A DNA stretch of 64,000 nt, from assembly GCA_032622095.1 (NCBI GenBank), contig CP136062.1:201961959-202025958 (forward strand), written 5' to 3'. This document shows positions 1 through 64,000 of this stretch, one piece after another. Within the stretch, counting starts at the first letter, position 1. Every line of letters begins with the position of its first letter. The notes under the pieces were generated by a model that saw nothing but the letters and a program-made list of their open reading frames with translations, had not been told where the DNA came from and made no database searches. This DNA is from Siphonodentalium dalli (taxonomy: Eukaryota > Mollusca > Scaphopoda > Gadilida > Siphonodentaliidae). The position numbers were made by a program, and so were the translations under genes.

Positions 1-1888
1 TGCCCCGACCACATAATTGATTGATAAACATACAGGGGGCCGAATTTCACCATGGTCTGCCGAAGGCAGACCCGGGGAGAGCTCGAGAGGGGTGTCCCCT
101 GTCGAAGGGGTGGGTCTGCATGGGGGTACCCCCCCCCCCACCCGGGGATTTTTTTGGACTTTAAGGCCAAATGGAGCGCATTTCCTTGGTTTAAAATAAA
201 CTTAATGGCCCTTATTTATGTCATTTATATGGCTACACAAAGAGGTGGATTACACTAATTGCACACATCTGCTACTGAATGTCAGAAATTTTCTATTTAA
301 ATACTTTCTCCAAGATAACCTAGAATTCCCACTCTATCACAAGTTCAGCATGGAGGATCGAAAGACCATGAACCCACCCACATCGGAACCATAAACCCAT
401 ATACTAGTAGTTAGCGATGGCATATATTGTTAATATTTTCAATGTTGGTCACTGCCCCATGCTGCTAATAAGGATCACATTCTGTCATTAGGAGGAAGTG
501 TTGTGCTATTTTGCATTATATCTCCAGAATATAGCTATTTTATTATCCTATCCAACCACACCAACAGCTGTCCCGCTTTACCCGTGAACTAAATATCACA
601 TAGTTGTAGTGGCAGAGTGATAAAGGCTGACAGTGATAATTTGGCTTGAACTTTCACAAACAGCATGACATATACTATTATTGCTCCGACCATAGTCGGG
701 GTGGCCGGGGTAGATCCGGCGCCCTTGCTCTGTGTTAAGTGGTATTCCGTATGCATGGGGGTGGGGTGGGGGCCTCCTATCAACTGGAGCTATAGCCATT
801 TGTTGGAATTACCATAAGCGTATTTTGCCACGCACTATAGGGATGCTCTTGTTGTGCCATGCAATTGGGTGTGATGGATTGTCTCAAATTTAATAGTCAT
901 ACTTTTGAATTTCAATTTTTCAGCCCCGCCTAACAATCCGGGTTTGGAATTTAATGTCTGAGACAGCAGCAGTTGGAAATTTCAAACCTATCGTGGCCAA
1001 GAAATTCCGTAACGCACATACATCACCTTGATTGTGGTCCGTATAATTACATTGTAACCTCAACTCTATCTCTTTTCACAGTTGCACATTATCACGATGT
1101 CATAACCGACTGACCGAGATCGATCGATTACAGGTAAAATTGGTACAGGGGCGTCAACCTTTTCCCGAAACAAACACATGTAGATATCGGTAGATACGCT
1201 AAACACTTGCCAAATTTAGCTTGAATGTTTGATTACGATTCTTGACATGTCTATACTGTGTATATATAGCGGCTGACATTATATAACCTTGGTTATCAGC
1301 TACCCAACAATACCCTTGGTGATAAGAGCCGCCGTGCATCCTTCGTGCGGGTTCACCTAAATGTAGCAAGTCCCTGAAAATGCAGCAAGTCCCTAGAAAT
1401 GCAGCAAGTCCCCCTAATTGGGGGTGGTTTAATGGAGTTATTGATGAGTGAAATCAGTCACGGTGTTTTATTATTCATTTTATTTATGATCTGGGGCGGT
1501 TGTTTGATTTGATTGGAAATATTTATCCCTTTATAATTCACACCTACCATTCACTTTGCCGCCTGGCCGCTCTCTAGCAGACAAGGCCGCCTCTATGTCC
1601 AAACGTTTTTTTTCTCCCAGAATGCTGGTCCGATTTCACTAAATGTGGTGTGTAGACGCGGGGTACCCTCGCGGAGTTTATAGTAAGTTTTATTAAGTTG
1701 TTACTTATCTCTTTTATTCTGCTCGGTATTTAATATAATTAAATTAATTAACGACACACCCTTCTAGTAAAGTTACCAGAACCGGACAGCAAATTAAAAC
1801 AACAAAGGCCTAAACCATTAAATTTTAATACATGTATCCAAATAATTTTCATTCAATAAAATCTCCCCTCACTGCTATATCTATATAA
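1..1888. other. no recognised gene; short low-complexity and tandem tracts
   Basis: Nothing here looks coding. A poly-C/GGG tract lies at 129-150. A GCAGCAAGTCCC-type unit repeats three times at about 1364-1412. A block at about 1600-1690 (TCCCAGAATGCTGGTCCGAT and flanks) recurs, diverged, at about 4345-4440, on either side of the Helitron-like array. Confidence 0.5.
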
Positions 1889-4317
1889 TCTCATATATAT
1901 TTTGAAGACCTCTGTTTGTTTGTCTGTCTGTCTGTCTGTCATTAATACAAATCTACGATTCTCGACCGATCGGGACGAAACTTGGTACGTGCGTGTAGTT
2001 TGACCAGGCGGTCGTCGTTGTCGTATTGGCGAGCCCGTGCGGCGCCCGCTTCGCGCATGCGCAGACGAGATCTCGGAAACGGGTGGAGCTATCGACTTGA
2101 AATTTGGTATGTGAATGTATCTTGCCCCGGATACGAATTTTATCGGGTCGCCGAGCCCGTGCGACGCCAGCTTCGCGCATGCGCAGACGAGATCTCGGAA
2201 ACGGGTGGAGCTATCGACTTGAAATTTGGTATGTGAATGTATCTTGCCCCGGATACGAATTTTATCGGGTCGCCGAGCCCGTTCGACGCCAGCTTCGCGC
2301 ATGCGCAGACCAGATCTCGGAAACGGGTAGAGCTATCGACTTGAAATTTCGGGCTGGGTAGAGCTATCGACTTGAAATTTGGTTTTTGAATAGCCCGGAC
2401 AACGTCGGGCTCATCGGCTAGTCTCATATATATTTTGAAGACCTCTGTTTGTTTGTCTGTCTGTCTGTCTGTCATTAATACAAATCTACGATTCTCGACC
2501 GATCGGGACGAAACTTGGTACGTGTGTGTAGTTTGACCAGGCGGTCGTCGTTGTCGTATTGGCGAGCCCGTGCGGCGCCCGCTTCGCGCATGCGCAGACG
2601 AGATCTCGGAAACGGGTGGAGCTATCGACTTGAAATTTGCTATGTGAATGTATCTTGCCCCGGATACGAATTTTATCGGGTCGCCGAGCCCGTGCGACGC
2701 CAGCTTCGCGCATGCGCAGACGAGATCTCGGAAACGGGTGGAGCTATCGACTTGAAATTTGGTATGTGAATGTATCTTGCCCCGGATACGAATTTTATCG
2801 GGTCGCCGAGCCCGTTCGACGCCAGCTTCGCGCATGCGCAGACCAGATCTCGGAAACGGGTAGAGCTATCGACTTGAAATTTCGGGCTGGGTAGAGCTAT
2901 CGACTTGAAATTTGGTTTTTGAATAGCCCGGACAACGTCGGGCTCATCGGCTAGTCTCATATATATTTTGAAGACCTCTGTCTGTATGTTTGTTTGTTTG
3001 TCTGTCTGTCTGTCATTTATACAAATCTACGATTCTCGACCGATCGGGACGAAACTTGGTACGCGTGTGTAGTTTGACCAGGCGGTGAACGTTGTCGTAT
3101 TGGCGAGCCCGTGCGGCGCCCGCTTCGCGCATGCGCAGACGAGATCTCGGAAACGGGTGGAGCTATCGACTTGAAATTTGCTATGTGAATGTATCTTGCC
3201 CCGGATACGAATTTTATCGGGTCGCCGAGCCCGTGCGACACCAGGTTCGCGCATGCGCAGACGAGATCTCGGAAACGGGTGGAGCTATCGACTTGAAATT
3301 TGCTATGTGAATGTATCTTGCCCCGGATACGAATTTTATCGGGTCGCCGAGCCCGTGCGACGCGAGCTTCGCGCATGCGCAGACCAGATCTCGGAAACGG
3401 GTAGAGCTATCGACTTGAAATTTGGTTTTTGAATAGCCCGGACAACGTCGGGCTGGGTAGAGCTATCGACTTGAAATTTGGTTTTTGAATAGCCGGACAC
3501 GCCAGCTTCGCGCATGCGCAGACGAGATATCGGAAACGGGTGGAGCTATCGACTTGAAATTTCGTATGTGAATGTATCTTGCACCGGATACGAATTTTAT
3601 CGGGTCGCCGAGCCCGTGCGACGCCAGCTTCGCGCATGCGCAGACGAGATCTCGGAAACGGTGGAGCTATCGACTTGAAATTTGGTTTTTGAATAGCTAT
3701 CGACTTGAAATTTGGTTTTTGAATAGCCCGGACAACGTCGGGCTCATCGGCTAGTCTCTAATATATTTTGAAGACCCCTGTTTGTCTGTCTGTATGTATG
3801 TTTGTTTGTTTGTCTGTCATTTATACACATCTACGATTCTCGACCGATCGGGACGAAACTTGGTACGTGTTTGTAGTTTGACCAGGCGGTGGACGTTGTC
3901 GTATTGGCGAGCCCGTGTGGCGCCCGCTTCGCGCATGCGCAGACGAGATCTCGGAAACGGGTGGAGCTATCGACTTGAAATTTGCTATGTGAATGTATCT
4001 TGCCCCGGATACGAATTTTATCGGGTCGCCGAGCCCGTGCGACGCCAGCTTCGCGCATGCGCAGACGAGATCTCGGAAACGGGTGGAGCTATCGACTTGA
4101 AATTTGGTATGTGAATGTATCTTGCCCCGGATACGAATTTTATCGGGTCGCCGAGCCCGTGCGACGCCAGCTTCGCGCATCCGCAGACCAGATCTCGGAA
4201 ACGGGTAGAGCTATCGACTTGAAATTTGGTTTTTGACCAGATCTCGGAAACGGGTGAAGCTATCGATTTGAAATTTGGTTTTTGAATAGCCCGGACAACG
4301 TCGGGCTCATCGGCTAG
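1889..4317 (+). mobile_element. head-to-tail tandem array of four non-autonomous Helitron-like elements
   Basis: Four units run 1889-2421, 2422-2954, 2955-3754 and 3755-4317 (533, 533, 800 and 563 bp). Each begins TCTC(A/T)ATATAT and ends CTAG. Each has a stem-loop (AGCCCGGACAACGTCGGGCT) six bases before the CTAG. The array is preceded by A and followed by T. These are canonical Helitron ends and target context. Each unit holds a GTCTGTC-type microsatellite and then 122-bp core repeats containing the palindromes GCGCATGCGC and CGAGATCTCG. Unit 3 has extra core copies. There is no Rep/helicase gene, so the units are non-autonomous. The open frames running through the array are repeat artefacts. 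Confidence 0.75.
2049..2414 (+). repeat. 122-bp core tandem repeats of the Helitron-like unit (first unit)
   Basis: The landmark CTTCGCGCATGCGCAG recurs at 2049, 2171 and 2293, exactly 122 bases apart. The same spacing is seen in the later units. Because 122 is not a multiple of three, the frame shifts between copies, which argues against coding function. Confidence 0.85.
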
Positions 4318-4489
4318 TGTACATATAAAAGAGTAGGATCTGTCTGTCCGGATTTTTCTCCTAGAATGGTGGTCCGATTTCACCCAAATATGATGTGGTG
4401 AGTCGGGTACACTGGTGGAGGTTATATAACGACGTTAGTTAAAAAAATGAAAAAAACAAAATGTAATTAAATAAAAATAAATAAAATAC

Positions 4490-4648
4490 AAATGTCCTTG
4501 TGGCAGTGGTATCTCAGAGGAGCGATGGGAGATAACTCTGCCTGGAGATTGCATTGACTAGACGCTGGCTCTATGAGGCTACAGAACAGAGCGTCATAGA
4601 CACAGAGCCAGTGTCTAGTCCAGAGTTTGCACTGCCACAAGGACATTT
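4490..4648. mobile_element. foldback/MITE element with 19-bp perfect terminal inverted repeats
   Basis: The ends AAATGTCCTTGTGGCAGTG (4490-4508) and its exact reverse complement (4630-4648) enclose a second inner inverted pair (GACTAGACGCTGGCTCT at 4557 against AGAGCCAGTGTCTAGTC at 4604). Almost all of the element can fold. No coding capacity. Confidence 0.75.
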
Positions 4649-5877
4649 GGTAAGGATTTCAGACATGATGTTCGTTCTTATGTTTTAGGATTAAAATGTT
4701 CTATGTCTGGCTCAGTTCATATTGTTCTTATCAATACCGAAATCAATGTCATTATTGCAAACTTTTGGTGGTCAAAATAAGATACTAGGTGACTAAATAT
4801 AGTTCCCACGCCATGATATGTAAAAGTTAATATATATATATATAGATGTATCGGTCCGCAATGTACCATCATTCCTGCAGTGATCTATCTAGTGATAACG
4901 GAGAGGGCGCTGCATGGAGTTTGTAGAATTTGGTTGTCTGGGTTGCTCCTCCGTTACGATGACACGACCAAAAATAAAAGATAAAAATTGAATACCATTA
5001 CACACTAAACTAAAAGTTATATCGGTGTCATCGTAAGTTCGGGTATAAAAAGTAATATCGGTGTCATCGTAAGTTCGGGTATATCCAAGACATGAATTAA
5101 AGGCAAAGTCATTTTGAGATCATGAGCCCAAACGTCCAGCAGGCCTGCTTTGTTATGCTCTAGCCTGAATTATTTCTTTCACACGGAGGTTCCATATCCA
5201 CGGGATATGTCATCTTCAATAAAACTAGGGATAATTTTACAACCTCATAATAAAATAAGTCTGTGCGCTAGTGTAAATTCAGACTTATGGACCATCCCTC
5301 CCGGACAAGTGGTCGATGAAACTGCGATCGAAACCAGGGATTAATTAAACCACTGGAAGTTCATGTGTTGTGGTTGTAGTTCATCTAGCGGTGGTGGAAA
5401 GACCACCTTGAACAATTAGCCCCGCGCAGTGGTAGGTACATGTACTGGAACTCAAGATTTATGCCGTTCTATTGCCGCGAATACATCATGCCAGTTCAGA
5501 AAGCAGGTATATAGCGAAGGACGAAACAAATTTACTGCAATAGAAATAAAATCTCACATTCACAAGTCACGAACTCACATCAGTCCCACAACATCAGACC
5601 AATTCGCATAAGTCACCAATAACCAAATCGAAAAATTATCCGATCATCGAATCCGGAATCGTGAAAGTTGTTCACAATCGCACAGTCAGGCGAATTCCAA
5701 CTTCCAAGTCAAATGCTTTATTATTTATAACTTATTCACTATAAACACTCCAGGTGGTGCCAAATCGTTTTACTATTTATGAACACATTCGTGATGTTAT
5801 CCATGCATCATTAACATGGAGGTGGTTTTGGAATAAGATGATCGTTCTTATGGGAGGCCACATTCAATTTTAATAAT
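4649..5877. other. no recognised gene; small direct repeat at 5019-5083
   Basis: A 28-base block beginning ATATCGGTGTCATCGTAAGT occurs twice, 36 bases apart. Short open frames at 5150-5344 and 5429-5611 have no recognisable motif or splice context. Confidence 0.5.
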
Positions 5878-6228
5878 TATTTGCGCTTAAGCACAATTAT
5901 TGGCGCTTAAGCACAATTATTTGCGCTTAAGTGCTAATAAGGAAATTAAAAACCATTACCTAACACACCCCGTTGATATTGGCAGAGTACACCACACATT
6001 AGAAGTTCAAACAAAGATCTATATTGATGGGGAATGAAATGTACATATTTGAGCTTAAGCACACATATTTGAGCATAAGCACAACTATTTGAGCTTAAGC
6101 ACAAATATTTGCGCTTTTAAAAGCACAAATATTGGCATTTAAGCTCAAATAATTTGCTTAAGCTCAAACATTTGTGCTTAAGCGCAAATAATTGTGCTTA
6201 AGCGCAAATAAGTGTGCTTATATTCGTC
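5878..6228. repeat. cluster of GCTTAAGC-centred palindromic repeats
   Basis: At least ten copies of a roughly 18-20-base unit, variants of TTTGCGCTTAAGCACAAAT in both orientations, fall in two blocks (about 5880-5935 and 6050-6225). The core GCTTAAGC is self-complementary and the flanks switch between GAG, GCG and CAC. It is either degenerate satellite DNA or subterminal repeats of an unrecognised transposon. Confidence 0.7.
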
Positions 6229-6289
6229 TTTTACAATGCTTTAGCTAATATACATGTAATTTATTTTTCAGATAGGTTGTATTCATTTG

Positions 6290-6620
6290 GATTCGGGGGG
6301 GGGGGGTAAAAATATTTGATTGAGTCGAGGAACCCACCTATCAAAGCTCAGAGTTATTATATATCAATTTTTGAAATCTATTATTTTTCACCATCGAGAC
6401 TTAATAGTGGCCCAGTAAAAAGTCGACGAGCCGACGGTCTCAGACCAAATTGCGGGTGAAGATGGATAACTCTAAAATCAAGAGGCTTTGTGTTGATAAT
6501 AAGGCCAAATTTCGTCGAACAACATGTTGATACAAAACACGTTTCGGGTAAATTTATACAATAACAATAGTTGACATTATTAATGGTTAGCATTATATTT
6601 GGGCAATTAATCAATTCTTA
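6290..6620 (-). repeat. diverged inverted copy of the repeat also found at about 47325-47560 and 54458-54640
   Basis: Read on the minus strand, this stretch matches the sequence around 47325-47560 in order: AATGCTAACCA, then a TCAACAT..TTGTT block, the TTTCAAAAAT(C/T)-ATA block, AACTCTGAGCTTTGAT, and GTTCCTCGACTC. A poly-G run (6296-6307) stands where the other copies have a poly-A or poly-T run. Divergence is substantial. Confidence 0.55.
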
Positions 6621-6820
6621 TAACTGAAGCGCATTTCTAAAAATGTTGTTGTTGTAATCTGATTTTATGGGGACCGTCGAATCGGATTGAGTACGTACCT
6701 TTAATGTCGATCACAGTTCCATCCATATGCATATTATATTGTTCATTCAACTATATTTACATACACCTAATATCTCCTCCGATTCCCCCATAGCGTCACG
6801 GTAGACACGCCCCCGTATTC

Positions 6821-6891
6821 AATGGGTTCATAAACCTATGAACGCAACGTGACGTCACTTCCAATGTCGTTCATAGGTTTATGAACACATT
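6821..6891. repeat. inverted repeat around TTCATAAACCTATGAA
   Basis: Positions 6821-6844 and 6868-6891 are reverse complements with few mismatches, and the arm is itself partly palindromic. Probably a small foldback remnant. Confidence 0.55.
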
Positions 6892-7411
6892 GGTCCCGGA
6901 AATGACCGGGGATTGTCGGACATTGCCGAATGCTTGAGTATCTATATAGTACGTCCGAATTTGGCCAGAAATTTATTTTGGTCTATAATCAGTGTTGTTG
7001 CCCGGTGTTACTGAACGTTGATGTTCAAAAATCCCGTTACTTATCATTTTCCTTACCGCTACAAATATTCCCCCAACCTCACAAATATATCATTATGGTA
7101 GAACGGCGGGTTGTCGATTTCTTATCCACAGCCGAAACTTAATTGTTAGTTTCAGTTATCATTCTTGAAATCAACACGTCTACATTAGTTACTAGCTAAA
7201 CAAGACAGTTTGTCATATGTGTATACTAAACTGTGAAATTGCGTTTTTTTTCCGTTCTTCAAGAAAGGATTCTCAAAATGTTTGGTTTTCCAAAAAACTA
7301 GGATTCGCACTTTCTGAACTGAACTCCATGCGTTCATTTAAATAGATGAATAAATAGTGGGAAAGACAGACAATCCTAGTTCATAATGAATTTAAGTATA
7401 TAAATATAAAT
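6892..7411. other. no recognised feature
   Basis: AT-rich sequence with one unsupported open frame at 6930-7142. No domain, splice context or repeat relationship seen. Confidence 0.4.
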
Positions 7412-7557
7412 AATAAACGGCGGATTCAACGTGGTCATGGGTTTTGACCGCGATAAAAAATCAGCAAACTCCGCATGAACCCCTTCGGGGTTCATGCAGT
7501 TTGCTGACTTTTTCTCGCGGTCAAAATCCCATGACCACATTGAAACCGCCGTTTATT
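7412..7557. mobile_element. 146-bp foldback element, near-perfect hairpin
   Basis: Nearly the whole segment is an inverted repeat. The arms begin AATAAACGGCGG and meet at a TTCG tetraloop between GCATGAACCCC and GGGGTTCATGC. The arms differ at only a few positions and by one or two small gaps. A MITE or foldback origin is likely. Confidence 0.75.
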
Positions 7558-7921
7558 TCTTATGTATACAAGTGTCATCTTAGTGTGCATCAAATTGTAT
7601 AGATTTTTATCTAATCTAATAATCCAATTTGACCCATTATTTAAGATTATAAACCACTGCATGTACGGTACTTACCGGCTCCTGATCCGGGATCTGGGTA
7701 CTTGGTCCGGATTAAAGTTAGTATCAAGCTCCCAACAACAAAAGGAACACACGACAATTCTTGTCGCCTTATTTAGATGTATCAAAACCAACCAAAATTT
7801 ACTTGGGCTTCTGGCAAGTTCTGCTCAGTTAATTCATAGAAATCTATGGTTTCGTTTCGTTACAATATTCCACTAGGCCAGTAACATGATTTTACTAATA
7901 CTAGTTGATGATTCGCAATGA

Positions 7922-8052
7922 ATGCGGCAATTAGTAAATGACTCAAATAAAGTGGCTGTTCATTGCAATGCAACTGATGAAACGGCTGCTGCATTGCGGA
8001 ATGTTCTTGTTGACTTTGGCAAACTCATTAACAAGAGCTACAGTCAATGCTG
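7922..8052 (+). CDS. possible orphan coding exon or transposon-ORF remnant (uncertain)
   Basis: A frame starting ATG at 7922 reads about 44 residues (MRQLVNDSNKVAVHCNATDE then a leucine-rich LRNVLVDFGKLINKSYSQCW) and runs into a possible donor TGCTG|GTAAGA. The composition is protein-like, but I recognise no family. A competing, longer frame (7938-8462) overlaps it and includes low-complexity GGGCCGAATCTTCCC repeats. It could be an exon, a transposon ORF fragment or chance. Confidence 0.15.
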
Positions 8053-8154
8053 GTAAGAAAATATATGATGTATTTGGATCTGCATTATCAACTCTTTTTG
8101 AACATGAAGGGATCGATGATTCCTCCCAACTTCGAGTCAGCTTGCCCCTGAATA

Positions 8155-8290
8155 TACCTGGGAGCGGGACGATTCGGCCGAGGGAAGATTCGTGCTTGGT
8201 CTATTCGGTCCAAACCATGGGCCGAATCTTCCCTGCCGATTCTGCCCTTGGCCGAATCTGCCCTGGGCCGAATCTTCCCCGACCCGAATA
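8155..8290. repeat. short GC-rich tandem repeats around GGCCGAATCTTCCC
   Basis: Variants of GGGCCGAATCT(T/G)CCC occur four or five times in about 130 bases, in both orientations, including CCCTGGGCCGAATC. They produce an apparent open frame on both strands. Confidence 0.55.
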
Positions 8291-8490
8291 CCTCAGTCTC
8301 AGACATGTCTCAGTAGAGATTTACCTCTTCCGTGATGTCGCTCGTAAGCTGACTTCCGGTATTTTAAAAAGGCAATCACACCATGGACCGGGAGCGTGGT
8401 GTTTGATTCTATTGAATTACATTATTATCGATCTTTGGAGATGGGTTTGTATTTCAAGATGACTGCATTGGTGACGATGAGGACGACGAT

Positions 8491-9139
8491 TAGGGCTGGA
8501 CGATATTAACGAAAATAAAAACCGCCATTTTTGGAAATTAAAACTGCGGTTAACGATATAATCGCGTTTTTTTTAAAACAGATACAAGAAACTGAAAACA
8601 ATTTCTCACTGTTCGCTAGAATCACATCATTGTCATTAATTTTGACAAGTTGACGTCGGGAATAACATACCCGGTGGCCGGTACACAACCACTCAACCAT
8701 TGACAATCTCATGCTCGATCGATATTCGGAATGAAAAGTAAATTCACTTGTTAAATTCCGCTATTCGGACAATTTCGTTCCGGTGACTTGACAAATTCTG
8801 GTATATACTATATATATACAGGTGTGGTATAGGGCTGGACGATATTAACGAAAATAAAAACCGCGATTATTTTAAATTAAAACCGCGGTTAACGATATAA
8901 TCGCGGTTTTTTAAAACATCAGACACTAGTAACTTAAAACAGTTTCTCACTGTTCGCTAGAATCACATCATTGTCATTAATTTTGACAAGTTGACGTCAA
9001 TAATGACATACACAACCACTCAACCAGTGACAACCTCATGCTCGATCGATATTCGGAATGAAAAGTAAATTCACCGGTTAAATTCCGCTATTCGGACAAT
9101 TTCGTTCCAGTGACTTGACAAATTCTGGTATATACCAAT
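8491..9139 (+). repeat. tandem duplication of the hAT-like 5' end (about 339-bp period)
   Basis: 8491-8806 and 8830-9139 are the same sequence with scattered substitutions and one deletion. Both begin TAGGGCTGGACGATATTAAC and end TTCTGGTATATAC. The inner copy is followed directly by the longer segment shared with 12965-13801. Confidence 0.8.
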
Positions 9140-9142
9140 AAT

Positions 9143-9937
9143 TAATAAAACCATTATCTAGTCTATGCCAAAACTAAAAGTGTTCTATACCATAGTATCC
9201 TTTTCTAACTCGGTATATTCAACCATGTTGAGTAAATACATGTTGTTCCCGATGACACTTGCGTCACTTGACAAATGGAAATGTGGTTTACCGTCTAGAC
9301 AAATTTTAGCGAAGTCCACAAACACGTAGTACATAACTTTTGGAATTCTGCCAAGCAAGGACACCATGTATTTTTGGGCGGGTTTGAAGCCGTAATTCTA
9401 TCATTTTGGTTTTAACCAATCGCCGTGAGTGGTTTCTTCTGGACGAGCAGGGGGCGGTATCTTCGCTCATTTACTATTTTGATTGACGGTGCATGTGCAT
9501 CATTGTACTGAAGGAAGAGGCGTGGCAAAACTGACATTCATTTTGATCTATCACCTGATCAGTCGTCAATTCATTTGGTGAATTCTCTTGTAATAAAAAG
9601 TACGCAGGGAAGTCGGAGGGTTTGTGTAATATTGTGAGCGAAAGGGGGGCGTATTCTGGGTTTTCATATTCCCCCTAATTTCGGTAGTCGTCCTAAACGT
9701 TGTTTACTATGATTATTGAATATTGAAAAAGTCAGGACACAGGGATTTAGTTGAAATTTAAAACTTAAATAACTCGATTTAGGCTTGAGTTAAACTATTT
9801 GTTTGTATAGGCTTATGATGGTCTGGCACCCTCTAATTGCCGACGATATTACAATTATTTTAGTTTAGACGATATTACTGACGATATTGAAATATTAACC
9901 GGGTATTGACGATTAATCGGGAAACCGCCCAGCACTA
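9143..9937 (+). repeat. direct repeat, copy 1 (hAT-like 3' portion)
   Basis: About 795 bases match 12965-13801 in order with scattered substitutions and small indels, from TTAATAAAACCATTATCT to CGGGAAACCGCCCA. Both end with the element's terminal repeat. Confidence 0.8.
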
Positions 9938-9939
9938 GA

Positions 9940-10040
9940 GATATAGCGACTGATGGTTCACTGAAGACCCACCCCTGTGCTCTACCACACTGTGGTAGAG
10001 CACAGGGGTGGGTCTTCAGTGAACCATCAGTCGCTATATC
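9940..10040. repeat. perfect 101-nt palindrome
   Basis: Two 50-nt arms are exact reverse complements around a single central base at 9990. The outer ends are GATATAGCGAC and GTCGCTATATC. No mismatch was found. The structure sits just outside the inner 3' end of the hAT-like repeat. Confidence 0.9.
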
Positions 10041-10065
10041 ACAAACATTTATGGGCTCTGAGTCT

Positions 10066-10332
10066 AAACATCTGGCAGGGTCTATGAAAACACTAAGCCT
10101 ACCTTAAAAGTCTTCATCATGTATTTAATCGAATACTCAAGCAATACCGAACGGAACACATCCAACAAGCATCACCACATGGATGACATCACAACACATC
10201 TATATAGACAGCTTGACAGCAACATCACATCGAGCGTCAAACATCAGACATCAAATCGAGAGATCCAGATGGCCAACGAAATAAACAGGACCCTGGCTAA
10301 CAAATACATGGGTTGTAATTGCTGCCTAATAT
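10066..10332 (+). repeat. 267-bp direct repeat, copy 1
   Basis: This is nearly identical to 11894-12160 (offset 1,828); a GCT/GCG change is visible near the end. Both contain the same ATG-initiated open frame of about 70 codons with no recognisable domain. The pair flanks a 1.56-kb middle section, which could suggest terminal repeats of a small retroelement, but the TG..CA ends expected of an LTR are not seen. Confidence 0.75.
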
Positions 10333-10340
10333 CCCTTTGA

Positions 10341-10409
10341 ACCCGACTGGCCGCAAAAGCGGCCACCCAGAAAACGTTCATACACCCGACTGGCCGCAAA
10401 AGCGGCCAG
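10341..10409. repeat. pair of GC-rich hairpins, 43-bp period
   Basis: TGGCCGC-AAAA-GCGGCCA occurs at 10348-10365 and again, extended by one pair, at 10390-10409. Both are preceded by ACCCGAC. The form resembles a hairpin terminator, but this is eukaryotic repeat DNA. Confidence 0.7.
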
Positions 10410-11019
10410 CAGCATTCAGTGACATCATAAAGTTATGTAACATGTGTATATATGTTATAACCATTGGTATATCCACTTATATCTATGTAAATGATACCAA
10501 GAAACTTCAGCAGTGCCATGGGTGCATGTGTATGAGTTTGTTGCCGACTAGTTGGGGTAGAAAAACATGCGCATGCGCACAGCGTAGAATTCAACAAACG
10601 TATATACATTATTTGAAGCGATTCGGGTAAAGCTCTACATTATTGCGCGGTTCGCAGGATTGTAGAAAGACACCATTTCGATCACTCTTTTTGGTTTAAA
10701 TTAGTATTGCATACATAATCAGTGTTCTGTCATATGTGAGGAAGGCGCACGCAGTTTTTTATTTGAGTCGATTTGTTTCGCGCATGCGCATAGGATAAAA
10801 TGATAAAAATGTATGGATTTTTGTGAAATTATACAATCACATCAAGGATCGACATAGTACATAAATTTGCGTTATACATATGCACGTTTAGACATTGCAC
10901 CAGAGTAGTACTGTGCAAATGGGTTGCATGGTCACAATACTATCTAGTCCGATCTACTTGCGCGTGCACATTACAAATCGTGCATTATTGAGCAATTATG
11001 TAAAGTTAGAGGCTCGTGG

Positions 11020-11830
11020 CACCATTTGAACATGACCATCACCGTGTCCTATAGGCGATGTCTAAAACGGGACGTAATGGCATTGAATGCACAGGGAAGT
11101 GGTGTCATTCGATCACTTGGGCTATATGCTTAGCAACCATTGATACCGTTAAATACAAACTACATGTAGGTTCAATCTTCTGACCTGATGTATCTCCAGT
11201 TTCACAATAGGGTATTGACTGCATACAAAATGCCGTTTCTTAGCGCGGAATTATACGACGCTATAAGCTTATGATAATTGCATTATACTTTCAGTTCCGT
11301 GTAGTTGCTTAGAAACCGTTACCAGGGAGTGATCGTGTGGCAAAGTATACCGTTCTAAAAAAAAAAACACAGTGGCCCATGGGAACATGCTTGTAAAATT
11401 TCCTACCTGTAGCACCATTTGAACATAACCATCAGCATGTGCATGCCAAGAAAGTCTAAATTGTGGCATAATACAATTGGATTCACAGGGCAATATGGTG
11501 TCATTCGATCATTTGGGTTATTCGCTTAGCAACCGTTGCTACCCTTAAATACAAGTTAGGATCAGTCACATCTGGCCATATATATCTCAAATTTCACAAT
11601 AGGGCGTTGACTGCATAAAAAACGCCATTTCCTTGGGCTGAATTACGACCGTAAAAGCTATAATTGTATTTTACTTTTAATATCTGGTAGATGCTTAGCA
11701 ACCGTTACCAGGGAGTGACCACGTGGCAATGTAACCAGATTGTAAAATAATCAGTGGTCCATGGGGAACATAGATCTAAAGTTTCAGAAATGTGACACCA
11801 CTTGAACATACATCTAAACACTGGCCACAA
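11020..11830 (+). repeat. diverged tandem repeat of about 385-393 bp
   Basis: Landmarks recur at matching spacing: CACCATTTGAACAT at 11020 and 11413, with a weaker CACCACTTGAACAT at 11796; CTTAGCAACC-type and GTTACCAGGGAGTGA blocks fall at about 11309 and 11693. Units are clearly related but diverged. Confidence 0.65.
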
Positions 11831-11893
11831 TATAAAAAATACCACTGGGAGCCCAGGGTCAGGGTGTCGATCGTTGTGGGGAGCCAGGGTTCA

Positions 11894-12160
11894 AAACATC
11901 TGGCAGGGTCTATGAAAACACTAAGCCTACCTTAAAAGTCTTCATCATGTATTTAATCGAATACTCAAGCAATACCGAACGGAACACATCCAACAAGCAT
12001 CACCACATGGATGACATCACAACACATCTATATAGACAGCTTGACAGCAACATCACATCGAGCGTCAAACATCAGACATCAAATCGAGAGATCCAGATGG
12101 CCAACGAAATAAACAGGACCCTGGCGAACAAATACATGGGTTGTAATTGCTGCCTAATAT
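11894..12160 (+). repeat. 267-bp direct repeat, copy 2
   Basis: Second copy of the 10066-10332 repeat. It diverges just after GCCTAATAT, where this copy continues ATATCC and the first continues CCC. Confidence 0.75.
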
Positions 12161-12196
12161 ATATCCAGAATGGATATGAATAAATATGTGAAATGT

Positions 12197-12254
12197 GATT
12201 GTGTCAAAAATACAACTTCCCTATTGTCGATATAAACAACTATTTTGACACAAT
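12197..12254. repeat. short inverted repeat GATTGTGTCAAAAATA / TATTTTGACACAATC
   Basis: Near-perfect 15-16-base arms separated by about 28 bases; probably a small foldback remnant. The following 700 bases (to about 12960) show nothing I recognise. Confidence 0.55.
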
Positions 12255-12964
12255 CCTAACTGTGACAAACAGTTAGAAATAAAACCTATAGTGCTAGTAT
12301 AAAAGGGAGATTATGAACGCAGCGTGCGATTTCCTACATCCCTACATTAATGGGCAAATATATTTATGCAAATGTGACCAACTCTAAACTTCCAAAACGA
12401 AGACAATAGTATTATTAAAAACATTATAATAACGAGTAAAAACATAACAAATATCACATACCATACTGGGAGGAGCATAGGTCAAGATGTCATAACGTAG
12501 TATTCATTTCTTATACTTCTTAACTGAATTCTTCAAGGCATTTGAAGAATTTACGAAAAAACCATGAGTGTCAACAAGACTAACGATGTGCACTCCTCGG
12601 CGACCAAATACGAACTGACAAAAGGCGCGAAAAGACGTTACCTGTGATTGGCTGAAATCCAATAGTGTCCGACAGTTTGGTCTAATATTGGGCGCTAACA
12701 TAGACAGAGAATAGACTTAAGCGGGTCAGGTATTGGGCGTAAATAGCAAAATACAGAACAGGAATCGAACTAGGAACGGGAAATGTAAAGAACGGAATAG
12801 CGCGGAATGGAACGAAATGAACCAAGTACGCGGAATGAAATGATTGCAATGCGGCTATAAAATGTATATTAGTGAGTTAGGTTTAATAACTTAGTTAGTA
12901 TACATGTGTAGCTTGTAATAAAGGCATATACTGTTTTGGTATATAAAATAGCACTGTCACACAG

Positions 12965-13801
12965 TTAATTAATAAAACCATTATCTCGTCTATGCCAAAA
13001 CTAAAAGTGTTCTATAATATAGTATCCTTTTCTAACTCGATATTGTTCTGAATTCAACTATGTTGAGTAAATATATATGCAATTCCTGATGACACTTGCG
13101 TCGCTTGACAACTGGAAATGTGGTTTACCGTCAAGACAAATTTGACAATGAGGTTCAGTCTTTTAGCGAAGTCCAAACACACGTAGTACATAACTTTTGG
13201 AATTCGGCCAAGCAAGGACACCATGTATTGTTGGGCGGGTTTGAAGCCCTAATTCTATACAATTGGTTTTAACCAATCGCAGTGAGTGGTTTCTTATAGA
13301 CGAGAAGAGGACGGTATCTTCGCCCATTTATTATTTTGATTGACGGTGCATGTGCATCATTGTACTGAAGGAAGAGGTGTGGCATAACTGACATTCATAT
13401 CGATCTATCACCTGATCAGTCGTCGATTCATTTGGTGAATTCTCTTGTAATAAATATTTCGCAGGGAAGTCGGAGGGTTTGTGTAATATTCTGAGCGAAA
13501 GGGGGACGTATTCTGGGTTTTCATATTCCCCAATTTTGTTAGTCGTTCTAAACGTTGTTTACTATGATGATTGAATATTGAAAAAATCAGGACACAGGAT
13601 TTAGTTGGAATTTAAAACTTAAATAACTCGATTTAGGCTTGAGTTAAACTATTTATTTGTATATAGTAGTATACGCTTATGATTGGATGGCACCCACTGA
13701 TTGCCGACGATATTACGATTATTTTAGATTAGACAATATTACTGACGATATTGAAATTTTAACCGGGTATTGTCGATTAATCGGGAAACCGCCCACCACT
13801 A
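12965..13801 (+). repeat. direct repeat, copy 2 (hAT-like 3' portion)
   Basis: Second copy of the 9143-9937 repeat. Its terminal CCGCCCACCACTA is followed at once by ACGACGAT, the same 8-mer found before the left end at 8491, which is why I assign this as the outer 3' end. Confidence 0.75.
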
Positions 13802-14178
13802 ACGACGATGATGAGTGTTATGATGTTGATTATGACGATTATGATGATCACGAGAAGAGGACGATGGTGATGACAATGCTGACGTCGACGATGGTGGTGA
13901 TTATGACGATGCCAATCCATCCTGACTTGCTACAAGACTTCAATTCAGTAAATCAGATGCATACACATGATACAAGATTTAGCAGTTGAAATTACTTTGT
14001 GCCAGAGGCTAACCCCCAAATCAAGAAAACATTCATGTACAATGCAATCAAAGCATGGTACAATCTAGATAAGGGGCACAAGTTTTTTGATGATCATCCC
14101 ACCTTTAAGACACTGATTAGCCTGCATCTATTTCAAAGAATAGTAGATGAGGGAGACTGTGATTTTATATACTACTGA
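13802..14178 (+). pseudogene. decayed non-LTR retrotransposon (LINE) C-terminal fragment
   Basis: One reading frame runs from an acidic Asp/Tyr-rich stretch into FNSVNQMHTHDTRFSS, a TGA, then NYFVPEANPQIKKTFMYNAI and KAWYNLDKG, ending FIYY and TGA at 14176-14178. The pattern of H..TR, followed by a P/N-rich loop and a basic Y.(G/A)..(A/I).(A)W..L block, is the conserved end of many LINE ORF2 proteins. The internal TGA at about 13987 shows decay. The acidic stretch continues the frame found just left of the hAT-like insertion at 8491, so the insertion seems to have split it. Confidence 0.5.
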
Positions 14179-15774
14179 AATTGTTCTTAGACTTGTATAT
14201 TGTTTTTAGGTTGAGGTACGACTGCTGTGTGGAAATCAAATGCTGTATTGCAGGGGTGTTTTAATTTTTTTCCCCATTTTTACTAGTTATTTTACAAATT
14301 TCTATGTTGTCCCAAGGGGGGGCCAGTGGTTTCTGTGATGAAGTAAGTGACCACTAGGGTAGCAATATGCTTGATATATGGCGATATGCATGTATTTGGC
14401 ATACCAAACTCATAAAGCTGCTAAAACCTCACAGAACCCACTGACACTCCGGGGGATGGATAGTTATTTGGTCATAGGTATGAGTCAACAATAAGCGTAG
14501 ACTTATGGAAATGGTGTTATTACCTTACTTTGATCCTCACTTGGCTGCCATATCTTACCATATATTATAGCTAGATATAACTATTATATAACCATGCATA
14601 CCATTTAAATTATGCTATACTGCACAAATTAGCACATGTATACCATATATGACGACTCATAGGATTAAAATATAGTCCTATAAAGCGCACAAATTTTCAT
14701 AGTAATGTGATACATATATATGTGTACCTAATATTGGTTTTTAATCTATATCCAACTGACCATATCCTTTTAAGACTGGACAATCTTCGTAATTGAACCA
14801 ATCATAAGTATTGGGGACCACTATGGAAATAAGAGGGATTTTTTGTCCTTCTTTAAGTGTTATCCCTGGTAATGATATATTTAATTATAGAGGCTGACCA
14901 GTATTAATATTAAAATTTATTAATATTAATACCACCGACTAACCATATTAAAACCTTATTGGTTAAATCTTTTTTTGATTATAAATACACATTTAGATAG
15001 TGAGCTCACAGAGATATGTTAATGTCGACTGCTTTTCCATCTAAAATTATTTACATTGCTTTTTCAATATGTATACATTTGTCAACTTTGTATAAATTGT
15101 ATAGATATTTATCATTGCCATTAAATAATCTAAAAAAAAATTATGAGAAGAAGATGGATGATTGATGGTCAGGTGACCAAGATAGTGGCGATGACGATGG
15201 TGATGAAGATGACATGATGGGGATGAAGAAAAGGATAGCTAGATGATGACGATAGTGCTGGGTGGTATTTCGTTGTACCGATTATGGCGATAACAGTGCT
15301 AAAAATCTGACGAGAATCAAAATCATGATTCATACTTTGATTCTCGTAAAAGCAGCTGACTCGCTGAGGAAGTGCTATCTTTATATTCTCGTAAAATATT
15401 ATTGGTTTAAAGGCCTGAATGATGATGAACATCGCGATGTTAAAGTCACCGGGCTGTTATGAGAAGAAAAAAGCGGGGGGTTGATGTATATATTGTATAT
15501 ATGTGATGTATTTTTTTATTTTCTGCTGTCCATCTTTTGTAAAAAAAACTACATTTTTGTTTCTCAATGTCCATATAATAATATCTTGGATCAGAGAATA
15601 AAGCATATAGATATATAAAATGAAAGCCAAATAAATAAGCTGTTCTTTATTGCTAAAATAAACCACCATGATCAATTACTGAATTAGATCCTAATGAAAG
15701 AATTTTTCAAAAATTAGTCAGACACAGTAATTGGGGAAATCCCACACTATATTGGATAAACACTTTTTAGCTCA
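14179..15774. other. no recognised gene; AT-rich with an acidic-coding tract
   Basis: Mostly AT-rich. At 15166-15250 a GAT/GAC-rich tract reads as Asp/Glu-rich peptide (GDQDSGDDDGDEDD) but is closed by nearby stops. An inverted pair AATCAAAATCATGATT / ACTTTGATTCTCG lies near 15310-15350. Confidence 0.4.
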
Positions 15775-17261
15775 ACTTACTTTGTAAGTTTGAGCTATTG
15801 CCGTGGGTTGGCGTCCGTCGTCCGTGTGTCTGTGTTTCCGTCAACAATTTCCTTTGGCGTGGGCTACAGGTCGTACCTTTGCGTACCTTTGGTCTGATCT
15901 TTATGAAATTTGTCATGAATGTTGACATTGACATGTAGATAGGAACGAGTCATTTTGGGGTCATTCGGCCAAAAAACATGGCCGCTGGCGGCCATCTTGG
16001 ATTTCAAAATTAAATCCATTGGCTCGGTCTACAGGTCGTACTGTTCGTCTGATCATCATGAGATTTGTCACGGATGTTAATATTGACATGTAGATGGGAA
16101 CGAGTCATTTTGGGGTCGTTCTGTCAAACAATATGGCCGCCAGCAGCCATTTTGGATTTTACTCTTCGCATGACTAAATCCTTTGGTGCGGGCTGCAGGT
16201 CGTAGCTTTAGTCGGATCTTCATGAAATTCGTCATGGATGTTAACAATGACATGTAGATGGGAACGAGTCATTTTGGGGTTGATCGGCCGAAAAACAAGG
16301 CCGCCAGCAGCCATCTTGGAGTTTACTCTTTGCATGACTCCTTTGGCACGGGCTACAGGTCGTAGCATTGGTCAGAATTTCATGAAATTTGTCATGGATG
16401 TTAACAATGACATGTAGACGGGAACGAGTCCTTTTGGGGTTATTCAGCCAAAAAACATGGCTGCTGGTGGCCATCTTGGATTTCAAAATTAAATCCATTG
16501 GTGCGGGCTACAGGTCGTACTATTCATCTGATAATCATGAAATTTGTCATTGATGGTAATATTGACATGTAGATGGGAACGAGTCATTTTGGGGTCGTTC
16601 GGCCAAAAAACATGGCCGCCAGCAGCCATCTTGGATTTTACTCTTTGCATGACTAAATCCTTTGGCGCGGGCTACAGGTCGTAGATTTGGTCGGATCTTC
16701 ATGAAATTTGTCATGGATGTTAAAAATGACATGTAGATAGGAACGAGTCATTTTGGGGTCGTTCGGCCAAAAAACATGGCCACCAGCAGCCATCTTGGAT
16801 TTTACTCTTTGCATCACTAAATCCTTTGGCACAGGCTACATGGCGTACCTTTGGTCAGATCATTATGAGATTTGTCATGGCTGTTGACCTTGACATGTAA
16901 ATGGGAACGAGTTATTTTGGGGCCATTTGGCCAAAAAACATGGCCGTTGGTGGCCATCTTGGATTTAAAAATGAAATCCATTGGCGCCGGCTACAGGTCG
17001 TACTATTCGTCTGATCATCATGAAATTTGTCATGAATGGTAATATTGACGTGTAGATGGGAACGAGTCATTTTGGGGTCATTCGGCCAAAAAACATGGCC
17101 GTCAGCAGCCATCTTGGATTTTACTCTTTGCATGACTAAATCCTTTGGCACAGCTAGGTTAGACATTTCAATTAGCACCTTCCCTATTCCTCCATTTACT
17201 ATCAACCATTAAATTATTCCCCTACCTAAGTTGAGCTACAGTGTCATTGACACTTTCATTT
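15775..17261 (+). mobile_element. pearl-like (Helentron-associated) non-autonomous element, copy 1
   Basis: It begins TTTTAGCTCAACTTAC and closes with the inverted form CTAAGTTGAGCTA, then a stem-loop AGTGTCATTGACACT and TTCATT. Between them are a CCGTCGTCCGTGTG microsatellite and about eight core units of 155-164 bp, marked by GACATGTAGATGGGAACGAG at 15930, 16085, 16249, 16409, 16564, 16728, 16892 and 17047. The layout matches bivalve pearl and DINE/HINE elements. The minus-strand open frames across it (KSKMAA.., RPKLRPVARAKG..) are repeat artefacts. Confidence 0.75.
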
Positions 17262-17409
17262 ATATTTTCATAAACTTTTTACGTCAAAGTATAAATTGTA
17301 TTCCCACTCCCAGAAGACCGAACGTGTTATTCCACTCTCAAGATGTTATCCTACTCTCAGCATTACGTCATATTTTACCATCACTCGGTATCCTTGCTCA
17401 TTATCTTAA

Positions 17410-17784
17410 CCCAACAAACCGGCCAAATAAAGCTTCAACAGCCTAAAATATCTTCGGTCTGTCTCAATAGAACCATACAAATATGGATATCATTGGAACC
17501 GGCTCCTTGACCACATTGTGATAGTTACAGTTATGCCCTGTGCCAATGCATTCTCTTATATATGCGAGTCGACCATAGGTCGCCTCGCATATATAAGAGA
17601 ATGCATTGGCCTAAAAAAAATATTTTTTTAACACTTTTTACCATTTTTTCTTACATTCTTTAACAATTTTATAATTTTTAATGTGTTAAGCCAATGCATT
17701 CTCTTATATATGCGAGGCGACCTATGGTCGACTCACATATATAAGAAAATGCATTGGCACATGGCCCTTCTGTTGGGTAAAGGG
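17410..17784. mobile_element. piggyBac-like double-hairpin MITE, left end damaged
   Basis: It is flanked by TTAA at 17406-17409 and 17785-17788. The right end reads TGTTGGGTAAAGGG. The left end begins CCCAACAAACC and seems to have lost the outer TTAACCCTTTA of the intact copy at 37493. Two perfect or near-perfect hairpins (about 17541-17609 and 17693-17758) built on GCCAATGCATTCTCTTATAT lie inside, the second an inverted version of the first. Confidence 0.65.
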
Positions 17785-18097
17785 TTAACAGAAAAATCTT
17801 GTGTTGTTGTACTTTAAGAGCGTGTTAGGTCTAATGATGTCTGGGTCACAACAAACTGTAAAAGGAAATAAAATTAACTGCTCTGAGTAGTGTACAGTTT
17901 CTCTCCTCCATACACGACTCCATATAGGATGAATATAGTATTTGACAGAATTTGATGAACCTTTGTAGTTGGTGTGTTGTCTTCATATGAGAACTTCCCG
18001 TTCAAGTTTGAATTTGACCATTTCCGAAGAGTTGTGCCACTTTTCGACTATTCACCATCAAGGAAGTTTTTTTTTATAGCAGAGATATTTCCTTCAT

Positions 18098-18318
18098 TGT
18101 ACAGTAATGCCCTAAATAATCAACTCCTTAACCATAGCAGAATTATGGGTAACTTTTCAGGATATAGTCCGAAATATGGCTTGTTGCCATTCATCGGAAA
18201 TTTCTCAGTGAAAGCTTTACGATGAATGGCAACAAGCCATATTTCCGACTAAATCGTGAAAAGTTACCCATAATTCTGCTGTGGTTATGGAGTCAATTAT
18301 TTAGGGCATTACTGTACA
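18098..18318. mobile_element. 221-bp foldback element
   Basis: Terminal arms TGTACAGTAATGCCCTAAAT and its complement enclose an inverted repeat that reaches nearly to the centre (GTTGCCATTCATCG against CGATGAATGGCAAC), with a loop of about 25 bases. A shorter relative lies at 44426-44537. Confidence 0.75.
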
Positions 18319-18499
18319 ACATTTTACCACAAAAACACTGGCTGTCTCTTCACGGTTGCCTTCTTATTCTCCGTTATATGCTCAATGATGGATTAGCGGA
18401 TCTCGATTAAATTTGGTATGGATTTGTTCCATCAGGAGAAGTTCAAAGAATAGATCCATAAATTTATATTTTCTGGATTATGGGTTTAAGAGTTATCCT

Positions 18500-20161
18500 T
18501 TTTAGCTCAACTTACTTTGTAAGTTTGAGCTATTGCCATGGTTCGGCGTCCGTCGTCCGTGTATGCGTGTGTCCGTGTGTCCGTCAACAATTTCCTTTGG
18601 CGCGGGCTACAGGTCATACCTGTGATCTGATCTTTATGAGATTTGTCATGAATGTTGACATTGACATGTAGATGGGAACGAGTCATTTTGGTGTCATTCG
18701 GCCAAAAAACATGGCCGCTGGCAGCCATCTTGGATTTCAAAATTCAATCCATTGGCGCGGGCTACAGGTCATACTGTTCTTCTGATTATCATGAAATTTG
18801 TCATGGATGTTAGTATTGACATGTAGATGGGAACGAGTGATTTTGGGGTCGTTCGGCCGAAAAACATGGCCGCCAGCAGCCATCTTGGATTTTACTCTTT
18901 GCATGACTAAATCCTTTGGCGCGGGCTACAGGTCGTAGCTTTGGTCGGAACTTCATAAAATTTGTCATGGATATAAACAATGACATGTAGATGGGAACGA
19001 GTCCTTTTGGGGTCGTTCGGCCAAAAAACATGGCCGCTGGCAGCCATCTTGGATTTCAAAATTCAATCCATTGGCGCGGGCTACAGGTCGTACTGTTCGT
19101 CTGATTATCATGAAATTTGTCATGGATGTTAGTATTGACATGTAGATGGGAACGAGTGATTTTGGGGTCGGTCCAGGTCGGTCGGCCAAAAAACATGGCC
19201 GCCAGCAGCCATCTTGGATTTTACTCTTTGCATGACTAAATCCTTTGGCGCGGGCTACAGGTCGTAGCTCTGGTCCGATGTTTATGAAGTTTGTCATAAA
19301 TCTTGCCATTGACATGTAAATGGGAACGAGTCATTTTGGGGTCATTCGGCAAAAAAACATGGCTGCTGGCAGCCATCTTGGATTTCAAAATTCAATCCAT
19401 TGGCGCGGGCTACAGGTCGTACTGTTCTTCTGATTATCATGAAATTTGTCATGGATGTTAGTATTGACATGTAGATGGGAACGAGTGTTTTTGGGGTCGT
19501 TCGGCCAAAAAACATGGCCGCCAGCAGCCATCCTGGATTTTACTCTTTGCATGACTAAATCCTTTGGCACGGGCTACAGGTCGTAGCTTTGGTCGGAACT
19601 TCATAAAATTTGTTATGGATGTTAACAATGACATGTAGATGGGGAAACAAGTCATTTTGGGGTCATTTGGCTGAAAAACATGGCCGCTGGCGGCCATCTT
19701 GGATTTCAAAATTCAATCCAATGGCACGGGCTACAGTTCGTACTGTTCGTCTGATCATCATGAAATATGTCATATATGTTAGTATTGACATGTAGATGAG
19801 AACGAGTGATTTTGGGGTCGTTCGGCCAAAATACATGGTCGCCAGCAGCCATCTTGGATTTAACTCTTTGCATGACTAAATCCTTTGGCACGGGCTACAG
19901 GTCGTAGCTTTGGTCGGAACTTCATGAAATTTGTCATGGATGTTAACAATGACACGTAGATGGGAACGAGTCCTTTTGGGGTCAATTGGCCAAAAAACAT
20001 GGCCACCAGCAGCCATCTTTAATTTTACTCTTTGCATGACTAAATCCTTTGGCACATGTTAGACATTTCAATTACCACCTTTCCTATTCCTCCATTTACT
20101 GTCAACCATTAAATTATTCCCCTACCTAAGTTGAGCTACAGTGTCATTGACACTTTCATTT
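18500..20161 (+). mobile_element. pearl-like (Helentron-associated) non-autonomous element, copy 2
   Basis: Same ends and core as the copy at 15775: TTTTAGCTCAACTTAC start, CCGTCGTCCGTG microsatellite, about nine core units, CTAAGTTGAGCTA, stem-loop AGTGTCATTGACACT and TTCATT. It ends 176 bases before the acceptor of the galactosyltransferase anchor exon. Confidence 0.75.
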
Positions 20162-20337
20162 GGTTTGCCACATGGGGATATCCACAGTTGTGATACCACA
20201 TCTCTTGACATAATATTAGTTATATCATTATAAATCTTCAACAATGGTATGTAACAAATATATTATTATAGACTATGTGTATATTGAAAACAAACATTTA
20301 GCTGTGTTGAGTTTCTAAATTTTGTTTTCTCGTTTAG

Positions 20338-20445
20338 TTTACTGCTCACAGAATCGTAGATATAAGCGATGTAATTGTGTGATAGTGGCCTCTGTCCTGT
20401 TCTTCCTTCTAGTCATTTACTACTCAAGAACTATTGCAGCGATAG
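20338..20445 (+). CDS. C1GALT1: C1GALT1-like galactosyltransferase, transmembrane-anchor exon (partial CDS)
   Basis: This is the first recovered coding exon of a core-1 beta-1,3-galactosyltransferase. That enzyme adds galactose to GalNAc-Ser/Thr in the Golgi, making the core-1 O-glycan. A pyrimidine-rich acceptor ending in CGTTTAG precedes it and an AG|GTGAGT donor follows. It reads 35 codons: a basic patch (RRYKR) followed by a hydrophobic segment (VIVASVLFFLLVIYY), the signature of a type II Golgi membrane anchor. It enters and leaves in phase 1, and the trailing G joins CT of the next exon to give Ala. The frame closes upstream (TAA at 20316-20318), so the start codon lies in an earlier exon that I could not find. 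Exon identity rests on phase, splice sites, topology and position, because anchor sequences are poorly conserved. Confidence 0.68.
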
Positions 20446-20570
20446 GTGAGTGAAACTACATGTACCGGTATTTCTTCCTACTTAATTTTCAAGTCTCAGG
20501 ATAAACCTGGTAATTTATCGCATTTGTGAAATTACAATGATCAAAATAGATTAAAAAAACTTACTGTATT

Positions 20571-20700
20571 GACCCTTTCATGACGGCAGCTGCGCTGGTG
20601 CAGCATTAAAGACCATGTCCCAGTGCATTCTCATACAAATGCGAGTCTGCCACAGGGAGCCTCACATTTATAAGAGAATGCAATGGCTTACAAGGTCAAG
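20571..20700. mobile_element. partial double-hairpin MITE, TTGACCCTTTCATGACGG end type
   Basis: Begins TTGACCCTTTCATGACGGCA and continues into one hairpin of the CCAGTGCATTCTCATACAAATG / CATTTATAAGAGAATGCAATGG type. The second hairpin and right end are missing. A fuller relative is at 48905-49123. It lies in the first recovered intron of the galactosyltransferase. Confidence 0.55.
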
Positions 20701-21340
20701 GTAAACATTGTTAAACTTTATATACAGTTCCATGAAAAGACTTGATACCAAAGTCAAAGTAATTTATTAGCTTGCTCTTCAGTTTTAGCATACCAGGAAG
20801 GAATTAATAAGAAATGTTCTCTTTTGTTTCATGCACAAAACATTCTGGTTTATACAGGGGGTTATGTTGAGAACTAATATATATGTTTGCCCCTTTGTTA
20901 TCATATGACACAGTTCATGATATAACTGAATATTGATATCTCGAAAAAGAAATATTTAGGAGCTCAAACATAAAGTGGCTCATTATAGCCACACATGGTC
21001 TTTGAACCTTTTAGGAGTGCAACAGTGCATGCCTTAACATCTCCACTGCTAAATGACGTCATTTTCAGGACCGTTGACATTGTGGCCTTTTTCCATTAGA
21101 AAAATATAATAGGAATATCATGAAAGCCCTAAAAGTGACTCCGTGGAAAGGCTAATTATCATTCGTAATCCTGCAACATCATACATGTACACTGTTTTAA
21201 TGCCTTCAAATAAAAATAAAATGCCAATTTAATTATACCATTCGCTTGTAGACTGGACAGGAATGTCCATCCATATTCCATATGTTCTCCTTGTGAATTT
21301 TGTATGATACAGATTCTTGTTATACAATACTTCCTGCTTT

Positions 21341-21687
21341 TAATTTCTGTTATATATATAAATATATTGGATTTGAAACAGCCATTCTGTTTTTTTTACC
21401 CTGTGCCAATGCATTCTCTTATATATGCGAGTCGACCATAGGTCGCCTCGCATATATAAGAGAATGCATTGGCCTAACAATTTTTTATCATTTTTTAAAA
21501 ATAAATGTTTCTGACAATTTTTAGGACATAAAATAAAAAACATCATTTAACCTGCAGGGAGCCCCACACATATATAGAAGCATATAGAAGAGTGTCGTCT
21601 GCTCATGTTTGTCTGGGGCTCTGTATGGGTGAAATTAATTTCTGTTATATATATAAATATATTGGATTTGAAACAGCCATTCTGTTT
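21341..21687. mobile_element. single-hairpin element bracketed by 52-bp direct repeats
   Basis: The 52-base segment starting TAATTTCTGTTATATATATA occurs at 21341-21392 and 21636-21687. Between the copies is one GCCAATGCATTCTC hairpin (about 21404-21472) and the GAGCCCCA..TGGGGCTC inner hairpin (about 21549-21622) known from the two-hairpin element at 45083-45447. It is an incomplete copy of that element. Confidence 0.7.
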
Positions 21688-21689
21688 AC

Positions 21690-22405
21690 CTCGATTGAAC
21701 TTGGCAATGTTGATTGATTCCATATCCGGTGACTTCGTCTATCCCCTTCTTTGAAAAAGCCGAAACCACTTGAGTAAACTCCCTGATCACATCGCTCAAT
21801 TTGAGCAAATCCTATCCTTGCGATTGATGCTTTGGTCACATCGCGTCGCTCGCGATGCCATGTGAATACCTCAGTGATATTATGTTTGTCCTAATTGAGT
21901 GTTAACGCTGAAAGCCACACAAACAAATGGCTGATGTGATGCATTGAATCATGATGTAAACATTGGGATGTATTGGAATGTTTTGGGAGTATCAATGAGT
22001 CATTGCATGTGATTGCATTCGCAATGTTAAATTATGAAGCTATATGACTATTATAATGTCAGCAGAGACATAACTTAAAATCAGTTTAAACTTTAAACAT
22101 AAATTAAATTCTTGTCAAAACAAAATGGAATTTGAAATATTCGTGAAATTCCCACTTCAGATTTGAAGTGAGGACACAAAAAGTTTTCATCAGGTAGGCA
22201 CAATTTTTGTTGGCACATATAGACTAAAGGCATCATGTACATTTCCTCACTTCAGTATCCAAATATTACAATGTGGTAAGAGATCATTGAATTATGTGTA
22301 CTAACATTTCATTCACTAAGATTCAGTGAGTCACAGAGTTACTGTATACGACTTAAAATTGTGGACCTTTTTTCCACATTTTAATGCTTGATCATTATGT
22401 TTCAG
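21690..22405. other. intron sequence without recognised features
   Basis: AT-rich intron of the galactosyltransferase leading to the stem-exon acceptor. No repeat relationship noticed. Confidence 0.4.
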
Positions 22406-22513
22406 CTGGAATAGAGATTCCACCATTCTTTGATATATTCTTCTTCACATTCCGACTCAAATCTAATGTGGTAAAATTCAGATATGCCGACTTCCAAAGA
22501 TCAGATGAAGCAC
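22406..22513 (+). CDS. C1GALT1: C1GALT1-like galactosyltransferase, stem-region exon (partial CDS)
   Basis: This is the second recovered exon, with acceptor TATGTTTCAG and donor C|GTAAGT. It is exactly 108 nt and in phase 1 at both ends, like the exon before it. It encodes a 35-residue segment (starting GIEIPPFFDIFFFTFRL, ending FQRSDEA) that would lie in the lumenal stem between anchor and catalytic domain. The terminal C joins TG of the catalytic exon to give Leu, so the frame runs through all exons. The segment has no recognisable motif, as expected for the variable stem of GT31 enzymes. A spurious pair of splice sites is possible, but phase agreement on both sides makes this less likely. 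Confidence 0.66.
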
Positions 22514-22592
22514 GTAAGTTCAGAATACATATCAACCCTGGAAATTCCCCTTGGCAGTAATCATTGCCTGTTGGGAATTTAAAGATTTTTGT

Positions 22593-23513
22593 TATGCCCC
22601 CGACTTGAAGTCGGCGGGTATATAGTCGACGTCTCCGTCCGCCCGTACGTCCGTACAAACATTTTGCATTATTGTTCAGCAACCGCTGGGCAGATTTATC
22701 TTATATTTGGTATGGTGATAGAGCAGCATGGGTGAACAGCTACATGCATAGCGCGGGTTTCGTCCACCCATTTTCACCAGAGTTATGGGCCTTTTTTTAC
22801 TTAGAAAATTCAATTTTGTCCGTCCGTACAAACATTTTGCATTATTGTTCAGCAACCGCTGGGCAGATTTAGCTGATATTTGGTATGGTGATAGAGCAGC
22901 ATGGGGGAACAGCTACATGCATAGCGCGGGTTTCGTACACCCATTTTCACCAGAGTTATGGCCCTTTTTTGACTTAGAAAATTCAATATTGTCCGTCTGT
23001 ACAAACATTTTGCATTATTGTTCAGCAACCGCTGGGCAGATTTAGCTGATATTTGGTATGGTGATAGAGCAGCATGGGGGAACAGCTACATGCATAGCGC
23101 GGATTTCGTCCACCCATTTTCACCAGAGTTATGGCCCTTTTTTTACTTAGAAAATTCAATTTTTCTCTTGTTTTTTTGGGTTTCCAGATGATAGCGTGAG
23201 CTTTGGTGGTACGATTGCAAATCCCGTATTTTTGTGGATCAGTTATATGAAAATACATGTCAAGTGCGAATTTGGGTATGATCTGATGATTTTTGCCAGA
23301 GTTATGGCCCTTTTTTCAACTTAGAAAATTTGAATTTTCGCTTGTTTTTGGGTTTCCGGATCGCTTGTTTTGTGGTTTTTAGTCAACAGTTCTGTACGAA
23401 CTTCTTTTGGAATGGTCATATAGACCTCCTCGGATATCCGCAGTTTCGTCCATGCTTAATCCAAATTGCTACGGTCGGGGGCAAATGCCACGTGACAGCG
23501 TACCTCTTGTTTA
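22593..23513 (+). mobile_element. tandem-core repeat element with TATGCCCCCGAC end and three 173-bp units
   Basis: It starts TATGCCCCCGACTTGAAGTC, itself a hairpin, followed by a GTCCGTCC microsatellite. Then come three units with GTCCGTACAAACATTTTGCA at 22649, 22822 and 22995, and a diverged fourth. Each unit holds an ATTTGGTATGGTGATAG block and an AGAGTTATGGCCCTTTTTT block. It closes near CGGTCGGGGGCAAATGCC, inverted relative to the start. Overall plan is like the pearl elements, but the sequence differs. Confidence 0.65.
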
Positions 23514-24477
23514 ATCCTGTTTTGCTCTTAATTTAGTTTTAGTGTATAATACCTTACTTGTATTTAAATTCACGCAGTACTATTTTTCGCGCATGCATTG
23601 GTGTGCAAATTTAAAACTGAGCGAAAAATGGTATGACTCCTGAGTTTATAGCGAACCACAGGGAAAAGCAGATGTATATGTTGATGAGTTACTTACATTA
23701 CAGAAGGCTGGACTGAATATACTCAATATAGACAACTAGACTTGATTTTATAGGGCTATATATTACATGCGGTCGACCAACATAAAAATCATTACTCATA
23801 ATTATGTAAAGCAGCTAATTACGGTAACATCGTTGGTGTTGAAATACTTATAAGAAATATACATGTGCCATGCTGAAGGCGCACGAAAGTACGCCCCCTG
23901 TTATCAACACTGCACGGAGTGACACCATGCAAACATCCTAAATTATTTATGCCAACAAAACCCTCAGCCAAGTGTTGATTTTTTCTGAAGTTGATTTTTT
24001 CTGAAGCTGCTTGTATGTGGTTGTGGTCTTACTTCTTTCGAATTTATTCCAATGATGACGATAACTATTTCAATTGAATATCACTGTAACTCCGGGTACC
24101 CAGGTGGATGATATAATGGCGTTAGTTTAAAAAAAAATTTTATTGAAAAAATAATTTTTGTTAAATTGAGCAAGGAGTTCAATCTAAACAAAAAAATTAT
24201 AAATAATAATCTTTTTAAATCAAAACTGTTTTAAATATAAATTTTTGTGTGAAGCACACAAAGGGGTAGTCCAAAATTTACTATACATTGAATGTATATC
24301 ATTATCCCCTAGATGTTCGACTAACAAAGGGGCTGCGGGCTCCTACGCCATTGATTAAATGCTCCTAAAAGCAGCCTGTTTAATTAAGAAGCCTGTTTCA
24401 GCTCATTCATTATACCTTTATGTCTAAAATAGTACAATAAAATAAAATAGTACAATGGCATTCATGTCATCATAGAC

Positions 24478-26133
24478 TAGGGCCCGACGAAGCTTCGAGA
24501 TTCGATTCGATTTCGAATCTTGCTACCAGATTCGATTCGATTCGAAAGCGGTCGTGTGATTCGGGATATTTCGAATTGTTGTATAAAAGTCCTTTATCGC
24601 CCGCATTTTCCCAAAATAGTTAACAATAATCCGCGACCGCTGTGTCCAACGTGTAGGGTAACTGGGTAAGTTGTCAAATAGATCGTTCTTTCTCCCCCAC
24701 TAATCTAGCGTGCCTATATGAAGTCATGTGAGATAGCTAAGTGGAATTTCCTACCTCGCATGAGCACGTGGTGTCTGTCTCACATGAGACACGTGGCTTG
24801 TCACATTTGCATACTCGATTGACGAAAGCACACCCACATCGAAGGTGTCATTTTTCAAATAAAATGTTAAAATGTAATCGAACTGAAATATATGTGACGA
24901 ACAATAAATGAATGTACATGTAATAAGTTTAAGCTTGTTAATTGCATGTCTAACTGGGTATTCCATATTCTGGAAATATATACATCTGATTTGACCCAAT
25001 TCTACTCGTTACCTATAACCAAGCCACACGATTGCTGTCGATATACGCAATGTATATAGTTCGGCGTTTCTGCAAAATAACATTAATTGTATTGTATTGC
25101 AAATGTATAACATAAAAGTAACTCGATAATTGAAATTTATAGGTTGTCATAGCAACATAAATTTCTCATTAAATATTTCTTCGCTCGAATTTAACAAGCG
25201 GACTTGAATCTTTGCCTTGAATCCGAATATCTAAATGTTCTGACGGACTCAATTATTTATTATCTCTACATGCTGTATCAGTTAGTTTGTTTTCAAATAG
25301 ATACCTTTGTTACATACCAAATTTGTACTTTTGACCAAGTTTTTGCAAGTTATGAGCGATTTGGGGGCAGAAACATCATCCTGGGTGCATGAGTGACTGG
25401 TGTGCATGGGATGGTAAAATCTCACCCTCGGGACAATATTTTTGACCCAGACACTCGGCAAACCTCGTGTCTGGCTCAAATATCTTCCCCCCTCGGGTAA
25501 CATTCCCCATCCTATAGATACACCACCACCCATCAAGGATAATAATAATAATCTCATTCCAAATGAGTGGATAGGACAGTGGGCAACAGACACTCAGTAA
25601 CAGTTTAATTAATTATAAACGTTCATGTTATTATTCTGAATACAAATACTTTGTTTCATTTAATAATTGTTGTTGTTTTTATTCTTAAATGAAATTCAGA
25701 TTCAGGAAACATAGAATTCCCGTCAGAATAATGATATAAGATATAGACTATACTATAGACACAGGATTTACAAAGCTATCCAAGATGGTGGATTGCTTGC
25801 GATATTCCTACAATTAACACTTATTTCTTCAATCTGCATGTCTACAAATGGTTTCTTTTAGGAGTTTTTGGCGATAAACACACAAAATAGACATGTATTT
25901 TATAAAATTTTAATATTCACATTTAATTATAATATTTGCTTTCCGTCAATACCGACGCTTTTGAAGTATACTTAAATACGGATATGGTATCCGGAATCTG
26001 GGAATATATACCGCAAATCTGCCGCGAGTGTTGGCAATAGATTCGATTCGAGATTTGATTCGATTTCGAATCATAACCATCATTCGATTCGAGATTCGAT
26101 TCGATGTTGAATTTGCCGATTCGTCGGGCCCTA
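24478..26133. mobile_element. hAT-like non-autonomous element, copy 1
   Basis: Inverted ends TAGGGCCCGACGAA and TTCGTCGGGCCCTA are perfect. Subterminal ATTCGATTCGA repeats lie inside both ends. Flanks TCATAGAC (24470-24477) and TCATTGAC (26134-26141) form an 8-bp target duplication with one mismatch. No transposase is evident; the open frames at 24751-24999 and 25282-25593 (minus strand) have no recognised domain. A CCTCGGG-AATATTTTTGACC inverted motif lies at 25431-25500. Confidence 0.72.
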
Positions 26134-26454
26134 TCATTGACATTTACATTTGGATTAAGATTGGGGAAGTCCTCATATTAAATCACACTGACAAAAGAAT
26201 TTTGTACCTCTTTATCTGACAAAGCCACTCATTAAATAGAAAAACTGTAATTCATCATATGCTGTCAAAATTTAGGGAATACTATCATACAATTGGTTGT
26301 CACTTAACCTTTTGGCGGGTGGAACGACATATATGTTGTTTACAGTAGTTTTCAGGTAATATTATGTTACTTTATCATAACTTAAAAAACTCATCTCCAA
26401 AAGGGTAACTTTTCATGGATATAATACGGATATATGTTATTTTTATGTCTACCC

Positions 26455-26870
26455 ATACCATAGTATGGTAAACATAGTGTCAACGTCCGGATTGACCACT
26501 CGTCGTTTGTCCGTCCGTCTGTCTGTCTGTAGACACTTTACGCATAATGCGATAACTGAAACATTTAAAATCCGATCGGAACCAAATTTGGTATGTGAGT
26601 TTCTCAGCCCAAAATACAGATCAAGTTCGAATATGGGTTTGATCCGAGTTTTTTTTTACAGAGTTATGGCCCTTTTTCGACTTAGAATTCACGCATTCTG
26701 CCATAACTCAAACATTTTTGATCTGATTGGAACCAAATTTGGTATGTGAGTTTCTCAACCCAAAATACAGATCGAGTTCGAATATGGGTTTGATCCGATT
26801 TATTTTAAAGGAGTTATTTACCCTTTTTCGAAAATAAAATAAAAAAAATAATATTGTGTTTAGATTAAAC
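26455..26870 (+). repeat. short tandem-core element with GTCCGTCCGTCTGTC head, copy 1
   Basis: A TACCATAGTATGGTA palindrome and a GTCCGTCTGTC microsatellite precede two core units of about 145 bp. Each unit has the block CGGAACCAAATTTGGTATGT (or TTGGAACC..), a GAATATGGGTTTGATCCGA block, then GAGTTAT plus CCCTTTTTCGA. A single diverged unit recurs at 46318-46470. Confidence 0.65.
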
Positions 26871-26940
26871 TCCTTGCTCAATTTAACCAAAAACAAATTA
26901 TTAAAATTTTTGTTTTAACTTTTATAATAAAAACATTATT

Positions 26941-29900
26941 TTCCGGATCGCTTGTTTTGTGGTTTTTAGTCAACAGTTCTGTACGAACTTCTTTTGGAAT
27001 GGTCATATAGACCTCCTCGGATATCCGCAGTTTCGTCCATGCTTAATCCAAATTGCTACGGTCGGGGGCAAATGCCACGTGACAGCGTACCTCTTGTTTA
27101 ATCCTGTTTTGCTCTTAATTTAGTTTTAGTGTATAATACCTTACTTGTATTTAAATTCACGCAGTACTATTTTTCGCGCATGCATTGGTGTGCAAATTTA
27201 AAACTGAGCGAAAAATGGTATGACTCCTGAGTTTATAGCGAACCACAGGGAAAAGCAGATGTATATGTTGATGAGTTACTTACATTACAGAAGGCTGGAC
27301 TGAATATACTCAATATAGACAACTAGACTTGATTTTATAGGGCTATATATTACATGCGGTCGACCAACATAAAAATCATTACTCATAATTATGTAAAGCA
27401 GCTAATTACGGTAACATCGTTGGTGTTGAAATACTTATAAGAAATATACATGTGCCATGCTGAAGGCGCACGAAAGTACGCCCCCTGTTATCAACACTGC
27501 ACGGAGTGACACCATGCAAACATCCTAAATTATTTATGCCAACAAAACCCTCAGCCAAGTGTTGATTTTTTCTGAAGTTGATTTTTTCTGAAGCTGCTTG
27601 TATGTGGTTGTGGTCTTACTTCTTTCGAATTTATTCCAATGATGACGATAACTATTTCAATTGAATATCACTGTAACTCCGGGTACCCAGGTGGATGATA
27701 TAATGGCGTTAGTTTAAAAAAAAATTTTATTGAAAAAATAATTTTTGTTAAATTGAGCAAGGAGTTCAATCTAAACAAAAAAATTATAAATAATAATCTT
27801 TTTAAATCAAAACTGTTTTAAATATAAATTTTTGTGTGAAGCACACAAAGGGGTAGTCCAAAATTTACTATACATTGAATGTATATCATTATCCCCTAGA
27901 TGTTCGACTAACAAAGGGGCTGCGGGCTCCTACGCCATTGATTAAATGCTCCTAAAAGCAGCCTGTTTAATTAAGAAGCCTGTTTCAGCTCATTCATTAT
28001 ACCTTTATGTCTAAAATAGTACAATAAAATAAAATAGTACAATGGCATTCATGTCATCATAGACTAGGGCCCGACGAAGCTTCGAGATTCGATTCGATTT
28101 CGAATCTTGCTACCAGATTCGATTCGATTCGAAAGCGGTCGTGTGATTCGGGATATTTCGAATTGTTGTATAAAAGTCCTTTATCGCCCGCATTTTCCCA
28201 AAATAGTTAACAATAATCCGCGACCGCTGTGTCCAACGTGTAGGGTAACTGGGTAAGTTGTCAAATAGATCGTTCTTTCTCCCCCACTAATCTAGCGTGC
28301 CTATATGAAGTCATGTGAGATAGCTAAGTGGAATTTCCTACCTCGCATGAGCACGTGGTGTCTGTCTCACATGAGACACGTGGCTTGTCACATTTGCATA
28401 CTCGATTGACGAAAGCACACCCACATCGAAGGTGTCATTTTTCAAATAAAATGTTAAAATGTAATCGAACTGAAATATATGTGACGAACAATAAATGAAT
28501 GTACATGTAATAAGTTTAAGCTTGTTAATTGCATGTCTAACTGGGTATTCCATATTCTGGAAATATATACATCTGATTTGACCCAATTCTACTCGTTACC
28601 TATAACCAAGCCACACGATTGCTGTCGATATACGCAATGTATATAGTTCGGCGTTTCTGCAAAATAACATTAATTGTATTGTATTGCAAATGTATAACAT
28701 AAAAGTAACTCGATAATTGAAATTTATAGGTTGTCATAGCAACATAAATTTCTCATTAAATATTTCTTCGCTCGAATTTAACAAGCGGACTTGAATCTTT
28801 GCCTTGAATCCGAATATCTAAATGTTCTGACGGACTCAATTATTTATTATCTCTACATGCTGTATCAGTTAGTTTGTTTTCAAATAGATACCTTTGTTAC
28901 ATACCAAATTTGTACTTTTGACCAAGTTTTTGCAAGTTATGAGCGATTTGGGGGCAGAAACATCATCCTGGGTGCATGAGTGACTGGTGTGCATGGGATG
29001 GTAAAATCTCACCCTCGGGACAATATTTTTGACCCAGACACTCGGCAAACCTCGTGTCTGGCTCAAATATCTTCCCCCCTCGGGTAACATTCCCCATCCT
29101 ATAGATACACCACCACCCATCAAGGATAATAATAATAATCTCATTCCAAATGAGTGGATAGGACAGTGGGCAACAGACACTCAGTAACAGTTTAATTAAT
29201 TATAAACGTTCATGTTATTATTCTGAATACAAATACTTTGTTTCATTTAATAATTGTTGTTGTTTTTATTCTTAAATGAAATTCAGATTCAGGAAACATA
29301 GAATTCCCGTCAGAATAATGATATAAGATATAGACTATACTATAGACACAGGATTTACAAAGCTATCCAAGATGGTGGATTGCTTGCGATATTCCTACAA
29401 TTAACACTTATTTCTTCAATCTGCATGTCTACAAATGGTTTCTTTTAGGAGTTTTTGGCGATAAACACACAAAATAGACATGTATTTTATAAAATTTTAA
29501 TATTCACATTTAATTATAATATTTGCTTTCCGTCAATACCGACGCTTTTGAAGTATACTTAAATACGGATATGGTATCCGGAATCTGGGAATATATACCG
29601 CAAATCTGCCGCGAGTGTTGGCAATAGATTCGATTCGAGATTTGATTCGATTTCGAATCATAACCATCATTCGATTCGAGATTCGATTCGATGTTGAATT
29701 TGCCGATTCGTCGGGCCCTATCATTGACATTTACATTTGGATTAAGATTGGGGAAGTCCTCATATTAAATCACACTGACAAAAGAATTTTGTACCTCTTT
29801 ATCTGACAAAGCCACTCATTAAATAGAAAAACTGTAATTCATCATATGCTGTCAAAATTTAGGGAATACTATCATACAATTGGTTGTCACTTAACCTTTT

Positions 29901-30527
29901 GGCGGGTGGAACGACATATATGTTGTTTACAGTAGTTTTCAGGTAATATTATGTTACTTTATCATAACTTAAAAAACTCATCTCCAAAAGGGTAACTTTT
30001 CATGGATATAATACGGATATATGTTATTTTTATGTCTACCCATACCATAGTATGGTAAACATAGTGTCAACGTCCGGATTGACCACTCGTCGTTTGTCCG
30101 TCCGTCTGTCTGTCTGTAGACACTTTACGCATAATGCGATAACTGAAACATTTAAAATCCGATCGGAACCAAATTTGGTATGTGAGTTTCTCAGCCCAAA
30201 ATACAGATCAAGTTCGAATATGGGTTTGATCCGAGTTTTTTTTTACAGAGTTATGGCCCTTTTTCGACTTAGAATTCACGCATTCTGCCATAACTCAAAC
30301 ATTTTTGATCTGATTGGAACCAAATTTGGTATGTGAGTTTCTCAACCCAAAATACAGATCGAGTTCGAATATGGGTTTGATCCGATTTATTTTAAAGGAG
30401 TTATTTACCCTTTTTCGAAAATAAAATAAAAAAAATAATATTGTGTTTAGATTAAACTCCTTGCTCAATTTAACCAAAAACAAATTATTAAAATTTTTGT
30501 TTTAACTTTTATAATAAAAACATTATT
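26941..30527 (+). repeat. 3,587-bp tandem duplication, copy 2
   Basis: Second, seemingly identical copy of 23354-26940. The hAT-like element recurs at 28065-29720 and the short tandem-core element at about 30042-30457. The copy ends AAACATTATT, after which the sequence continues into TTATTAAAA. Confidence 0.93.
28065..29720. mobile_element. hAT-like non-autonomous element, copy 2
   Basis: Exact positional counterpart of 24478-26133 within the second copy of the tandem duplication, so it arose by that duplication and not by transposition. Confidence 0.72.
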
Positions 30528-31690
30528 TTATTAAAAAAAAAAATGTCATTGATACTTTCATTTGTTTTCATTGAGATATTGATGATTATGATACAAGTTG
30601 ATAGAAAGGTTCCCAATGTGTCCCTTTAAATATTTAGTAATGAAACCATAAATTAATAGTGTTACTGTTTAGAGACCCAGAGCATCTGCCGAGGTAACTA
30701 CAGGTTTAGCACTGAGTGTCCTATCTCGCTCTGGCTCTGGCTAGATGAAGTCAAAGATAAACAACACTGCTGGCATCTGTCAAATTTGATTAATGGCAGC
30801 ATGAAACTCTGGTTTCTCCTATTCTTGAAATTCCATTACAGGGTGTGATGTCCCTCACCTATATATATATATATATATAGTTTCTTCCATATCCCATTTA
30901 TCTGCTTAGAAAATAATTAATCTATTCCATGGTTCCCATAGAGTAGACATATGCTATAATGTGCAAAGACTCTTCCTCATATCTCTTATCTGTGATTATC
31001 TTTGCACACTAGTCACTTCTATTGATTTTGGTATTGACTGATTAATTGACTTTTGAAAAATATATTAGCCCTTCAGGCACATGCTTCAATGTGCAATTAA
31101 AATAGTGGCTGATAGCCAATTTGATTTATCTATGAAATAGGTAACAGGCAGATAAATCTACATGATTATTGTAAGTGATGCCTTGTTTTGAAAATCAAGA
31201 TGATATATGATAGATGTTGTTAATATTTCCAGGAAGCTTATTTTTCCATTTGTTCATATTGTCATGGTTGATTGAGTTTTAGGGGCCACAGAGCACTTAA
31301 AAGTTTAACATTTAAGGCTATGGATTTTAGTGTCAGCTACATGGAAAACATTGTAATGTGTGAAACCATTTGATTGAGGGCTACTTACTTTCTTTTATAT
31401 GAACTATGGTAATCTATTTCGATTTAGGGGTCATAGGGGCTAGCATCCTCATCATATTATGTCTGTATAACATTATATAGATAACACTTTTGTATTGTAT
31501 TGTATAAACTACATATATTTTTGAAAACCATACACCCGTGTTATGAAACACTTAATCTTGCATGTACCTAACAATATAAGCATTCATTATTACACATGTC
31601 AGATCTGATCATATTTGTCTGACATGTTTGATAAACAAATAACAACTGGTTATTATTTACATTGATTCCTGCCTTTAATAATGTGTTGTC
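30528..31690. other. intron sequence without recognised gene
   Basis: It holds a pearl-type tail fragment (GTCATTGATACTTTCATTT at 30545-30563), a (TA)n run at about 30860-30880 and a small inverted pair ACATGTCAGAT / GTCTGACATGT near 31595-31628. Confidence 0.45.
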
Positions 31691-31735
31691 TATGATTTAT
31701 TTGTTACAATATGCAATTAGTCTGGCCGTTGAAGC

Positions 31736-31865
31736 ACTGGACCTAGAACAAATTGTTTACAAGCTGTTTTTGGTGTCATATTGTCGGGCAGAATGTAAGG
31801 AACAACATATCCAAAATCCGCTAAATTCCGCTTTGGGGAAAATTCTCTATTGAAGATGGCGTGCA
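31736..31865 (+). repeat. left arm of a large inverted repeat (partner 35476-35608)
   Basis: Beginning ACCTAGAACAAATTGTTTAC, this matches the reverse complement of 35476-35608 through AACAACATATCCAAAATCCG and GTTGGGGAAA-type blocks, with moderate divergence. The arms bracket the CTCCC arrays and the HTH fragment between them. Confidence 0.7.
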
Positions 31866-32126
31866 TAATGTCTGTTGTTATCGGAAAATACTGAATTCTG
31901 CGGCAGGTGCTCCAATTAATGCCAAATTTGTAATAAATTGAAATATACACAAACATTCCTTAGTCTTAAACCTACGGAAGCCTATTAGGGCCATTTAATT
32001 TTTGTTATAATTTTCATTAAAATATTTAATTTTTTATTTAATTTTTGTTATATATTCATTAAAATATTTCATTTTTTATTTAATTTTTTATATATATTCA
32101 TTAAAATATTTCCTTTTTACTTTCCA

Positions 32127-32442
32127 CCTGGGAGATAACTTTTCTCCCGGGAATTAACTTTTCTCCCAGGGAGATAACTTTTCTCCCGGGAATTAACTTT
32201 TCTCCCAGGGAGAAAACTTTTCTCCCGGGAATTAACTTTTCTCCCTGGGAGATAACTTATCTCCCAGGGAGAAAACTTTTCTCCCGCGAATTAACTTATC
32301 TCCCTGGGAGAAAACTTTTCTCCCGCGAATTAACTTATCTCCCAGGGAGAAAACTTTTCTCCCGCGAATTAACTTATCTCCCTGGGAGAAAACTTTTCTC
32401 CCGCGAATTAACTTATCTCCCAAGGAGAAAACTTTTCTCCAC
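32127..32442 (+). repeat. TTTTCTCCC(G/A)GG minisatellite, forward array
   Basis: Units of about 39 bases alternate CTCCCGGGAATTAACTTTT or CTCCCGCGAATTAACTTAT with CTCCC(A/T)GGGAGA(T/A)AACTT. The array reads through on the minus strand as repeated peptide (GRKVFS(L/Q)GDKLIR), which is an artefact of 39-base periodicity. It ends at CCACCGGTGGAAAATCACGTG. Confidence 0.85.
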
Positions 32443-33001
32443 CGGTGGAAAATCACGTGATTTTACATGCAGCACGTGACAGGTGTGTGGATTACACTCA
32501 ACATTCCAGCTGTTTTCATTGTTATTATCATCGCAAGTCTTTCGTATCATGGATGTATGTGTCGGTACTCTAAAAATATGACCAGTGTTAAAGGCACGAG
32601 AGGTCTTAATTGTCGAAAATATTCATATTTGTTCCAAACACCGTAAACTGAAAAACATTAAAATGCATAGTTTCGTTCATATATACCATGACCATCGCGT
32701 AAACAGCATGTTATCATAAAGACCTACTATAGTTTACCTAAGCTAGAGCCTGTTTGTGTTACAGAAGACAGCACAATGCTACTGGCTAATCACACACAAG
32801 TGACATAAACGCTCTTTATTAGTTCCATATCAGGAATTCACCAACAAATAACGCTCTTTATGTTTACCATCATAATATAAACAAACACCAGAAAAGTTAC
32901 TTTTTATGCTTTTGTTTACATAACAATGGTCAAATACATGACAATAACATACTGTTTATGCGATATTTCTTATTTGTATACGGACAAAGTCTGTCTACAT
33001 T

Positions 33002-33349
33002 TTGATGTTCTTTCTGTTTGTGGCGGTTTTTGACGGGTGGAAATATTTTCACAGGATACCCACCGCCAAGGCCAACCGTACCTTTAAAGTTCTCCTGATG
33101 TTATTTATAGTGATATGTGAAGCACACCCACCACAATACATATCTTTGGACACAGTGAACCATAGTAGAGAATGGATAATAGAAAGATATTTTAGCCTTG
33201 GATTTGAATACATCGAAATATTATGTTTTCTTCATTTGTACCATGGCATAACAATGATTTTGCGACATTTGAAGAGAATTCTGATATCGATGGGCCTGAC
33301 ACGGAGAAAATTCAAGGATGACATTATGGATGTCATAAAGAGTGTTTAA
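33002..33349 (+). pseudogene. transposase/integrase N-terminal helix-turn-helix fragment (IS3EU-like, tentative)
   Basis: The second half of this 115-codon frame reads SREWIIERYFSLGFEYIEIL, then FLHLYHGITMILRHLKRIL and GLTRRKFKDDIMDVIKSV. I recognise the form as the N-terminal DNA-binding domain (LGF..(K/R)EI(L)..L...HGI..S.R.LKR.L...GL.RRK) that precedes the integrase-type DDE core in many animal uncharacterised 'integrase core domain' proteins, which I associate with IS3EU-type transposons. The DDE core is absent: the frame stops right after the HTH. The first 50 residues are hydrophobic and may not belong. It sits centrally between inverted CTCCC arrays, as a relic ORF would. Confidence 0.45.
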
Positions 33350-33821
33350 GGATGCCGTGGATACTTTATAATTTGGTGTATCTCCCACATCGATACGTGC
33401 AAGATCGCCAAAGATATATATGCATATGTGCACACTTTCAAAATCAGACAAACCCCTGAACAGATTCCCATCAAATATAGCACACAGACAGGACCATCAG
33501 TGGTGAATCATTGTGACAAGTGGAATTCTTATGTACAGAGGATATTGATGAATTTAGATTGCAAGTGAGTCTATGCTCAATATAGGTCTGATAGATATAA
33601 ACCTTGTATTAAGGTATATACTTATGGTAGTGTTGTCGCACCATGCAGGGGACCTGTGACACCATGCGCTAAACATTGGCGCCTTATATATTGACTGTCA
33701 AAATGTTTTTTCGCGCCAGGACATCAGACAATGACACGTGACAGGTGTATTTTAACCGTAGGAGGATATGTTTGAATGTTATCGGTTACGTGAAACCTAT
33801 CACATCACGTGATTTTCCACC

Positions 33822-34041
33822 ACGGGAGAAAAGTTAATTCCCGGGAGATAAGTTATCTCCCTGGGAGAAAAGTTAATTCCCGAGAGAAAAGTTTTCTCCC
33901 TGGGAGATAAGTTATCTCCCTGGGAGAAAAGTTAATTCCCGGGAGAAAAGTTTTCTCCCTGGGAGATAAGTTAATTCCCGGGACTGGGAGATAAGTTATC
34001 TCCCTGGGAGAAAAGTTAATTCCCGGGAGAAAAGTTTTCTA
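33822..34041 (-). repeat. TTTTCTCCC(G/A)GG minisatellite, inverted array
   Basis: Same unit as 32127-32442 on the opposite strand (GGGAGAAAAGTTAATTCCC and GGGAGATAAGTTATCTCCC). It is entered through AATCACGTG-like sequence (ATCACGTGATTTTCCACCA), mirroring the exit of the forward array. The two arrays are therefore the subterminal inverted parts of one element. Confidence 0.85.
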
Positions 34042-34379
34042 TACGAGTGAACAAACGCTCGAATATTGCGAGGAAGAATGACTACAAGTATAAGAGAAAC
34101 TTTTTATTAGAGATGTACGAATTCTTTCTGATGTATCTCACGAGAGAGCAAGCGAAATCAGGGTCTTGTGGAACGGTTAAATCTGGACTTTTGGGCGTCC
34201 AGAAACGGAAAAATGACGCAGTTTTATCTGTACCGCTAATCTTGAATCATGTGATATATGTGTAATTAAACAGCTAAACGGGATTTAGTAGGGATGTATT
34301 GACTATGCGGCCTTTCTCTAGAAGCAGAAATATATGTATTCAGAGCAGTCTCACGAATGAGACCGATCACCATTTATTT

Positions 34380-35300
34380 TGATATCTATGGTATAAAACC
34401 TTAAAAAATTAATTTCTATAAAACGGTATGAATTATGTTCATATTGTACTGTGGAGAATGCGTAGATCCTATTGTACGTGTCTCAAAATAGTAGTTATAG
34501 TTGCCTCAGATCAAGTGATAAAACACGAATATTTCGCTTTTATCACAAGAATGCGTGATGGTGTACCATGAACTAAATTTATTAATTCACAAATGAGTAC
34601 CATAGACTGTCTTCAATAAATTCAAAACTTGACCAAATTTGCCTACATAATCTGTGACAGAGACTGTGTTTATACCTGGAAATTATATTTGGTTGAATTC
34701 ACCAAGGCCACATCTACGCGAAACTTACTACGTTGTCTTCAACCGCATCACCGCGTTTACCCATTTTCCTTAATGTTACACATGTCTGTTGCACACAGAA
34801 CCACAACTAACAATATTGGGTGAATGTTCAACGTTGGAATAACATCTTAAACGATGATCACCTGATATTTAGCACGATTACGTGGGTGGTAATGGTAATA
34901 TAATTTCAAACAAAAATATACTGAAAACTAATAGTGTGCATTGCCATAGCTTATTCTAGTTGTAAAGTGGCCACTGAAGTAATTTTAACAAAATTGTCTA
35001 CTAAGAAACCGGGTTGGTAGCAGAATGAAAATTAGTCTTACATACAATGTACTATGTACAGTCTCTTTGACCTGGTGAGATTCGGTGCTAATCCATTGAA
35101 GATATGAGTGTTTCTTTACAGTATAATAACCATTGCGACATACGTGTATCATTTATTATCACCGGGAGTATTGACAATTCCGGAAATATAACTAGTATTT
35201 ATACCTCTAGAGTATGCACTTAAATTTCGGCGTTGCATTCAATATTTAATCACCATGCCGAATGAAACTACCATGCACTGTGAGGCGTAACATTAGTTTG
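34380..35300 (-). repeat. dispersed repeat, inverted relative to 40540-41440
   Basis: Blocks recur in reverse order and complement in 40540-41440, among them the TGGTAGCAG / CTGCTACCA region with (G/A)TAGACAATTTTGTTAAAAT, the CACTGTG(A)..GGTT block and CATGCCGAATGAAA. Divergence is moderate. Neither copy has a coding frame I trust. Confidence 0.6.
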
Positions 35301-35475
35301 TGTGTTGCATGCACGAGCTATTTTTGTTTTGCCCAACAGTTGGATAATTTTCTGTCCGTGTCACTCTACTCGCTCCCGCATTCTAATTCAACACAAACTG
35401 ATATAACGGCATAATTCTGATACCACTATATATCGTATAATGACTTATATCGAGAACTGATGTAGTATAGACAAC

Positions 35476-35608
35476 CATGTTGGACGCCATCGTGGATAAC
35501 AAAGTTTCCCCAACGCGGACTTTTGCGGATTTTGGATATGTTGTTCCTGATGCTTTTCCACGTCGAATGACACCGAAAACAGCTTGTAAACAATTTGTTC
35601 TAGGTTCA
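35476..35608 (-). repeat. right arm of the large inverted repeat
   Basis: Inverted partner of 31736-31865. From here to the catalytic-exon acceptor at 36168 I see no further feature; an open frame at 35754-36008 has no recognised motif. Confidence 0.7.
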
Positions 35609-36167
35609 CCTCAAAATCATGTCTCAACGACCAGACTAAATTGTTAACAATATTACTCAATAATATATTCACCCATGGATCTGACATCTTAAATGACATA
35701 CTCACCCGCAAAAGGGTTAATTAGCTATTGAGGTTAATTCTTGATAACCTTAATTGGTACCCTTCCAGGAAGCACAGATGTGCCCGACAGCAGCTGCACT
35801 TGTTTTCGGCATGATTGTTCATTTCATTCAATTATTGAATGATGGAAATCAAGTTTCTCTTCAACTCTATCTGTTATTGACAGGTGTTTTTTCCCAACAC
35901 ATACACATAATTGTTGTTTGCAAGTTAAAATTTCAATTTTATGGAGATTCAATTTATATTGGTGAAATACATGCAGATGTTTTGACTAATACTGGGATTA
36001 AATTATAAGAAATAACTTGTTTCGATTAAAGTGACACGTTATAGAATTTGTATTCAAAGTTTTCTGTTATAACTGCATAACCTCAGTCGAAACAAGACAG
36101 TGTTATTCTTTCTATAATATTTTATTATTTGGTTTTTAAATTACAACATTGTTTTTTCTTATTCCAG

Positions 36168-36835
36168 TGTCAAGCAGGATATCTCAATTGAAGCTTAAAC
36201 TTCTATGTTTTATTACGACCCAGCCCGGTGTTCTAACCACGAAGGCCCATGCTGTGAATATTACATGGGGCAGGCGTTGTGATAAAATCATATATATAAT
36301 ATCAAAATCGGGTGCTGATCATATAAATGGACATGATATTCTCAAAATCGACACTCCAAATTCGAGGGCTCATCTCACTGCCAAATCTCGAGAGACATTT
36401 ATTCACATTTACGACAAATATTTAAATGATTACGACTGGTTCTATAAGGCTGATGATGATACGTATGCAGTAGTTGAAAATCTGAAATATCTTCTGTCTA
36501 TTCATTCCCCCATGGACCGTGTATTCCTCGGCCACTATATGAAGTATAAGACCTTTAAAGGTGTAGGATACTATAGTGGTGGTGCGGGCTACACTCTCTC
36601 AAGGGAATCGCTACGGAGTCTTGTAGAGGATGGATTTTACAAGGACATGTGCCCACAAGACGGAGGTAATGAGGACTTAATAATAAGCCACTGCGCTGTG
36701 AAGACTGGTTCGAAGGCATTCTCGAGTCGAGATCGGTTTCATAGAGAAACATTCCATCCAGAAAGCATGTGGGACATGATAGCCGGTCCTCCTGGCCGAT
36801 TGGCTGACTTTTACTCCAGATATTATCCCACTGTT
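36168..36835 (+). CDS. C1GALT1: C1GALT1-like galactosyltransferase, catalytic-domain exon
   Basis: This 668-nt exon carries most of the GT31 catalytic domain. Landmarks in order match C1GALT1: the first strand (LKLKLLCFITTQP), a KAHAVNITWGRRCDK block, DWFYKADDDTYAVVENLKYLLS with the DxD-type metal and UDP-Gal site, YYSGGAGYTLSRESL, the disulfide pair in CPQDGGNEDLIISHC, and a histidine motif ETFHPESMWDMI. The acceptor is TTCTTATTCCAG and the donor is GTT|GTAAGT. It is entered in phase 1 and left in phase 0. An apparently longer frame starting upstream at 36149 is intron read-through. No frameshift or stop is seen and all catalytic landmarks are present, so the enzyme looks functional. Molluscs can carry several C1GALT1 paralogs, so one-to-one orthology is not shown. 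Confidence 0.93.
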
Positions 36836-36938
36836 GTAAGTAATAGTGCATTGAATAATGTATATGTTTTTGGTGAAAATTACATTTGCAAGTTTTATAT
36901 ATTTTCCATCATACATGTACTTGATCTGTACCTATAAT

Positions 36939-38226
36939 CAGTGACCACGCTGGACCGAAAAATATTTTTGGCTAAAAGTTTGGCCAAATGAAATTTGTTT
37001 TGGCCAAATTAAAAAAAAATTTGGCCAAATTAAAAAAGCTTGGACCAAATCTTTATTTTCTGGGCTCACAATTAAAGACTAAATTTTTTTTTTATTTATT
37101 TGTTACTCGGGAGACAACCATAACTTAAACAGCACACAAACAACTTTAAGAACCTAATATTATAGGAACATACATGTATGTATGCGTTCTGTTATAAATC
37201 CACTTCACCAAGTGCAATTTAGCTCTATGTCGTTGGTCACTGTGATCGCCAGCTAATTAGCTGTTTTAGTTGTCTCGGCTATTTTCGCCAAGATAATTTT
37301 TGCTTATGATTAGGTTATAACTGTCAATATTTATTTGTTGGTTTAAAACAGTTACGATGTGAAGCCAGGTTGTTGTTATTGTTAATCCCTATCTAGACGG
37401 GAGGCACTTTATAATACATTACGTAACTGCATGGCATGCCATCCAGTATAGTGCTGTTGACTGGTACATCCAATTATGGGACAATGCATTAACCCTTTAC
37501 CCAACAAACCGGCCAAAACCGGCCAAATAAAGCTTCAACAGCCTAAAATATCTTCGGTCTGTCTCAATAGAACCATACAAATATGGATATCATTGGAACC
37601 GGCTCCTTGACCACATTGTGATAGTTACAGTTATACCCTGTGCCAATGCATTCTCTTATATATGCGAGTCGACCATAGGTCGCCTCGCATATATAAGAGA
37701 ATGCATTGGCTTAAAAAAAATCTTTTTTTAACACTTTTTACCATTTTTTCTTACATTCTTTAACAATTTTATAATTTTTAATGTGTTAAGCCAATGCATT
37801 CTCTTATATATATGCGAGGCGACCTATGGTCGACTTGCATATATAAGAGTATGCATTGGCACAGGGCCCTTCTGTTGGGTAAAGGGTTAACATATTATAT
37901 CTTACATACCGCCCAATCAACAAATATGACATAACCAGTGCACAGATTAAATCTTTTTGACGATGTATTTTAAAGCCAATATTAAATGTTAAAGCTTAAC
38001 TTCAATTTGGGTTTTCATGGTAAGATGTTTCCGAAGTACGAAACCTGCATGTTCATGACTGGCGAATTGGCTATTATGTTTCATCACATAATTTCGTCAA
38101 GCTATTTAGCGCTTTTGAATTAGATTTAAAAATTCCGTCTCCATTTGGGGTAAAAACAACTTTGGCCAAATGAAATTGTTTTGGCCATTTTCGAAAAAAA
38201 ATGGCCCACCAACAGCGCGAACACTG
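36939..38226. mobile_element. hAT-like non-autonomous element with perfect 8-bp target duplication
   Basis: The ends are CAGTGACCACGCTG and, inverted, CAGTGTTCGCGCTG, the CAGTG form of hAT termini. CCTATAAT flanks it exactly on both sides (36931-36938 and 38227-38234). TTGGCCAAAT-type subterminal repeats lie inside both ends. A piggyBac-like MITE is nested within (37493-37886). It lies only 103 bases past the catalytic-exon donor. Confidence 0.85.
37493..37886. mobile_element. piggyBac-like double-hairpin MITE, intact, nested in the hAT element
   Basis: Ends CCCTTTACCCAACA and TGTTGGGTAAAGGG are perfect inverted repeats. TTAA lies outside both (37489-37492, 37887-37890). The TTAA site plus CCC start is the piggyBac signature. 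Two hairpins of GCCAATGCATTCTCTTATAT arms (about 37642-37710 and 37791-37860) bracket an AT-rich spacer, each with a TCGACCATAGGTCG-type centre. Confidence 0.85.
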
Positions 38227-38384
38227 CCTATAATTTAACCCACTTATTTTTCTCTGGTATTGTGTCATTAGTTTTCACAAATAGTCCAGTTGTTGAAGGC
38301 GAAAAAAGTTACCTACCCACACAAAATTTATAACAACCTAAATTTAGTATCATTGGAAAGAGGAGAGCTTCGTATATAACATAT

Positions 38385-39640
38385 AAAAAATCCACTCAGG
38401 CCGACGATATGACACTGTTGTCATTGACCGGACCAGGACTACAGGCATTATGTAATATATGCTCACAATTCTCAAACATGTGGAGGTTCATATACAACCC
38501 TGATAAGTGTAAGGTGGTCATATTTAACGAATCGACATCCTTGTTTAATCATAGAACGCGGAAACAGTGGGATCTAGGTGATAATTTAGTACTAGAGGCA
38601 GATAGTATTCAACACCTTGGCATCCCCCTTCATAGAAATAACCACACAACCGACTTCACTGATTACATAAGTCACAAAATCCGTTCAGTGTATCTCATGT
38701 TGAGCAACGCGGGGATGTATTCTGGAGGCATAACCCCTCTTAGTTCGAAAACAATATATGAGTCAGTAGTATTGCCAACTAGTCCATATGGTTCAGAACT
38801 CATGTGTGCATTATCTGTGGCCAATGAACTCAAACTAGAAGGGTCCATCGATTTTGTCTGAAGCAAATTCAAGGCCTCCCGGCCCGCTCCAGAACAGACG
38901 TGGTATTAGGTCTCCTCGGCACAGGCACAATTATCTCTATAATTGAAAAAACTTACCTTTTTTGGCAACCTCTGCAACACACTTGATGATAAATACTCGA
39001 AACAAATATTCTGATCCAGGTTAATTAAATGACCACTTTACACTCGGGAACCTCGATGAGTCATCGTTCATATATCACATTTTTAATGTCCTAACCAAAT
39101 ATGATTTACAGGACTATTGCACTGTCTACGCGCAGGAGGGCACTTTCCCGACAAAGGAGACATGGAAAAGCTTAGTGAAAGCAAATGTCAAAATAACACA
39201 GGAACGTTACTGGAGATTAAGAATGGAACATGACATCCAACTCATGCCATTTGCGGCCTGTTATTCAACTCTCAAAGTCTCGTACACTTTGGCATATGTG
39301 TCGCTCTCTTCCGAAACTTAGGCACGAGTGTGCTACAATTGCAAATCTCATAACGCAGTCTCTGATATGGGAGTCGGGAAGATGTCCCCTGTGCAATACA
39401 ACTTTCAATACCATGGTCGAACATGCCATACTTCATTGCACAACTAACAACCTGACCGTAATAAGGAACGACACGTGGTATTGCATTCTTAGTTACTTAG
39501 GTACTTTGGAATAGACTGCTTTATGGCTATCGATGAAATGTCAAAAACGAACAGATGCTGGTGTTTCTAGCATGCGTACCCAAAACTGTCAGTCGCCACG
39601 TAGAATCTGTTATTGAATTTATCACTTTTTTTACCACAAG
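38385..39640 (+). pseudogene. 5'-truncated non-LTR retrotransposon reverse-transcriptase fragment
   Basis: It opens at the RT active site (QADDMTLLS, the xADD form) and continues NMWRFIYNPDKCKVVIFNE and IQHLGIPL. At about 38850 the frame shifts: RFCLKQIQGLPARSRTDVV is read in a second frame, then KLTFFGNLCNTLDDKYSKQI in another. A C-terminal Cys/His motif (CPLCNTTFNTMVEHAILHC) lies near 39389-39445. The order of RT thumb, RxxLKxIQGLP..(T)RTD and CxxC..H....H.C is that of LINE ORF2 proteins. Several frameshifts and stops make it dead. It lies sense-oriented in the third recovered intron of the galactosyltransferase. The clade was not resolved. Confidence 0.85.
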
Positions 39641-40539
39641 GACATTCCTATTATGGACAACGTACGCGGAAATGGTACAGTAACGACATTTGCACACACA
39701 ACCGCATTTTGGCACAATTTCCGAGTCCTCAACACAGTCCACGTAGCGAAGAACAAACTTGTAAACTTGTGAAGCAATATATCTTTATTATCCTCCAAAA
39801 AATGAAGAGTTAGTTGCAAATTCAAAATCAATGGAAATATTTACTGATTTAGGGATAAACCTGCGCTGGGATGACACACCCTACCGCATGCACACCATAT
39901 GCTCAATGCACGCATACGATACATTAATGGTCATGACCACAGCAGGTCCTTATATACGAATTTACTCCGAAACTTTTATTATACACGTACACATGGGCAT
40001 GCAAGTGAACTTCTCGCAGAAGGTCTTTGTATTCTGGGTCTCTGATCCCAAATATATACTGTGTGTCGTCTATTTTTTATATTTATCTTTGTATATTTTA
40101 TATTATATCTATGCAGCCATATTCGTATTGTGATTTGTATTGTATTTAAATGTTTACTGGCTCTCCAGCAATGGAGGAATTATAGGAATATATATATAAT
40201 ATGGCAGAAAATAGTACAATCGCGGCCATAAATTGTTGTCAAAATGGCTGCAACTAAGACATGCCATGGCGAAAGCAACATATTGGATAACCACCTAGGA
40301 GTGAAAATACGTATTGGTAATACATATATACAAGTCTGTTGCTAAGTATCTTTAAAGGTACACAGATAATTAAAACAGATCCATCTGAAGGATTTTTCGG
40401 CCACTGCAATGCAAGTCAAACCTAAAGGTTTACATCTTTAAAGTTCGGTTTTCTGCTTGTCCTACATCCAACTGTAAGGCCAAAATATAATAATTTTGAG
40501 TATGTAAGACACAAAGTAATGTTTCGCCACTTAGTGCAT
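39641..40539. other. intron sequence without recognised gene
   Basis: AT-rich. Small open frames (39831-40133 and others) have no motif; the first part may be LINE 3' untranslated sequence. Confidence 0.4.
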
Positions 40540-41440
40540 GGTAATTTCATTCGGCATTGTAATTAATTAATGAATGTAACACAGAAACTGAAGTGCATAC
40601 CCTTGTGGTATAAAGACTAGTTATGTTTATGGATTTTTGTACACTCTCAGTGATAATATACCATATACATATGTCCCACTGCATATCCTACTGCTAAGAA
40701 ACACTCATCTCTTCAATAGATTAGCGCCATATCTCACCAGATCAAAGAGATGGTACATCTTACAGTTTATGAAGACTAATTATTACACTGCTACCAAACC
40801 GGTTTATTAGTAGACAATTTTGTTAAAATTACTTCAGCCGCCACTTTGCAACTGGAATATACTACCATGCAATGCACATTATTAGTTTTCAATATTGTTT
40901 TGTTTGAAAATATCTTATCAATACAAACGACATATTTATGCTAAATATTAGCTGATCATCATTTAAAGCTGTTATTTCAGCGTTGAACATTCACGAAATG
41001 TTGCTATTTGTGGTTTTATGTACATCAACTATATATGTAATTAGGGAGAAGGGGTAAACACTGTGATACGGTTGCAGAAATCGTAGTAGTTTTCGCACAT
41101 ATGTGGCTTTTGTGAATATATAACCAAATGTAATTTCCAGGTATAAACATAGTCTCCACCACAGAGTATGTAAAAAATATTGGTCAAGTTTATAATTTGT
41201 TGAAGATACTATATGGTACTCCTTTGTGTTTTGATAAATGCGATCATAATATACCACTATGCCTTCTTGTGATAAAAGAGAAATATTTTATTTCATCACC
41301 TTATCGGGGCAACTATGACTACTAATTTCGGACAATAGGATCTTCACATTTTACCCAATAGTATATGCATATCTCTAAAATTGTTCTACAGCAGCACATT
41401 TTGAAGGGTTTGGTGTTGTAGATATCAAAATAAATGATGA
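40540..41440 (+). repeat. dispersed repeat, inverted copy of 34380-35300
   Basis: Partner of the repeat described at 34380-35300, opposite strand, with moderate divergence. Sequence from 41441 to the pearl element at 41796 is unassigned apart from a poly-G run near 41749-41759. Confidence 0.6.
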
Positions 41441-41795
41441 TTGGTCGTTATTGATTCCTGGGTGGTGTATTCTCTGCACTTCTTCTATTCTAACTCAATC
41501 ATTAACATGGTAACAGTGGTATTGCCCAGTTGGGGGGTGGATGAGCTTTGGTCATATTTTTCAAGGTGGAAACTAATATTTATTGTAAATTGTGAAGTAT
41601 GTCTTTATTAGACCAAGACTTGACTATTTTCAATCTGTCAGTCATAATTTTAGATTGAAATGGCTAAAGTTGGAAACTTGCCAACCATAATTATGGGGGT
41701 GAGATTGGAAAGTTTGAGGTGTCAGTTGGAAAAATTCCAACTCAATTGGGGGGGGGGGGTGCAGATGATGTTTCACAGAGTTTGAGAATATCAGT

Positions 41796-43802
41796 TTTTA
41801 GCTCAACTTTGTAAAGTTTGAGCTAATGCCATGGCTTTGTCGTCCGTCGCCCGTGTGTGTGTGTGCATGTGTGCGTGATCCGTCAACAATTTCCTTTAGC
41901 ACGGGCTACAGGTCGTACCTTCGGTCGGATCATTATGAAATTTGTCATGGCTGTTGACATGACATGTAAATGGGAACATGTCATTTTGCGGTCATTCGGG
42001 GAAAAAACATGGCCGCCAGTGGCCATCTTGGATTTCAAAATTCAATCCATTAGCACGGGCTACAGGTCGTACTGTTCGTCTGATCATCATGAAATTTATC
42101 ATGGATGTTAATATTGACATGTAGATAACAAGTCATTTTGGGGTCGTTCGGCCAAAAAACATGGCCGCCAGCAGCCATCTTGGATTTTACTCTTTGCATG
42201 ACTAAATCCTTTGCACGGGCTACAGGTCGTAGCTTTGGTCGGATCTTCATGAAATTTGTCATGGATGTTAACAATTACATGTAGATGGGAACGAGTCATT
42301 TTGTGGTCATTCGACCAAAAAACATGGCCACCAGCAGCCATCTTGGATTTTACTCTTTGCATGACTAAATCCTTAGTCACGGGCTACAGATCGTACCTTT
42401 GGTCAGATCATTATGAGATTTTACATGGCTGTGGACATTGACATGTAGATGGGAACGAGTCATTTTGGGGTCATTCGGCAAAAAAAATTGGCCACCAGCA
42501 GCCATCTTGGATTTCAATATTCAATTCATTAGCACAGGCTACAGGTCGTACTGGTCATCTGATCATTATGAAATATCTCATGGATGTTAATATTGACATG
42601 TAGATGGGAACGAATCATTTTGGGGTCGTTCGGCTAAAAAACATGGCCGCCAACAGCCATCTTGGATTTTACTCTTTGCATGACTAAATCCTTTGTCATG
42701 GGCTACAGGTCGTAGCTTTGGTCAGATCATTATGAGTTTTGTCACGGCTGTTGACATTGACATGTAGATGGGAACGAGTCATTTTGGGGTCATCTTGGAT
42801 TTCAATCCATAAGCCTTGTCACTGGTTCGCGATTTTCAAGATGGCCGATGGTTCCATATGGTCCGATTCCTAGCATTTTACCCAATCCACCGGTAAAAGG
42901 TCAAAGTTAAGAAGTAGCATCCATTTGTAAACATTCGACAACTGAGTGCGAGCAATTTTTATCAGCATTTTATGGCTTAATTTCAGTGTAACTACGGGTT
43001 TAAGAATTGTTTTATGTCCATGTCATCTACAGAATTAGGATCTGGTGACGATGCGGACATTCAGACGTTTAAGCGATGGACGCCCTCTTTTGTCAACGAA
43101 CTTCCCATAATTTACTGATAAATAGCGAGTATTTGCGATAAAAAATAATTACGTGATACACTCAATCCATCTACTGCGTGAAACCTACATATTGTATGTA
43201 TCCAGGGTGATTGTTTAATTAGTTTTATGAAGTTGTCGCACCTGCGATTCGGTAACGAACTGTTGCCATTTTATTTTGGGAATTCCCAGACTGGAGCCAT
43301 ATGCTAAAAATAGATGCTACTTATCTTTGTCCTCCGGAGACCAAATGGCGGATTCACCGCGAGTTAGTGATCTCACTTATTAGCACAGGCTACAGGTCGT
43401 AATGTTCATCTGATCATCATGAAATTTGTCATGGATGTTAATATTGACATGTAGATGGGAACGAGTAATTTTGGGGTCGTACGCCAAAAAACATGTCCGC
43501 CAGCAGCCATCTTGGATTGTACTCTTTGCATGACTAAATCCTTTGACACAGGCTACAGGTTGTATCTTTTGTCGGATCATCATAAAATTTGTGATGGATG
43601 TTAACAATTAATGACATGTAAATGGGAACGAGTCTTTTTGGGGTCATTCTGCAAAAAAAATTGCTGACAGTGGCCATCTTGGATTTTACTCTTTGCATAA
43701 CTAGGCCTTTCAACTTTCCACATTCCTAATCACTCCATTGACTGTAACACATGAAATTATTCCCTTTCCAAGTTGAGCTACAGTGTCATTGACACTTTCA
43801 TT
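41796..43802 (+). mobile_element. pearl-like (Helentron-associated) element, copy 3, interrupted
   Basis: Start TTTTTAGCTCAACTTTG, GTGTGTGTG microsatellite, core units with GACATGTAGATGGGAACGAG, then CAAGTTGAGCTA, stem-loop AGTGTCATTGACACT and TTCATT. An unrelated segment interrupts it at about 42822-43378. Its 3' end lies 82 bases before the last galactosyltransferase exon. Confidence 0.75.
42822..43378. mobile_element. unclassified insertion inside the pearl-like element
   Basis: About 557 bases unrelated to the pearl core sit between two core fragments. Its ends carry a weak inverted relationship (CACTGGTTCGCG near the left, CACTAACTCGCGG as complement near the right), and the junctions suggest a TAA/TTA-type target. 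A 34-codon frame from ATG at 43014 (SGDDADIQTFKRWTPSFVNE) looks protein-like but has no recognised family; it may be a captured exon piece or chance. Confidence 0.5.
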
Positions 43803-43884
43803 TTATAAGTTGGTGGATAAAGTTGGAAGGAAAAACAAAGTTGGACACCTCTCTCCACCACTGATTGTACTTCTACTATTTCAG

Positions 43885-44067
43885 GGTCCAGAGTGTTGTA
43901 GTGAGCTGGCCATCAGCTTCCATCGAATAGCTCCAGAACAAATGATTATCTACGATCAACTCCTCTACAGAACTACAGTATTTGGACAGACATATGACCA
44001 GACTAAACTCGAAAGTCTCTTTGTTAAACGGGAAGAAGATAAAATACCTGAGAATAACCCTAGTTAA
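43885..44067 (+). CDS. C1GALT1: C1GALT1-like galactosyltransferase, C-terminal exon with stop codon
   Basis: This is the last coding exon: acceptor CTACTATTTCAG, then 60 codons and TAA. It opens with GPECCSELAISFH, the conserved C1GALT1 block (glycine, then a Cys-Cys pair and the SFH motif) that follows the YYP segment ending the previous exon. The phase-0 junction fits exactly. The remainder (IIYDQLLYRTTVFG) matches the conserved tyrosine-containing helix near the enzyme's C-terminus. A hydrophilic tail of about 20 residues follows and is probably lineage-specific. Only 81 bases separate the 3' end of a pearl-like repeat from this exon's acceptor, so the repeat may supply or disturb intronic splicing signals. 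Confidence 0.9.
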   Translation, partial: GPECCSELAISFHRIAPEQMIIYDQLLYRTTVFGQTYDQTKLESLFVKREEDKIPENNPS

Positions 44068-44232
44068 TTAAATAAGTTGGTAACATTGAGTTTTAAAGCC
44101 ATAAAATCTTTAGTTATTTTTTTGCTTAGTTGTTGGGGAAAAAAGTGGTAAAAACCAAATTTGACATACGGTATATAAAACTCGAACTATATATACTGGT
44201 ACCATAAAATGTTATATGTCATTACAAAATTA

Positions 44233-44238
44233 AATAAA
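44233..44238 (+). promoter_or_regulatory. candidate polyadenylation signal AATAAA for the galactosyltransferase
   Basis: An AATAAA hexamer lies about 165 bases past the stop codon in AT-rich sequence, before the foldback cluster that starts at 44426. Hexamers like this are common by chance in such DNA; no cleavage site can be confirmed. Confidence 0.3.
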
Positions 44239-44425
44239 TATTTCTTACTATGGCCCTGCGAATACCATCTTTTCACTGGAATCAAATTTAGAAAATGAAA
44301 ATCAATTAAATAATAGTTATTTTTTCATGGATTTGGAACTCGCAATATGAGATAGCCTGGGTATATTTCTCCCATGTTTGTTGCTATAACTAAACTATCT
44401 ATTAAACAAACACACCATGGAAGTT

Positions 44426-44537
44426 TACAGTAATGCTCTAACTAATCGACTTCTTAACCACAGCAGAATTATAGGTAACTTTTCTTACCGTTATTCTGCT
44501 GTGGTTAAGGAGTCGATTATTTAGGGCATTACTGTAC
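44426..44537. mobile_element. 112-bp foldback element, short relative of 18098-18318
   Basis: Arms TACAGTAATGC(T/C)CTAA and complement, with ACCACAGCAGAATTATAGGT against TAATTCTGCTGTGGTTAAGG-type inner arms. The centre present in the longer copy is missing. Confidence 0.7.
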
Positions 44538-44641
44538 ATGCTCGTCCATTGATTTAGGGCAAAAGGTGGAACTTGGAATTTAAATAATGCGATCATTGCA
44601 GTTAATTTTATGCTCACGGCTTCCTTTAAGTTGAGTCCAAA

Positions 44642-45077
44642 CCTGCAAATAGCGTGTCTGTCATTTGCAGAATGAGGTCCCCAGAGGGTGAATTTAGTGA
44701 CGCTACCCCACATAGTGATTAGCATCACTAAATTCACCCTCTGGGGACCTCATTCTGCTTAGGCCCTCAACTGTTATGGCAGACCTAGGATCAAATTGAA
44801 GTTCCCCAGTTGAAGTTGGTGATGTTCACCCATTGGGCGCCTCGATTATGGATTTTATCTTCTGCAAATTAGGGATATTGAAACTTCCCAGATGGGAAAA
44901 CATAACTAAAAACAATGTTAATTTGATACCATAGATACTTCCCAGAAGATGAGGCCTAAGCAGAATGAGGTCCTCAGAGGGTGAATTTAGTGATGCTAGC
45001 CCGCTATGCGGGATAGCGTCACTAAATTCACCCTCTGGGGACCTCATTCTGCAAATGACAGACACGCTATTTTCAGG
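44642..45077. mobile_element. double-hairpin foldback element with CCTGCAAATAGCGTGTCTGT ends
   Basis: The ends CCTGCAAATAGCGTGTCTGT and complement (CCTGAAAATAGCGTG..) bracket two hairpins at about 44670-44758 and 44963-45055. Each is built from GCAGAATGAGGTCC and AGAGGGTGAATTTAGTGA arms; the second is inverted relative to the first. The spacer is about 200 bases. Same plan as the piggyBac-like MITE, unrelated sequence. Confidence 0.75.
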
Positions 45078-45082
45078 CTTTT

Positions 45083-45447
45083 TTTTACCCTGTGCCAATG
45101 CATTCTCTTATATATGCGAGTCAACCATAGGTCGCCTCGCATATATAAGAGAATGCATTGGCCTAACAATTTTTTATCATGTTTTTTAAATAAATGTTTC
45201 TTACAATTTTTAGGACATAAAAACAAAAACATCCATTACACTGCAGGGAGCCCCACACATATATAGAAGCATATAGAAGAGTGTCGTATGCTCATGTTTG
45301 TCTGGGGCTCTGTATGGGTGAAATTATAATATTGTTAAAGAATACAAGAAAATATTATTAAAATTGTTAGGCCAATGCATTCTCTTATATATGCGAGGCG
45401 ACCTATGGTCAACTCGCATATATAAGAGAATGCATTGGCACAGGGTA
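45083..45447. mobile_element. double-hairpin element with TTTTTTTACCCTGTGCC ends
   Basis: TTTTTTACCCTGTGCCAATG and its complement bound the element. Hairpins on GCCAATGCATTCTCTTATAT lie at about 45095-45162 and 45372-45439. A GAGCCCCA..TGGGGCTC hairpin sits between them. This is the complete form of the single-hairpin copy at 21341-21687. Confidence 0.75.
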
Positions 45448-45654
45448 AAAAAATCCCGGCTTACGACTGTATTTGATATGGCGGGTCACATATGTGTGAC
45501 ATATTGTGTCACAATCACAAATGAACTTCATATATACATGTCATTCTACTACATTGTTATATATTATGTATCTATACACTTAACCTTATTTGGTAAAAGT
45601 ACATGTATATTAAATTGATTGATTGATTGATTGTAATGTATGATATTATCCCCT

Positions 45655-46321
45655 TTCCAAGGAGTATCAACATGGCTGCCGGCAGCCATCTTGGATTTTA
45701 CTCTTTGCATAAAGTCATTTGGCACACCCCACAGACCACATCCCTCATCCGATCATCACCAAACTTCACGTGGATCTTCAGGCGATCTATAGCTGGGATC
45801 TGTCAATTTTTTCCCGAATTTTGATGAAAAACATGTCTGCCAGCAGCCATCTTTGATTTCAAGTTTGAATCCATCGGCACACCCTACAGCCCGTATTTAT
45901 GGCCGGATCATTTTTTTTATTTTGCAGGCATGATTATGATCACCTGTAGATGGGAGCTGTCGAACTTGAATGATTTTCAATGAAAAACATGGCTGCTGCC
46001 AGCAGCCATCTTTGATTTTACTCTTTCCATGACTAAATCCTTTGGCACACCCTACAGACCACATCCCTCATCCGATCATCACAAAGCTTCATATGAATCT
46101 TCGTGGTGACCTCCAGCGGCCATCTTGGAATTGATCTTTGTATGACTAAATCCTTTGGCGCACTCTATAGACCACATCCCTCATCCGATCATCACCAAAC
46201 TTCATATGGAAGTTCGGGTGACCTCTAGTTTACTTTGCTTCTTCTTTATCATTCTATTCATTGCTCAGCAATAAATTAACTCCTTCCCAAGTTGAGCTAC
46301 AGTGTAATTGACACTTTCATT
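45655..46321 (+). mobile_element. pearl-like element fragment, copy 4 (5' end missing)
   Basis: Diverged core units (GCCATCTTGGATTTTACTCT, CACACCCTACAGACCACATC) end in CAAGTTGAGCTA, the stem-loop AGTGTAATTGACACT (one loop mismatch) and TTCATT. The AGCTCAACTTAC head is absent. Confidence 0.65.
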
Positions 46322-47383
46322 CGACTTAGAATTCACACATACTGCGATAACTCAAACATTTCTTATCTGCTCGGAACAAAATTTGGTTTGTCAGCGCAAA
46401 ATACAGATCGACTTTGAATATGGGTTTGATTCTAAAAAAATTATGGGGAGTTATGGCTCTTTTTTTTTCTTTTTTTTTTTAATTTTTTTTTGTTAATCAG
46501 CACTTAGCAGGTGAATTTTTTAACTAGATCAATGGAGCTCTAGTTCCTTGAAATCTTGGACTTTAATTAGATCAAACGGGGCCGAAATAAGTTATTTAAG
46601 CCTTATTACCCATTCCATGTCTTTTAACCTTTTCCATTATTAAATAACTATTCTTTTGATATCTGACATGGCAATTTGCACCAACATAAATTGAAATGCT
46701 TACACTATGATAATAGTGACAGGCTCTATAATTTAGATGTTATATTAACCCTTCTCTTTTGACCCATTAATCCCAATAATTTGTGTTATTATGTACATTT
46801 GTCTATACTACTTTAGGTCGATCATAACAGTATACTCTATAACTCAACTCCAAAACTCTAAATTATGATTCCTATCATAGCAATTTAAGGGATGGGTTAA
46901 ACATCTGTCAATCGTGATTGGCCTCTCGTTTCATGTATGTGTTGATGATAGTTGTTTTACAGACGTTTATGTTATTTCACATGGACCCACTTTGAAAGCC
47001 TTGAGTCCCCTTAATATGTATGTAAAATTAAATTTGACTAAAAATATTTTGTTAACAGAGGGGTAGGACCTTTATACATATTTATCTATTGCATGAATTG
47101 TATTTCATTCCTCTTCATCATCTGTAAATCATCATAAAGATTTAACATCAAGTTCAATCAAAAATTCAGATTTCGTCCACAGATCCTGGATTCAAACTTA
47201 ATCATATTGTATCAGGTACCTGTAAAAGGTACACAATCCGATTTGATGGTTCCTGTACGATCAGATTCCAACAACAACAACATTTCTTCAAAAGACACTT
47301 TAGTTATCAGAATCGATTGATTAAAAAAAAAATAATGCTAACCACTGTCAATTCTAGTATAAAATTTTTCCAAAACTTGTTAT
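46322..47383. other. one diverged short-core unit, then unassigned AT-rich sequence
   Basis: 46318-46470 is a single copy of the core unit seen at 26455-26870 and abuts the pearl 3' end. A poly-T run follows. No gene is recognised up to the start of the long duplication. Confidence 0.45.
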
Positions 47384-48904
47384 ATATCAACATTTTGTTT
47401 AACGCAATTTGGTATCGAGAATGTGTCATGCGGTTTGTTGAATATTTGCTAGGCTGCCAAATATTCCATGTGGTGAAAAATAGCAGATTTCAAAAATCAA
47501 TATCTGATAACTCTGAGCTTTGATGGGTGGGTTCCTCGACTCGAATAAAAAAAAAAAAATTTATCCCCGAGGCGAACTGAAGCCAAAGAAAAGAAATATT
47601 ACGTATATTATATATTACGGATGTATTTTTATCATCAAGTTATTTTAAGATTTCATCCCTACATACATGTATAAATTCTGTTGTATTAATACCTGCTGTC
47701 TGTTTTAATTTAATTGTTAAATGTCAGAAAGGTCATCTATGTAGACACTGCTCTTCGCTTGGTGATGTCACAACTGTTATCAGTCGAGTTTGGGTGGTTA
47801 TCATCCGAGTTTGGTAATATGATGGTAGTTTATAATAAATTTGAAGTGATAACAGTCAAGGTCGAGAATATGTCACTTAAGGCAAAAATATGATATTTAA
47901 TTAATAACATGTTATATAGCATGTTATATAGTAATGTATTGGATAAAAACAAAAACATCCCAAAAATCATAAAGAAATATAAATCGCCAAATAATAACAC
48001 CAGGCGTCATTACACTATCAAGGCATCATTGGCTATAAAGTTTTATATTTGGACATTATTTTGACAGAAATTAGTATTGAATCATGTGTTTTGTGCCATG
48101 TTCTGCAAATATGCTTATTTGTGTGGTACTTTAATTGTCTACAATCCCTCATCGGTTAAGCCATTGTGATTTATGGTGTATTGAAGTCCGAATCTGCCAA
48201 AATTCCTTTCCTGTTTTTTCCGAAAACACAGGTCCTGGAGTGTCATGCATGTGGGAAAATCTAATGGACAATCTTTTCTTTGTGAGGTTATTTCCAATTA
48301 TATTTCATGTTCCTTCATGTTTTGAATTTTTCTGAACCCATAATTTTAACATAAATGGTTAAAATTCACCAAAGTCAGCTCAAAACCGTGCTCATGTGAT
48401 ATATTTTCATGTAGCGACCTGTTGATGTTTTGTGCAACACAGGCAAACATTGACAATACCTAATACATGTACATGCTTTGTGAAAGGAACAAATATTATA
48501 ATATTCCATTATCAGGAGATTTGCCTATGAGGCAAAATTAATCAACTCTCGTGTTGCAAACAATAAATTTCATCAATTATATATATATATTTATTTGCAT
48601 GTACGAAAGCATGAATTTTCATTTAATTTACATAAGAGCTGCATATAAGATGAAATTTGTTTGAACATGAATTTTTCATTGTACTCTATTGGTTATTTGT
48701 GCTACATGCCAAATGAGATTTTGTTCTTCGCATTTGATGCCTCTCATTTTTGTTTGTTTATATTTTAGTTTTTTCTTTAATATAGCTAACTATTAAAGAT
48801 TTACAAGCTTTATTATTGTTTGTTATTGAAAACTTATGTCAGTTTGTTTTGCTGCTGTGACAACCTTTAAGTCTTCCATGGCTGGAGCTTTCTGAATTTT
48901 GCAA

Positions 48905-49123
48905 AAAACCTGTGCAATGCATTCAATTATATATGCAAGTCTCCCATAGGGAGCCTCATATATATACGAGAATACATTAGCCTAACAATATTTACCTTGA
49001 CCTTGTTAGCCAGTGCATTCTCTTATATATGCAAAGCTCCCTATGTGAGTCTCACATATATAAGAGAATGCACTGGCACAGGATCATGAATGCTGCAATA
49101 GCGCATCTCCCGTCATGAAAGGG
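48905..49123. mobile_element. double-hairpin MITE, TTAACCCTTTCATGACGG end type
   Basis: Two hairpins of the TGCATTCTCTTATATATGCA family (about 48914-48983 and 49010-49076) are followed by ATCATGAATGCTGCAATAGC and the end CCGTCATGAAAGGG with TTAA at 49124-49127. The matching left end is not obvious, so the left boundary is approximate. Its counterpart lies at about 55980-56198. Confidence 0.6.
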
Positions 49124-50094
49124 TTAAACTATATTCACACACTGGGGTCATGGCAAATTTTCAGGCAATTCATCATAGAAGAATGTGGTGTAACTGTGAG
49201 CCACAACATCAATTATATACTGCTTATAAAATTTGTGAGTCTCATTGTTTTCTGCGCAGGCAAGATACTCACTGTAATTCCACTTGTAATTGTTCATCTT
49301 ACATTTTCCATACATCAGTCATAAAATATCTGGCAAGACTCAACTGCGCTTTAAATGGCTCAAAACACAAATCACAATAAAAAAGGGAATTATCAACAAG
49401 ATATGGCATACCATTAGTGGCCAATTATTAATTTTCAACTGTTTCGACTCCTATCCCTTTCCGATCACTCAAAAATTTGATTTTACAGAACGCGATGTAA
49501 AATTTCACAAACAAATTTGGAATTCTAGACATATTTCAACAAGGAATGAGCAGAACTGTGTTATTTTAGTGATGCATTCCATTATCCATGAGTATTCCAA
49601 GTCATTGGAACAAAAATTGTTACTATGGCTCAAAATGGCCGCAAAAATGTGAAAAATTGTAGATATTGCCCCAGTGTGCTCTGCAATCACTTACAAGTTG
49701 TGGTTGATGAATAAAATGGGCTATTCTGCCTTATATCCATTGAAATCTAACATGTCTGATTCACTTTGGTTAACTGTTAGTATTGTAACCACTGACATTA
49801 CCAGAAACATTGGATTTTACTCTCACAAACTTGACATAAACATAGGCAAAAATTCACTTTAAAGGTTTGGACCATTTTTTGCTTGAATTTTGCCGAAAAC
49901 CTCTTTTCGGATTTTGGCTATATTTTTGAAAGGAAATGGGTAGAACTTTGAAAGGGAACTGAGATGAACCATAATATGTGGCTATTCTGGCCCATCAGGC
50001 TCAAAATTGATCATCTTGGTAGAAGGGAGGTCAAGATGGCAGTCAGGGAGTTACTGTGTGGTCACAGGTGAGGTGAATAGGTATTAAGTATACA

Positions 50095-51480
50095 TGGAGT
50101 TATTTATGGTCATGAATGATGTGAATATGTATACAAGGAGTGACTATATGGTCATCATGGGGTGTCCATTGTGAGATTTATAGGTATACATGTACAAGTA
50201 ATGGCTGTATGGTCATGTGCGAGGTGAATATGTATACATATGGTTGTAAGGTTATGTGTGGATGTACGGGCCATACACAATGTGGTTGTATGGACATTGA
50301 TGTGGTGTATGGATATAACGAGAGTAGCTACATGGTCATCGTTGTGTTGTTTATGATACAAATGGAGTGAATGTATGGTCATTGGTGGGATGTACAGGTG
50401 GGTGTACATGTATACATTTATTGTCTGTATGATAATGGGTGGGGTATATGGATACATAGGGAGTGGCTGCATGGATATGTGTTATGTGTTTAGGTGTACA
50501 TGGATGACAGCACAGCCATGGTTTAAGTGTATATGCATGATGCCTTGGGATATAGCTTGGTGGTTATTGGCAAGCTTGTGGGTATATAGGGAGTGCCCTT
50601 GTTGTATTGGCTGGATGTATATTTATATATGTCGTGGATGTATATTTAATTGGTGGATGTATAGTATACAGGGAGTAGCTGTATGGCCCACGGTGAGATG
50701 AATATAGGTTTACAAGGAGTGACTATGAGCATGAAAGTGGTGAGTAGGTATACAGGGAGGGACTATATGGTCATGGGTCAGGTGTGGGAGTATACCTGGT
50801 GTGCATGATTGTTGATTCGTGGCTTTATGGTCATGTATGGTGTGTACAGGTATGGCTGTATGGTCATGGGTGAGGGGTATATGTATAAAATGTGTGGCTA
50901 TATGACCATTGGTGAGGTGCATTTGTATACCTGGAGTGACTATGGCCCTGGTGGGATGTATATACGTATATCTTGAGTGCTATTCACAATGGGTTGTGGC
51001 GAATAGATATACAGGGAGTGCCCATATGGCCAATGGTGAGGTGAATATGTATACAAGTAGTGACTGTATGATCATGAATGTGGTGAATAGATATACAGGG
51101 AGTGACTATGGTCATGGGCCAGGTGTAGGAGTTTGCCTGGTGTGCCTGCATGGTGACTCATGTTTGTGTGGGGTGTACAGGTATACACAAGTGGCTGTAT
51201 GGTCATGGGTGAGGGGTGTATACAAAAAAGTGGCTATATGACCATTGTTGAGGTACATATGTATACATGGGGTGACTATGGTTATGGGTGTCGTGTATAT
51301 GTTAGTGGCTATTTGGCCATGTGTATGGGAAATAGTTGTACAGATAGTGACTATGGCCAATGGTGAGGTCAATAGGTATACATGTACAATGATTACTATG
51401 TGATCACGAATGCGGTGAATATGTATACAGAGAATGACGATATGGTCATGGGTCAGGTGTAGGAAGTATACCTGGTGTGT
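50095..51480 (+). repeat. degenerate minisatellite with about 42-bp unit, copy 1
   Basis: About 30 degenerate units resemble GGTGAATAGGTATACAGGGA plus GTGACTATATGGTCATGGGT. A 42-base unit is divisible by three, so several frames on both strands stay open and give peptides such as VNRYTGSDYMVMGE. I read these as repeat artefacts, not genes. Confidence 0.85.
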
Positions 51481-51483
51481 CTG

Positions 51484-52287
51484 GGTGCTGGACGAAGGGT
51501 TGCCGATCACTGATTAGTCTTTAGAAGTGCTCATCAGTGATTTCACACTTTGCTGATGTGTCACCGTTTTGTTTTTCTTGTGTTTCGTAAATTATACCGC
51601 ACACAGTCCTGTATGCTGTTACAACAAAATTGTAGTCAGTGATTAGTCTTTAGAAGCACTAATCACCAAGTTCACACTTCGTACGGTTTGTTTTACAGCA
51701 TTCGCGAAATTGCGCGACCATCCTGCAGTCAACCGTCCTGATATTCAGTTGCTGTTTACCTATGTAGAACATCAATGGATTGATTCAACGACATTTCCAA
51801 TCTCAACATGGTGTGTGTTCGGAAGATCGATACGAACAAACAACGACACGGAAGGGTGGCATTGTCGGATCCAGTATAAAAACAGACAGACAAACATTCC
51901 GTTTTATCGGCTGATTCCGATGCTAAGACGATAAACTGCCGCGACGGATATGACCATAAAGCTGGTCAGCGAAGAGAAGATGAAGCGATACCAAAGAAAA
52001 CCACCGAAGCTGCCGAAGTCACAGAAGTCACAGAAGACTGATTGAGCACTCACACTTGTGTCATTCATTCATTTTCATTTATTGTTAATTAATACTGTTA
52101 TTCATGTATGACTTTTATTTCGTTATAATAATAAAACTTGAAAAAATTACGCTAGAATATTGTTTTTTCGATGGTACGAAACGACCAAAAAGATTGGTAC
52201 GAAACAACCAAAATAATGGTACGAATCGACCAGAGTGTACGAAACGTCTTTGTACGAAACGACCAAGGTACGAAACGTCTAGAAGCC
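51484..52287 (+). mobile_element. Mutator-like (MULE) non-autonomous insertion with 9-bp target duplication
   Basis: Flanked on both sides by GTGTGTCTG (51475-51483, 52288-52296); copy 2 of the duplication has a single GTGTGTCTG there and no insert. A 9-bp duplication is typical of Mutator-like elements. It contains a transposase C-terminal remnant. Repeated GTACGAAACGACCAA motifs (52164-52280) fill the right part. Terminal inverted repeats are weak (GGTGCTGGACG against GGCTTCTAGACG). Confidence 0.8.
51710..52045 (+). pseudogene. MULE transposase C-terminal fragment with one in-frame stop
   Basis: The frame reads DHPAVNRPDIQLLFTYVEHQ, FPISTWCVFGRSIRTNNDTE GWHCRIQ-type, then FYRLIPMLRR, a TAA at 51932-51934, and continues in the same frame as TIKLVSEEKMKRYQRKPPK to TGA at 52043-52045. 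The block W.(V/C)(Y/F)......RTNN..EGWH is characteristic of the C-terminal part of animal MULE transposases, usually followed by a basic 'L(V/I)SE.K..R.QRK' tail as here. A possible acceptor (TTTTACAG) precedes it at about 51699. The N-terminal and DDE parts are absent. Confidence 0.75.
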
Positions 52288-53777
52288 GTGTGTCTGCATT
52301 GTTTAATACTGATGGATGTGTGGTGTGTATGGGTATACACAAGTATGGCTGTGCGGTCATGGGTGGGGTGTATGTGTATAAAGCGAGCGACTATATTATA
52401 TGTGTGGCGATTATGAGTATATGGAGTGACTATGGTCCTGGATGGGTTGTACATTTATACCTTGGGTGGATATCACTTTCCAGAATAACTCAATGACATG
52501 TTAATGGATAGAGAGGTCATGTCCGAGAGTTCTCCTTCTTAGTGGCGTTATGCACAATGGAGGACATGTTGAACGATTTTCATGACAATAGTTGATAAAT
52601 TTTTATGCTAGTGAGCTAGAGTAGCCACAAATTATGGTCCCACTCAGCTCCGTTTCAAAGTATTGCCCATTTCCTTTGAAAAATATGGCCAGAATCTCAA
52701 AAGACTTTTTCGATACAATTCCACACTTTAATATTAATTGTTAAATGCGTCATAAGGCACTGGGAAAATCAGAATAGAATATTTAGTTGTCAGTCGAATA
52801 ACTATAACATCTAATAACCAAGTGAGACACACTTTGCAACCTTTTCGGAACAGCAGAGAATTATGTTCCGGATATATGTGAAAAATCAACTTTTTACCAA
52901 AGTTAGTTGTCATTTTGGAAGCCATCTTGAGTAATTTGGTCACTAAACACTTTAGTGTGACACTTTTCTTTATGTGATTTGGGCCTGGCCTAGACTATAG
53001 TTTACGTGAAACCTGGTCCAGACCAGAGACCAGAATTCGGCCGATAGCATTTACAACTATAAGTATATACATATCTAAAACATTGTCTCTATTTATGCAA
53101 TAAATAATACAGAATAACCAATATAATTTGCTTTAAATGTCACAATATCGAAAACAGTTATATGGCATTGGAAATATCTGCGATCGGAGATCAGATACAA
53201 CGCACCCACCCGGATCTTGTATTCTGGATTTTTTTCAAGACCCCCCCCCCCCCCCCCCCACAGCCGTTGTTATCATTACATTTTCTGTAATTTTCAATTA
53301 CTTCAACCACGACGATAGTTAGTTAGAATCTTGCTAAATTTTCAACTTATTGCAAATTCCCAAGTCCGCGAAATTACATTGCAGCCCCACCTGTCACCCC
53401 TCACCCCAATGAATTGAAAATTTCCGACAGGTACATCATTATTTCCAGTTGTTGGAAATTCACACCTGATATCCCCTATAATAATGGTTCGAAATGTTTT
53501 CAACTGATAACGATTTCTGTTCAAACATTTGACCGAAATTAGGAAAAGAATCGAGTTTTGGTGCCGGTAAAAAAATAAATATCTGATGTCTTAAAATCAC
53601 ATAAATAAAACAATTTCAACTTATTTTTGTCAGGTTCTTCGATCTCCATCTAATTTACCAGGAATGCGTACCATTTCCAGCTGCTAAAAGTTTGACTAAA
53701 GTTTTGTTGGACAACAATCATGAGTATTTTTAGGAAACCCGACGTTCCAACTTTAAAACACCACGTTCACAGCATGA

Positions 53778-54457
53778 CTTAAATACAAGAAAACTAAGAT
53801 GCATGCATCAGGTCGGCCGTGAACTATCTACCATAGAATTGTTGTAGCTATCGATTATACATTTTGGAACACCTGTCTGTATGTATGTGTGTATGCATGA
53901 ATGCATGTGTGTATGTGTTATAGACTCTAACACTGCTCGACTGATCCGACTCGGATTTGGTATTTAACGTGTCAACTTGACCTCGCTCATAGGCATGTTT
54001 CTGGACCTTGACCGATCCGACTAAAAATTTGTGTGTAGGACTACTTCGATCCCGGGAGCAATATTGACGGGTCCAATTTCACGTGGGACCATGTTCTCGA
54101 ACGTGCTGATGTAGGTATGTTTCTGGACTATTTGGACGGGTCAAATCTTGATCCCGACCTGACTTTGACATTCAAAAAGATCAATTCAAGGTCAAATCTG
54201 GTAAAACGAAGTATTTCAACGAAATATAATACCTACTGTTACTTTTGTCCCAGGAGTGTTTCGGGTGGGTCAAATTATGACCCTGACCTGATCTTGACAT
54301 TCAAAATTGTCAATTCAAGGTCAAATCGGGTAAAGCCGGGCGGATTTCGACGGGTACTTTTGTCGTGACTTTTGTCCGGGGAGTGTTTTGGGCGGGTCAA
54401 ATCGTGACCCGACATGACGTTCACCTTTAAAATGGTCAATTCAAGGTTAAATCGCGC
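53778..54457 (+). repeat. spacer between the long duplications with about 120-130-bp tandem units
   Basis: A TGTCTGTATGTATGTGTGTA head (53875-53920) is followed by three units at about 54136, 54270 and 54395. Each has GGGTCAAAT..TGA(T/C)CC, TGACATTCAAAA and GTCAATTCAAGGTCAAAT blocks. The head-plus-core plan resembles the other tandem-core elements. Confidence 0.6.
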
Positions 54458-55979
54458 ATATCAACATTTTGTTTAACGCAATTTGGTATCGAGAATGTGT
54501 CATGCGGTTTGTTGAATATTTGCTAGGCTGCCAAATATTCCATGTGGTGAAAAATAGCAGATTTCAAAAATCAATATCTGATAACTCTGAGCTTTGATGG
54601 GTGGGTTCCTCGACTCGAATAAAAAATTTTTTTTTATCCCCGAGGCGAACTGAAGCCAAAGAAAAGAAATATTACGTATATTATATATTACGGATGTATT
54701 TTTATCATCAAGTTATTTTAAGATTTCATCCCTACATACATGTATAAATTCTGTTGTATTAATACCTGCTGTCTGTTTTAATTTAATTGTTAAATGTCAG
54801 AAAGGTCATCTATGTAGACACTGCTCTTCGCTTGGTGATGTCACAACTGTTATCAGTCGAGTTTGGGTGGTTATCATCCGAGTTTGGTAATATGATGGTA
54901 GTTTATAATAAATTTGAAGTGATAACAGTCAAGGTCGAGAATATGTCACTTAAGGCAAAAATATGATATTTAATTAATAACATGTTATATAGCATGTTAT
55001 ATAGTAATGTATTGGATAAAAACAAAAACATCCCAAAAATCATAAAGAAATATAAATCGCCAAATAATAACACCAGGCGTCATTACACTATCAAGGCATC
55101 ATTGGCTATAAAGTTTTATATTTGGACATTATTTTGACAGAAATTAGTATTGAATCATGTGTTTTGTGCCATGTTCTGTAAATATGCTTATTTGTGTGGT
55201 ACTTTAATTGTCTACAATCCCTCATCGGTTAAGCCATTGTGATTTATGGTGTATTGAAGTCCGAATCTGCCAAAATTCCTTTCCTGTTTTTTCCGAAAAC
55301 ACAGGTCCTGGAGTGTCACGCATGTGGGAAAACCTAATGGACAATCTTTTCTTTGTGAGGTTATTTCCAATTATATTTCATGTTCCTTCATGTTTTGAAT
55401 TTTTCTGAACCCATAATTTTAACATAAATGGTTAAAATTCACCAAAGTCAGCTCAAAACCGTGCTCATGTGATATATTTTCATGTAGCGACCTGTTGATG
55501 TTTTGTGCAACACAGGCAAACATTGACAATACCTAATACATGTACATGCTTTGTGAAAGGAACAAATATTATAATATTCCATTATCAGGAGATTTGCCTA
55601 TGAGGCAAAATTAATCAACTCTCGTGTTGCAAACAATAAATTTCATCAATTATATATATATATTTATTTGCATGTACGAAAGCATGAATTTTCATTTAAT
55701 TTACATAAGAGCTGCATATAAGATGAAATTTGTTTGAACATGAATTTTTCATTGTACTCTATTGGTTATTTGTGCTACATGCCAAATGAGATTTTGTTCT
55801 TCGCATTTGATGCCTCTCATTTTTGTTTGTTTATATTTTAGTTTTTTCTTTAATATAGCTAACTATTAAAGATTTACAAGCTTTATTATTGTTTGTTATT
55901 GAAAACTTATGTCAGTTTGTTTTGCTGCTGTGACAACCTTTAAGTCTTCCATGGCTGGAGCTTTCTGAAATTTAGCAAA

Positions 55980-56198
55980 AATCCTGTGCCAATGCATTCT
56001 CTTATATATGCAAGTCTCCCATAGGGAGCCTCATATATATACGAGAATACATTAGCCTAACAATATTTACCTTGACTTTGTTAGCCAGTGCATTCTCTTA
56101 TATATGCAAAGCTCCCTATTTGAGACTCACATATATAAGAGAATGCACTGGCACAGGATCATGAATGCTGCAATAGCGCATCTCCCGTCATGAAAGGG
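55980..56198. mobile_element. double-hairpin MITE, TTAACCCTTTCATGACGG end type, copy in the second duplication
   Basis: Counterpart of 48905-49123. The left hairpin here keeps the intact GCCAATGCATTCTCTTATAT arm that is altered in copy 1. Confidence 0.6.
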
Positions 56199-57159
56199 TT
56201 AAACTATATTCACACACTGGGGTCATGGCAAATTTTCAGGCAATTCATCGTAGAAGAATGTGGTGTAACTGTGAGCCACAACATCAATTATATACTGCTT
56301 ATAAAATTTGTGAGTCTCATTGTTTTCTGCGCAGGCAAGATACTCACTGTAATTCCACTTGTAATTGTTCATCTTACATTTTCCATACATCAGTCATAAA
56401 ATATCTGGCAAGACTCAACTGCGCTTTAAATGGCTCAAAACACAAATCACAATAAAAAAGGGAATTATCAACAAGATATGGCATACCATTAGTGGCCAAT
56501 TATTAATTTTCAACTGTTTCGACTCCTATCCCTTTCCGATCACTCAAAAATTTGATTTTACAGAACGCGATGTAAAATTTCACAAACAAATTTGGAATTC
56601 TAGACATATTTCAACAAGGAATGAGCAGAACTGTGTTATTTAAGTGATGCATTCCATTATCCATGAGTATTCCAAGTCATTGGAACAAAAATTGTTACTA
56701 TGGCTCAAAATGGCTGCAAAAATGTGGAAAATTGTAGATATTGCCCCAGTGTGCTCTGCAATCACTTACAAGTTGTGGTTGATGAATAAAATGGGCTATT
56801 CTGCCTTATATCCATTGAAATCTAACATGTCTGATTCACTTTGGTTAACTGTTAGTATTGTAACCACTGACATTACCAGAAACATTGGATTTTACTCTCT
56901 CGAACTTGACGTAAACATAGGCAAAAATTAACTTTTCAGGTTTGGACCATTTTTAGCTTGAATTTTGCCGAAAACCTCTTTTCGGATTTTGGCTATATTT
57001 TTGAAAGGAAATGGGTAGAACTTTGAAAGGGAACTGAGATGAACCATAATATGTGGCTATTCTGGCCCATCAGGCTCAAAATTGACCATCTTGATAGAAG
57101 GGAGGTCAAGATGGCAGTCAGGGAGTTACTGTGTGGTCACAGGTGAGGTGAATAGGTAT

Positions 57160-58600
57160 TAGGTATACATGGAGTTATTTGTGGTCATGAATGATGTGAA
57201 CATGTATACAAGGAGTGACTATATGGTCATCATGGGGTGTCCATTGTGAGATTTATAGGTATACATGTACAAGTAATGGATGTATGGTCATGTGCGAGGT
57301 GAATATGTATACATATGGTTGTAAGGTTATGTGTGGATGTACGGGTATACACTGTGGTTGTATGGACATTGATGTGGTGTATGGATATAACGAGCGTAGC
57401 TACATGGTCATCGCTGTGTTGTTTATGAATATATATGGAGTGAATGTATGGTCATTGGTGGGATGTACAGGTGGGTGTACATGTATACGTTTATTGTCTG
57501 TATGATAATGGGTGGGGTATATGGATACATAGGGAGTGGCTGCATGGATATGTGTTTTGTGTATAGGTGTACATGGATGAAAGCACGGCCATGGTTTAAG
57601 TGTATATGCATGATGCCTGGGATATAGCTTGGTGGTTATTGGCAAGCAAGTGGGTATATAGGGAGTGCCCTTGTTGTTTTGGCTGGGATGTATATTTATA
57701 TATGTCGTGGATGTATATTTAATTGGTGCATGTATAGGTATACAGGGAGTAGCTGTATGATCAAGGCTCATAGGTATGGCGAATATGTATACAGAGAGTG
57801 TCTGTATGGCCAACAGTGAGATGAATATAGGTTTACAAGGAGTGACTATGATCATGAAAGTGGTGAGTAGGTATACAGGGAGTGACTATATGGTCATGGG
57901 TCAGGTGTAGGAGTATACCTGGTGTGCATGTATGGTGATTCGTGGCTTTATGGTCATGTATGGTGTGTACAGGTATACACAGGTATGGCTGTATGGTCAT
58001 GGGTGAGGGGTATATGTATAAAATGTGTGGCTATATGACCATTGGTGAGGTGCATATGTATACCTGGAGTGACTATGGCCATGGTGGGATGTATATAGGT
58101 ATATCTTGAGTGCTATTCACAATGGGTGTGGTGAATAGATATACAGGGAGTGCCCATATGGCCAACGGTAAGGTGAATAGGTATACAAGTAGTGACTGTA
58201 TGATCATGAATGTGGTGAATAGATATACAGGGAGTGACTGTGGTCATGGGTCAGGTGTAGGAGTTTGCCTGGTGTGCCTGCATGGTGACTCATGTTTGTG
58301 TGGGATGTACAGGTATACACAAGTGGCTGTATGGTCATGGGTGAGGGGTATGTGTATAAAAAAGTGGCTATATGACCATTGTTGAGGTACATATGTATGC
58401 ATGGGGTGACTATGGTTATGGGTGTCGTGTATATGTTAGTGGCTATTTGGCCATGTGTATGGGAAATATGTATACAGATAGTGACTATGGCCAATGGTGA
58501 GGTCAATAGGTATACATGTACAATGATTACTATGTGATCACGAATGCGGTGAATATGCGGTCATGGGTCAGGTGTAGGAAGTATACCTGGTGTGTCTGCA
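57160..58600 (+). repeat. degenerate minisatellite with about 42-bp unit, copy 2
   Basis: Counterpart of 50095-51480, with some units gained or lost relative to copy 1. Confidence 0.85.
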
Positions 58601-60140
58601 TTGTTTAATAATGATGGATGCATGGCCATGTGTGGTGTGTATGGGTATACACAAGTATGGCTGTGCGGTCATGGGTGAGGTGTATGTGTATAAAGCGAGC
58701 GACTATATTATATGTGTGGCGATTATGAGTATATGGAGTGACTATGGTCCTGGGTGGGTTGTACATTTATACCTTGGGTGGATTTCACTTTCCAGAATAA
58801 CTCAATGACATGTTAATGGATAGAGAGGTCATGTCCGAGAGTTCTCCTTCTTAGTGGCGTTATGCACAATGGAGGACATGTTGAACGATTTTCATGACAA
58901 TAGTTGATCAATTTTGATGCTAGTGAGCTAGAGTAGCCACAAATTATGCATGGTCCCACTCAGCTCCGTTTCAAAGTACTGCCCATTTCCTTTGAAAAAT
59001 ATGGCCAGAATCTCAAAAGACTTTTTCGACACAATTCCACACTTTAATATTAATTGTTAAATGCGTCATAAGGCACTGGGAAAATCAGAATTGAATATTT
59101 AGTTGTCAGTCGAATAACTAACATCTAATAACCAAGTGAGACACACTTTGCTACCTTTTCGGAACAGCAGAGAATTATCTTCCGGATATATGTGAAAAAT
59201 CTACTTTTTACCAAAGTTAGTTGTCATTTTGGAAGCCATCTTGAGTAATTTGGTCACTAAACACTTTAGTGTGACACATTTAAGATATATCAAAACAATA
59301 AACACCTTTCATGCCAAAGATAGTTACATTTTACTTTATGTGGTTTGGGCCTGGCCTAGACAATAGTTTAATGAAACCTGGTCCAGACCAGAGACCAGAA
59401 TTCGGCCGATTGCATTTACAACACAACTATAATTATATACAAATCTAAAACATTGTCTCTATTTATGCAATAAATAATACAGAAGAAGCAATATAATTTG
59501 CTTTAAATGTCACAATATCGAAAACAGTTATATGGCATTGGAAATATCTGCGATCGGGGATCAGATACTATTAACGCACCCACCCGGATCTTGTATTCTG
59601 GATTTTTTTCAAGACCCCCACCCCGTTGTTATCATTACATTTTCTGGACAATAATTTTCAATTACTTCAACCACGACGATAGTTAGTTAGAATCTTTCTA
59701 AATTTTCAACTTATTGCAAATTCCCAAGTCCGCGAAATTACATTGCAGCCCCACCTGTCACCCTCACCCCAAGGAATTGAAAATTTCCGACAGGTACGTC
59801 ATTATTTCCAGTTGTTGGAAATTCACACCTGATATCCCCTATAATAATGGTTCGAAATGTTTTCAACTGATAACGATTTCTGTTCAAACATTTGACCGAA
59901 ATTAGGAAAAGAATCGAGTTTTGGTACCGGTAAAAAAAAAAATATCTGATGTCTTAAAATCACAGAAATAAAACAATTTCAACTTATTTTTGTCAGGTTC
60001 TTCGATCTCCATCTAATTTACCAGGAATGCGTACCATTTCCAGCTGCTAAAAGTTTGACCAAAGTTTTGTTGGACAACAATCATGAGTATTTTTTTAAAC
60101 CCGACGTTCCAACTTTAAAACACCACGTTCACAGCATGAC

Positions 60141-60540
60141 ATACATATAAGACATGGACTTGACAATTTCAGCCGTTACCGTACAGTTTTAATAGTCCCG
60201 AACAGGGGAGTGGCGACATAAGCGAAACATGCAGGGACGTGACTAAATGTGTTTTGTTGGGGTTGGGGTGTTCAACTTATCATTTCCATTTGCACCTCAC
60301 TAAATTCACAACTCCAGAGACAACTGAATATCTCCTCTTTAAGTTTGCAATATTCTAATTGATACATGTATTGTCAGAACCAGTTAGAAATTATGAACTT
60401 AACGCAATACCCAGGTATGGGTGTGGGGTTGAAATGTCATGAACTGAATGTAATTTCAGTGTAATATATTGACTCAAAGGTGAACAATATATAGTTGGTA
60501 CATGATCTGAACACACAATATTTTACACTACATTGATTTG
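60141..60540. other. no recognised feature
   Basis: Sequence between the end of the long duplication and the tRNA-like segment; nothing recognised. Confidence 0.4.
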
Positions 60541-60770
60541 AAAGGACCCCGGTGGTCCCGTCGGTATAATTCTCAGTGCATTATGCCTACATATGCCGTC
60601 TAGCGATGACGAATCTGGTTCGAATACCGACAAGCGCGGATTCGCGATCCACGCTAAGTGAGGATAATCTGATTCGTGTATCTGGGCAAGTTTGTCGTTC
60701 ACTTTCCGGTGTCATATTCATGACCGAATCTCCCAAGTCTCAAATTTTTCTCGTAAACTACTGTTAACAA
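60541..60770 (+). mobile_element. possible tRNA-derived SINE
   Basis: A-box-like TGGTCCCGTCGG (60553-60564) and a good B box GGTTCGAATACC (60617-60628) stand 64 bases apart, longer than in a tRNA but seen in SINE heads. No clear 3' tail or target duplication was found. Confidence 0.3.
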
Positions 60771-60879
60771 GAAAACCATAGTCAGAAATGGTAACGCCAC
60801 CAAGATCATATTATTAGGCATACTAAACTCAGACTTGTTTGGGTCACAGACTTGGGATAGCATCACTATCCTAACTATT

Positions 60880-62830
60880 CACATAGGTTGATATTGGACT
60901 TATTTTGTATGAAATAAGCATATATTAAGCTTATACCCGTTGAACGGGACGGGTCGCACTGAAAATAAGTCGTATCGATGAAAAAGTAGATTAAATAGTG
61001 CCAATATGAGCTTACTTCGTATTGAAATAAGCATAGCATGCTTATTTTGAACGCCGCGTTTTATGCCCGCATATAGACAGGATATAGAGCATATTTTTCA
61101 CAAATATATACGCTCTATATGGGCCTAAACGCCACATTAAAAATAAGCCCGTTTTGTGCTAGTATTTTGAACAGCTGGGTGGGCACACATAATATTGTTT
61201 GTAATTTTCAGCATATTTTCGTACAAATTGGTTCATATTGGACCTAATTAATCACATAGGTTTATTTTGAACTTATTTGAATCTCAAATTATACCGTTGA
61301 ATGGCACGGGCCACAGTGAACACGCAATAAAACGAACGTACACCTATATAGTAAGTCGTGAGTTGGCTTATCGTGTTATTTTCCAACGTGTTCTCGTGAA
61401 AATAAGCACACTACGGACTTATTTCATATTGAAATAGTCCCATAATAGTCTGTTTTAATAATCAGAGTAATTAGGGCCATATAAAGAGCCTATTTCAGTT
61501 TTCAAACAATGTAAATATGAGCTTATTTCGCGCAATTATAAAATAAGCTAGTAAATTTTAGTAAAGGGTCATCTCCTGCACAGATATGTAGCATTTCCAT
61601 GGTCATAAAACGGGAATTATGAGTTATTGGTGGACTGCATGTTTCTCCACGCCGGAATTCTAGTAAATTTGAGTAAAGGGACATTTCCTGCACAGATATA
61701 TACTATTTACATGGTCATAGAAAGGGAATTAGGGGTCCCTATATGATGTACTTAATGACTTAAAGTTGGGTAAAACCCCCTATTTTCATATCATCAGCAT
61801 CCCTGCCCAATGCCCATGACTGTGTCTCCACCCTGGAAGTCTAGTGTATTTGATTAAAGGGGCATCTCCTGCACATATACATACAATATCAATGGTAATA
61901 AAAATGGAATTAGGGGTTACTGGGGGCCTGCTGCCCTCATGTGGTGCATGGGCCTATATAGACTCGAAAATTGAAGAAAAAACATATTTCCAAATGCATA
62001 TCAGCATAATGCCAATATCAGCTTATATATTTCGTCCAATTAAAAATAAGTCCGTATTATGCTTATTTTCTCGATATTTTCTATCCTGTTCTCGAGAAAA
62101 AAAAGCACAATACGGGCTTATTTTAATCTGTTTTAGGACCATATAGAGTGTATTTTGGAACAAAAGTACGCTATGTACGTAAAACGCGGCGTTCAAAATA
62201 AAACGGGATGTGCTAAAATCAATAGGAAAATAAGCCCACATTGACACTATTTGATCTACTTGTTTTCATCGACTCGATTTATCGAATCATTATAAGTCGA
62301 TAATGTGACTAAAACTCTCCAATTTTCAGTTTATTATCACTCAAAATGAAGCGATTCTAAGCAGATTATTTAACTAATTATATTATAAGCAGATAATGTG
62401 CGGGTTTTTGGGAGAACATGCTGCACTTATACCATCTAAAATCCAATCCTCGTGCCAATAGGTTCAAATTGGGCTTATCTATTCACATAGGTTGATATTG
62501 GACTTATTGTTATTAAAAAAGCATATATTAAGCTTATACCCGATGAATGCATGGGGTATGCAGGTCGCTCTGAAAATACATTATATGAAGAGCGTGCAAA
62601 AGTCGTATCGATGAAAAAGTAGACTAAATAGTGCCAATATGGGCTTACTTCGTATTGAAATAAGCATACCATATAGACAGGATAAAGAACATATTTTTCA
62701 CAAATATATACGCTCTATATGGACTGAAACGAAACAGTAAAAAGAAGCCCGTATTATGCTTCTTTTCACGAGAGCAGGCTGTTCTTGCCAAAATGAGCAC
62801 AATACGGGCTTATTTTATAATTATCATATT
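60880..62830. repeat. complex element of direct and inverted AATAAGC-type repeats
   Basis: 60880-61150 recurs directly at about 62480-62760 (TTCACATAGGTTGATATTGG, GCATATATTAAGCTTATACC, GTCGTATCGATGAAAAAGTA, CACAAATATATACGCTCTAT). Part is inverted at about 62100-62280 (AAACGCGGCGTTCAAAATAA, AATAAGCCCACATTG). In the middle, three copies of a TAAAGGG(T/A/G)CAT(C/T)TCCTGCACA unit start at about 61560, 61672 and 61853. The motif AATAAGC(C/A)(C/T) recurs throughout. No coding frame is trusted. Confidence 0.65.
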
Positions 62831-64000
62831 TGCATTATTTAAAAACTGGGCCAAATTACTCTGATTATTAAACCAGCCGTATATGCCATAAATGTAATCG
62901 ATTACTTTTTGATTACATCTGATTACAATTGTTAGTTTCCAACCATTTTGATCGCATAGGAATAAATAATGAAATAATTAAAATTAACATATTTGATTGA
63001 ATAAAGTAAAACACGGAAACACGGAAACAAGAAACGACTGAAACAATAGAAAGATGCAAGCAATAAAATAAACATATAAACGTTTTTACATTTACATGTA
63101 TTGGAAAGGTTTCATCGTGAAGTTATGCACCAATTTATTGGGAATACATTATGTTTTATGTGTATTTTTTATGTAAATATATTTTAATATATTTTAAATT
63201 TTCTTACATGCATTCAAACTAACGCATAATATTTATGAAAATATCACCAGAAACAATTATACATTATTTGCATGTTCTGTCAGATTCAATACCCAACACA
63301 ATGAAGATAACACTAAGATTTATTTGATGATCATCCGTTGTTAATCCTGATGAGGATTAAATTAGGCTAAACTCCATGGTCCGAATCGGCATCTCTGGTT
63401 TAGACTAGGTTTTAGTCTAGACCAGGTTTAACTCCAGTTTAAACTAGGTTTAAGTAGGGTTTAAACTTGGTTTTACCGTAGTTAAACCAGGTTTATGGGA
63501 GTAAAACTGGGTTTTAGCGTACTTAAACCAAGTTTTGTGATAAACTCAGTTTAAGTTGAAACTAGGTTTTATTAACGTGATAAAGTTATGGTAATATTAC
63601 TAATTGTTTGTGGTGAATTGGCTATATAATCATCAGTATAAGTATAATTAATGACTCGAAAATTAAGTGGGCCTTTAAACAAAGTCACAATTGCATCTAG
63701 GCTCATCTCATACTCGTCCATTCAGCGATATTCTACTGCGCAGTTTGTTATAGCCTCCAGTATTTATTGAGCGTTATACCCCCAACTGTTATAATTCGCC
63801 TTTAGCAGGCGTACTCTTGCCTCAGATTATTGAGATATTAGGTCACACATAATCACATTAAATCGCATCGTAACATAGCAATTGTGTGGGCTCCTTGGCG
63901 TCAATATGTAATGAGAAATAAGGTCATACGTAATGACATTAAACTCAAGAAAACCATCGAAAACAAAACAAAATCACATTTAATGTTTTACGTTATTTCC
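62831..64000. other. no recognised gene; minisatellite at 63390-63560
   Basis: Degenerate units around TTTAAACTAGGTTTA and TAAACCAGGTTTA, about 20-30 bases each, alternate strands across about 170 bases. The rest is unassigned AT-rich sequence with a TAATCGATTACTTTTTGATT block near 62897. Confidence 0.5.

What the first reader, a model, noticed from the sequence alone, without database searches (positions are those of the whole stretch)
1889..4317. Four Helitron-like elements joined head to tail with no spacer
Each unit starts TC, ends CTAG with a stem-loop just before it, and the next unit starts at the very next base. The outer flanks are A and T, the Helitron target. Two units are exactly 533 bp, and the others differ by core-repeat number. 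A seamless array is what rolling-circle replication past a missed 3' end would give, so this locus may record that mechanism.
Basis: partly seen in the sequence, partly recalled or inferred. Interest (0 to 1): 0.75.

Follow-up and report, generated by a model that had tools for sequence, protein, structure and literature searches.

The report
Four tandem Helitron-like elements, likely stepwise
Four complete copies of a small Helitron-like jumping element sit end to end with no spacer; the copies come in three clearly different versions, so they look added one after another rather than made in one rolling-circle accident, and arrays of this kind have been reported before.

Summary
Four units lie at 1889-2421 (533 bp), 2422-2954 (533), 2955-3754 (800) and 3755-4317 (563). 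Each begins TC, ends hairpin-CATCGG-CTAG and abuts the next at CTAG|TC; outer flanks are A and T. My scan found no other hairpin-CTAGT end in the window. The units have canonical Helitron ends, a GTCT-type microsatellite and a 122-bp core repeat. The proposed mechanism is only weakly supported: units 1 and 2 differ at 2 of 533 sites, but units 3 and 4 are structurally different, and the scored sites do not fit one identical four-unit product. Stepwise growth fits better: host A plus the T of an element's 5' TC is itself an AT target, so repeated canonical insertion at the 5' edge gives this geometry. Both ideas are in print (PMC2267711, PMC5148889; passages). A two-unit rolling-circle origin, or unequal exchange, for units 1-2 remains open. 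The decisive genome-wide test could not be run: 15 of 15 genome-search runs did not complete. New member of a known kind; modest interest.

The parts
1888..1888 (+). host A flanking the array's 5' end
   Evidence: junction table
1889..2421 (+). unit 1, 533 bp, TC...CTAG
2422..2954 (+). unit 2, 533 bp, 2 mismatches to unit 1
2955..3754 (+). unit 3, 800 bp, with internal hairpin copy and extra core and tail pieces
3755..4317 (+). unit 4, 563 bp
1913..1940 (+). GTTT/GTCT microsatellite of unit 1 (longer and different in units 3 and 4)
2030..2349 (+). core repeats of unit 1: 122 + 122 + 76 bp
2563..2882 (+). core repeats of unit 2: 122 + 122 + 76 bp
3104..3426 (+). first core block of unit 3: 122 + 122 + 79 bp
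3500..3686 (+). second core block of unit 3: two partial copies, 109 + 78 bp
3908..4230 (+). core repeats of unit 4: 122 + 122 + 79 bp
2392..2411 (+). terminal hairpin of unit 1 (same in units 2, 3, 4 at 2925, 3725, 4288)
3435..3454 (+). internal copy of the terminal hairpin in unit 3, not followed by CATCGGCTAG
3449..3462 (+). hairpin-to-core join CGGGCTGGGTAGAG in unit 3, shared with units 1 (2350) and 2 (2883), not found in unit 4
4318..4318 (+). host T flanking the array's 3' end
   Evidence: junction table

Best explanation
A short Helitron-like element family without a transposase gene of its own has built a four-unit array step by step. Shown: four complete units with Helitron-type ends, seamless CTAG|TC junctions, outer A and T, three structural versions. 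Inferred: the 3'-most unit (4) inserted first into a host AT; the host A and the T of its 5' TC then formed a new AT target, into which a unit-3-type element and later unit-1/2-type elements inserted canonically, each leaving the A at the far left. Units 1 and 2 are either two insertions of one young subfamily or a later duplication of one unit. The transposase would be supplied in trans by an autonomous Rep/helicase element that was not seen here.
For: Canonical ends and A/T flanks. Three structural versions in one array. Not a star: 20 scored variable sites divide as U1 2, U2 0, U3 6, U4 8, U1U2|U3U4 4 (tests). The join from the terminal hairpin back into the core is in units 1, 2 and 3 and not in unit 4, and units 1-2 lack a further 25 bp of it; read as derived changes this gives the nesting 4,(3,(1,2)) in array order, as 5'-ward growth predicts. 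The geometry is published, with PCR data favouring consecutive insertion of two adjacent maize Helitrons (PMC2267711, passages). Helraiser strongly prefers AT targets (46 of 1751 insertions elsewhere), with AT-rich surroundings most marked beside the element's 3' end (PMC4778049, passages); an existing unit's first 14 bases TCTCATATATATTT would lie on that side.
Against: No dispersed copy of any unit version is known, because the genome could not be searched (15 of 15 calls unanswered), so independent sources are not shown. The tree matching the array order in this direction is 1 of 15 rooted trees of four units (my count), so only suggestive. Rooting assumes the hairpin-core join is derived; unit 4 could have lost it. 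Unit 1 has 2 private changes and unit 2 none, the wrong way round for a strictly younger unit 1, though too few to weigh. In Du et al. the order of insertion stayed unclear: the lines with one element held the left one only, which canonical 5' insertion explains only with a later clean excision.
Confidence: 0.55

Rival explanations
1. Rolling-circle concatemer: the Rep/helicase missed the 3' end (or copied a circle with joined CTAG|TC ends more than once) and a multimer was inserted into one AT site. For all four units this needs later homogenisation and rearrangement; it is simpler for units 1-2 alone.
For: Seamless junctions, outer A/T; units 1-2 nearly identical, 2 of 533; Helraiser makes active circles with exact CTAG|TC junctions (PMC4778049, passages); rolling-circle tandems proposed for bat and plants (as told in PMC2267711, PMC5876387, PMC12628747).
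Against: Non-star divergence and three structural versions. The same geometry is expected from serial insertion.
Confidence: 0.2
2. Growth by unequal exchange or replication slippage at the locus: an older two- or three-unit array gained a unit in register, giving units 1 and 2.
For: Units 1 and 2 nearly identical; core repeats and partial tails show local rearrangement.
Against: Unit 2 has unit-1 states at the U1U2 sites before, between and after its two differences from unit 1, so it is no simple unit 1/unit 3 hybrid; the crossover would have to fall in stretches where the units do not differ. Does not explain how the first tandem arose.
Confidence: 0.2
3. Assembly artefact: one or more units were added or misplaced by the assembler.
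For: The same window holds an exactly identical 3590-bp tandem duplication, which may itself be an artefact.
Against: Units 1 and 2 differ at 2 sites and units 3 and 4 at many. No reads were available to check.
Confidence: 0.05

Closest known systems
Head-to-tail Helitrons of maize (Du et al. 2008, PMC2267711; passages) and of the bat Myotis (Pritham and Feschotte 2007, seen only as cited there; PMC1794268 not held)
   Same: Seamless CTAG|TC junctions between elements; the two rival origins are stated by Du et al.
   Different: The maize case is two unlike gene-carrying elements; here four related units without a recognised gene
Three tandem Helitrons in Metarhizium acridum (Chellapan et al. 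2016, PMC5148889; passages)
   Same: Multi-copy tandem, with repeated insertion at the 5' end or rolling circle given as alternatives
   Different: That survey's elements resemble Helitron2; here TC...CTAG ends
Central-repeat Helentron elements of oyster, Cg_HINE (PMC7492417; passages)
   Same: Left flank with a microsatellite (GTCY type in several), core tandem repeats, 3' palindrome
   Different: No subterminal inverted repeat found here; CTAG end
Truncated Helitron arrays of plants (Xiong et al. 2016, seen only as described in PMC12628747; passages)
   Same: Tandem Helitron units, rolling-circle explanation
   Different: Many of those arrays have several 5' ends and one 3' end; here each unit has both

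Membership tests
Canonical Helitron (Helitron1), non-autonomous | 5' TC and 3' CTRR | tested here: met
   4 of 4 units
Canonical Helitron (Helitron1), non-autonomous | Short hairpin 10-12 nt from the 3' end (definition from PMC5148889) | tested here: met
   20-nt palindrome ending 10 nt before the end, 4 of 4 units
Canonical Helitron (Helitron1), non-autonomous | Insertion between A and T without duplication | tested here: inconclusive
   Outer flanks of the one array are A and T; no empty site or second locus could be examined
Canonical Helitron (Helitron1), non-autonomous | Dispersed copies and a Rep/helicase partner with the same ends | not tested
   The genome search unanswered 15 of 15. 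In the window, 10 of the 129 frames of 75 aa or more were scanned in Pfam; none was a Rep or helicase
Helentron / HINE | Subterminal inverted repeats of about 11-15 bp | tested here: not met
   Longest exact complementary match between the first 60 and last 90 bases is 5 nt in each unit; 174-179 of 200 shuffles reach it
Helentron / HINE | Insertion preference for TT / T-rich sites | tested here: inconclusive
   One site only, flanks A and T
Satellite DNA | Long arrays only, no single insertions | not tested

The most novel reading that the evidence does not exclude
The locus is a self-regenerating landing site: because the 5' TC restores an AT target, the family repeatedly lands on its own left edge, so the array is a time-ordered record of successive active subfamilies (oldest at the 3' end), a route from Helitron to satellite DNA that needs no replication error.
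Probability: 0.3. Interest if true: 0.5.

Novelty: new member of a known kind. Interest (0 to 1): 0.3.

Why it matters
Head-to-tail Helitron junctions are cited as support for rolling-circle transposition (PMC5876387, passages). A case with four complete units in three distinguishable versions lets read-through and serial insertion be separated by the tree and by alleles. Here the sequence leans to stepwise growth, so such junctions alone are weak evidence for rolling-circle multimers.

Tried and rejected
Single four-unit concatemer: rejected as the simple explanation. How the sites were chosen: of 34 variable columns I dropped 14 by hand after seeing them, 5 in the microsatellite and 9 in the region of unequal core joins (499, 501-504, 509, 510, 545, 547), and kept column 520 of that region. 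The dropped columns are private to unit 3 or 4, or of three states; none is private to unit 1 or 2 or supports another split. Columns 5-6 and 137-139 may each be one event. The simulation used equal rates on 480 columns and ignores mutation hotspots and gene conversion.

Helentron/HINE filing: rejected, no subterminal repeat. Unit 2 as a unit 1/unit 3 hybrid: rejected from the site order. The 3590-bp tandem repeat as another Helitron tandem: its ends are not TC...CTAG. Right flank as the 5' end of an older Helitron relic: seen by eye only, not claimed.

Led nowhere: pattern scans of viral contigs and genome contigs, blastn of unit 1 against plasmids and phages, Rfam, tRNAs: no match in any. 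Silkworm Helitron paper PMC3789558: no use of 'tandem' or 'head-to-tail'. Host: animal-like, perhaps a mollusc, by recalled look of the repeats plus one Fringe-like frame; not tested.

Full report
Observation. The four units and their junctions are as described: 1889-2421, 2422-2954, 2955-3754 and 3755-4317, each TC...AGCCCGGACAACGTCGGGCT-CATCGG-CTAG, three internal CTAG|TC junctions, outer flanks A (1888) and T (4318). A stem-plus-CTA[GA]T scan of both strands of the window gives five hits, the four ends and one shifted reading of the third. The terminal palindrome folds as DNA at -6.4 kcal/mol, with 4 of 200 shuffles at least as good.

Anatomy. Each unit is a head of 141, 141, 149 or 153 bp with a GTTT/GTCT microsatellite, then 122-bp core repeats (two full and one partial of 76-79 bp), then a 41-bp tail with the hairpin. 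Unit 3 has a second, partial block of core and extra tail pieces. In units 1, 2 and 3 the hairpin's 3' arm runs directly back into the core (CGGGCTGGGTAGAG at 2350, 2883, 3449); in unit 3 the whole hairpin is still there (3435-3454), while units 1 and 2 lack 25 bp of it. Unit 4 lacks this join and has another one from tail to core. CpG observed/expected is 1.56-1.65 in the units and 0.85 in the window, so there is little sign of CpG decay. The longest open frame in the array (241 aa, stop to stop) has no Pfam match; the shorter array frames were not scanned.

History of the units. Pairwise mismatches are 2 (1-2), 13 (1-3), 11 (2-3), 20 (1-4), 18 (2-4) and 22 (3-4), gaps apart. Of 34 variable columns among 533 with four letters I set aside 14 in the microsatellite and the poorly aligned join region; the other 20 are private to unit 1 (2), unit 2 (0), unit 3 (6) or unit 4 (8), or split U1U2|U3U4 (4). 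Equal private decay is unlikely (exact multinomial p = 0.008), and 0 of 20000 star simulations gave four sites for one split. So the four units did not simply arise together as one identical multimer and decay apart. If the hairpin-core join is derived, the tree is 4,(3,(1,2)), in array order; against a strict order, unit 1 has more private changes than unit 2.

Mechanism. Two mechanisms give this geometry. In rolling-circle read-through a multimer is inserted once. In serial insertion, the host A followed by the T of an existing TC is an AT target; a new element there yields A|TC...CTAG|TC...CTAG|T, again and again. Du et al. state both for maize and argue for consecutive insertion, with the order left open (PMC2267711, passages); Chellapan et al. 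state both for three tandem copies in a fungus (PMC5148889, passages). Helraiser's AT preference and its active CTAG|TC circles (PMC4778049, passages) make each feasible. The three structural versions and the non-star pattern favour stepwise growth, with units 1-2 undecided between two insertions of one subfamily, a two-unit rolling-circle product, and unequal exchange.

Limits. Patterns from the unit gave no match in viral contigs or genome contigs, and unit 1 none by blastn in plasmids and phages; for a eukaryote element that is what one would expect.

Place among known things. The ends are those of canonical Helitrons, not of Helentrons (no subterminal inverted repeat), while the microsatellite and core repeats recall oyster HINE elements (PMC7492417, passages). 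Tandem Helitrons are in print for bat, maize, other plants and fungi. My literature searches were in one open-licence library; a matching four-unit case in papers outside it cannot be excluded. A new member of a known kind; interest 0.3.

Noticed in passing
23353-26942 and 26940-30529: A 3590-bp stretch repeated in tandem with 100% identity; ends not Helitron-like. Recent duplication or assembly artefact.
   Followed up: partly
47384-51483 and 54458-58598: A 4.1-kb direct duplication, 96% identical.
   Followed up: no
15882-17149, 18593-20053, 41896-42793, 43384-43703: Four arrays of one repeat family of about 160 bp, roughly 75-90% alike between arrays.
   Followed up: no
36140-36934 (+): Frame matching Pfam Fringe (E 3.7e-12, above its cut-off) and weakly Galactosyl_T (below its cut-off); the only one of 10 frames scanned with a match.
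   Followed up: no
32121-32440 and 33813-34040: Two arrays of GGGAGAAAAGTT-type repeats that match each other on opposite strands.
   Followed up: no
4353-4383 and 1609-1639: A 31-bp stretch just right of the array matches one left of it at 93.5%; the array may sit among relics of another repeat.
   Followed up: partly
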